Of a stretch of 35,152 bases of DNA, positions 1 to 35,152 are shown one piece after another. Both the position numbers and the translations under genes were made by a program. This DNA is from Candidatus Zixiibacteriota bacterium (GTDB lineage: Bacteria; Zixibacteria; MSB-5A5; GN15; FEB-12): positions 1 to 35,152 of the forward strand of contig JANQPI010000043.1 of assembly GCA_028289585.1 (NCBI GenBank), in the 5' to 3' direction. A model generated the notes under the pieces. That model was not told where the DNA came from. It worked only from the letters and a program-made list of their open reading frames with translations, and did not search any database. Position 1 is the first letter of the stretch, and each line of letters begins with the position of its first letter.

Positions 1-97
1 CCCGTACCGCTCAGATGACAACTACGTTCAGGAGGGATTCGAGGACCGTCTCAAGACGCGCAACCCGCAGCTCGAAAAGCGAATCCACTTCGCGAAC
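1..97. repeat. Terminal direct repeat, left copy (identical to 35056-35152)
   Basis: The first 97 bases are identical, base for base, to the last 97 bases of the window. Both copies are read in the same frame as the same protein segment (the start of a FlgD/Por-like C-terminal domain). This is what a circular contig with a k-mer overlap looks like. It could also be a graph loop closed on two paralogous gene ends. Confidence 0.97.
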
Positions 98-310
98 CTG
101 CCGCCGAAGTGCACGATTGAGATCTACTCACTGGATGGTGACCGGATCATTACGATTGATCACGACGAACCACCAAACTCGCCGAATGCATCGCACGCAA
201 TCTGGAATATTGTCAGCCGGAATCGGCAGATTGTGACGTCGGGGACATACTACTGGGTGGTGACCTCCGACCAGCGCACCCAGATCGGCACCCTGGTGAT
301 CATCAAGTAG
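2..310 (+). CDS. C-terminal fragment of secreted protein with FlgD/Por-like C-terminal domain
   Basis: The 102 codons from position 2 are open and end in TAG at 308-310, with no start inside the window. The fragment begins in a PYRSDDNY segment, the typical entry of the beta-sandwich domain at the C-terminus of many secreted FCB-group proteins (consensus YPNPY). It then shows IEIYSLDGDRI, a central Trp (AIWN) and a final SGTYYWVVTS...GTLVIIK, the usual end strands of FlgD-Ig/Por-like sorting domains. Because bases 1-97 equal the right end of the window in the same frame, this is very probably the missing end of the gene starting at 32939. Joined, the protein would be 808 residues. The KOW gene on the other strand ends 13 bases downstream, so the two are convergent. 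Confidence 0.8.
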   Translation, partial: PYRSDDNYVQEGFEDRLKTRNPQLEKRIHFANLPPKCTIEIYSLDGDRIITIDHDEPPNSPNASHAIWNIVSRNRQIVTSGTYYWVVTSDQRTQIGTLVIIK

Positions 311-323
311 TCCGAAGGATCTG

Positions 324-1439
324 CTACCCCTCGATCATTTCGACATTGGCGCGCGGCACCGTTGCCTCGGAACCATCGTCGAACTTCACCGTCAACACAC
401 GCGCTTTCGACTCCGATTCTAGCGCCGTCAACTGTGGCGGCAGACCGGTGACCGCACCGAGCTTGCCAAAGTGCGGATGACGGATGACTCGAATCGGTGA
501 ACCGATGCTGAGGCCAAGCACGTCACCAGCCGTTTCCTCAGCCGCTTTCTCAGCGGCGGGAATGACGACCTCGGGGCGAATGACACCGGCGCGAATCTGG
601 GTCGCACCGTTCATGGACGCGCTTTCGCCCTCGTGGCGCCTGAGCAGGTCGAACGTCTTTTGCGCCATCGTGATCTGACCGAAACCCTCGGTGACGACGA
701 GTTTGGTGTAGATATCTTCCGATCCGGTAATCGCGACCCCAATATCGTAGCCGAGGAAGTCGCGCAGATCTTTGTCGTCGAATCCGCCGACAACAATGCC
801 GCGGACCTTGAGCTCTATCGCCTTCTTGAGGGCGGCAGCGGTAACAAGTGAGCCGCCGACCAGAATCTTGTCTTTGTGCTCGGGTTTGATGAGGTCGTCG
901 GAGAGAACGACCGACGGATTGTCGACCGCGATCTCGACCTGGCCGTGGGTCTCGCCGCCGATACCAAAGATTCCCTGGATGAACGATGCTGAGGTGGAAA
1001 CGACAACACCCTCGTTGGGAATCACTTCGGTGATGGTCCCGGAGAGGTACGCTTTCACCTCAACCGGTGTCGGCTCGGCGCGCTGCAGAACCTGTCCGGT
1101 GACCTTGGAGATCGACTCAATCGTTCCCGAGATCGTCGCCTTACTCTCACTCTTGAAGATCCAGAGAGTGACCGAACGAGCGATAACCTCACCTTCGGCC
1201 ATCGGGTCGCCCTCTTTCTTAATCATCACCGAGTCGATGTCCTCCGGCGGGATGCCAAGCTGGTTACTGACATTGATCGGCTGGACCGCACCGGGGAGGA
1301 GGGTGCGGGCAACAACGTCGTCGGGACCGACCGTGTCGCCTACCTTGACGAGCACGTCCCCTTTGAGCGGGAGGATGCGGCGTTTTTCAACCGTGAGATT
1401 CTCAGTGACTTTCAGTCCGGGAGTATATGCGTGAGCCAT
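324..1439 (-). CDS. KOW-motif protein with N-terminal barrel-sandwich region, third gene of the GlmL operon
   Basis: This is a 371-residue soluble protein with no signal peptide or membrane segment. The N-terminal part (about 20-130) is rich in short beta strands with GDVLVKVGDTVGPDD, reminiscent of barrel-sandwich (RnfC or biotinyl-like) folds. The middle (about 175-290) has an alpha/beta pattern with DKILVGGSLVTAAALKKA and RGIVVGGFDDKDL. The end (about 313-371) is a KOW/SH3-like beta barrel with IRVIRHPHFGKLGAVT and a closing VPRANVEMIEG. It lies 32 bases downstream of the PsbP-like gene and is the last gene of the three-gene operon facing the cassette array. I know of no assigned function. 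The context suggests a cytosolic partner of the GlmL-like ATPase or of the membrane complex. The KOW call is fairly safe, the barrel-sandwich call less so. Confidence 0.8.
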   Translation of the reverse strand: MAHAYTPGLKVTENLTVEKRRILPLKGDVLVKVGDTVGPDDVVARTLLPGAVQPINVSNQLGIPPEDIDSVMIKKEGDPMAEGEVIARSVTLWIFKSESKATISGTIESISKVTGQVLQRAEPTPVEVKAYLSGTITEVIPNEGVVVSTSASFIQGIFGIGGETHGQVEIAVDNPSVVLSDDLIKPEHKDKILVGGSLVTAAALKKAIELKVRGIVVGGFDDKDLRDFLGYDIGVAITGSEDIYTKLVVTEGFGQITMAQKTFDLLRRHEGESASMNGATQIRAGVIRPEVVIPAAEKAAEETAGDVLGLSIGSPIRVIRHPHFGKLGAVTGLPPQLTALESESKARVLTVKFDDGSEATVPRANVEMIEG

Positions 1440-1471
1440 AGTTCAACTAGTACCGTTACGTGAGATGGACG

Positions 1472-2248
1472 TTAGCTTTCTTGTTCACTTCCGCGTCTCC
1501 GACGAAACGCTATCAGAGCGATTCCGAGGAGGAGTACGGCTGCGATGATATATATCCAGTTTGGGATTGTCGTGCTGCCACCGGCGGACTCGGATTCGAG
1601 ATCGATCTCGGCGACCCGAACCGGTGCAATCTGCTCGGGGAGTGGTTCACCAGTCGAAAAAGAGCCGATCATGCCGGCGAAAAGCGCTGCAACCTTGTCA
1701 AAACGTTCCACCGGCGAATAGACGTAGAAATTCGCGACGCCACGTTCGTAGAGTTTGATGACCAGCAGGTTGCGGCGTAACACCTCGTCACCAAAGCGGT
1801 CTCCGGTCAATGTCGCGATGATTCCGCGTGATTCATCGTAGACGATCGACGTCTGCAGAATCGGATTCGCAAAATCTGACAGTGGCTGTTTGAGGATCTC
1901 GCCTCCGAAGACCTCGCGAAGAGTTGACATGAGGGAATCGGGAGCGGCGCCGGTCAATTCACCGACCGTGTCGACAGTCAGAAAGAGATATTCCTGTTCG
2001 TGGAACGGGATCGTATCGCGTGGCGCCAGGACAACTTCGTAGGCCGGTATGGTGCCGTCGCGACTTTGGCGACTCAGGAAAAAGTTAACCGTGGTAAACG
2101 GAACCTGCTCCCAGCTCTCCGGATATTCGAAGTAGAACTTCCCATTGAAGGAGATGAAGTACTGGTTGGCTGCGGCCGGCAGGGCAAGGAGCAGCAGCAG
2201 CCCTATCACCCGCATCGTGATCCCCCGACCCCGTCGCTGTTGCGTCAT
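1472..2248 (-). CDS. Exported, C-terminally anchored protein with PsbP-like domain
   Basis: This 258-residue protein starts at an ATG that overlaps the TGA of the upstream GlmL-like gene by one base (TGATG), which implies translational coupling. A second ATG at 2212 would put a cleaner signal peptide (MRVIGLLLLLALPAAANQ) at the start. The mature part opens with FNGKFYFEYPESWEQVPF, the pattern of PsbP-like domains of exported bacterial proteins. It ends in a hydrophobic helix (IYIIAAVLLLGIALIAF) followed by RRRRG, which places the tail in the cytoplasm and the domain outside. A reading that extends upstream to 2290 overlaps the GlmL gene and is unlikely. Its role is unknown. It is probably the extracytoplasmic member of the operon that faces the cassette array. 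Confidence 0.8.
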   Translation of the reverse strand: MTQQRRGRGITMRVIGLLLLLALPAAANQYFISFNGKFYFEYPESWEQVPFTTVNFFLSRQSRDGTIPAYEVVLAPRDTIPFHEQEYLFLTVDTVGELTGAAPDSLMSTLREVFGGEILKQPLSDFANPILQTSIVYDESRGIIATLTGDRFGDEVLRRNLLVIKLYERGVANFYVYSPVERFDKVAALFAGMIGSFSTGEPLPEQIAPVRVAEIDLESESAGGSTTIPNWIYIIAAVLLLGIALIAFRRRRGSEQES

Positions 2249-4098
2249 CAGGCCGGCAGCTCCGGATAGATGTTGAGTTCTTTGAACCACGTCGTCAGGT
2301 ACTTAACCCGATCTCCGGCGTTCAAGCTGGACAGGTCGAACGGCCGACCGCGCCCGTCCAGGATCAGGCCAACGACGCCGCCATGGACGGTTGTCTCGAT
2401 CTTTTTGCCCGGCCCAGCGCCCATGTCGAAGTTTCCAAGAGGTTCGAACGATGCCTTGGCGGTTACCGGCAGACCGTTCTCGGCAACGCCGAGGTTGAAG
2501 AGCTTCATCTCCAAATGATTGAGCGTGCCGGTGACAGTACCGTCGGGCAGCTCAATCGAATAGTTCATGACTGGACCACCCTTTTTCGACTCACCATGCG
2601 GCGCCACACAGGTGCCGAGGTGAATGAGGCAGTCTTTGGCAAAGACTTCGGTCGCGGCCGAGGGTTGCACCTCGGTGAGTACACCAAGCTGCGGCATCAT
2701 GAAGATCGAGTCGACGGCAAGCCGTGTCACACCCTCCGGGAGGAACGCGTCGATCATCATCATTGCCGACTGCTGACGCCGCGGTGCGTGAGAGAGGACT
2801 CCGCCCGATCCGATGAGCATGTCAAGTTGCATCATGTTGACAATTGTCGCGCCGGACGTTGTCTGTTCGAAGGCGTCAGCGATCGTTCGCTGCTGCTGAA
2901 CACCCTTAAGCTCGGTGGCGAAGTTCTTGTGCTGAATGAAGGCGAGTCGAAGGGCTTCCTTGGCGATCGCCTGTTCGAAGACAAGCTCTTCCAGGGACTG
3001 TGGAATCGTCGTTGGACGAATCATCTTGTTCTTCACGCGGTTGCGCAGATCGCGTTCATCCATGTCGAACGGAACCCAGCGCATGACCATCGGCAACGTC
3101 GCCTCAGCAAAGACGTTCGAGATCGAGTACGACATCCCGAGGTTGGCGGAAACCGTACGGTTGAACACGGGCGTCTGGCCATCGGGACGGAAGACCGAAA
3201 AGACGTCGGTCGTCGCGCCACCGATATCGACTCCGACGGCGGTGATTTTGTACTGGTCGGCAATCGTCTGAATGATTAACCCAACCGCACCCGGTGTCGG
3301 CATAATCGGGGCATCGGTCCAGGACATGAGCTTCTTGTAGCCCGGAGCCTGAGCCATGACGTGTTCCATGAACAGTTCGTGGATCTCTTCTCGTGCCGGG
3401 CCGAGATTCTCCTCCTCCAGCGTGGGGCGGAGATTGTCGACGACACGGAGGTCAACTTTCTCGTCGAGCGTCTCCTTGACATTCGGTGTCGCATCCTTGT
3501 TACCGGCGTAGATAATCGGCAGATTGTACCCCGAGCCGAGTCGCGGTTTCGGGTCGGCCGCGGAGACGAGTTCGGCAATCTCAACGACGTGCGTCTTGGT
3601 ACCGCCGTCGATACCGCCTGACAGCAGGATCATATCAGGCCGCAGCGCTCGGATGCGTTCGATCTGTTGGTGGGGGAGACGTTTATCATTCGACGCGATA
3701 ACGTCCATCACGATCGCCCCGGCACCGAGAGCGGCACGCTCGGCCGACTCGGCGGTCATTGAGCGTACGACACCCGCGACCATCATCTGCAGTCCACCAC
3801 CGGCCGAGGAGGTCGAGATGTAAACATCGGTACCGGTTGTGCCGTTGGACGGCGTTATGATGCGGCCGTCCTCACCCAGCAGTTGTCGGCCGGAGAGCTC
3901 TTGAAGCTCCTGGACCGCGTTGAGCACGCCCATCGTGACATCTTCAAACGGAGCTTCGACAGTCGTCGGCGCTTCACCGCGCGATTTGAGGCGGTATTCG
4001 CCGTTGTCGTATTCGATAAGGATGGCTTTGGTCGTGGTCGATCCGCAGTCGGTCGCAACGATGACTTTGATGTTATCGGGGTTATCAAACTTGGCCAT
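2248..4098 (-). CDS. glmL: GlmL/MutL-family ASKHA ATPase (glutamate mutase L-like)
   Basis: This 616-residue cytosolic protein has a full ASKHA layout. Phosphate-1 is ATDCGSTTTKAIL (about 15-27), phosphate-2 is VGVDIGGATTDVF (about 288-300), and the adenosine loop is LIGSGGVLSHAP (about 428-439). A further LLSGGIDGGTKTH lies at about 158-170. This matches the family named glutamate mutase L, thought to be a chaperone or reactivase-like partner of B12-dependent glutamate mutase in clostridia. It is unrelated to mismatch-repair MutL. No glutamate mutase subunit or other B12 enzyme is in the window. The gene instead heads an operon with a PsbP-like exported protein and a KOW protein, divergent from twelve membrane-complex genes. 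I infer that its client here is that complex. The symbol denotes the family, not a proven function. Confidence 0.88.
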   Translation of the reverse strand: MAKFDNPDNIKVIVATDCGSTTTKAILIEYDNGEYRLKSRGEAPTTVEAPFEDVTMGVLNAVQELQELSGRQLLGEDGRIITPSNGTTGTDVYISTSSAGGGLQMMVAGVVRSMTAESAERAALGAGAIVMDVIASNDKRLPHQQIERIRALRPDMILLSGGIDGGTKTHVVEIAELVSAADPKPRLGSGYNLPIIYAGNKDATPNVKETLDEKVDLRVVDNLRPTLEEENLGPAREEIHELFMEHVMAQAPGYKKLMSWTDAPIMPTPGAVGLIIQTIADQYKITAVGVDIGGATTDVFSVFRPDGQTPVFNRTVSANLGMSYSISNVFAEATLPMVMRWVPFDMDERDLRNRVKNKMIRPTTIPQSLEELVFEQAIAKEALRLAFIQHKNFATELKGVQQQRTIADAFEQTTSGATIVNMMQLDMLIGSGGVLSHAPRRQQSAMMMIDAFLPEGVTRLAVDSIFMMPQLGVLTEVQPSAATEVFAKDCLIHLGTCVAPHGESKKGGPVMNYSIELPDGTVTGTLNHLEMKLFNLGVAENGLPVTAKASFEPLGNFDMGAGPGKKIETTVHGGVVGLILDGRGRPFDLSSLNAGDRVKYLTTWFKELNIYPELPA

Positions 4099-4171
4099 GG
4101 AATCAGCAACCAGTCCTCGATGAGGGTAACGGGTTAAGTCGTTGCCGCCGTTTCGCTCGCGGCAGGCCTGC

Positions 4172-4201
4172 TATATAAGGGAGCCGTTCTTTCGTTGTAA
4201 A
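4172..4201 (-). promoter_or_regulatory. Candidate sigma70-type promoter for the glmL operon
   Basis: Read on the minus strand, TTTACA (4201-4196) and TATATA (4177-4172) are separated by 18 bases. Transcription would start about 65 bases upstream of the glmL ATG. This is the most AT-rich spot of the divergent region. The call rests on consensus resemblance only. Confidence 0.45.
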
Positions 4202-4263
4202 GTCGATTGTGGCTGTCAGTCCGGTCGGAGTGGGCACGAATCGCTGCAAGTGCATAATTCTCC

Positions 4264-4292
4264 TTGACTTGGCCCACCGGCCCCGATACGTT
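4264..4292 (+). promoter_or_regulatory. Candidate promoter for the twelve-gene cassette operon
   Basis: TTGACT (4264-4269) is followed after 17 bases by TACGTT (4287-4292). The -35 is good and the -10 is weak. It would give a leader of about 160 bases before the first cassette gene at 4458, which itself has no clear Shine-Dalgarno sequence. Confidence 0.3.
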
Positions 4293-4457
4293 CCGCGCCA
4301 ACCGTTGCGAGACACATCTTCTGTCACTCGCGCGGTCGGGGATTGGTGGTAAAGGGAGCATGGCACCGCGGGTTTTGGAACGCATTTTCACGTTACAAAT
4401 GAACACTGACGCCGTTTCGGCCGTCGCCTTCCTGACGGGCTCACCTGCCATCCTCTC

Positions 4458-5693
4458 ATGAACGTTCGACGCCCCCTCTGTCTCCTCTTTGCAGTCTTTG
4501 CCATCGTTGGTCTGTCTCGAGCTCAGGACGGAGACGGCGCGGACACCGCTTCTGCTGAAATCATTGCCGAAGCCGCACCCGTCATCTCACCGCTTCCGGT
4601 ACCCAGCGTTACGGCCTCCGATGTTCCCAACGATGATGGCTCCGCGATTTTGGTCGAATGGGAGCTGTCGCCGTCCGACTCAGTCGGAGGGGCGGTAGTT
4701 GGTTATCGAATCTATCGGGCCTTTGCTGACTCAGGCGTCTTTGTTGTGATTGGCAATCGGTCAGCTCGCCAGAACTCGACGGTCAATGGTGAGGAAGTCG
4801 AACCGGGCGTTGACTATCTCTATCGAGTCGATGTCCTCGCGGTGCGCACCAACGCCGATGGCAGTAGCGATACCCTCGCGATTCCCTCACAGTCGAGTGT
4901 GCCCGTGGCCGCCGTCGTGCAGTGGTTCAACACAGATCGGCTATGGGCCTTGATCTGGTTTGTGATTATTGCGGCGGCAACGATCTATTTCATCGAAAAG
5001 GCTAAGCGGGGTGGCAATATCTACGTTCGGAAGATCGGTGGTATTGACGCTGTCGATGACGCCATCGGTCGTGCTACCGAGATGGGTCGCAAAGTCTTCT
5101 TCGTGCCGGGTATTCAGGATATGAACGATGTCCAGACGATTGCCGGTATCGCTATTCTGGGCCGCGTTGGCGCTGTCGCCGCGGAATATGAAACACGACT
5201 CGAAGTGCCGACGTCGCGCTCCATGGTCATGGTCACGGCCCGCGAAACGCTGAAGGAATCGTATTCCAAGGCTGGTCGTCCCGATTCATTCCAGGAAGAT
5301 CAGGTCTATTATCTGACTGACGAACAGTTTGCGTATGCGGCGGCGGTTGACGGTCGCATTGTCCGGGAACGCCCGGCGACGATCTTCTATATGGGTGCGT
5401 TTTTTGCCGAGTCCCTGATTCTCTCCGAAACCGGTAATGCTGCTGGCGCGATTCAGATTGCCGGTACCGCCGAACCTACCCAGCTCCCGTTCTTTGTCGC
5501 TGCCTGTGATTACACGCTTCTGGGAGAGGAATTGTTTGCGGCCTCAGCTTATCTCTCTCGAGAGCCGCGCCAGCTCGGTTCACTCAAGGGGCAGGATTTC
5601 GGGAAAGGGATCTTTCTACTCGCCATTTTGCTCGGGGTCATTTTGGCCACCGCGAATCTGATCGACCTTTCACAGTACTTCAGGATTAACTAA
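4458..5693 (+). CDS. Cassette protein A1: FN3 ectodomain, membrane anchor, DUF6754-like domain
   Basis: This 411-residue protein starts with a signal-like segment (about 6-20) and continues with an acidic linker. An FN3-like beta domain follows (about 50-150; ILVEWELSPSD, GYRIYRA, YLYRVDVLAV). A membrane helix (about 162-179) ends in EKAKRGG, which puts the rest in the cytoplasm. The conserved domain (about 188-385) carries DAIGRATEMGR, PGIQDMNDV, TDEQFAY, RERPATIF, GAIQIAGT and FFVAACDYTLLGEELFAASAYLS. A last hydrophobic helix lies at about 388-405. I recall this domain as DUF6754, of unknown function. A1 opens the first cassette, 13 bases before B1. A2 and A3 are close relatives in the cytoplasmic part and poor ones in the ectodomain. 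The family link is from memory; the architecture is read directly. Confidence 0.85.
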   Translation: MNVRRPLCLLFAVFAIVGLSRAQDGDGADTASAEIIAEAAPVISPLPVPSVTASDVPNDDGSAILVEWELSPSDSVGGAVVGYRIYRAFADSGVFVVIGNRSARQNSTVNGEEVEPGVDYLYRVDVLAVRTNADGSSDTLAIPSQSSVPVAAVVQWFNTDRLWALIWFVIIAAATIYFIEKAKRGGNIYVRKIGGIDAVDDAIGRATEMGRKVFFVPGIQDMNDVQTIAGIAILGRVGAVAAEYETRLEVPTSRSMVMVTARETLKESYSKAGRPDSFQEDQVYYLTDEQFAYAAAVDGRIVRERPATIFYMGAFFAESLILSETGNAAGAIQIAGTAEPTQLPFFVAACDYTLLGEELFAASAYLSREPRQLGSLKGQDFGKGIFLLAILLGVILATANLIDLSQYFRIN

Positions 5694-5706
5694 CTCAGGT
5701 CTGCCG

Positions 5707-6372
5707 ATGCGCCGCGAAGTACCATTACTCATTACCTTCATCACCGGAGTTGTTTTTGCCCTCTCGTACTTCATTCCCGGTGGTTGGCTTGGTCAGACTG
5801 AGCGGGTATTCGGTGATTGGATTACGATCGTTCAGGCGTTTGCAGTCTGGTTGGGTGTGCTCAATCTGCTCAAGATCTCCCTCATCAAGATCCAGCGTAA
5901 AGAACACGATTGGGGGTACTCGGTTGTCATCGCGGTCTGTTTGGTTGGTACCATTGCAGCTGGCATGTACTCCGGATTTGCCCCCCAATTTGAGTCGTTC
6001 CGTGATCCTGAGACGCCGTTTAACTTTATCTTTCGGAATATCTTCGCGCCCCTTGGGGCGACGATGTTTGCGATTTTGGCGTTCTATGTCGCCTCGGCCT
6101 CGTACCGAGCGTTTCGTGCCCGTAATCGCGAAGCTACAATTCTCCTGATCGCATCATTCTTCGTGATGGGCGGACGAGTGCCGCTGCTTGACTCAATCTT
6201 CATGCCGATTATCGACGGTACATTCTTCGCCGACTTCGCCGGTTGGATTATGAGTTATCCCGTTACTGCCGGTCAGCGTGCGATTGCGATCGGTATTGCT
6301 CTGGGAATTATGGCCAGTTCGCTCCGCGTGATTCTGGGCATCGAACGATCACACATTGGCGGAGGCAACTAG
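5707..6372 (+). CDS. Cassette protein B1: polytopic membrane protein
   Basis: This 221-residue protein has about six hydrophobic helices (near 6-23, 39-56, 72-88, 116-134, 145-165 and 187-208). Signatures shared with B2 and B3 are a basic loop after helix 2 (NLLKISLIKIQRKEHDW), ATMFAILAFYVASASYRAFRARN (about 118-140), and the C-terminal GQRAIAIGIALG plus ILGIERSHIG. The arginine-rich SYRAFRARN segment is the strongest and probably sits on the cytoplasmic face. No catalytic motif or transporter family is recognised. B1 lies between A1 and C1, with 3 bases before C1. Its role as a structural subunit of a membrane complex is inferred from context. Confidence 0.83.
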   Translation: MRREVPLLITFITGVVFALSYFIPGGWLGQTERVFGDWITIVQAFAVWLGVLNLLKISLIKIQRKEHDWGYSVVIAVCLVGTIAAGMYSGFAPQFESFRDPETPFNFIFRNIFAPLGATMFAILAFYVASASYRAFRARNREATILLIASFFVMGGRVPLLDSIFMPIIDGTFFADFAGWIMSYPVTAGQRAIAIGIALGIMASSLRVILGIERSHIGGGN

Positions 6373-6375
6373 CCC

Positions 6376-7311
6376 ATGGCCGGTCACTGGATCGCCGTTG
6401 CTATCAATGTCGTCGTTGGCCTGACCTTGGTTTGGGTCTTGGTCCGCACGATCCAGGGGCGACCGATTGAACGTCGGATCGTTTTTGTCTACATCGCGCT
6501 TGCCGTGGCAACACCCCTTTTCATGAAGCTTGAGGCGCCACTGGCCGAGACGCCGGAGGTTCAGTCGATCGTGACGACGATCAAGGAGCTACCGCCGGGC
6601 TCTCGAATTCTGATATCGTTTGATTATGATCCGCAGTCGGCTCCGGAGCTGCAGCCGATGGCCGAAGCGTTTATCAAGTTCGCATTCAAACAGCGTCACA
6701 AAGTAATCATCATGGGGCTGTGGCCACTCGGACCGGATCAGGCCAACCAGGCGATCCGCGCGGCCTTAGAAGATCCGTCGGTCGCCGAGCTCGCGCCCGA
6801 GTACGGTGTCGACTATGTCAACCTCGGCTTCCAGTCGGGCAATGAGTTTGTGATTCAGGGAATGGGTTCGGCCTTTAAGAACATGTTCCCCCAGGATGAG
6901 CGTGGGACGATCTACGACAATATTCCGATCCTCAGGGGGGTGACCAACTTCTCCAATGTCGATTACGTTCAGGTCTTTTCCTCCGGGAAGCCGGGAACGC
7001 GGGAGTGGGTTCAGGTTGCGGCCGACCGCTTTGGTGCGACTGTGGGCGGCGGAACGACGGCGGTTCAGGCACCGGAGATGTATCCCTTCCTTCGCTCTAA
7101 CCAGTTGATTGGACTAATGGGCGGAATGACCGGCGCCGCGGAGTTTGAGAAGGCTGTCGAAGAACTGGGCAAAGCGAACACGTTTCTGCTATCACAGATG
7201 TTCGCGCACGCAACGGTCATTGTCTTCGTGATCTTTGGAAACATCGCGTACTTCCGGTCGCGTCGCCGAGATGCTTCAACGGATGCGCCAACACCGGGCG
7301 GGATTAGTTAA
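6376..7311 (+). CDS. Cassette protein C1: membrane-anchored extracytoplasmic alpha/beta protein
   Basis: This 311-residue protein has two N-terminal helices (about 6-23 and 35-50) separated by a basic loop (RTIQGRPIERR). A soluble domain follows (about 55-270), then a final helix (about 275-293) ending in RSRRR. The positive-inside rule places the soluble domain outside the membrane. Motifs shared with C2 are PPGSRILISFDYDP (about 73-86), ELQPM, YVNLGFQSGNE (about 147-157), FPQDERGT and LMGGMTGAAEFE (about 247-258). C3 keeps part of them. The strand-helix rhythm suggests a Rossmann-like fold, but I recognise no enzyme family. The conserved Asp and Glu could bind metal or another subunit; this is a guess. 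C1 is 3 bases from B1 and 3 from D1. Confidence 0.83.
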   Translation: MAGHWIAVAINVVVGLTLVWVLVRTIQGRPIERRIVFVYIALAVATPLFMKLEAPLAETPEVQSIVTTIKELPPGSRILISFDYDPQSAPELQPMAEAFIKFAFKQRHKVIIMGLWPLGPDQANQAIRAALEDPSVAELAPEYGVDYVNLGFQSGNEFVIQGMGSAFKNMFPQDERGTIYDNIPILRGVTNFSNVDYVQVFSSGKPGTREWVQVAADRFGATVGGGTTAVQAPEMYPFLRSNQLIGLMGGMTGAAEFEKAVEELGKANTFLLSQMFAHATVIVFVIFGNIAYFRSRRRDASTDAPTPGGIS

Positions 7312-7314
7312 GCC

Positions 7315-7968
7315 ATGAGTCTCGATATTGGCGTCTGGATTGGCGCCCTGCTGACCCTGGGAATCTTCTCGTTCTTGTACAGGGATAATCCCTTCTACAA
7401 GCTCTGCGAGTCGATCTTCGTTGGTGTCTCTGCCGGCTACTGGTTCTGCGTCTTCTTTTTCGACAACATGGTTCGGAAATTCTACTTCGGCGTCTTTCCG
7501 TCGGAAGCAGGTATCGAGCCCAAGTATTTCCTTATCGTCGGGGCAGTCCTCGGCGCGTTAATGCTGACACGTTTGATCCCATCGATAGGTTGGATCTCTC
7601 GCTGGCCGCTGTCGTTTATTGTCGGTGCTACCGCCGGCCTGTACATGATGCTCTTCTTCGTCTCCAACGGTCTCAATCAGGTCGCCGACACCATGTTGCC
7701 GCTTTATCGCGAAACCGCTGGGGGTGACTTCGATCCGGCTGAAACACTGGGTACAATTCTCGTCTTCATCGGAACGTTCACCGGTCTGATCTATTTCTTC
7801 TTTTCCAAGGAACACAAGGGATTGTTCGGCGGAGCTGCTCGCGTCGGTATCTTCTTCCTGATGGTTACCTTCGGTGCTGCGTTTGGGTATACGGTCATGA
7901 GCCGTATGTCGCTGCTAATCGGCCGCATGGATTTCCTCTTCCGCGACTGGTTGGGTCTGCTCGGATAG
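7315..7968 (+). CDS. Cassette protein D1: polytopic membrane protein
   Basis: This 217-residue protein is mostly hydrophobic. It starts with a helix containing FSFLYRDNPFYK (about 18-29), followed by GVSAGYW, both conserved in D2 and D3. Later shared motifs are SRWPLSFIVGATAGL, GLIYFFFSKEHKG and the C-terminal FGAAFGYTVMSRMSLLIGRM. The DNPxYK segment after the first helix and the SKEH turn are the polar spots most likely to matter. I know of no functional assignment. D1 closes the first cassette. Its TAG is one base before the ATG of A2, so translation of the two cassettes is probably linked. Confidence 0.83.
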   Translation: MSLDIGVWIGALLTLGIFSFLYRDNPFYKLCESIFVGVSAGYWFCVFFFDNMVRKFYFGVFPSEAGIEPKYFLIVGAVLGALMLTRLIPSIGWISRWPLSFIVGATAGLYMMLFFVSNGLNQVADTMLPLYRETAGGDFDPAETLGTILVFIGTFTGLIYFFFSKEHKGLFGGAARVGIFFLMVTFGAAFGYTVMSRMSLLIGRMDFLFRDWLGLLG

Positions 7969-7969
7969 C

Positions 7970-9199
7970 ATGATGCCCCCCGCTCCCGGAGCACGGTCCA
8001 TTGCGTCCGGGGGGCGGGTTCTCATTCTCACTCTGACTCTCATCACCCTGACATCGTCACTTCTCGCGACCGATCCCGGTCCCGGATCGATTGCACCGCC
8101 AACGCTCATCATGGTCAACGATCTCGACTATGATAACGGTGAGTCGTTAACGATTTCCTGGGTACCGTCACTCGACGACGTTCCTGGCCAGTCGGAGGTC
8201 GTTGCGTATCGGATTCTTCGGTCGTCAGGAGGCGGTCAGGAAGCAACTATCGGGACTGTTCTCGCGGGTGAGTCGACATTCGTCGACCAATCAGTGAACC
8301 GTGACTCGGCGTACGTCTATCGGGTGGCAACGATCGCTGCGAATGGAGGTGAGGGGTACTCACTTCCCACCGATGCCGTTGTGCCGAACCGGGAGTGGTT
8401 GAATTGGGATCTGGTTTGGCTCTTTCTGGCCTGTCTTGTTTTAGGCGGATCAGTCGTCTTCTTCATTGAGACTGCCCGTCGCGGCAAGAAGCTGTTTGTT
8501 CGCAAGATCGCGGGGCTAGAAGCGATCGACGAGGCGATTGGTCGGGCGACTGAAATGGGTCGACCGATTCTCTATATCCCGGGAATCCAGGATATGGACG
8601 AGGTCGAAACGCTCGCCTCACTGACGATTCTTGGCAAAGTAAGTCGCCAGATTGCCGACTACGACACCCAGCTCTTCATGCCGGTCGCTCGCTCGCTGGT
8701 CATGACCGCCGGCCGGGAGACGATCAAGACGTCATATCTTGAGGCGGGTCGTGCGGATGCGTTCAACGAGGATATGGTACGGTACATCACCGATGAGCAA
8801 TTCGGGTATGTTGCCGCGGTTGATGGGTACATGGTGCGCGAGCGCCCGGCCACGATATTCCTGCTGGGAGCGTTCTTTGGTGAATCGCTGGTGCTCGCCG
8901 AGATGGGTAACTCCGTCGGTGCGATTCAGATTGCCGGTACCGCACGGCCACCGCAGATACCGTTCTTTGTTGCAGCCTGCGATTACACGCTGATCGGTGA
9001 GGAGTTGTTTGCGGCTTCGGCCTATCTTTCCGGTGAACCGCGTCAGCTTGGTTCCTTAAAGGGACAGGACGTGGGCAAGGGAATCGCCATGGCGGTTATT
9101 CTGATCGGTGTCGCGGCCGCCACGATTGCCGAACTTACCGGCAGCGGGTTTTTCGCCGGAGTTGTCAGCACTCTGCAAAACGTCTTCACCACTCGTTAG
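7970..9199 (+). CDS. Cassette protein A2: FN3 ectodomain, membrane anchor, DUF6754-like domain
   Basis: This 409-residue paralogue of A1 has a signal-like helix at about 17-33, an FN3-like part at about 43-138 (SLTISWVPSLDD, AYRILRSS, YVYRVATIAA) and a membrane helix at about 147-167 followed by ETARRGKK. The cytoplasmic domain keeps VRKIAGLEAIDEAIGRATEMGR, PGIQDMDEV, TDEQFGYVAAVDG, RERPATIF, GAIQIAGT and FFVAACDYTLIGEELFAASAYLS. A C-terminal helix follows. In this domain A2 is visibly closer to A1 than A3 is, for example in the shared PGIQDM. A start at the second Met (7973) is equally possible. It lies one base after D1 and 8 bases before B2. Confidence 0.85.
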   Translation: MMPPAPGARSIASGGRVLILTLTLITLTSSLLATDPGPGSIAPPTLIMVNDLDYDNGESLTISWVPSLDDVPGQSEVVAYRILRSSGGGQEATIGTVLAGESTFVDQSVNRDSAYVYRVATIAANGGEGYSLPTDAVVPNREWLNWDLVWLFLACLVLGGSVVFFIETARRGKKLFVRKIAGLEAIDEAIGRATEMGRPILYIPGIQDMDEVETLASLTILGKVSRQIADYDTQLFMPVARSLVMTAGRETIKTSYLEAGRADAFNEDMVRYITDEQFGYVAAVDGYMVRERPATIFLLGAFFGESLVLAEMGNSVGAIQIAGTARPPQIPFFVAACDYTLIGEELFAASAYLSGEPRQLGSLKGQDVGKGIAMAVILIGVAAATIAELTGSGFFAGVVSTLQNVFTTR

Positions 9200-9207
9200 G
9201 CTGGTCG

Positions 9208-9885
9208 ATGAACCGTACGCTGCCGTTTCTATTGACGTTTATTGTCGGCTTTACCATTGTCATTGCGACGTTCTCGCCGCCGCTCGATCGTCTGGCGGTC
9301 GATACTGCAGTCTTCTTTTCAATCATCGCGGTCTTTGCCATGATTCTCGGGGGTGGCAACCTCGTGAAGATCAATCTCGTCAAGATCACCCGCCGGCAGC
9401 GCGACTGGCAGTTTGCCATCGTCACGCTCGTCGGCTTCTTCTTTGTTCTGATTATCGGGCTGTTCAAGGTTGGCAACCCGGGTGGTGTCACCGGGCAGGT
9501 AGATGCCCCGGGCACTCCGTTCTTCGACGTCTACACTTACGTTTTTGTCCCGGTCGGAGCGACGATGTATTCACTCCTGGCGTTCTTCATCGCTTCGGCC
9601 AGCTACCGCGCTTTTCGGGCGAAAAACCGCGAGGCGACGATTCTCCTGATCGCAGCGTCGATCATCATGCTCGGGGCTACGCCGTTCGGTACGATGCTCA
9701 CTGCCTGGATTCCGGATAGCCTCGATATCTTTGAGGTTCCCAACCTCCATTTCTTCCTCATGTCATCTCCGAATCTTGCCGGCCAGCGAGCGATCATGAT
9801 TGGCATTGCTCTCGGTGTGATCTCCTATTCGCTACGCGTACTCCTGGGGGTCGAACGATCCCATATCGGGAAGGATGGCGGGTAG
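9208..9885 (+). CDS. Cassette protein B2: polytopic membrane protein
   Basis: This 225-residue paralogue of B1 and B3 has the same six-helix pattern. It keeps the basic loop NLVKINLVKITRRQRDW, then ATMYSLLAFFIASASYRAFRAKN and EATILLIAA, and ends with GQRAIMIGIALG and VLLGVERSHIG. The loop between helices 3 and 4 (GNPGGVTGQVDAPGTPF) differs from B1 and is probably extracytoplasmic. It sits 8 bases after A2 and 2 bases before C2. Function is unknown. The strict conservation of the Arg-rich segment in all three copies points to a common contact, perhaps with the cytoplasmic domain of A. Confidence 0.83.
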   Translation: MNRTLPFLLTFIVGFTIVIATFSPPLDRLAVDTAVFFSIIAVFAMILGGGNLVKINLVKITRRQRDWQFAIVTLVGFFFVLIIGLFKVGNPGGVTGQVDAPGTPFFDVYTYVFVPVGATMYSLLAFFIASASYRAFRAKNREATILLIAASIIMLGATPFGTMLTAWIPDSLDIFEVPNLHFFLMSSPNLAGQRAIMIGIALGVISYSLRVLLGVERSHIGKDGG

Positions 9886-9887
9886 GT

Positions 9888-10802
9888 ATGACAACGGGAG
9901 TCATTTTTACATTGGTCGTGATCGGTGGGGCTCTGGCGTACTTTGCCTGGCGTTCACTGCGCGGCAAGGAAATCGACCGGCGTCTGATCTTCCTCGTAAT
10001 CGGAGCCACGGTGGCGCTGCCGCTGATCTTCCCGCTGGAATTTGAGCATCAACCGTCGCCGCTGGTTGAACGCATCTATGAGCGTATTGAGGCGCTACCG
10101 CCCGGTAGCCAGATCTTACTCTCCTACGATTTTGATCCGGGGATGGCGCCGGAGGTACAGCCGATGGCTGACGTCATCACTCGCCATGTCCTCGCTCGGG
10201 GGCACCGCATCGCCTTTATGTCGCTGTGGGCAACCGGTCAGGCACAGCTGAATCAGACACTCAACAACGTTATTCCGGTCGACTTTCCTGAAGCTGAAAT
10301 CGAGCGTGACTGGGTGAATCTGGGCTTCAAGGCGGGTAACGAGGGTGTGCTTCGTGTTATTGCCAGTGACCTTCCCAAAATGTTCCCCACCGATGTCGAG
10401 GGACGGCCAACCGCCGGGATGCCCGCCCTGGAGGGCATCCGGTCGGCGGGTGATTTCGATCTCGTGATCTCCTTTGGTGGAGGTAAGCCCGGTCCCCGAG
10501 AATGGATTCTCTTTGTCGCTGATCCGACTGGTGTCGATTTCGCCGCCGGGACGGCGGCGGTGTCCGCTCCCGAACTCTATCCGTACTACCCGAATCAGAT
10601 GCTCGGCCTGATGGGCGGCGCGAAAGGGGCTGCGGAGTACGAAACCGCATTCATGGGCCAGTATGAGCAATTCGCCGACATGCCATCGCCGGGTCGCCGC
10701 ATCATGGGACCACTGACAATGGCCCATATTGTGATTCTGGCCCTCATCGTGCTGGGTAATGTCATCTACTTTCGTTCGCGCCGGGAGCGAGGGACAGCGT
10801 GA
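9888..10802 (+). CDS. Cassette protein C2: membrane-anchored extracytoplasmic alpha/beta protein
   Basis: This 304-residue paralogue of C1 has two N-terminal helices with an intervening WRSLRGKEIDRR loop, a soluble domain and a C-terminal helix ending in RSRRER. It retains PPGSQILLSYDFDP (about 71-84), EVQPM, DWVNLGFKAGNEG, FPTDVEGRP and LMGGAKGAAEYE. The strings LGFxxGNE and LMGGxxGAAE(F/Y)E are shared with C1. The gene overlaps D2 by four bases (GTGA), the tightest coupling in the array. Predicted topology again puts the soluble domain outside the cytoplasm. No family name is known to me. Confidence 0.83.
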   Translation: MTTGVIFTLVVIGGALAYFAWRSLRGKEIDRRLIFLVIGATVALPLIFPLEFEHQPSPLVERIYERIEALPPGSQILLSYDFDPGMAPEVQPMADVITRHVLARGHRIAFMSLWATGQAQLNQTLNNVIPVDFPEAEIERDWVNLGFKAGNEGVLRVIASDLPKMFPTDVEGRPTAGMPALEGIRSAGDFDLVISFGGGKPGPREWILFVADPTGVDFAAGTAAVSAPELYPYYPNQMLGLMGGAKGAAEYETAFMGQYEQFADMPSPGRRIMGPLTMAHIVILALIVLGNVIYFRSRRERGTA

Positions 10803-11608
10803 GGCGGAGCACGCTCATTGGCGGCAGTCTTGTCGTGGTCTTCTTTCTGGCCGCTTGGTTAATCAAGGGAGCTGGAGCGAGTGGCGAGTCACCCTACTAC
10901 TCGGCGTTTCTGATAACCCTGGCAGCATTCCTGACGCTGGCGGTCTTCTCGTTTCTGTATGCCGATAACCCGGTCTACAAGTTTGCTGAGCATCTGTTTG
11001 TTGGTGTCTCGGCAGCGTATTGGATGGTGCTCGGATTCTGGCAAACGCTCGTTCCCAATCTGATCCCCCGCATCTCTCGGGCGCTTTCGGAACAACTTGA
11101 GCTTGAATACATCGATGAACTCTGGAACGTATTGTACGTCATACCGGTCGTTCTCGGTATTCTGCTGCTACTGAGACTCTCCCGAAAGCTCGGTTGGCTT
11201 TCCCGCTATGCGGTCGCCTTCATTGTCGGGACGACTGCCGGTCTCAATTTCATTGCTTACACGCGGTCAAATTTCATGGCCCAGATCTCCTCAACGTTCC
11301 TTCCGCTCGTCGGTGATTGGACATCGTGGGCGGCGTTTGTTGACAATCTGTCGCTTTCCGCAACCGGGCCACTCGCGCTCCTGATGGCCAATATTGTCGT
11401 CGTCCTGGGGGTTGTCTGTGGCCTCATTTATTTCTTCTTTTCTCGCGAACATTCCGGCACCTTCGGCATGGCCTCGCGGCTGGGGATTTGGATATTGATG
11501 ATCACGTTCGGTGCGTCGTTCGGTTACACCGTGATGGGAAGGATTTCGCTTCTCGTTGGACGGATGACGTTCCTGCTACGTGACTGGTTGGGAATCATAG
11601 CTTCGTGA
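10799..11608 (+). CDS. Cassette protein D2: polytopic membrane protein with an extra N-terminal helix
   Basis: This 269-residue protein starts at GTG inside the stop of C2. Compared with D1 it has an added N-terminal helix (LIGGSLVVVFFLAAWLI) and a longer central loop. It keeps FSFLYADNPVYK, GVSAAYW, LSRYAVAFIVGTTAGL, GLIYFFFSREHSG and FGASFGYTVMGRISLLVGRM. The core is clearly homologous to D1 and D3. The extra helix would change the side on which the N-terminus lies. It is followed by a 23-base gap before A3, the widest inside the array. Confidence 0.82.
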   Translation: MRRSTLIGGSLVVVFFLAAWLIKGAGASGESPYYSAFLITLAAFLTLAVFSFLYADNPVYKFAEHLFVGVSAAYWMVLGFWQTLVPNLIPRISRALSEQLELEYIDELWNVLYVIPVVLGILLLLRLSRKLGWLSRYAVAFIVGTTAGLNFIAYTRSNFMAQISSTFLPLVGDWTSWAAFVDNLSLSATGPLALLMANIVVVLGVVCGLIYFFFSREHSGTFGMASRLGIWILMITFGASFGYTVMGRISLLVGRMTFLLRDWLGIIAS

Positions 11609-11631
11609 GTCTAGCTAACATAGGGTAGAGT

Positions 11632-12906
11632 ATGCAACAGAAGCACTTCTGGCGGTTCGTTATCGGCTTGGCGCTGATGACAATGGCCACGGCGCTCGGT
11701 CAGTCGGAGGCGGACCCCCCCGTCAGTGATACACTGGCCGTTGCCGACACTGCGGCGATTTCGGTTCCGGCACCACTGCCGGTGACAAACCTGATTGCCA
11801 GAGACAAACCGAACGATCGTGGGTATGGAATCTCCCTCTCCTGGGATCTTTCGCCCGACGATACCGGCGGCACACAGAGCGTTCTCGGGTATCGTATCAT
11901 GCGGTCGACAACTCCCGACGGCCCGTGGGATTCGATCAACGTTGCGGGATCCGGTGACGCGTTGTATGACCATATCGGTCCTCGCCATGAGGGCGATTCG
12001 GGGTACTTCCCCGATCACACCGATATGTACTATCGTGTTGATGTCCTCACTGCTGATCCAGGCGTGGCGGTGTCATCGGGGGTGGTGGGACCGGTCCAAT
12101 CTCGCGGACAATGGTTCAATACCGCTCGAACTGTTGTCTTTCTCTTCATGATTGCGTTCTGCGGCCTGGTCATCTGGTTTGTCACCCATGCTCGACGCGG
12201 CAAAGATCTCTATGTCCGACCGCTGGCGGGTATCGAGGCGGTCGATGAGGCAGTGGGGCGTGCTACCGAGATGGGGAAACCGATCCTCTATCTCTGTGGG
12301 CTTGGCGATGCGGCGGAAGTCCCGACGATTGCCTCGTTTACGATTCTTGGCCGAGTCGCCAAGCGGGTGGCCGAGTACCAGACCCAAATCATCGTCCCCT
12401 GCCGTGACCCGATCGTCATGACGGTTGCGCAGGAAGTGGTCAAAACCGCCTACTCCGACGCGGGTCGACCGGATAGCTATAATCCTGACTCGGTCTTCTT
12501 CCTGACGATTGAGCAGTTCGCCTATGTGGCCGGAGTGAACGGTATCATGTTGCGCGATAAGCCGGCCACGAACGTGTATATGGGCAAGTTCTACGCGGAG
12601 TCACTGATCTTTGCCGAGACGGGTACGATGGCCGGTTCGATTCAGATCGCCGGAACAGATGAGATCCCGCAGATCCCGTTCTTCTTCGTCGCCTGCGACT
12701 ACACCTTGATCGGTGAGGAGCTGTACGCGGCGTCGGCCTACCTGTCGCGCGAGCCGGTGCTCTTGGGATCGCTGAAAGCTCAGGATTACGCCAAAGCGGC
12801 GATCATCGTCTTTGCGATTCTCGGCTTCCTGGCGACCAACGTGTCCGCGCTCGGTGGGCCGGAGTGGCTGGCTGGTTTCGTTGACCTCTTCCAGGTGAGA
12901 GAATAG
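11632..12906 (+). CDS. Cassette protein A3: FN3 ectodomain, membrane anchor, divergent DUF6754-like domain
   Basis: This 424-residue paralogue has a signal-like segment (about 8-23), an FN3-like ectodomain (about 48-155; ISLSWDLSPDD, GYRIMRSTTPDG, YYRVDVLTA), a membrane helix (about 166-185) and THARRGKD at the cytoplasmic boundary. The cytoplasmic domain keeps EAVGRATEMGK, TIEQFAYVAGVNG, GSIQIAGT and FFVACDYTLIGEELYAASAYLS. It replaces PGIQDM with CGLGDA, and RERPATIF with RDKPATNV. A3 is therefore the most divergent A copy and may occupy a distinct position in the complex. It is 9 bases before B3. The ATG is preceded by an A/G-rich GGGTAGAG. Confidence 0.85.
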   Translation: MQQKHFWRFVIGLALMTMATALGQSEADPPVSDTLAVADTAAISVPAPLPVTNLIARDKPNDRGYGISLSWDLSPDDTGGTQSVLGYRIMRSTTPDGPWDSINVAGSGDALYDHIGPRHEGDSGYFPDHTDMYYRVDVLTADPGVAVSSGVVGPVQSRGQWFNTARTVVFLFMIAFCGLVIWFVTHARRGKDLYVRPLAGIEAVDEAVGRATEMGKPILYLCGLGDAAEVPTIASFTILGRVAKRVAEYQTQIIVPCRDPIVMTVAQEVVKTAYSDAGRPDSYNPDSVFFLTIEQFAYVAGVNGIMLRDKPATNVYMGKFYAESLIFAETGTMAGSIQIAGTDEIPQIPFFFVACDYTLIGEELYAASAYLSREPVLLGSLKAQDYAKAAIIVFAILGFLATNVSALGGPEWLAGFVDLFQVRE

Positions 12907-12915
12907 GAGCGAGCC

Positions 12916-13584
12916 ATGAAACGACAACTACCGTTCTTTCTCGTCTTCGTTTTCGGCGCCTTCATGGCAATTCAGTACTTCGTACCGCATAAGACGTCCG
13001 AGGCGATCTACGAGTTCTTCATCGATATTCTACCGATCATCGGTGTCTTCGCGCTGGCGTTGGGTATCTGGTCGCTGACTAAAGTGTCGGTTGACAAGAT
13101 CCGCTACCGTCGGGAAAACTGGCAGTACGCGATCTTCACCCTGCTCGGTCTCTTCCTGATGATTCTTTTCGGTTTCACCGATGAGAATTGGGGGTTCCAT
13201 TGGCGAATGAGCCCGGAGGTAGCTGGCGAGGGGACTGACAACCCGAACTTCCGCCTGCTCTTCAACTACGTGATGATTCCGATTCAGGCGACGATGTTTG
13301 CGCTGCTGGCGTTCTTCATCGCCTCGGCGTCCTACCGCGCGTTCCGCGCCCGTAACCTGTTGGCGACGTTGCTGTTGATTGCGGCGTTGATCCTCATGTT
13401 GCGATTCACCCCGTTCTTCGGCGACTGGATCGGCCTCCGCCTCTCGGAAACGGCGACGTGGTTGATGAATGTTCCCAACACGGCCGCACAGCGGGCGATT
13501 GTTATGGGAGTTGGGCTGGGGCTGGTAGCTACCGCGCTCAAGGTCGTTCTCGGTATTGAACGTGACTACATGGGACGGGGGTAG
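12916..13584 (+). CDS. Cassette protein B3: polytopic membrane protein
   Basis: This 222-residue paralogue of B1 and B2 is preceded by AGGAGC as a likely ribosome binding site. The basic loop reads SLTKVSVDKIRYRRENW. The main signature is retained (ATMFALLAFFIASASYRAFRARN), but the next positions change from REATILLIA to LLATLLLIA. The C-terminus is AQRAIVMGVGLG with VVLGIERDYMG in place of ERSHIG. It is the most divergent B copy, in parallel with A3 and C3. It is 3 bases from C3. Confidence 0.83.
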   Translation: MKRQLPFFLVFVFGAFMAIQYFVPHKTSEAIYEFFIDILPIIGVFALALGIWSLTKVSVDKIRYRRENWQYAIFTLLGLFLMILFGFTDENWGFHWRMSPEVAGEGTDNPNFRLLFNYVMIPIQATMFALLAFFIASASYRAFRARNLLATLLLIAALILMLRFTPFFGDWIGLRLSETATWLMNVPNTAAQRAIVMGVGLGLVATALKVVLGIERDYMGRG

Positions 13585-13587
13585 CCA

Positions 13588-14472
13588 ATGAAAGCAACAT
13601 TTGAAAAGTTGATGCTGCTCGACCGCCGCTGGGTCTTTCTCGCTCTGGCTGTGGTGGGCGTGGCGAGCTACTCGCTGAAAGATTTTCAGGTCCCGATTCT
13701 GGTGACCAACGAATCGCGCCAGATCTTCGCGGCGATCGATGAGTTGGAAGAAGGGGCAACGATCTTTCTGTCGATCGATTACGACCCCAACTCACTTGCT
13801 GAGCTCCATCCGATGACCTACGCGATCATGGAACACGCCTTCCGCCGAGGAGTGCGGATCGTGATCACATCGCTCTCGACCAACGGTCCCGGTATGGCCG
13901 ATGAAGCGATCCGAGCGATCGCCGATTCGGTGCGCATAGATCGCGAATACAACGGCGTCATGTATCCCGGGCGGGAGGTGGTGAACGGTGTGGACTACGC
14001 CTTCCTTGGCTACAAACCGTACCCGGCCATTGTCATCCTCGCCATGGGGCAGGATTTCCGCATACCGTTCCCGGCTGATTACTACGGAACGCCGTTGGAA
14101 GAACTGCCGCTGATGGAGAACGTCCGGAATCTTTCGTCCACGGAATGTGTCATCGTCATTACCGGGACCAACATTGCGGACATGTGGCTGGCCTATGGTC
14201 AGGCTCGACAGGGATTTCCCCTGGCTTTTGGACTGACGGGCGTGTCCACCGCTCAGTACTATCCGTACCTTAATTCGGGACAGCTCTTTGGCTTGCTCGG
14301 CGGGATGCTTGGCGCGGCCGAGTACGAGCAGTTGGCGGACAATCCGGGGCTGGCTCTCGATGGTATGCGGGTGCAACTCTTCCTGCACTGGACAATCATC
14401 ATCTTCATCGTCATTGGTAACGTCGGGTTCTTTGTTACCCGCAAGCGCCGCGGAGCGGGAGGTAACGTCTAA
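13588..14472 (+). CDS. Cassette protein C3: divergent membrane-anchored extracytoplasmic alpha/beta protein
   Basis: This 294-residue paralogue of C1 and C2 has only one clear N-terminal helix (about 15-30), preceded by DRR, so the N-terminus would be cytoplasmic and the domain outside. The C-terminal helix ends in TRKRRG. It keeps IFLSIDYDPNS (about 59-69), AELHPM, YPYLNSGQLFGLLGG and GAAEYEQ. The LGFxxGNE motif has become LGYKPYPA. A motif common to two copies is thus missing in the third, which suggests C3 is the non-equivalent partner. It shares one base with D3 (TAATG). Confidence 0.83.
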   Translation: MKATFEKLMLLDRRWVFLALAVVGVASYSLKDFQVPILVTNESRQIFAAIDELEEGATIFLSIDYDPNSLAELHPMTYAIMEHAFRRGVRIVITSLSTNGPGMADEAIRAIADSVRIDREYNGVMYPGREVVNGVDYAFLGYKPYPAIVILAMGQDFRIPFPADYYGTPLEELPLMENVRNLSSTECVIVITGTNIADMWLAYGQARQGFPLAFGLTGVSTAQYYPYLNSGQLFGLLGGMLGAAEYEQLADNPGLALDGMRVQLFLHWTIIIFIVIGNVGFFVTRKRRGAGGNV

Positions 14473-15254
14473 TGGAGTTCTGGAACTTCTTCTGGACCAC
14501 CGTCGCCGCGTTCTTCACGCTGGCCACGTTCTCATTCCTCTACAAGGATAACCCGCTATATAAGATCGCCGAGCACCTGGTGGTGGGCGTCTCCGCCGGC
14601 TTCTTCGTCATGGTACTGTGGCATACGACGCTGGTACCTAACCTCATCGATCGACTCGCTGACGGTCGCTGGATCTATCTGATCCCCTTAGTCCTGGGGC
14701 TGATGATGTGGTTCCGCTTCTCCAAGAAGCTGTCGTGGATGTCGCGGTATCCGATGGCTGTCTATATCGGCATCGGGGCTGGTGTCGCCATACCGTTGGA
14801 AATGGCGACCAAGGTCATCCGGCAGCTGAACGGGATGATGCGGCCGATCGACTGGGAGAACTTCTTCGGGGCTGGCTGGCTCGATGTCACGGCCGGTTTC
14901 TCGGGGATACTGCTCTTTGTCGGCGCGATTGCCGGGCTGATCTATTTCTTCTTCTCGAAGGCGCATACCGGCGTATTCGGCGGAGTGGCAAAGTTCGGCC
15001 TGTGGATTCTAATGCTTGGCTTCGGGGCGTCGTTTGGATTTACGGTGATGGCGCGTATCTCGCTACTCATCAACCGCATCCAGTTCCTGGATAACGAGTG
15101 GATCTCAAACGCGTTCGACAGCTCGAACGAGCATTACACGGTGATGTACCCGATTCTGTTCTGGTTAGTCATTCTCGGTTTGGTTGCGTATATCGTGTAC
15201 GAGATCATCGCATACCGGCGCCGGGGGCCTGAAGAGACAGCCGGAACGACATAG
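14472..15254 (+). CDS. Cassette protein D3: polytopic membrane protein with an extra C-terminal helix
   Basis: This 260-residue paralogue of D1 and D2 begins MEFWNFFWTTVAAFF and carries FSFLYKDNPLYK, GVSAGFF, MSRYPMAVYIGIGAG, GLIYFFFSKAHTG and FGASFGFTVMARISLLINRI. Unlike D1 and D2 it continues past the conserved end with a polar loop and one more helix (YPILFWLVILGLVAYIVYEIIAY), then RRRGPEETAG in the cytoplasm. It is the last gene of the array. The terminator stem begins 31 bases after its stop codon. Confidence 0.83.
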   Translation: MEFWNFFWTTVAAFFTLATFSFLYKDNPLYKIAEHLVVGVSAGFFVMVLWHTTLVPNLIDRLADGRWIYLIPLVLGLMMWFRFSKKLSWMSRYPMAVYIGIGAGVAIPLEMATKVIRQLNGMMRPIDWENFFGAGWLDVTAGFSGILLFVGAIAGLIYFFFSKAHTGVFGGVAKFGLWILMLGFGASFGFTVMARISLLINRIQFLDNEWISNAFDSSNEHYTVMYPILFWLVILGLVAYIVYEIIAYRRRGPEETAGTT

Positions 15255-15284
15255 ACCGCGAGGTCGGTAAGGTAATCTTCCCTG

Positions 15285-15319
15285 GCAGCCCGGTTCAGAA
15301 GCGAACCGGGCTGCTTTTT
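15285..15319 (+). terminator. Rho-independent terminator of the cassette operon
   Basis: A perfect 12-base-pair stem (GCAGCCCGGTTC / GAACCGGGCTGC) with the 6-base loop AGAAGC is followed directly by TTTTT. It lies 31-65 bases past the D3 stop and is the clearest terminator in the window. Confidence 0.93.
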
Positions 15320-15673
15320 GTTGACGGATATGAAGCGGGTGAGCTGATACAGAGTACGATGAGTGACCATGCGACAGCGATATGGAGAGCAGGGGAGTTA
15401 ATGTTCGTCAGAGATGGTACGGCCGCATGGGATAGGTTGTCGGAGCATTGTGGATAACAATTTGTAATGCGTTGCAGTGCAGCGTATTAGAGAAGGCAGA
15501 AAATAAAGAAATCGTTAACCGATTGAAATAAAGGGGGTTACGCGAAAAAAGCCTTAGAATTGCCTTGACATACAGGAACGTTTTTCCTTTCTTCGCTTTC
15601 GGTTGAGGGACCAACACCTACGTGAATCGCTAATCAGGGTAGCTGTCACGAACAGGGAAAGTGAGCTAGGAAC
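15320..15673. other. Non-coding gap between the cassette operon and the small basic gene
   Basis: No credible gene is seen in these 354 bases, which are more AT-rich than their surroundings toward the right. A perfect -35 hexamer TTGACA lies at about 15563-15568. It has only a poor -10 (TTTCTT) after 17 bases, so it is at best a weak promoter for the gene at 15674. I see no tRNA or riboswitch fold. Confidence 0.5.
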
Positions 15674-16012
15674 ATGGCAACAGCCGACAAGAGCAACAGC
15701 CCGTCCGGCGCGAAGCGCGAGCTGACACCGGAAGAGAAACGTCTCAAAGAGCTTGCCGCTGCGGAAAAGCGCCGCGAATACCAACGCCGATACTACCAAA
15801 TGAACAAGGAGAAGGCGAAAGAGTATCAGCGGCAGTACAACCTGACCCATAAAAAGAAAGCCCGGGGAGGGCGCGGCAAGAACGGCGGCCTGCTCCAGCG
15901 AGAGGTGGTACGGAGTACGTTCAACACCTCCGATATTATGCATGCCCCGGCCGAGAAGGCTGCCCGCATTCTCAATAAGATAATCAACGGTGAGCGCCTC
16001 TTCACAATGTGA
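15674..16012 (+). CDS. Small highly charged basic protein
   Basis: This 112-residue protein has its own transcription signals on both sides. Residues about 15-62 are almost all Lys, Arg, Glu, Gln and Tyr and read as a long helix (KRREYQRRYYQMNKEKAKEY, then QRQYNLTHKKKARGG). The rhythm of YQ, YY and NKEK is known from small basic proteins of phages and bacteria that are probably nucleic-acid binding. The C-terminal third (NTSDIMHAPAEKAARILNKIINGERLF) looks like a separate short helical unit. AGCTAGGAAC precedes the ATG as a modest ribosome binding site. A DNA- or RNA-binding role is a guess from charge only. Confidence 0.72.
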   Translation: MATADKSNSPSGAKRELTPEEKRLKELAAAEKRREYQRRYYQMNKEKAKEYQRQYNLTHKKKARGGRGKNGGLLQREVVRSTFNTSDIMHAPAEKAARILNKIINGERLFTM

Positions 16013-16044
16013 CGTCTGACTCACTAGCACCGACCGATGGGGCT

Positions 16045-16088
16045 AAGGACCGGTACTGTCAAGCCACGGCAGCCGGTCCTTCTTTTTT
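16045..16088 (+). terminator. Rho-independent terminator after the small basic gene
   Basis: AAGGACCGG (16045-16053) pairs with CCGGTCCTT (16073-16081). Inner CTG/CAG pairing is possible in the loop, and TCTTTTTT follows. It isolates the small basic gene from ppdK. Confidence 0.85.
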
Positions 16089-16169
16089 CGTTGCGCTCAC
16101 GCCAAATTCCTGTTAGTTACAACAATAACAAGCACATACACTTAAGTCGTTGTCGCCGTAGGAGATAGC

Positions 16170-19073
16170 ATGGCTGCCACGAAGACAAACAAGCGCAAGT
16201 CCGCGTCCAAAGCAAAATCATCCGCACATCGTCAGTATTTCTATTTCTTCGGCAACGGGAAGGCCGACGGCGATGCGTCGATGCGCGACCTGCTCGGTGG
16301 CAAGGGAGCCAACCTGGCCGAGATGGTCAACGCCAAGATCCCGGTTCCCACCGGTTTCACGATTACCACCGATGCCTGTCGGCTGTTTTACGATTCCGGA
16401 ATGGAGCTTCCGAAGGGATTCGATGAGGAGATGATGGTCCAGGTTGCGGCGCTGGAGAAAGCGACCAAACTCACCTTCGGCGATACCAACAATCCGCTTC
16501 TCGTTTCCGTGCGTTCGGGGTCGAAGTTCTCGATGCCGGGTATGATGGATACGATTCTCAACCTTGGCCTCAATGACGATACCGTTGCCGGACTGGCGGC
16601 CAAGACGAAGAACGAGCGGTTTGCTCTCGACAACTACCGCCGCTTCATTCAGATGTTTGGCAATGTCGTTCTTGGGATCGATAAGGATCTCTTCGAGGAT
16701 GTCATCACCAAGAAGAAGAAAGATCGAAAGATCAAACAGGACTCGTCACTCCAGGTTGTTGATCTGAAAGATATTGTCAAGAAGTACAAGGCGATCGTTC
16801 AGAAGAAGACCGGCGAGTCGTTCCCCGAAGATCCAATGATACAGCTCCAGATGGCGCGCGATGCAGTCTTTCGCTCGTGGAACAATCCCCGTGCGATTAC
16901 TTACCGTCGACTCCACGATATTCCCTCGGAGATCGGCACCGCCGTCAATGTGCAGGCGATGGTCTTCGGCAACATGGGGAATACGTCGGCGACCGGTGTT
17001 GGTTTTACGCGCGACCCCGGTACGGGGGCTAACGAGTTCTACGGCGAGTACCTGATCAATGCTCAGGGTGAGGATGTCGTTGCCGGGATCCGCACGCCGA
17101 AGCCAATCAAGGACTTGGCGAAGGAGATGCCGAAAGCATTCAAGCAGCTTCGCGACATCACCGCTCGCCTGGAGAAACACTATCGAGACATTCAGGATTT
17201 TGAGTTCACCGTCCAGGAGGGTGAACTCTTCATGCTACAGACGCGCAACGGAAAGCGCACGGTTCAGGCAGCAGTGAAAATTGCGGTCGACATGGTGCAT
17301 GAAAAACTGATTACCAAAGAGGAAGCCCTGATGCGGATCGAGCCGGAATCGATCGATCAGTTGCTGCATCCCCAACTCGACCCCAAGGCGAAGTACGAAG
17401 TGATTGCCAAAGGTCTGGCGGCGTCGCCCGGGGCCGCTTCGGGCGCAGTCTTTTTCACGGCCGATGATGTCGTTAATCAGTCGAGCAAGGTCGCCACAAT
17501 CCTGGTTCGTGAGGAGACGAACCCCGACGACATTGAAGGGATGAACGTTGCACAGGGAATTCTCACCTCACGTGGGGGGATGACGTCCCACGCGGCCGTT
17601 GTCGCCCGCGGGATGGGCAAATGCTGTGTGACCGGAGCGGAGCAGATTCTCGTCAACACCGCAAAGAAGTACTTCCAGGTTGGCAAGTTGCAGATCAAGG
17701 AAGGGGAGACGATCACGCTCAATGGTTCGACCGGTGAGGTGATTGTTGGTACGGTCGATACGATCGAGCCCGAGCTTTCCGATGAATTCACCGAGCTGAT
17801 GTCGTGGGCGGATGACTTCCGCACGCTTGGTATCCGAGCCAATGCCGACATCCCGCGTGACGCTGCCAAAGCAGTGGAGTTCGGGGCGGAGGGCATCGGT
17901 CTCTGTCGCACCGAGCATATGTTTTTTGCTGAGGATCGGGTTCCGATCGTTCAGCAGATGATTCTCGCGGACTCTCCAGCTGACCGCCAGGCGGCCCTCG
18001 ACAAACTGTTGCCAATGCAGAAGAAAGATTTCAAGGGGCTCCTTGATGCGATGGAGGGGCTGCCGGTAACGATTCGTACACTCGATCCGCCGCTGCACGA
18101 GTTCCTTCCGCGCGAGGAAGAGGTCAAAGCCAAACTCGATGGGCTTGACCCTCGATCGGACACCTATGAGGAGGATCTGGAGGAACTGCAGCACACGTTG
18201 AAGCGCGTTCAGGAATTAGCCGAGGCGAACCCGATGCTCGGTCACCGGGGCTGCCGTCTGGGTATCTTTTTCCCGGAGATAACTGAGATGCAGGTCCGGG
18301 CGATCATCACCGCTGCACTCGAGCTGGCCAAAGCTGGCAAAAAGGCGCTCCCGGAGATCATGATCCCGCTCGTGGGCCACGTTAACGAACTCAAACACCA
18401 GAAAGAGGTCGTGGAACGTGTCGCTGCCGAAGTCCTTTCGCGGACAAAGATCACCGACCTCGAATTCCTGATCGGCACGATGATCGAAATCCCTCGAGCT
18501 GCGGTTGTTGCTGACCAGATTGCCGAGGAAGCCGACTTCTTCAGCTTCGGAACGAACGATCTAACGCAGATGGGTATGGGCTTCTCGCGCGACGATGTCG
18601 GCAAGTTTCTCGGTGGATACATAGAGAATGGAATCCTCCCCGGTGATCCGTTTGTCTCGATCGATCAGGAGGGTATCGGCAAGTTTGTTTCGATGGCGTT
18701 TGAGACCGGTCGGGCGACTAAGCCGACTCTGAAAGTCGGTGTGTGTGGTGAGCATGGTGGCGACCCCAAGTCGATCGAGTTTTTCAACGCCCTCGGCTTG
18801 AACTATGTCAGCTGCTCGCCATTCCGCGTACCGATCGCGCGCCTCGCGGCGGCCCAGGCGGCCCTTCGACAGGGAACGCCGGCGACAGGCAAAGCCAAGG
18901 TCGTTAAGGCTGCCAAAAAGGTGACCCGCAAGACCGCCAAGAAGGCTACGGCCAAGAAGACTGCGACCAAGCAGACCACCAAGAAGGCGGCGGTAAAGAA
19001 GACTCCGACCAAGAAGGCCGCCAAGAAGACGGTCAAAAAAGCGGCGAAGAAGAAATCGGGCTCGCGCAAATAG
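16170..19073 (+). CDS. ppdK: Pyruvate phosphate dikinase with histone-H1-like C-terminal tail
   Basis: The protein interconverts pyruvate, ATP and phosphate with phosphoenolpyruvate, AMP and pyrophosphate. At 967 residues it exceeds the usual 870-900. A basic leader (1-24) precedes the nucleotide-binding domain (LLGGKGANLAEM, GSKFSMPGMMDTILNLG). The phosphohistidine domain has GGMTSHAAVVARG with His474. The PEP/pyruvate barrel has LDPPLHEFLP and the CGEHGGDP loop with Cys859. All catalytic landmarks are present. Residues from about 906 form a tail of repeated KKA, AKK and TKK units; of its last 60 residues I count 25 Lys and 2 Arg. The tail is in frame before the only stop and resembles histone-H1/HC1-type tails. 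AGGAGA five bases before the ATG supports the start. It is probably transcribed alone. Confidence 0.96.
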   Translation: MAATKTNKRKSASKAKSSAHRQYFYFFGNGKADGDASMRDLLGGKGANLAEMVNAKIPVPTGFTITTDACRLFYDSGMELPKGFDEEMMVQVAALEKATKLTFGDTNNPLLVSVRSGSKFSMPGMMDTILNLGLNDDTVAGLAAKTKNERFALDNYRRFIQMFGNVVLGIDKDLFEDVITKKKKDRKIKQDSSLQVVDLKDIVKKYKAIVQKKTGESFPEDPMIQLQMARDAVFRSWNNPRAITYRRLHDIPSEIGTAVNVQAMVFGNMGNTSATGVGFTRDPGTGANEFYGEYLINAQGEDVVAGIRTPKPIKDLAKEMPKAFKQLRDITARLEKHYRDIQDFEFTVQEGELFMLQTRNGKRTVQAAVKIAVDMVHEKLITKEEALMRIEPESIDQLLHPQLDPKAKYEVIAKGLAASPGAASGAVFFTADDVVNQSSKVATILVREETNPDDIEGMNVAQGILTSRGGMTSHAAVVARGMGKCCVTGAEQILVNTAKKYFQVGKLQIKEGETITLNGSTGEVIVGTVDTIEPELSDEFTELMSWADDFRTLGIRANADIPRDAAKAVEFGAEGIGLCRTEHMFFAEDRVPIVQQMILADSPADRQAALDKLLPMQKKDFKGLLDAMEGLPVTIRTLDPPLHEFLPREEEVKAKLDGLDPRSDTYEEDLEELQHTLKRVQELAEANPMLGHRGCRLGIFFPEITEMQVRAIITAALELAKAGKKALPEIMIPLVGHVNELKHQKEVVERVAAEVLSRTKITDLEFLIGTMIEIPRAAVVADQIAEEADFFSFGTNDLTQMGMGFSRDDVGKFLGGYIENGILPGDPFVSIDQEGIGKFVSMAFETGRATKPTLKVGVCGEHGGDPKSIEFFNALGLNYVSCSPFRVPIARLAAAQAALRQGTPATGKAKVVKAAKKVTRKTAKKATAKKTATKQTTKKAAVKKTPTKKAAKKTVKKAAKKKSGSRK

Positions 19074-19095
19074 CGACAAGCCCCGGGACCACGAC

Positions 19096-19123
19096 CCACG
19101 CGGATCATTACTTGACCGCGTGG
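19096..19123. other. Hairpin downstream of ppdK
   Basis: CCACGCGG (19096-19103) pairs perfectly with CCGCGTGG (19116-19123) across a 12-base loop. No T-run follows, so it is not a classical intrinsic terminator. It may stabilise the 3' end or be incidental. Confidence 0.4.
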
Positions 19124-19183
19124 CGAAATCTCGTTCCCTTCGGCCAGACCCGATCACGTCACTTGATGGACTGACCTGCGCCG

Positions 19184-19753
19184 ATGGCAACGACAATGAC
19201 AATTGACCGTATTCGCGTCTGGAGTTTCGTTCGGATCGCCTTTCCGATCAACTTCGTCGTTGGTCTTATCATCGGTATCGTGGTATCACCAATTGTGTCA
19301 GTTGTCGCCGCAGCGTTTTACGCGACGGTGATTGCGGACATGTCGCCGTTCGCAGCGACCACCGACCCGCCCGCCTGGCTGGGCAGCGCTATGTTGATTC
19401 CGCTGTTCGTTGCCGCGGCCGCAGCGATAGCTAACACCGCCCTCGGTCTCCTGACTGTTGCGACATTCAATGTGATTGCCGGTATTGTCGGTGGTGTGGA
19501 GGTTTCGATCGCACCAACCGAGTCGAAGTCACGAACGATTCGGGCTCCGGAACCAACCGCAATTCCGGCACCAGCGCGAGCCCCGGCGCAGCGGTATGTG
19601 GGTGCACCGCCGCCCCCTCCGCCAATTGGCAGCAGGCCAGTGCATGTGACCACGGCGAAGACAACGTCGAAGCCGGTACGTCCATCGACTGATGCGATGT
19701 CACTCCAGATTCGACCGATCCGGCGGCGAGCTTCCGGACACAAACGACCGTAG
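19184..19753 (+). CDS. DUF3566-like two-helix membrane protein with proline-rich tail
   Basis: This 189-residue protein begins with a short basic segment (RIRVWSFVRIAFPINF) leading into a hydrophobic helix (VVGLIIGIVVSPIVSVVAAAF). After an extracytoplasmic loop (ADMSPFAATTDPPAW) comes a second helix and a close of TFNVIAGIVGGVEVSI. The two helices and the (V/I)GG(V/L)EV ending resemble DUF3566, a small actinobacterial membrane family. The last 80 residues are cytoplasmic, rich in Pro, Ala and Arg, with a run of six prolines (APPPPPPIG). It lies 9 bases before gltX and is probably co-transcribed. Function is unknown and the family assignment is tentative. Confidence 0.65.
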   Translation: MATTMTIDRIRVWSFVRIAFPINFVVGLIIGIVVSPIVSVVAAAFYATVIADMSPFAATTDPPAWLGSAMLIPLFVAAAAAIANTALGLLTVATFNVIAGIVGGVEVSIAPTESKSRTIRAPEPTAIPAPARAPAQRYVGAPPPPPPIGSRPVHVTTAKTTSKPVRPSTDAMSLQIRPIRRRASGHKRP

Positions 19754-19762
19754 GAATTCACC

Positions 19763-21202
19763 ATGGCAACTCCACCACGAGTTCGTATTGCGCCATCTCC
19801 ATCGGGCTACCTCCATGTCGGCACCGCGCGGACGGCGATCTTCAACTGGCTTTTCGCCCGTCATCACGGGGGACAGTTTCTGATCCGGATCGAGGATACC
19901 GATGCCGAACGATCCGATCCGGCCCTTGTTGACCCGATCCTGGACGCCCTGCGTTGGCTTGGTATCGAGTCCGATGAGGAACTCGTCTTTCAGTCGTCAC
20001 GCAAGGACCGGTATGCCGAGCTGGCGCAACAGCTACTGGCGTCGGGTCACGCGTATCGTTGCTTCGCGACGCCCGAGGAGCTGGAAGAGATGCGCAATCA
20101 GGCGCGTGCTGAGAAGCGGCCACCGATGTACGATCGACGTGGGCTGCGGCTGACCGATGATGAGGTGGCGGCCAACCTCGCTGCCGCTAAGCCGCACGTG
20201 TTGCGATTACGTATTCCGGATGGTGAAACTACGTTCGATGACATGGTCGCCGGGCCGATTACTCGGCAGAACAAAGACATCGAAGATCTGATCATTGCTC
20301 GATCAGATGGATCGGCGACGTACAATCTGGCGGTCGTGATCGATGATCACGAGATGGGGATGAGTCATGTGATTCGGGGCAATGACCATATTTCCAACAC
20401 GTTCAAGCAGATACACCTCTACCAGGCGTTCGGGTGGGAGGTGCCCCGCTTTGGTCACGTCCCGCTGATTCTCCGTCCGGATAAGAAGAAGGTTAGTAAG
20501 CGCTTGGGTGACAAAGATGTTGGCGAGTATCGTCACGACGGGATCCTCCCTGAGGCGATGTTTAACTATCTCTGTCTGCTTGGTTGGTCGCCGAAGACGG
20601 ATCGTGAGCACTACACCGTCGACGAACTGGTCACCATCTTTGATGATGCGAACTTTAATGCGAGCAATGCCGTCTTCGACGAAGACAAGCTGAGCGCGTT
20701 CAACAAAGCCCACATTCAGTTGGCCGATGTCGACGTACTGCTACCGCGTGTGGTGCGAGAATATGTCTCTGCGGGGATCATGACTGAAGCTTCGGCCAGT
20801 GATCAGACCGAGCGATTTCGAACGATGATAGCAACTGTCCGGGAGCGAACGCGCCGTCTTTCAGACTTCGTTTCTCTTGGTTCGTACTTCTTCTCTTTCG
20901 ACTATACGTACGACGAAAAGGGGAGCGCGAAACACCTCACCGCTGAGGCGGTGCCGCTGTTGACAGAATTCGGCACTCGTTTGGCGGCGCTGGATCGGTT
21001 TGACGAGCCGTCGGTCGAACAGGTCCTTTCGGAAGTTGCGGAAGAGCGGGGAGTAAAACGGGCGCAGTTGATCCACCCCACTCGTCTCGCTGTTTCGGGG
21101 ATGACGGTTGGTCCATCGCTGTTCACATTGTTGGTCGCCCTTGGCCGCGAGACCGTCATCGAACGAGTGAAAAAAACTGTTGCCATCCTGTCCGGCGGCT
21201 GA
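19763..21202 (+). CDS. gltX: Glutamyl-tRNA synthetase
   Basis: This 479-residue class I synthetase charges tRNA with glutamate. The N-terminus has APSPSGYLHVGTART, where HVGT at about 18-21 is the HIGH-type signature. It is followed by RIEDTD and RSDP. The KMSKS counterpart is KVSKR at 243-247 in a KKKVSKRLGD context. The insertion domain includes CFATPEELEEMR and PPMYDRR. The helical anticodon-binding part fills residues after about 320. The length is normal for a bacterial GltX. Whether it is discriminating (tRNA-Glu only) or also charges tRNA-Gln cannot be told by eye, and no gat genes are in the window. It starts 9 bases after the DUF3566-like gene. Confidence 0.97.
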   Translation: MATPPRVRIAPSPSGYLHVGTARTAIFNWLFARHHGGQFLIRIEDTDAERSDPALVDPILDALRWLGIESDEELVFQSSRKDRYAELAQQLLASGHAYRCFATPEELEEMRNQARAEKRPPMYDRRGLRLTDDEVAANLAAAKPHVLRLRIPDGETTFDDMVAGPITRQNKDIEDLIIARSDGSATYNLAVVIDDHEMGMSHVIRGNDHISNTFKQIHLYQAFGWEVPRFGHVPLILRPDKKKVSKRLGDKDVGEYRHDGILPEAMFNYLCLLGWSPKTDREHYTVDELVTIFDDANFNASNAVFDEDKLSAFNKAHIQLADVDVLLPRVVREYVSAGIMTEASASDQTERFRTMIATVRERTRRLSDFVSLGSYFFSFDYTYDEKGSAKHLTAEAVPLLTEFGTRLAALDRFDEPSVEQVLSEVAEERGVKRAQLIHPTRLAVSGMTVGPSLFTLLVALGRETVIERVKKTVAILSGG

Positions 21203-21269
21203 CATATGGCCAAGAGGTGATCATGAGGTGACGGAAGCAGCGGGATAGCTTCCGGGAGTGTGCTAGACG

Positions 21270-21470
21270 ATGTATCAGTGGCTCTGTACAGTCTGCGGTT
21301 ACATGCACGATGAGGAGGAGTCGCCCGGTTCCTGCCCGGTTTGCGGTGCTCCTCGCAAGGCCTTCAAAATGTGGAATGAGGAAGACGTCGAGGACGTCAA
21401 CCTGGCTGATTCCGAGAACGGTGGCTTCGAGGACAACGACTACTGGGGCGACGACTACGAGGACAACTGA
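21270..21470 (+). CDS. Rubredoxin-like zinc/iron ribbon protein with acidic tail
   Basis: This 66-residue protein has MYQWLCTVCGYMHDEEES and GSCPVCGAP. The four cysteines (6, 9, 22, 25) form a rubredoxin-like CxxC...CxxC site, with the short spacing of the rubredoxin domain of rubrerythrins. Residues after about 35 are almost entirely Asp, Glu and Asn and lack structure. It may carry electrons through Fe(SCys)4, or it may bind zinc only; the sequence does not decide. It lies 123 bases before a flavoprotein reductase, a natural electron donor, but the gap means co-transcription is uncertain. Confidence 0.85.
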   Translation: MYQWLCTVCGYMHDEEESPGSCPVCGAPRKAFKMWNEEDVEDVNLADSENGGFEDNDYWGDDYEDN

Positions 21471-21593
21471 CCCGACCTTGTAGCTCCGTTTTCTTTAGCC
21501 CTGTCCACACCCGTACCCTATACTCAGCAAAACGTACGTACCGGCCCCAAGCTTGTTGGGCACCGGAGCCGTTCCTATCTGTTTGAGAGGGAG

Positions 21594-22691
21594 ATGACAG
21601 CGAACGAAGCACAACGAGAACCGGTCGACAACCGGGACATCTATGATATCACGTTCATCGGCGCCGGGCCGGTGGCGCTCTATGGGATGTACTATGCGGG
21701 CCTTCGACTGACCCGATTCAAGGCGATTGACCCGCTCGAAGAAACCGGCGGGGCACTGACCGCTCTCTATCCTGAAAAATACATCTATGACGTTGGAGGT
21801 TTTCCGAAGATCACGGCCAAGGAATTGGCTCAGCATCTACATGAACAGGCGACGCAGTACCCGCATACGCTTTGCCTCGGCGAGCGTGTCGAATCTCTGG
21901 AGCGGGGCGATGACGGCATCCTGTCGATAACCACCCAGGCGGGAGTTCATTTCAGCCGAACCGTAATCATTTGCGCGGGACTCGGTGCGTTTACGCCGAG
22001 AAAACTCGAACTGCCGGATGTTGAGCGGTTGGATGGTCACGGAATCTATTACGCCGTTCGCCGCAAGGCCGACTTTGCCGGTCGACGGGTCCTGATTGTT
22101 GGTGGCGGAGACTCCGCGTTCGACTATTCGATGATGCTTGAGCCGGTCGCGAAATCGATTACGCACATCCACCGCAACAGCTTCTTTTCCGCCCACGAGG
22201 ATTCGATTCGTAAGGTTCAGGCGTCGACGGTTGAGATGCGTTTCCCCTTCTGGGAGGTCAAAGCGATTCATGGCGATGACCACGTTACGGGGGCGACCAT
22301 CCACCAAACGAAGACCGGGGAAGAGATCGATCTGGAGATCGACGCAATCATCTTCAACCTCGGATGGTTGACCAGCCTTGGACCAATCGTTGATTGGGGT
22401 CTGACACTCGACGGGAATGCGATTGCGGTTGATCGCCGCATGCGTACCAACATTGAGGGCGTCTATGCGGCGGGAGATATCTGTACCTACGATGGCAAAC
22501 TGAAGTTGATTTCACTCGGTTTTGGTGAGGTTGCCATTGCCGTGAACAACGCCAAGAATTATGTCGATCCGCGGGCGAAAGTTGCTCCTGGTCACTCGAC
22601 CGATAAACACGAGATTGCGCTGAAGAAGGCATCGCGCAAGACGAAGCAAAACCAGCCTAAGGAACTTGCGGTCCCCCCGACCAAGCACTAA
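21594..22691 (+). CDS. Ferredoxin-NADP reductase-like flavoprotein (thioredoxin-reductase fold without CxxC)
   Basis: This 365-residue protein has an N-terminal FAD motif (FIGAGPVALYG, about 21-31), a central NAD(P)H motif (VLIVGGGDSAFD, about 166-177) and the second FAD motif GVYAAGDICTY (about 299-309). It follows the thioredoxin-reductase layout, but the pyridine-nucleotide domain has no CxxC, which fits the type-2 ferredoxin/flavodoxin-NADP reductases of Firmicutes and green sulfur bacteria. The C-terminal 30 residues are Lys-rich (KKASRKTKQNQPK) and beyond the usual family end. GAGAGGGAG lies directly before the ATG. nadA follows 12 bases later. Its partner may be a ferredoxin, or the rubredoxin-like protein encoded just upstream. 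Confidence 0.87.
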   Translation: MTANEAQREPVDNRDIYDITFIGAGPVALYGMYYAGLRLTRFKAIDPLEETGGALTALYPEKYIYDVGGFPKITAKELAQHLHEQATQYPHTLCLGERVESLERGDDGILSITTQAGVHFSRTVIICAGLGAFTPRKLELPDVERLDGHGIYYAVRRKADFAGRRVLIVGGGDSAFDYSMMLEPVAKSITHIHRNSFFSAHEDSIRKVQASTVEMRFPFWEVKAIHGDDHVTGATIHQTKTGEEIDLEIDAIIFNLGWLTSLGPIVDWGLTLDGNAIAVDRRMRTNIEGVYAAGDICTYDGKLKLISLGFGEVAIAVNNAKNYVDPRAKVAPGHSTDKHEIALKKASRKTKQNQPKELAVPPTKH

Positions 22692-22703
22692 GCGGGAGGC
22701 TGT

Positions 22704-23786
22704 ATGTTTAACGCACTACCACAAGAGTATCGGGTCGCCCCGCCCGAAGAGTTACGAGCCCGAATTGCGGCGGCACGGGAGCAACTTGGGTCGCGGCTGA
22801 CGATACTTGCTCACCATTATCAGCGTCTTGAAGTGTGTGAGTTTGCCGACCATATCGGCGACTCGTACGGGCTTTCGAAGATTGCCGCCGCGATGCCCGA
22901 GGTCGACTACATCGTTTTTTGCGGTGTTCATTTCATGGCGGAATCGGCTGACATTCTCGCGCAGCCGGATCAGACAACGTTCCTGCCCAACCCGCTCGCG
23001 GGTTGTCCCATGGCTGATATGGCAGAGGTGGCCGATGTCATGGAAGCCTGGGCGGTGCTCAACGACCTGGGCGTGGCCGATCGAACGATTCCGGTGAGCT
23101 ACATGAATACGGCGGCAGGGCTGAAAGCGTTTACGGGCAAGAACGGTGGCCTGATCTGCACGTCATCGAATGCCAACGGTGCTCTTGAGTGGTCGTTATC
23201 GCGGGGCGACAAGGTCTTTTTCTTCCCCGACGAACACCTGGGTTACAACACGGCCGTACGGTTTGGAGTGCCGCGCGAACGAATCGTCTTTTGGGACTTT
23301 GCCGAGGACCAGGGGGGACTCACCGACGAACAGATTCGTGAGGCGACGGTCATTCTTTGGAAGGGTCACTGCCACGTACACACGAACTTTTCGCCCGAGC
23401 ATATTGATCAGATGCGGGAGACCTACCCGGACGTACGGATTATTGTTCATCCGGAATGTCCACCGGCGGTGGTCGACAAGGCTGACGCCTTCGGGTCGAC
23501 CAAGTTCATCACGGAGTATTGTGAATCTGCACCTGCCGGAGCGGTGATTGCCATTGGTACCGAGGTGAACCTGATCAATCGCATGGCCCACTACTATCCG
23601 GACAAGACGATTCTTGAGCTCTCTGGTCAGACGTGCGCTGTGTGTGCCAACATGTATCGGACAACGCTTAACGATCTTGCCTTTTGCCTGGAGCGCATCG
23701 ACGACTTCAAGCCGATCCGCGTGCCGGAGCATATAAAAGCGGATGCCCGACTGGCGCTGGAGCGAATGCTGGAAATCCCCAAGTAG
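22704..23786 (+). CDS. nadA: Quinolinate synthase
   Basis: This 360-residue [4Fe-4S] enzyme condenses iminoaspartate with dihydroxyacetone phosphate to quinolinate in NAD synthesis. Signatures are ILAHHYQ (about 34-40), GDSYGLSK, IVFCGVHFMAESADIL (Cys73), ICTSSNA (Cys152), FFFPDEHLG, HPECPP and the final LSGQTCAVCANMYRT (Cys311 and Cys314), from which the cluster ligands come. It is the long form with the C-terminal CxxC. No nadB or nadC is in the window, while nadE lies at 30756 on the other strand. GGGAGG precedes the ATG. Its TAG abuts the GTG start of the lipoprotein gene. Confidence 0.96.
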   Translation: MFNALPQEYRVAPPEELRARIAAAREQLGSRLTILAHHYQRLEVCEFADHIGDSYGLSKIAAAMPEVDYIVFCGVHFMAESADILAQPDQTTFLPNPLAGCPMADMAEVADVMEAWAVLNDLGVADRTIPVSYMNTAAGLKAFTGKNGGLICTSSNANGALEWSLSRGDKVFFFPDEHLGYNTAVRFGVPRERIVFWDFAEDQGGLTDEQIREATVILWKGHCHVHTNFSPEHIDQMRETYPDVRIIVHPECPPAVVDKADAFGSTKFITEYCESAPAGAVIAIGTEVNLINRMAHYYPDKTILELSGQTCAVCANMYRTTLNDLAFCLERIDDFKPIRVPEHIKADARLALERMLEIPK

Positions 23787-23788
23787 TG

Positions 23789-24568
23789 GTGCGCACCGTT
23801 ATCGCAGCTGCTTCACTGTCGATCATCTTGATTGCTTGTCAGGGAGAACCGGTGCCGTCCGATGTCGGTGAGATTGTCGACTCATTCGAAACCGTTCTGA
23901 CCTTTGCCGACACGGCTTGGGCTGGTGACGACTCGATCGGTATCTTTGCCGTTGGCAAAGTTACCATCCCCGCCACCCTCGATTCACTCCTCAACAGCTG
24001 CGTTTTCGCGATGATTGCTGACCGCTTCGGAGCTGCTGAGTCACCAATTGCTGCGCTTGAGAAACGAATCGCCACGGTGACCTCTGAGTTTGCGAAATTC
24101 ACGGACGAGGATTCGATGTATGCGATTCAACACGCCGACCAGAACAACCGCCCGATCTGGTTCCAGTACGACACGATTGCTGTTCTTGAAATCGACACGA
24201 CTGAGGATCGTGTAACCTTCGTGCACGCCGTTTCGTCGTATACCGGTGGGGCGCACGGGTTGTCGGAACGAGGTTTTTCGGCCTACCGCTTGTCCGATTC
24301 ATCTCGCATCCGGCTGGCTGACCTCTACGGCGAGGAAAAACTCAGCGCTGTCCGAGCCCGGGTAGACTCAACTTTTCGTGAGGAGCGGAATCTCTCCTCC
24401 GACACGTCGCTAGCCGAGGCAGGGTTCTTTGTCGATGAGGCGCAGCTCCCGCTCTCAGCCGAGGTGGCGATTCTCTCCGATAGCCTCGTTTTTTGGTACA
24501 ATCCGTATGTCGTCGCTCCGTACTCGGTCGGACCGATCCGTGTCGCGATCCCGCGTCCTCCATGGTGA
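23789..24568 (+). CDS. Lipoprotein with DUF4163/DUF3298-type domain
   Basis: The chosen GTG start, two bases after the nadA stop, gives a 259-residue protein with a lipoprotein signal (ASLSIILIAC, Cys17). A longer reading from 23684 would overlap nadA by a hundred bases and hide this signal. The later part has VSSYTGGAHGLSERGFSAYRL, the DUF4163-like turn, and FWYNPYVVAPYSVGPIRVAIP, the typical end of DUF3298. These paired domains occur in anti-sigma factor RsiV-like and other envelope proteins of Gram-positives and many Gram-negatives. I see no catalytic motif. Lgt, the enzyme that would modify it, is encoded at 28310. Function is unknown. Confidence 0.83.
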   Translation: MRTVIAAASLSIILIACQGEPVPSDVGEIVDSFETVLTFADTAWAGDDSIGIFAVGKVTIPATLDSLLNSCVFAMIADRFGAAESPIAALEKRIATVTSEFAKFTDEDSMYAIQHADQNNRPIWFQYDTIAVLEIDTTEDRVTFVHAVSSYTGGAHGLSERGFSAYRLSDSSRIRLADLYGEEKLSAVRARVDSTFREERNLSSDTSLAEAGFFVDEAQLPLSAEVAILSDSLVFWYNPYVVAPYSVGPIRVAIPRPPW

Positions 24569-24589
24569 CGATGTTGCCCGGGCACGACC

Positions 24590-24618
24590 TTGACGTCGTC
24601 CCGATCCACCGCTACATT
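24590..24618 (+). promoter_or_regulatory. Candidate promoter for the E2 gene
   Basis: TTGACG (24590-24595), 17 bases, then TACATT (24613-24618). Both hexamers are close to sigma70 consensus with optimal spacing, about 60 bases before the E2 start. Confidence 0.5.
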
Positions 24619-24679
24619 CGGCGAAAATGAGAACTCCGCGGCCGCCCGTGCGGCTGCACACGTATAGACGGGAGCCATA

Positions 24680-26059
24680 ATGGCCAGCGATGTTGTTGTT
24701 CCCCAGATGGGTGAATCGGTGCTCGAAGGCACCATTCTCGAATGGAAAGTCAAACCGGGCGAGAAGGTGGCCAAGAACCAGCCGCTCGTCGAGTTGATGA
24801 CCGACAAGGTGAATGTCGAGATTCCCGCTGAGGTGGCCGGGACATTTCTTGAGGCGTTTGCTGAGGTTGGCGAGGTTGTTGCGGTCGGCGCCACGATTGG
24901 TGCGATTGACGACGGTTCCGGGCCGGCCAAGAAGCCGACCGAGAAGAAGCCCGATGCAGCGCCGGCTCCGAAAGAAGCGCCCAAAGCCGAGGCTCCTGCC
25001 CCCGCCCCCGAGCCCAAACCCAAACCGGAACCGGCTCCGGCTGCCGCCACCACACAGGGAACGGCGCCGAAGGGGAAAGGGAAGATGTCGCCCAAGGTAC
25101 GGATGCTCGTCCGCGAGTATGACCTTGATCCCGGCACGATTACGCCGACCGGCAAGAATGGTCTGGTGACGGTTGAGGATGTAATGCGGGCAGTCGACGA
25201 GCGTTCGTCGTTGCAGGGTTTCACTGGTGGTCCGATTCCGTATCCGGAACTCCCGGCCAAACTCGACGATCCCGTCTACGCGCCGATGCCGTCCGGTCAA
25301 CCGGCCCAGCCGAAGAAAGAGATTAAGATTCCGATCTTCGAGCCGTTGCCAGAGCAGGCACGGGTGACCCGCATGCCGCTCGAGGGTGTCCGCAAGCGCA
25401 TCGCCGACCACATGGTGATGTCGAAGCGGACGTCTCCTCACGTGACGACGTTCCAGGACATCGATTTCACTGAGCTCGTGAACTACCGGAACTCGATCAA
25501 AAAGGATTTCCGGGAGACGTACGGTGCGAACATCACGTTCATGTCGTTTATTATCAAGGCGGCGTGTATTGCGTTGCGTGACTATCCGACGATCAATGCA
25601 TCGCTCACCGACGATGAAATCATCCTGAAGAACTATATCAACGTTGGGATGGCGGTCGCACGCGATGAGGGGCTGATCGTTCCCGTGATCAAGAACGCCG
25701 ACAAGAAGTCGGTGGTCGAACTCGCGGTGGAGATTGCGTCGCTTGGTGAGCGAGCCCGTACGAATCAATTGACACCAGACGACATTTCTGATGGTACGTT
25801 CTCAGTGACTAACGCGGGGGTCTTCGGTTCGTTTATCTCTACGCCGATTATCTCCCAGCCGCAGGTTGCGATCCTCGCGGTCCACGCGATTCAGAAACGC
25901 CCCTGGGTGGTGAATGACGAGATTGTTATTCGACAGGTCATGACAATGGGTATGTCGTTCGATCATCGCCTGATCGACGGCCATACTGCGGTACAGTGTC
26001 TGGCGATGATTCGTCAACTGCTCTCAGATCCGAAGCAGTTGATGCTCCACATGCGCTAG
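24680..26059 (+). CDS. 2-oxoacid dehydrogenase E2 (dihydrolipoamide acyltransferase)
   Basis: This 459-residue E2 has one lipoyl domain (about 1-78, VVPQMGESVLEGT, lipoylated Lys43 in MTDKVNV) and an Ala/Pro/Lys-rich linker. A peripheral-subunit-binding domain follows (about 133-172, SPKVRMLVREYDLDPGTI and TGKNGLVTVEDV), then the catalytic domain from about 225. The active site is MSFDHRLIDGHTA with His429 and Asp433. Substrate specificity (pyruvate, 2-oxoglutarate or branched-chain) is not decidable from the sequence. Retained ITFMSFIIKAA and IVPVIKNAD are general to the fold. The E1 and E3 genes are not in the window. lipB follows after a terminator-like hairpin, so the two may be separately transcribed. 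Confidence 0.95.
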   Translation: MASDVVVPQMGESVLEGTILEWKVKPGEKVAKNQPLVELMTDKVNVEIPAEVAGTFLEAFAEVGEVVAVGATIGAIDDGSGPAKKPTEKKPDAAPAPKEAPKAEAPAPAPEPKPKPEPAPAAATTQGTAPKGKGKMSPKVRMLVREYDLDPGTITPTGKNGLVTVEDVMRAVDERSSLQGFTGGPIPYPELPAKLDDPVYAPMPSGQPAQPKKEIKIPIFEPLPEQARVTRMPLEGVRKRIADHMVMSKRTSPHVTTFQDIDFTELVNYRNSIKKDFRETYGANITFMSFIIKAACIALRDYPTINASLTDDEIILKNYINVGMAVARDEGLIVPVIKNADKKSVVELAVEIASLGERARTNQLTPDDISDGTFSVTNAGVFGSFISTPIISQPQVAILAVHAIQKRPWVVNDEIVIRQVMTMGMSFDHRLIDGHTAVQCLAMIRQLLSDPKQLMLHMR

Positions 26060-26091
26060 CAACCGGGTGGCGAACCGGTCTAAGTAATGAC

Positions 26092-26128
26092 ATGACAGCG
26101 TTGAACCGTCAGCGCTGTCATTCTCTTT
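26092..26128 (+). terminator. Probable intrinsic terminator after the E2 gene
   Basis: ATGACAGCG (26092-26100) pairs with CGCTGTCAT (26113-26121), followed by TCTCTTT. The stem is perfect but the T-tract is interrupted, so termination may be partial and let some transcripts reach lipB. Confidence 0.65.
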
Positions 26129-26168
26129 AGCTGGCATGCGATCATGCCGAACGGGAAATCAACAACGC

Positions 26169-26882
26169 ATGAGTCACGATCATCCGATCGATCACGGATA
26201 TGGCTATGGTTGGTACCTTGATGCCGGCCGGGTCGAGTTTGCTCGCGCCCTTGCCTGGCAGCGGCAACTGGTCAAAATGCGCATCGATGGGATGTGCCGT
26301 GATCTGATCCTGCTCGTCGAACACCCGCCGGTGGTCACTGTTGGCAAAGATGGTCACGCCGAGCACTATGCTTCGGCCGGTATCGAGCCGGTAGCCATCG
26401 AGCGCGGCGGCGATGTTACCTATCACGGACCGGGACAGCTGGTTGTTTACTTCATCTTCAACCTGACGCGCCGCGGCCGCGACCTGCACGCTTTCATCGA
26501 CAACGTTCAGGAAGGTATCATTCGCTCGCTCGCTGAGTACGGTGTTGAGGGCTATCGTAATGATGTTTCAACGGGGGTGTGGGTCGGTGACGCGAAGCTG
26601 GCGTCGATCGGTGTGGCCGTAAAAAAGTGGATTTCTTTCCACGGAGCCGCGATAAATCTGAATACCAATCTCGACGAGTTTGCAAGCATCAACCCCTGTG
26701 GCTTGAAACCGGAGACGATGACGTCATTGGCCAAGCTACGGGGGAAGTCGGTTGCACTCTCGGAGTTTTCACGGAAGCTCATCGGCCACTATGCTGATGT
26801 CTTCGCAACTGATTTCAGTCCGGTGCTCCTCGAGGAGATTGCGGAAGATCTCAAGAGTCAGACCGGAGGCGGGCATGTGTAG
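26169..26882 (+). CDS. lipB: Octanoyl-ACP:protein N-octanoyltransferase (lipoate synthesis)
   Basis: This 237-residue enzyme transfers octanoyl from acyl carrier protein to the lipoyl domains, the first step of endogenous lipoylation. Motifs are EHPPVVTVGK, RGGDVTYHGPGQLVVY, AKLASIGVAVKKWISFHG with Lys143, and NPCGLKPETMTSL with the catalytic Cys177. I start at the second Met (MSHDHPIDHGYG) because the homologous part begins there. An ATG at 26136 would add eleven residues, and neither site has a strong Shine-Dalgarno sequence. The location after an E2 gene is a functional match. lipA is not in the window. Confidence 0.94.
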   Translation: MSHDHPIDHGYGYGWYLDAGRVEFARALAWQRQLVKMRIDGMCRDLILLVEHPPVVTVGKDGHAEHYASAGIEPVAIERGGDVTYHGPGQLVVYFIFNLTRRGRDLHAFIDNVQEGIIRSLAEYGVEGYRNDVSTGVWVGDAKLASIGVAVKKWISFHGAAINLNTNLDEFASINPCGLKPETMTSLAKLRGKSVALSEFSRKLIGHYADVFATDFSPVLLEEIAEDLKSQTGGGHV

Positions 26883-26935
26883 GAACTCGTTCGCATTCAC
26901 ACGGGATGGATGTCGAGGACGCATGGGAGGGTCGA

Positions 26936-27745
26936 ATGGCCACCAACGATGAATTGACACTGACGGTGCCGGCACCATCTCCGGCGATTGACGAAACGAA
27001 AGAGCTGAAGGGGAAGACGGCATTCGTTTCCGGTGGTACTCGCGGGATCGGTTTTGCGATCGCCGAACGGCTCGCGGCCCGTGGTGCCAACGTTGTCATC
27101 AACTACTTCCGCTCGCGCGGCTCCGCGAACGAGGCGGTCGAAAAGCTCAAGGCCTTCGGTGTGGAGTCGTACGCCCACCGTGCCAACATGGGTAACCATG
27201 ATCAGCTGCCGCCACTCTTTGATGGTATCAAAGAGCGCTTTGGCACGCTCGATGTTCTCGTTTCCAATGCCGCCCTCGGTCTCTACACCGACATGCTCAG
27301 CATCGATGACAAAGCGTGGGATCTTTCGATGCACACCAACGCCCGGGCGTTTCTCCACTGTCTGCAGCTGGGCGTACCGTTGATGTCGGCCGGGGGACGG
27401 ATCATCACGCTCTCCTCGCTCGGCTCACAACAGTATATTCCTGGCTATGCTGCGATCGGTGTTTCGAAGGCAGCGATTGAGAACATCGTTAAGTATGCGG
27501 CAGTCGAGTTGGCGTCGAAGGAGATCACGGTCAACTGTGTCTCTGGCGGCTTCATCGATACCGCCGCCCTCAAGGTTTTTCCGAATTACGAAGATATGAA
27601 ACGAGATGTCACCCGCCACACCCCGCTGGGTCGCATTGGCACGCCTGAAGAGATCGCCGAAGTGGCCGTCTTTCTCTGTTCTCCGCGGGCATCATGGGTG
27701 ACCGGCCAAACGATCATTGTCGACGGAGGATACTCCCTTGTCTGA
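26936..27745 (+). CDS. fabL: FabL-type enoyl-ACP reductase (short-chain dehydrogenase)
   Basis: This 269-residue SDR protein starts at 26936, where GGGAGG with a 5-base spacer precedes the ATG; an ATG at 26906 lacks this. The cofactor loop is SGGTRGIGFAIAERL, the NAG counterpart is SNAALG, and the catalytic pair is Tyr171 and Lys178 (YAAIGVSK, Y-x6-K). NCVSGGFIDTAALKVFPNYE is the hallmark of FabL, the NADPH enoyl-ACP reductase III first known from Bacillus subtilis, and separates it from FabG and FabI. It would carry out the last reduction of fatty-acid elongation. The 25-residue leader before KTAFVSGG is unusually long. Without assay, another SDR substrate cannot be excluded. Confidence 0.78.
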   Translation: MATNDELTLTVPAPSPAIDETKELKGKTAFVSGGTRGIGFAIAERLAARGANVVINYFRSRGSANEAVEKLKAFGVESYAHRANMGNHDQLPPLFDGIKERFGTLDVLVSNAALGLYTDMLSIDDKAWDLSMHTNARAFLHCLQLGVPLMSAGGRIITLSSLGSQQYIPGYAAIGVSKAAIENIVKYAAVELASKEITVNCVSGGFIDTAALKVFPNYEDMKRDVTRHTPLGRIGTPEEIAEVAVFLCSPRASWVTGQTIIVDGGYSLV

Positions 27746-28313
27746 TACCGCTACGAAAGAGGCCCGGCTGCTGCCGGTACCACCTGACTTCAGTCCCGCT
27801 AACCAGTCAGCCATCGCTTACACGATGGGCATGCTCAACAAACAGTACGAACAGCTTTACGAGATTACCTCGGAGCTGACCGTGGAACAGCTCTCCTGGC
27901 AACCGGGACCGGGCCGCAACACGATCGGCATGCTGTTGGTCCATATCGCCGATGCTGAGATCTTCTGGCTCCAGGTCGCCCCGTACAACCCGGTGAAGGA
28001 AGAGGTCGACCCCAAGATCAGCGAGAAGCTCGGCTTCGATGTCTCAGTTGTTGGCATGCCGATGAAAGACGGCGCCACGGCACCAGAGGCGCTGGCCGAC
28101 AAAGACATCACATTCTATCACGGGCTCCTTCGTAAGACGCAGGAGATTACCCATGAAACGCTCTGCCATTGGCTTGATACGCATTTAGAGAAGACGTACG
28201 AGATGCAGGAGATGACGTTCAGTTACGGGTGGACACTCTACCATGTCTTCGAACATCTCTGTCAGCATGTCGGACAGATACGCGCGATCAAGAATCTGCT
28301 ACCGGATAACTAG
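27738..28313 (+). CDS. DinB-fold protein (DinB/YfiT-like metalloprotein family)
   Basis: This 191-residue protein is a four-helix-bundle DinB-like protein. Three histidines fit the family's metal site: one in LLVHIADAEIFW and two in YHVFEHLCQHVGQI. LTVEQLSWQPGPGRNTIG is the typical DinB lead into helix 2. I take TTG 27738 as start because GGAGGA with a 7-base spacer stands before it, inside the end of fabL. A TTG at 27717 would give seven more residues without a proper site. It overlaps fabL by eight bases, so it is co-translated. Family members include thiol-dependent transferases, and the substrate here is unknown. Confidence 0.85.
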   Translation: MSDTATKEARLLPVPPDFSPANQSAIAYTMGMLNKQYEQLYEITSELTVEQLSWQPGPGRNTIGMLLVHIADAEIFWLQVAPYNPVKEEVDPKISEKLGFDVSVVGMPMKDGATAPEALADKDITFYHGLLRKTQEITHETLCHWLDTHLEKTYEMQEMTFSYGWTLYHVFEHLCQHVGQIRAIKNLLPDN

Positions 28314-29119
28314 GCCATTGCTGTTCGCAAGGGCCTCCGCCGCAGGACGAGATACATCCCGAGGCCGAGCAGGAAGAGCAGGACGCTCACGACCTGATTC
28401 CAGGTAATCACCTGCCCGGCAAGCTCGAAGACCATCGCCTCCTCATAGAACCGGACTTCCTCGATCAGGAAACGAAAGACGGCTTCTGACATGAACGTCA
28501 AGGCCGCCACCTGGCCAACAAACTGTCGCTTTTTCAATACAAAGTGCATGACGCCAAAAAGGGCGAAGCCGTAGATCGAGCTGTAGAGCTGCGACGGATG
28601 CAGGTGCTGATCACCGTAGATGAACCACGGAATCGAGTGATCGGGGAACTGTACCCCCCATGGTAGATCGGTTGGCGTACCGAAACAGCAGCCGTTGCAA
28701 TAGCAGCCGATGCGCGAGATGCCGATGCCCAGGGCGAGGGCTGGCGCGAAGTAGTCAAACGTATCGAGGGTGTTCATTCCCTTCCAGCGCTGATACGCCC
28801 AGGCCAGCCCGACCGAGAGCAGTATCCCGCCGTAGAGATTCAAGCCAGCAATGCCGAACGAATCGCCAGCGAACGGGTTGAACATAGCGCTCCAGTTACC
28901 GCTGAATTCGTCGAGATGCAGAACGACGTAGCCGAGTCGCGCGCCGATGATGCCACCGAAGATGAAGATGTACGAAAGTGTCAGGTACTGGTCGAACGGT
29001 TTGTTGTCGCGGGCGGAGATGCGGGAGATATACCAGATCCCGCCCAGGAACGACGCCGCCATGAGGACGCCGAACCACCGAATCGGAACGCCGAAGATCT
29101 CAACCAGTTCGGGAAACAC
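28310..29119 (-). CDS. lgt: Prolipoprotein diacylglyceryl transferase
   Basis: This 269-residue integral membrane enzyme with about seven helices transfers diacylglyceryl from phosphatidylglycerol to lipobox cysteines. Diagnostic are FGVLMAASFLGGIWY near the N-terminus, GARLGYVV, NLYGGILLS, and the signature GIGISRIGCYCNGCCFGTPTDLPWGV. The HGGL His of the E. coli enzyme is replaced by Tyr (LYGG), a variant I know from other phyla, and the signature is cysteine-rich. It is the last gene of the minus-strand operon. Its TAG overlaps that of the DinB gene on the other strand in one CTAG, so no space for a terminator exists between them. Confidence 0.93.
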   Translation of the reverse strand: MFPELVEIFGVPIRWFGVLMAASFLGGIWYISRISARDNKPFDQYLTLSYIFIFGGIIGARLGYVVLHLDEFSGNWSAMFNPFAGDSFGIAGLNLYGGILLSVGLAWAYQRWKGMNTLDTFDYFAPALALGIGISRIGCYCNGCCFGTPTDLPWGVQFPDHSIPWFIYGDQHLHPSQLYSSIYGFALFGVMHFVLKKRQFVGQVAALTFMSEAVFRFLIEEVRFYEEAMVFELAGQVITWNQVVSVLLFLLGLGMYLVLRRRPLRTAMA

Positions 29120-29121
29120 CG

Positions 29122-30039
29122 CTATCCTTTCGCTGCGACAGCCGCCGTAGCTGTCTCTGCCTGCTCTTCCTTATACCTGCCGGACAGGCGATCATAGAAG
29201 CGGTCGGTGATCCAGATAGCAAGCATTGCGATCAGCACGCCGACGACCACGTCGGTCACATAGTGGTAGCGCCCCCAGAAGGTGCCGATCGAGAGGGTAA
29301 CCAGGATTGGGAGCGTTGCCCACGCCCAGGTGCGGAAATGCCGCCAGAGGTAGACCCACATGACCAGCGCCACACCGGTGTGTGATGACGGCATCGCGCC
29401 CCCGCGAACCGCCCCCTCGGCCTGGACCCACATGACGAGTGACCGGAAGAACCCGTCGTCGACCTGATTCTGATAGAGATCGACCAGCTCCCAGCGCGGT
29501 CCCTGGATGGGATAGAGGGAGAAGAGGAAATACGAACAGAAGAACATGGTCGCGACCGCGGTCAGGGCGCGTTTCATGATTTCGTCATGCCGTAGCAGGA
29601 AGAGGGGCAGGAAGAAGCCGGGCAGCATCGGATAGTAGCCGAAATAGCCAGCCATGACGATTTCGGTGATCAAGGGTTGTGGAAGGATACGATCGACAAT
29701 CAGTGTCAATTCTTCGCCCAGGAGCCAGCGCTCAAACGCGATGACCTGGTAATCGAGCCAGGTCGGGAAGAACAGCTGCATGAGGCCACCGGTCATCGTA
29801 TAGAAGAAGATGAAGCCGAGGACCGGATATGCAAGGCGGAGTAGTGCCCAGGCTCGGTTGCGCCGCTCATCGACGAACGTCGCGATCAGAGTGACGACAA
29901 CCGCCATGATGACGTAGAAGATCAGCTCGTCGACATACTCACCCAGCGGACGCCCGAAGATAGCGATTACCAGAATCATGAGGAGGCAGTAGCCGACAAC
30001 CAGCCGGTCGAAGAGATACCAGGGGCGGGGGGTAATCAT
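29122..30039 (-). CDS. PAP2-superfamily membrane phosphatase or phosphotransferase
   Basis: This 305-residue protein has multiple membrane helices. The catalytic motifs are GGAMPSSHTGVAL (PSGH-type) and GRYHYVTDVVVG (the R-x5-H-x3-D type), which carry the phosphate-binding Ser/His and the nucleophile His. The overall form, with LFDRLVVGYCLL at the start and FFPTWLDYQVIAFERWLLG before the catalytic part, resembles the inositolphosphotransferase/PAP2-like group more than soluble acid phosphatases. A lipid phosphate or phosphoinositol lipid is the likely substrate. The gene starts within the rsmI stop (4-base overlap) and ends 2 bases before lgt. Confidence 0.88.
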   Translation of the reverse strand: MITPRPWYLFDRLVVGYCLLMILVIAIFGRPLGEYVDELIFYVIMAVVVTLIATFVDERRNRAWALLRLAYPVLGFIFFYTMTGGLMQLFFPTWLDYQVIAFERWLLGEELTLIVDRILPQPLITEIVMAGYFGYYPMLPGFFLPLFLLRHDEIMKRALTAVATMFFCSYFLFSLYPIQGPRWELVDLYQNQVDDGFFRSLVMWVQAEGAVRGGAMPSSHTGVALVMWVYLWRHFRTWAWATLPILVTLSIGTFWGRYHYVTDVVVGVLIAMLAIWITDRFYDRLSGRYKEEQAETATAAVAAKG

Positions 30040-30731
30040 AGTCGGTCAGAGTCGGGGTTCGCCCCGGCGATAACAAGGACAATTTCCCCCCTAGTTTTCG
30101 CGCGACGTCCGAATGCTTCGGTGAGGTCGGACAACGGTCCGCGAGCAAACTCTTCGTGCAGCTTGGTGATCTCTCGAGCGACACAGGCCTGGCGATCACC
30201 CAGGACCGTGAGCGCATCGTTCAGCGTCTTGACGATCCGATGGGGCGACTCGTAGAAGACCAGCGTGTGGGGTAGCATCGCCAGCTCCTGGAGTCGCCGT
30301 TGTCGTGCTGCCGACTTGTGTGACAGGAACCCCTCGAAGAAGAATCGGTCGGTCGGCAGACCTGACGCGGTCAGCGCCGGAATGATGGCACACGGCCCAG
30401 GGAGCGGGACAATCTCAAGACCGGCGTCGATCGCCGCACGGACGATGCGATAGGCGGGGTCCGAGATTCCCGGTGACCCGGCATCGGTAATGACGGCGAT
30501 TGATTGGCCCTCAGCGATCCGTTCGGTCAAGGCTGTGGCCCGGTCTCGCTCATTGAATTCGTGGTAGGCGATCAGTGGTTTACTGATCCCGAGTTGGGTA
30601 AGCAGGCGACCCGAATGACGTGTATCCTCGCAGGCGATCACATCGACCGTTTCAAGGATGGTGCGAGCACGATTGGTGATGTCATCGAGATTGCCGATCG
30701 GTGTCGGCACAAGATACAGGCGTCCTGCCAC
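30036..30731 (-). CDS. rsmI: 16S rRNA 2'-O-methyltransferase (C1402)
   Basis: This 231-residue SAM-dependent tetrapyrrole-methylase-fold enzyme methylates the ribose of C1402 in 16S rRNA. The start (LYLVPTPIGNLDDIT), VIACEDTRHSG, the SAM loop ITDAGSPGISDP, VPLPGPCA and FFFEGFLSHK are all RsmI hallmarks, as is LVFYESPHRI. The C-terminus is somewhat shorter than in E. coli RsmI. It lies 24 bases after nadE and overlaps the PAP2 gene by four bases, the middle of a four-gene unit. Confidence 0.95.
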   Translation of the reverse strand: MAGRLYLVPTPIGNLDDITNRARTILETVDVIACEDTRHSGRLLTQLGISKPLIAYHEFNERDRATALTERIAEGQSIAVITDAGSPGISDPAYRIVRAAIDAGLEIVPLPGPCAIIPALTASGLPTDRFFFEGFLSHKSAARQRRLQELAMLPHTLVFYESPHRIVKTLNDALTVLGDRQACVAREITKLHEEFARGPLSDLTEAFGRRAKTRGEIVLVIAGANPDSDRL

Positions 30732-30755
30732 ATCCCCTCCGGATGGCCTGGTTGC

Positions 30756-31571
30756 TCAGGTCAGGGTCAACTGTTCCGGAATGGCTCCCTTACCCAGGGC
30801 GGCGATTCGTGCTGAACGCCGTTTGAAGCTATTCTGATTCATCAAGCCAACGACTCGGTCGATCTCCTCGGCAGTGAAGCCGTCAGCAAGGAGAGTCGCC
30901 TGGTCTCGGACGTGATCGTCAAGAAGACGCACGAGGATGCGGTCGATGACATCGTAGGTCACGCCAATTTCATCTTCGTCTGTCTGGTCGACCCAGAGGT
31001 CGGCCGACGGTGGCTTGGTGATAATCGACGCCGGAATCCCAAGGTACGCCGAAAGCGACCGAACCTCGGTCTTGTAGAGTTGCCCGATCGGGTTAAATGA
31101 ACAGGCCGCGTCCCCAAAGAGCGTCGTGTAGCCAAGCGCGATCTCGGTACGATTCCCCGTACCGACCACCAGCGCGTTGCGTTCCCAGGCGAGATCGAAA
31201 AGAATCGACATCCGCTCGCGGGCCATTTTGTTACCGGCGCGAATCGGATCGGGGAGACCGTCGACATAGTACCGTTCGATCATTGGCGTGATGTCGATCA
31301 TCGTTGTTTCAATACCGAGCCAGGCTGCGAGCTTGCGGGCATCGTCGACCGACGACGGGGTCGATGTCGCATACGGCATCATCACGCCGAGGACCGCATC
31401 AGCCCCCAGCGCGCGGGCGGCGAGTGTCGATGCCAACGCTGAGTCAATACCACCAGACAATCCAATGACGACATTCGACAGTTTCGCCGACTCAAGTTCG
31501 TCGCGGATGAAGCCCTCAATGGTGGTTGCGGTCTTGTCGAGGGCGGGCGTATCGGTTTGACTGATCATCAT
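30756..31571 (-). CDS. nadE: Ammonia-dependent NAD synthetase
   Basis: This 271-residue enzyme amidates deamido-NAD to NAD with ATP. The PP-loop is VIGLSGGIDSALAS. VVGTGNRTEIALGYTTLFGD and FNPIGQLYKTEVR are typical for the NadE synthetase part, as is ITKPPSADLWVDQTDEDEIG. There is no N-terminal nitrilase/glutaminase domain, so ammonia or a separate glutaminase is the source of nitrogen. I start at the first of two adjacent Met codons (31571/31568). An upstream ATG at 31619 adds sixteen residues of no homology. It begins the operon nadE-rsmI-PAP2-lgt, and nadA of the same pathway lies on the other strand. Confidence 0.95.
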   Translation of the reverse strand: MMISQTDTPALDKTATTIEGFIRDELESAKLSNVVIGLSGGIDSALASTLAARALGADAVLGVMMPYATSTPSSVDDARKLAAWLGIETTMIDITPMIERYYVDGLPDPIRAGNKMARERMSILFDLAWERNALVVGTGNRTEIALGYTTLFGDAACSFNPIGQLYKTEVRSLSAYLGIPASIITKPPSADLWVDQTDEDEIGVTYDVIDRILVRLLDDHVRDQATLLADGFTAEEIDRVVGLMNQNSFKRRSARIAALGKGAIPEQLTLT

Positions 31572-31919
31572 ACTTGTTCTAACCGCAAGGAAAGGGTGGA
31601 GTTTCCTCCCGGCCAACAAAAATCGACCCTTTTAAGGTGTTGCTGGATAGGAGGTTAAGAGGAGGTCGATGCAGTTGCCTCGAAGCCCGGTGAAAAGCGA
31701 TGCCGCGATTGGAGAAGCGTCGTCTGCTGTGTGCTGAGCGGTTGCAAACGAGACATTGGGGAATTGGGTGACGATTGTTAACAGAAAATGACTCGAATAT
31801 CATTGCACGAATTCGGTGATTCATCGTTATTTCACTTATCACAGACGCGACAACGTACGCTTGGGGTTGAGGAATTTCAGTGTGTGCGGTCGTGGCCCCA
31901 TTCGTAGGGGGGAGGTTCG
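31572..31919. other. Divergent intergenic region between nadE and the thioredoxin-like gene
   Basis: No gene is credible in these 348 bases. Rightward a good promoter pair is seen (listed separately). Leftward I find no good -35/-10 pair for nadE, only a GGGAGG well upstream of its start. The stretch is more AT-rich than the housekeeping genes to its left. Confidence 0.5.
31775..31803 (+). promoter_or_regulatory. Candidate promoter for the secretion-oriented gene group
   Basis: TTGTTA (31775-31780), 17 bases, then TATCAT (31798-31803), five of six matches to the -10 consensus. It lies about 115 bases before the TTG start of the thioredoxin-like gene. Confidence 0.5.
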
Positions 31920-32492
31920 TTGAAGCGTTCAATCAACATCCTGCTGGCTATCCTTCTGCCCGGAATAGCACTGGCGCTCGGGTATATACTCACATCAAAC
32001 CTGAATGTTGACGCGGAAACCGGGGTGCATCGTCCTGATGATCGGTGGGTTGCAGTTGACAGTCAGTGGCGCGATCTGGGAATCTGGCCTGATGTTGAAA
32101 CCGGAGATGATTGGCCCATACCCCTGAATGGAATGGTCTACCCCGATCGGCCAACTGTTGTGTTTGTGCTAAGCGGTGGCGATTGTCCGGACTGTACGGA
32201 GCTGCTTGATGAATGGCATTTATACATGCCACCGAGTTCTACGATTCCCTACAACCTGATTATGGCTGCGGACGAGCTAATGGATAGTACTGGTCCGGGA
32301 GAGGTGCTCTGGCAAGCACAGTCAATACACGTCGTTTCAATGCCCAATCCATATGAAGTGGGCGTACGGCTTTTTCCTACTCTTTTCCTGCTTGATGCAG
32401 ACCGTCGAATTTCAGCAATCCAAATCGGCTGGGGAGGGATGATCAAAGAGAGTATTCGCACAACACTGCGACGCGATGTGCCCTGGGACTAG
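31920..32492 (+). CDS. Membrane-anchored thioredoxin-fold protein with CPDC
   Basis: This 190-residue protein starts at TTG, preceded by GGAGG with a 4-base spacer. An N-terminal helix (INILLAILLPGIALALGYIL) anchors or exports it. The domain has TVVFVLSGGDCPDCTELLDEW with redox-type Cys89-Pro-Asp-Cys92 after a strand, and VRLFPTLFLLD, where the Pro stands for the cis-Pro of thioredoxins. That fits an extracytoplasmic thiol-disulfide protein (TlpA/thioredoxin-like). The insertion between CPDC and the cis-Pro is short, without a peroxiredoxin Cys. The next gene, 49 bases on, encodes a ten-cysteine exported peptide, an obvious candidate substrate. That link is inference. Confidence 0.75.
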   Translation: MKRSINILLAILLPGIALALGYILTSNLNVDAETGVHRPDDRWVAVDSQWRDLGIWPDVETGDDWPIPLNGMVYPDRPTVVFVLSGGDCPDCTELLDEWHLYMPPSSTIPYNLIMAADELMDSTGPGEVLWQAQSIHVVSMPNPYEVGVRLFPTLFLLDADRRISAIQIGWGGMIKESIRTTLRRDVPWD

Positions 32493-32541
32493 AAGACAAT
32501 ATCTCCGGGCAGTTAATCTCTCACATTTCGAAGGAGGACGC

Positions 32542-32799
32542 ATGAAGAGAATCGTTGCGAGCTTAACAATAGCTGGGTTCCTGATTGGAGGCTTACTCGG
32601 CTTACCCGCAGAGTCAGATGCCGATCCAGCCTGTGGTGGATGCATGATCAATCAGTCTTGTTGTTGCGAGTCGGTCATCTATACGATCGGAGACGCATCT
32701 TGTCCAAGTGGACAACGGTATGCCCAAAACTTCGGCAGTGGACCGAGCTGTGATCTGTGTCATACTTGCGAATACGGTTGTGTACCACCCGAGATCTAG
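32542..32799 (+). CDS. Secreted cysteine-rich small protein
   Basis: This 85-residue protein has AAGGAGG with a proper spacer before the ATG. The signal peptide (MKRIVASLTIAGFLIGG and following) probably ends near residue 23-27. The mature part of about 60 residues holds ten cysteines in CGGC, CCC, then single Cys, and CDLCHTC plus GC near the end, with few other hydrophobic residues. This suggests several disulfides or a bound metal or cofactor. I recognise no family. A longer frame from 32476 overlaps the preceding gene and lacks the signal. It is probably co-transcribed with the CPDC protein. Confidence 0.78.
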   Translation: MKRIVASLTIAGFLIGGLLGLPAESDADPACGGCMINQSCCCESVIYTIGDASCPSGQRYAQNFGSGPSCDLCHTCEYGCVPPEI

Positions 32800-32821
32800 C
32801 AGCTTATCTGGTTGTAGGTTG

Positions 32822-32846
32822 CGAGAGCGAGAGCTTCTCGCTCTCG
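32822..32846. other. Perfect 11-bp hairpin between the Cys-rich gene and the large secreted gene
   Basis: CGAGAGCGAGA (32822-32832) pairs exactly with TCTCGCTCTCG (32836-32846) across the loop GCT. It starts 23 bases after the Cys-rich gene. No U-run follows, so it is a weak terminator at best; it may be an mRNA-stabilising stem or a protein-binding palindrome. Confidence 0.6.
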
Positions 32847-32870
32847 ACCTTCACCTCTGATACATATACA

Positions 32871-32899
32871 TTGACCGGCACGAAACGGTTGCGTATTAC
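32871..32899 (+). promoter_or_regulatory. Candidate promoter for the large secreted protein
   Basis: TTGACC (32871-32876), 17 bases, then TATTAC (32894-32899), about 40 bases before the GTG start at 32939. Together with the hairpin just upstream it suggests separate transcription of this gene. Confidence 0.5.
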
Positions 32900-32938
32900 C
32901 TTCTTCCTTCACATGAACTACTTAAGGGGCATGTGCTC

Positions 32939-35152
32939 GTGATTGCATTGACGAGGCGTGCAGGCTTGGCTCTCTGTCTATTGCTTCTACCCTCATACGT
33001 CTTGGCTCAGGACTTACCCGCTACTCAGTACCTGTCACATGCGCAGGGCCAACTAGGTGTTACCGTCACCAACAACGGTGGCATAGTTGCTGGCACTTTA
33101 GAGAATCTGGGCGTCGACCCGATCAACGGTCGCCGCGTGCTGTTTGCTGAGTACCCCCTTGGTAGTGGAATCGGATACATGCCGAGCAATCTCATTGTCG
33201 GCGGTATACGTGGAGCGGATACGCTCGTAACGGTTGTCCGATGGGGGCCCGACTTCAGTCGATGGCCGGGCGTGCGAATCGAATCGATCGATCGGACGCT
33301 CGATTTCTTTGCCGAAACGGCACGCTCGCCTCTCGACATCATCAGTCAGTATTCAGATACCGCATCCGCGTTGCGAGCACCTGATACCCTTTCTGACCTT
33401 TCTCATTCACCACTCGGTGTGCTTGTATCCCAGCGCTCTATGAGCTGGTCTGGCGGAAATCTTGACGGCATGGTTTTGTACGAAGTTTCTGTCGAGAACA
33501 TCACGAACGAGCTTCTTCGAGATGTCGTTGTGGGCATTGCTGTCTCAACGGGTGGAAAGCACATTTCGGAACGGATCATATCGTCGCCATATCTCCAGCG
33601 AGGAGCATTGCACTATTTCGACCGAGAGCCGTCGACATCGCGCTGTGGTGTTCGTCTGCCAATCGAGCTCTTTACCACCTGGGATCTCGCCGGGCAACCA
33701 CTGAACGGTAGCTATACGGCGCGTTCTGTACTCGGGTCGATGGGCATTCGCATTCTAAGTTTCCCTAGCGACCTTGTTCGGGGTGTCACGTTTAACTGGG
33801 TAAGTCTCATTCAGAGTGGCATTTTCTACTCACCGGCGATACCGAGTGACAATGTGGGTGGCCTGGGGATCGATTTACGATTTGGAAACGATACAGAATT
33901 CTACCGTTTTTTGGCTAACCGCAATTTCGATTTCAATCCTCTCTTCTCGGGAGTCCCATTTGCGATTGGGCAGTACCTCCCACCGCCTCGATCGGCGTTG
34001 CAGTCGATAGTTCGCGACGGGTTTGCACTCACCGGATATCTTTCCCTTGGCACTTTTGACCTGGCTCCCGGCGAGGATGCAACGTTCGTCTTTGCGGTGG
34101 TGGCGGGTGATTCTGTCATAACAGATCCAACGACCTATGAACGACTAGCCGTCGAAGATCCGAACGCGTACCTCTCGGAACTCGATTTCAGTGAGATCAC
34201 GGAAAACACACTCTGGGCGACGTGGGTCTACGATAACCCGGGTATCGATTCCGACGGCGACGGATTCCGCGGCGAGTACTATCTCTGCGAGGGGGATACC
34301 GTCTGGTGGAAAGGGGATGGGATCGCCGACTGGCGAGCCGATGTCCCCCCGCCGGCACCGTTCGTCGAAGTCCTGCCAGAAACCGGCAAACTGACCGTCC
34401 GCTGGAATGGCTACTTCTCGGAGACAACCGTCGACCCGTTCACGCAGCAGCAGGATTTTGAGGGATACCGGGTCTACATCGGCCGGGATGAACGGCCATC
34501 GTCGGCGAGCCTGTTAACGTCCTGGGATGCGGAGAACTACAACCGGTTCGAACTAATCCAGCGGGAGTCGGGGGATTTCGAATGGCTCAACCGGGAAAAC
34601 CCGTTCTCGATCGATTCGCTGGAAACGCTCTACGGTCTCGGCTTTGATCCGCTGCTCTATACTCGTCAGACGCCACTGCGGGTCGACGGGTCGATCTTCT
34701 ACTTCGAGCCGCAGGACTTCAACGTCTCCGAACTCGGCATTCCGGGTCGCATTAGGAAACGCTTCCCGAACCAACCGAAGCCGGACCCCGACCCGGCCAA
34801 CTGGAGCGACGACGAAGTGATCTTCGGCCCCGACAACCGCCGTCTGCCGAAGTACTACGAGTACGAGTATGTGATCGACAGTTTGCTGCCGTCAGTCCCG
34901 TGGTATGTGGCGGTGACGGCGTTTGACTTCGGCTTCGCCAAGGGAGGCATCCCGGCGAAAGAGTCACCGCTGCTCACCACGCAGACAGAAAGCTATGCGC
35001 TCACGTCGGCTACTACGGCCGTATCCGAGAATCTCGATGTTTTCGTCTATCCGAACCCGTACCGCTCAGATGACAACTACGTTCAGGAGGGATTCGAGGA
35101 CCGTCTCAAGACGCGCAACCCGCAGCTCGAAAAGCGAATCCACTTCGCGAAC
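32939..35152 (+). CDS. Large secreted protein with FN3-like region and C-terminal sorting-type domain (runs off the window)
   Basis: An open frame of 738 codons from GTG 32939 runs to the window end without a stop. The start gives a signal peptide (ALTRRAGLALCLLLLPSYVLAQ). The first half is beta-rich without a known motif. About residue 430 begins a part with NPGIDSDGDGF, a calcium-type Asp loop, then YYLCEGDTVWWKGDG. An FN3-like region follows (VEVLPETGKLTVRWNG, FEGYRVYIGRD, WYVAVTAFDFG). The last segment, ENLDVFVYPNPYRSDDNY, opens the C-terminal beta-sandwich. Because the final 97 bases equal bases 1-97 in the same frame, the gene probably ends at position 310, for 808 residues in total. 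Such proteins are common in Zixibacteria-like and other FCB phyla. The function is unknown. Confidence 0.85.
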   Translation, partial: MIALTRRAGLALCLLLLPSYVLAQDLPATQYLSHAQGQLGVTVTNNGGIVAGTLENLGVDPINGRRVLFAEYPLGSGIGYMPSNLIVGGIRGADTLVTVVRWGPDFSRWPGVRIESIDRTLDFFAETARSPLDIISQYSDTASALRAPDTLSDLSHSPLGVLVSQRSMSWSGGNLDGMVLYEVSVENITNELLRDVVVGIAVSTGGKHISERIISSPYLQRGALHYFDREPSTSRCGVRLPIELFTTWDLAGQPLNGSYTARSVLGSMGIRILSFPSDLVRGVTFNWVSLIQSGIFYSPAIPSDNVGGLGIDLRFGNDTEFYRFLANRNFDFNPLFSGVPFAIGQYLPPPRSALQSIVRDGFALTGYLSLGTFDLAPGEDATFVFAVVAGDSVITDPTTYERLAVEDPNAYLSELDFSEITENTLWATWVYDNPGIDSDGDGFRGEYYLCEGDTVWWKGDGIADWRADVPPPAPFVEVLPETGKLTVRWNGYFSETTVDPFTQQQDFEGYRVYIGRDERPSSASLLTSWDAENYNRFELIQRESGDFEWLNRENPFSIDSLETLYGLGFDPLLYTRQTPLRVDGSIFYFEPQDFNVSELGIPGRIRKRFPNQPKPDPDPANWSDDEVIFGPDNRRLPKYYEYEYVIDSLLPSVPWYVAVTAFDFGFAKGGIPAKESPLLTTQTESYALTSATTAVSENLDVFVYPNPYRSDDNYVQEGFEDRLKTRNPQLEKRIHFAN
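35056..35152. repeat. Terminal direct repeat, right copy (identical to 1-97)
   Basis: This stretch is identical to the first 97 bases of the window and in the same reading frame. See the entry at 1-97 for the two explanations. Confidence 0.97.

Follow-up and report, generated by a model that had tools for sequence, protein, structure and literature searches.

The window, which is the whole 35,152-nucleotide stretch analysed here from a Candidatus Zixiibacteriota bacterium, contains a four-gene cassette, A-B-C-D, in three successive copies between positions 4458 and 15254. The initial annotation had reported twelve genes in this arrangement, and checking of the translations confirmed every open reading frame in position and order. 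Directly upstream of A1, and transcribed in the opposite direction, lie M and X. The features of the window are:

324-1439, minus strand: X, 371 aa, conserved next to M and A across many phyla
1472-2290, minus strand: Y, ~256-272 aa, signal peptide and C-terminal transmembrane (TM) helix, placed between X and M
2248-4098, minus strand: M, 616 aa, GlmL/MutL-type ASKHA ATPase, PF13941
4099-4457, no strand: M/A1 divergent intergenic region, presumed site of both promoters
4458-5693, plus strand: A1, signal/TM, FN3 outside, TM, cytoplasmic Rossmann-like DUF6754, C-terminal TM
5707-6372, plus strand: B1, integral membrane protein, N-in/C-in by positive charges, motif ASASYRAFRARN
6376-7311, plus strand: C1, N-terminal TMs, outside six-stranded alpha/beta domain, C-terminal TM
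7315-7968, plus strand: D1, ~6 TM, motifs FSFLYRDNPFYK and GLIYFFFS
7970-9199, plus strand: A2, the structure-modelled copy of A
9208-9885, plus strand: B2, from its ORF translation
9888-10802, plus strand: C2, from its ORF translation
10799-11608, plus strand: D2, GTG start, 4-bp overlap with C2
11632-12906, plus strand: A3, DUF6754 match
12916-13584, plus strand: B3, from its ORF translation
13588-14472, plus strand: C3, from its ORF translation
14472-15254, plus strand: D3, 1-bp overlap with C3
15284-15315, plus strand: intrinsic terminator, 13-bp stem, then TTTTTG

Successive cassette genes are separated by 13, 3, 3, 1, 8, 2, -4, 23, 9, 3 and -1 bp, a range (-4 to 23 bp) that bears out their description as nearly without gaps. 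The family motifs proposed earlier (e.g., GRATEMG in A and GLIYFFFS in D) were found in every copy, the C2 variant of the (F/I)DYDP-type motif of C being YDFDP. The terminator after the cassettes was confirmed; other matches in the scan had no more than 7 pairs. A single sigma-70-like match in the M/A1 intergenic region (4231-4258) is weak and at chance level.

Cassette copies and protein families

Pairwise identity among the three copies in the window is 43-48% for A, 39-46% for B, 31-39% for C and 38-47% for D, which indicates old paralogy and neither a recent duplication nor a duplication introduced by assembly. The tripled array was described correctly, but two cassettes elsewhere in the genome had been overlooked: further complete ABCD sets lie at L005:8426-11537 and L096:7762-10592, bringing the genome total to five. 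These two cassettes (copies 4 and 5) are unlinked to M-X, and their A proteins have no FN3 domain.

Between the four families the patristic matrices correlate at r 0.68-0.88, and every swap of partners within a locus lowered the correlation (highest 0.42-0.53). Independent duplication of the four genes had been named as an outcome that would speak against a joint complex; the trees show instead that they duplicated and travelled together. Types 1, 2 and 3 form one tight operon of fixed order across the Zixibacteria phylum, and several Zixibacteria arrays consist of types 1+3 or 1+2 only. Outside Zixibacteria there is mostly one cassette per locus, and cassette multiplication is mainly a trait of this phylum. 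The two-type arrays and the single-cassette phyla show that three cassettes are not obligatory within one array. The three cassettes may possibly represent distinct positions of one hetero-oligomer, as the initial annotation proposed from sequence.

The initial annotation had assigned the cytoplasmic part of A to DUF6754, and all five copies in the genome exceed the curated 27-bit cut-off of this family (PF20539), with scores of 402 (A1), 398 (A2), 393 (A3), 382 (copy 4) and 317 bits (copy 5) and Pfam E-values of 1e-120 for A1 and 5e-118 for A3. The N-terminal part of A is FN3 (PDB-sequence profile E 9e-28; fold search E 1e-6), which dominates the PDB fold search, and the DUF6754 part is described as Rossmann-like only. 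The A ectodomains vary greatly in size, reaching ~1000 aa in Cloacimonadota. The topology and domain model of A was built on A2, and the structure model of C1 has a pLDDT of 95; both models and the charge bias agree with the proposed placement of the FN3 and C domains outside and of the A domain inside. B has 6 TM in most family members.

Searches of copies 1 and 3 of B, C and D gave no significant Pfam or NCBIfam match, and accordingly none to a known transporter or secretion machine, which had been raised as a possible counter-finding. For C, comparison with PDB-sequence profiles gave nothing significant, and the fold search of the PDB gave no match at E<1e-3 but only spurious GPCR-fusion and dehydrogenase matches. 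The TM - outside alpha/beta - TM plan of C is presumably that of GldG-like or ABC-associated periplasmic alpha/beta proteins; however, C has neither a Pfam nor a convincing PDB fold match and its operon has no ABC ATPase.

Relationships between the families were also considered. Stretches of the form QxP...LIG and a similar strand order suggested that A and C are distant homologues, but profile-profile comparison did not support this for the whole proteins or domain by domain, and the idea was rejected. The same comparison gave no homology between B and D. A cross-match between the C and D families was an artefact of one natural fusion, in which the C3/D3-equivalent pair is a single ORF (L077:15721-17436).

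The partners M and X and their distribution

The initial annotation delimited the ABCD set but left out M and X, its most informative partners. M, the sole copy in the genome, matches PF13941 over its full length (positions 1-450 of 450) with 436 bits against a cut-off of 27, and its motifs DCGSTTTK, VDIGGATTD and GSGGVLSHAP are intact, the ATPase motifs being invariant across the aligned rows. Its best NCBIfam matches are GlmL of glutamate mutase and Or-4 of ornithine degradation, both accessories of B12-dependent mutases. However, M scores below the cut-offs of NF040745 (GlmL; 243 against 475 bits), NF040744 (Or-4; 228 against 600) and TIGR01319 (180 against 204). M shares the full-length domain and the ASKHA motifs with these proteins, but it carries an extra C-terminal part of ~130 aa, has X as its partner, in some cases as a fusion, and is tied to a membrane complex and not to a mutase. 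The loci fetched showed no conserved neighbouring cluster with genes for methylaspartate mutase S/E subunits, and comparison of M with PDB-sequence profiles gave nothing significant.

X comprises an N-terminal barrel-sandwich hybrid (RnfC_N/lipoyl-like), a middle domain with NGxTQIRAGVxRPE and a C-terminal KOW/SH3-like part, with no Pfam family above cut-off. With an E-value limit of 1, RnfC_N matches 13 of 22 family members, though not the X of this window, the best E being 1e-6; NQRA_N matches seven (best E 0.0065), and the wider lipoyl-like fold is matched by 18. PDB-sequence profiles gave weak similarities to RNAP beta-prime and Spt5-KOW only. Among the loci fetched, seven contain the third upstream gene, Y, and all of these are of the Zixibacteria type.

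The great majority of the loci fetched, which come from ~15 named phyla, keep the order A-B-C-D, although many of the genomes are MAGs and some phylum labels may be wrong. A was present in all 83 Zixibacteria genomes examined and in ~30% of Planctomycetota; the well-studied control genomes are without the module. Among the loci fetched, only M and X are broadly conserved neighbours of ABCD. A single-strand order M-X-A-B-C-D, with the genes closely spaced or slightly overlapping, is found in Planctomycetota, Fermentibacterota, Acidobacteriota and Coatesbacteria, as well as in some Zixibacteria. Fidelibacterota have M and X as one fused gene; the natural M-X fusions recorded are at loci L082, L073 and L105.

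Co-occurrence extends beyond linkage. M was present in each of the 41 genomes with A that were tested from other lineages, sometimes far from A, and M is usually single per genome against 2-6 copies of A. In 195 Planctomycetota genomes, where A and M are often unlinked, the A x M table is 56/3/2/134 (Fisher p 1e-42, uncorrected for kinship), and X occurs in 55, of which 55 have M and 54 have A. Among 149 Acidobacteriota, M exceeds its cut-off in only six; A is present in three, in each case with M on the same strand at a distance of ~2 kb. In some Planctomycetota, X-A is adjoined by B alone or has none of B, C and D in its vicinity, and the Cloacimonadota cassettes are located away from M-X.

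A candidate envelope machine and its alternatives

Gene content, gene order, co-duplication, co-occurrence, fusions, domain types and topology are the basis for reading M, X, A, B, C and D as one conserved, ATPase-coupled cell-envelope machine, towards which we lean on balance. The sequences support an undescribed multi-subunit envelope complex; we infer that its proteins physically associate and that energy is coupled to it. B and D (~six TM each), with helices of A and C, would form the membrane core, to which C would contribute the alpha/beta domain and A the FN3 domain on the outer face. The Rossmann-like DUF6754 domain of A would lie on the cytoplasmic face, and X, as a sandwich-hybrid/KOW adaptor, would connect the core to M, the GlmL-type ATPase of actin/Hsp70 fold. 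The binding and hydrolysis of ATP by M may power or gate a transmembrane event, with X and A as the relay. Whole cassettes multiplied and diverged in fixed order in Zixibacteria, with M and X essentially single, so one ATPase would serve all the paralogous cassettes, which could be either non-equivalent protomers within a larger assembly or membrane units working in parallel.

Counted against this machine are the X-A loci short of B, C or D, the location of cassettes 4 and 5 and of the Cloacimonadota cassettes away from M-X, the naming of GlmL relatives solely as accessory proteins of B12-dependent mutases, and co-occurrence counts that are not independent of phylogeny. Should it hold, the module would offer a concrete reason for GlmL-type ATPases outside mutase operons. 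None of its six genes has a known job: for one subunit the only label is a DUF, and four belong to no family. So broad a distribution (~15 phylum labels) and such close co-inheritance suggest a basic function in the envelope. In the literature searched, the operon, partners and multiplication of DUF6754, a domain of unknown function that makes up the cytoplasmic half of each A, are undescribed, and no paper was found on DUF6754, PF20539 or PF13941.

The GlmL likeness could instead mean that M-X repairs or loads a cofactor-dependent enzyme, as has been proposed for GlmL with B12 mutases, with ABCD as the serviced membrane protein or transporter. The PF13941 score and the best NCBIfam matches fit this reading, but M falls under the cut-offs of all three GlmL models and a mutase gene is never a conserved neighbour in the loci fetched, which leaves it improbable. 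A redox-driven ion pump of Rnf/Nqr-like layout, in which X would take the place of the cytoplasmic RnfC/NqrA-like subunit, would account for the N-terminal matches of X and for the ~six-TM proteins B and D; it is very unlikely, given that the lipoyl-like matches mark a common fold, that M is an ATPase-type protein, and that the cassette has no FeS, flavin or RnfABDEG family match or any other Rnf/Nqr subunit. X also differs from RnfC and NqrA in its middle domain without known relatives and its KOW-like end. Least probable is a diverged secretion, ABC or Tol/Ton-type machine. Such machines share the plan of outside domains, membrane core and cytoplasmic NTPase, and loci of Fermentibacterota, Stahlbacteria and WOR-3 have ExbB/ExbD/TonB-like genes 3-6 kb downstream. 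However, the module contains no P-loop ATPase and its operon no MotA_ExbB family subunit (Pfam, NCBIfam), B, C and D have no Pfam or NCBIfam match, and C matches no PDB sequence and, at E<1e-3, no PDB fold.

Within the preferred reading of an ATPase-coupled machine, the multiple cassettes may have either of two roles. A new class of ATP-driven envelope machine, expanded in Zixibacteria so that three or more non-equivalent ABCD protomers form a hetero-oligomer with a single shared motor, is a tentative and somewhat unlikely proposal. A plausible competitor, itself short of probable, is that the cassettes are alternative membrane units that differ in cargo or partners and are served by a common M-X ATPase. 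The unlinked cassettes whose A lacks FN3, the 1+3 and 1+2 arrays, the highly variable A ectodomains and the single cassette per locus in most other phyla all speak for alternative units. One motor serving one to several membrane units would provide a natural experiment on how complexes become hetero-oligomeric. Against alternative units, the tight, fixed-order operon of types 1-3 favours co-expression and co-assembly.

The cassette array and its protein families

The initial annotation described twelve genes between 4458 and 15254 that run three times in the order A-B-C-D, and the ORFs and their translations bear this out. The near-gapless packing (gaps of -4 to 23 bp), the strong terminator and the family motifs named at that time were likewise found in the window. 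The copies have diverged deeply, as claimed, with 31–48% identity within each family, and the paralogy of the window copies is thus ancient. The array and its associated features are as follows.

324–1439, minus strand: X, a barrel-sandwich hybrid and KOW protein, upstream of the array
2248–4098, minus strand: M, a GlmL/MutL-type ATPase (PF13941)
15284–15315: terminator with a 13-bp stem at the end of the twelve-gene array
L005:8426-11537 and L096:7762-10592 (local coordinates of two further loci): extra complete cassettes in the same genome as the window, A without FN3 in both

The earlier assignment of A to DUF6754 was confirmed by Pfam for A1 and A3 and by a genome search for A2, and both profile and fold searches place an FN3 domain within the A profile. 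The A2 model (mean pLDDT 84) comprises FN3, a single transmembrane (TM) helix, a Rossmann-like α/β domain and a final long helix, while that of C1 (pLDDT 95) has TM helices, an α/β domain of six strands and a final TM helix. B mostly has six TM helices, with both termini inside according to positive charges, and D has about six. Positive-charge placement also puts the α/β domain of A inside and the C domain outside, in agreement with the earlier proposal. Pfam and NCBIfam searches with B, C and D gave no match, nor did a fold search of C against the PDB at E<1e-3. A proteins of ~1000 aa occur in a Cloacimonadota genome and in one labelled Armatimonadota (L097:4243-7233 and L098:4380-7373); in them the insertion of a very large additional ectodomain separates the N-terminal part from the DUF6754 domain.

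Duplication and spread of the cassette

In per-gene trees, copies from array positions 1, 2 and 3 cluster by position across Zixibacteria (4–5 label changes vs ~19 with shuffled labels). When each row is compared with its nearest neighbour from a different locus, the two share the position in 34/39 cases for A and C and 32/39 for B and D. Correlations of patristic distances among the four families are 0.68–0.88, against a highest value of 0.42–0.53 in 500 within-locus partner swaps. Within two-cassette arrays, the four genes of a cassette almost always agree in type, which makes the arrays 1-2 or 1-3; the three types therefore need not share one array. A–D were therefore duplicated together; independent origins, which the initial annotation named as contrary to its multi-subunit envelope complex, were not seen, and its proposal is not refuted on this point. 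In one Zixibacteria chromosome (L077) C and D form a single ORF.

The window's genome (3.15 Mb, 55 contigs) has its closest relatives in Candidatus Zixiibacteriota. Across 84,980 species genomes scanned, relatives are encoded in at least 569 stretches (569 of the 582 candidates among the matches listed). The best 80 of these carry labels from about 15 phyla: Zixibacteria, Planctomycetota, Gemmatimonadota, Cloacimonadota, Caldifarciminota/WOR-3, Stahlbacteria, Fermentibacterota, Coatesbacteria, Latescibacterota, Eisenbacteria, Acidobacteriota, Fidelibacterota, Calditrichota, Armatimonadota and Myxococcota. The A-B-C-D order is the same in the great majority of these 80 loci whose contig extends far enough. 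Binning errors may account for a few of the labels, for example that of the sole Armatimonadota locus, which is placed among Cloacimonadota in the A tree. All 83 genomes examined in the window's phylum have 2–6 A genes; A occurs in 59/195 Planctomycetota, mostly as a single copy, and in 3/149 Acidobacteriota. One single-contig genome of the window's order has two ~292-aa A genes, of FN3-less size, in direct tandem (G039:C1:1645616-1647296).

Co-inheritance with M and X and a candidate machine

Clustering of neighbouring ORFs gave only one broadly conserved group, M and X, which in the window lie divergently and directly upstream. M is present in 41/41 A-bearing genomes from other lineages. Among 195 Planctomycetota, 56 have A and M, three A only, two M only (one a weak, partial match) and 134 neither (Fisher p 1e-42, uncorrected for kinship); X occurs in 55, with M in all of these and A in 54. 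M is distant from A in many of these Planctomycetota, and the co-occurrence thus exceeds what linkage alone explains. All three A-bearing Acidobacteriota have M ~2 kb away, M being over the cut-off in six of the 149. In the window's phylum M is found in 58/60 genomes, mostly as a single full copy, vs 2–6 copies of A.

The ASKHA ATPase motifs of M are invariant across the aligned rows. Since M falls short of the cut-off of each of three NCBIfam models (GlmL, Or-4 and GlmL-family), it is probably a separate branch of the PF13941 family. X retains a mean column identity of 58% across phyla; its N-terminus matches a barrel-sandwich hybrid (RnfC_N in 13/22 members, lipoyl-like in 18/22) and its C-terminal end is KOW-like. 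M-X-A-B-C-D lie on one strand in Planctomycetota, Fermentibacterota, Acidobacteriota, Coatesbacteria and some Zixibacteria. Fidelibacterota encode a single fused M-X protein directly 5' of A, a further fusion occurs in L105, and the M-X pair of a Cloacimonadota genome (L099) is separate from ABCD. Second, diverged M-like proteins (frames of 930–980 aa) accompany a normal M at L105:5563-8358 and in genomes G081, G089 and G040; the L105 frame, the single one read, is the M-X fusion.

The simplest account of these sequence patterns is that M-X-ABCD forms one machine. A–D would be a membrane core carrying domains on both faces, and M a cytoplasmic ATPase that would use ATP and work through X on this core. 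M is single in the window's genome and ABCD is multiplied, which would mean that the paralogous membrane units share one motor, M. Some Planctomycetota keep X-A or X-A-B with the other cassette genes not adjacent, which suggests that X acts on A.

The paralogous cassettes may be parts of one particle or separate units working in parallel. The fixed order of cassettes within one operon points to a heteromer and away from side-by-side units, but some arrays are without one type, cassettes with an FN3-less A are unlinked, and A ectodomains vary strongly, all of which fit parallel units better than a single particle.

Known folds occur among the parts (FN3, ASKHA, sandwich hybrid). In the open-access literature, to which the search was confined, nothing was found for DUF6754, PF20539 or PF13941, nor any described relative of the assembled system or of B, C, D or X.

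Genes neighbouring the cassettes

A small, very basic protein (window 15674–16012) lies between the last D and a dikinase gene in six Zixibacteria loci. The latter, pyruvate phosphate dikinase-like (window 16170–19073), ends in a C-terminal tail that is long, rich in Lys and Ala and histone-H1-like (KAAKKVTRKTAKKATAKK...). A Pfam search at E 0.1 with the large secreted-looking protein at 32933–35152, cut by the window end, gave no hit. In Fermentibacterota, Stahlbacteria and WOR-3, ExbB-, ExbD- and TonB-like genes, named by eye, lie 3–6 kb downstream of the cassette (L047, L061, L069, L072, L076, L081, L084); the Stahlbacteria and WOR-3 loci additionally have a DUF4388-like and a roadblock-like gene, also named by eye. 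In Phycisphaerae (L052, L065, L067, L085), genes of fatty-acid metabolism (by eye, PlsX, FabH, FabD-like and FabF-like) come after the cassette.

Follow-up and report, generated by a model that had tools for sequence, protein, structure and literature searches.

Repeats in metagenome assembly graphs may generate "phantom" (spurious) cycles with no circular genome behind them, as described for the DomCycle method (PMC9104695). We have analyzed a stretch of 35,152 bp (hereinafter, the window), which is the entire contig C19 of a genome assembly comprising 3,152,376 bases in 55 contigs, 99.63% complete. The contig closes on itself and resembles the phantom cycles of the DomCycle paper in that the graph is closed into a cycle by a repeat element, without a circular genome; unlike the cases treated there, a single contig passes through a single node of 101 bp, and it is the gene order in relatives, instead of read pairs, that resolves the cycle. 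The loop of C19 is most probably an artefact of a known kind and no real replicon. Almost certainly, C19 is a linear piece of the chromosome, in which the contig order is C44, C19, reversed C18, and its ends match each other through a repeat shared by two paralogous genes.

Terminal Repeat of the Contig

The first and the last 97 bases of C19 are identical, as had been noticed in the original prediction, and no longer exact terminal overlap is found when lengths up to 2 kb are tested. A chance match is ruled out by the 97 exact bases. When the ends are joined, a stop-free frame of 808 codons runs from position 32939 through the join to position 310, with a start that looks, by eye, like a signal peptide. 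The original prediction considered this frame as one gene; it is indeed open, but its two halves, both from C19, are probably wrongly paired. The downstream half of the gene starting at 32939 should be the copy at C18; the fragment at the beginning of C19 (2–310) is expected to complete the gene that C44 breaks off in. The C18 and C19 copies of the C-terminal part differ by one residue in 102.

The genome-wide search for the 97-mer yields four full-length occurrences: two at the ends of C19, one at the end of C44 (92471–92567 of 92567, plus strand), and one at the end of C18 (311234–311330 of 311330, minus strand), while an 81% relative is located inside C18. Among the 21 of 55 contigs with readable ends, the repeat node thus has two entries, C44 and C19, and two exits, C19 and reversed C18, and such further entries and exits are what a phantom cycle should have. 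The original prediction had proposed to look for further copies in the same bin, and to abandon the circular molecule if reads led from the segment into other sequence; at the contig level, C44 and C18 provide exactly this. Its simpler reading, an assembly loop on a domain of paralogous secreted proteins, is supported by these exits and by the gene order in relatives (see below). The main features of the window are summarized in Table 1.

Table 1. Features of the window (contig C19) considered in this study.
Feature	Coordinates	Strand	Comment
Left terminal repeat	1..97	+	Bases 1–99 common to the start of reversed C18
Secreted paralogue A, C-terminal 102 codons	2..310	+	N-terminal part at the end of C44, as placed by synteny
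Left-border gene, 371 aa, conserved	324..1439	-	Single match in the genome; adjacent to tolQ in 15 of 24 relatives
gltX	19763..21202	+	Only copy found in the genome
nadE-like, conserved right-border gene	30756..31619	-	Single match in the genome; lpxD close by in 17 of 24 relatives
Small thioredoxin-like ORF	31920..32492	+	Identified by eye, CPDC motif; first gene of the cassette, recurring just past the join on reversed C18
Small Cys-rich secreted-looking peptide, ends with CVPPEI	32542..32799	+	On C18, a counterpart that also ends with CVPPEI is encoded ahead of the third paralogue (P3)
Secreted paralogue B, N-terminal 738 codons	32939..35152	+	Last 70 codons predicted on reversed C18
Right terminal repeat	35056..35152	+	Last 99 bases (35054–35152) common to the end of C44

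Overlap Lengths of Contig Ends

Overlaps of contig ends were compared for 21 of the 55 contigs, the 34 contigs with N at their ends being left out. Apart from the repeat considered here, overlaps of exactly 99 bp are observed between different contigs in three pairs (C16/C18, C16/C29, and C23/C29), and three contigs (C5, C42, and C48) overlap with themselves by exactly 99 bp. Shorter overlaps are of 97 bp (the repeat of C19, and C35 with itself), 82 bp (C20/C21), and 39 bp (C21/C23). From these data we infer that the assembler used k = 99.

At 99 bp, the matches of C19 to other contigs, on the right to the end of C44 and on the left to the start of reversed C18, are longer than its overlap with itself, 97 bp. 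As the entering and the leaving pairs share 99 bp each, the exact repeat is 101 bp long (97 + 2 + 2). With k = 99, a repeat of this length leads to a self-overlap of 97 bp, whereas direct closure would yield 99 bp. We explain the matching ends of C19 by assembly having broken off, left and right, at a short stretch common to two related secreted-protein genes.

The scheme we propose, with very high confidence, is as follows. Genes A, across the C44/C19 border, and B, across the C19/C18 border, flank C19 in the same orientation and have in common, close to the 3' end of each, the exact 101-bp stretch, whose identity probably reflects gene conversion or a recent duplication. At k = 99, this stretch collapsed to a single short node that is entered twice and left twice, and the assembler halted at the node on every side, so that C19 starts and ends with the same 97 bases and looks circular.

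A genuine extrachromosomal circle of 35 kb (plasmid or chromid), carrying gltX, nadA, nadE, lgt, and other genes, with C44 joined directly to C18 in the chromosome, agrees with the exact terminal overlap and the closed 808-codon frame, and in the graph taken alone C44 could also lead straight into C18, leaving C19 as a circle of its own. Still, the ends of a circular replicon should overlap by k and share this overlap with no other contig, but C19 overlaps with itself by 97 bp, not by 99 bp as the self-overlapping C5 and C42, and the repeat is shared with C44 and C18. No replication or partition gene was recognized by eye in the list of open reading frames; the scan against Pfam covered nine window proteins or their pieces. 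A viral or plasmid origin of the window was also considered, and no virus-like gene was noticed in the same list by eye.

Contigs C5 (loci L014 and L064) and C42 (loci L050, L124, L125, and L070) carry genes of phage portal, major head, and large terminase proteins. Being putatively circular, they illustrate the appearance of closed contigs in this assembly, and are possibly complete phages binned with the genome. Contig C48 (L056), with the self-overlap of 99 bp, is 3,004 bp long. Contig C35 (L043), of 3,605 bp, has the self-overlap of 97 bp, as C19 does, and we count this against the linear placement of C19.

Gene Order in Related Genomes

We searched 24 relatives for four genes that mark the borders, namely tolQ from the end of C44, the 371-aa left-border gene, nadE, and lpxD from the end of C18, with the resulting tables counted by hand. 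Gene names here and below (tolQ, lpxD, skp, bamA, uvrB, etc.) are those we presume from the sequences, except for MutL and DUF6754, which were assigned in the Pfam scan. The gene tolQ adjoins the left-border gene in 15 relatives (one match of the latter is a fragment), and the gap between them, 286–774 bp, is too short for gene A. In 17 relatives nadE and lpxD are found on one contig within 4 kb (one match of lpxD is a fragment). The left-border gene, nadE, and lpxD are in this order and on the predicted strands on one contig in four relatives (G009, G004, G008, and G003), and in two of these (G009 and G004) all four markers are on one contig, in order and on the predicted strands. The block order is not universal, as in G007, G012, and G027 the left-border gene and nadE are on different contigs or far apart.

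The four collinear relatives were searched by tblastn with 33 genes of the window and 14 genes from its flanks. Collinear with the window are 28 of the 33 window genes in G009, 27 in G004, 23 in G008, and 26 in G003. In G009, the tol-pal genes precede the block, and it is followed by the counterpart of a 198-aa ORF from C18, lpxD, skp, bamA, uvrB, and a flotillin-like gene, all of them being oriented as the arrangement C44 (+), C19 (+), C18 (–) predicts. The right flank of the block is also present in G008 and G003. In G003, about 22 kb of additional DNA (C38, 35464–57475; loci L121 and L122) separate a fabI-like gene from lgt, and the paralogue from C18 weakly (22%) matches one place approximately 12 kb beyond lpxD.

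A circular replicon should be located outside the chromosome of relatives, but the block lies between tol-pal and lpxD on single contigs in both G009 and G004. Due to this gene order, a circle is not needed to explain the contig. Given the overlap length, the additional exits from the repeat, synteny, and gltX with no second copy, we reject the 35-kb circle, whose existence we consider next to impossible. If such a circle were real, an essential tRNA-synthetase gene would reside only on an extrachromosomal molecule; the evidence speaks against that.

Gene B and two small ORFs upstream of it were not found in the collinear stretches of G009, G004, G008, and G003, and therefore are inserts at the right border of the block. 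The border genes missing at the respective places in these relatives are gene A, following tolQ, and the set of the thioredoxin-like ORF, the Cys-rich peptide, and gene B, following nadE.

Paralogous Secreted Proteins and Their Cassettes

The reversed contig C18 starts with a similar set of genes, that is, a thioredoxin-like ORF that looks divided between two reading frames, the gene of a Cys-rich peptide ending with CVPPEI, and that of the secreted protein P3. Joining C19 to C18 thus places two cassettes, each consisting of a thioredoxin-like ORF, a Cys-rich peptide, and a secreted protein, head to tail. The thioredoxin-like ORF of the window matches no Pfam or NCBIfam family. The set is possibly a disulfide-linked cassette of secreted proteins. 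A Cys-rich peptide of 92 aa is also encoded near a further paralogue on C21 (the cassette loci are the window, 31920–32799; L007, 13659–14673; and L075), and three more paralogues of the family are arranged in tandem on C18 (44260–51606; L074, L076, and L077).

Genes A and B are 84.7% identical at the DNA level over 953 bp on the 3' side; in the 310-bp tails the identity reaches 93.9%, compared to 83–85% between either of these tails and P3. Out of 388 codons 144 differ between A and B, yet 33 consecutive codons are identical, and none of 20,000 codon shuffles reached such a run (the maximum was 32). This run suggests that the copies have exchanged sequence. The pattern of identity fits gene conversion or partial recent duplication, to which the merging of a bubble during assembly could have contributed.

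These direct repeats, with their 953-bp similarity, the nearly identical tails, and the exact 101-bp stretch, form a substrate for recombination, and the 33-codon run is consistent with past exchange. One could suppose that recombination between them has, in some cells that carry the C44–C19–C18 chromosome, also tandemly duplicated the 35-kb segment or excised it as a circle. The assembly does not require it, as the linear path uses each edge of the node once, and the merging of a bubble, if it occurred, could also inflate the identity; we regard this possibility as extremely improbable. It is very unlikely, too, that A and B recombine so often that some cells have the 35-kb block, with gltX, nadE, and lgt, in tandem duplicate or as an excised circle, the looped contig being a record of a real minority junction. 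The preferred explanation is the linear order C44, C19, reversed C18 in the chromosome.

The secreted family is represented in the genome by seven further loci besides the two split tails, and its members are found in all 40 relatives searched. The search of genome contigs with protein B yields 17 distant loci with the best segments 31–45% identical, mostly from "Candidatus Zixiibacteriota" or "candidate division GN15"; judging by these distant relatives, the organism whose metagenome assembly is considered here is Zixibacteria-like. The long N-terminal part has no match among Pfam and NCBIfam families at E = 0.01.

The family resembles cargo proteins of type IX secretion (Por_Secre_tail, TIGR04183; CHU_C, PF13585) in being secreted-looking, large, and multi-copy, with a weakly similar C-terminal tail. 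Unlike such cargo, both A and B lack a C-terminal sorting domain scoring above the curated cut-offs, as their tail yields 18.7 bits for TIGR04183 (cut-off 23) and 18 bits for PF13585 (cut-off 27). On the other hand, C18 encodes a homologue of the translocon protein SprA (TIGR04189), scoring 527.9 bits over the frame at the cut-off of 200, while none of 14 control genomes has one. As a working guess based on sequence comparison, the secreted family may be exported by the type IX system, and we do not claim its membership among the known cargo. Our literature search for type IX secretion in Zixibacteria found no paper.

DUF6754 Array

In the region 4458–15254 of the window, a set of four genes, one encoding a DUF6754 protein and the others being additional ORFs, occurs three times head to tail. 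This 12-gene array is conserved in all four relatives examined (G009, G004, G008, and G003). No paper was found in our literature search for DUF6754.

Implications

The analysis removes a false candidate replicon and provides a cheap rule for similar cases: a terminal overlap that differs in length from the assembly k and is common to other contig ends indicates a repeat loop.
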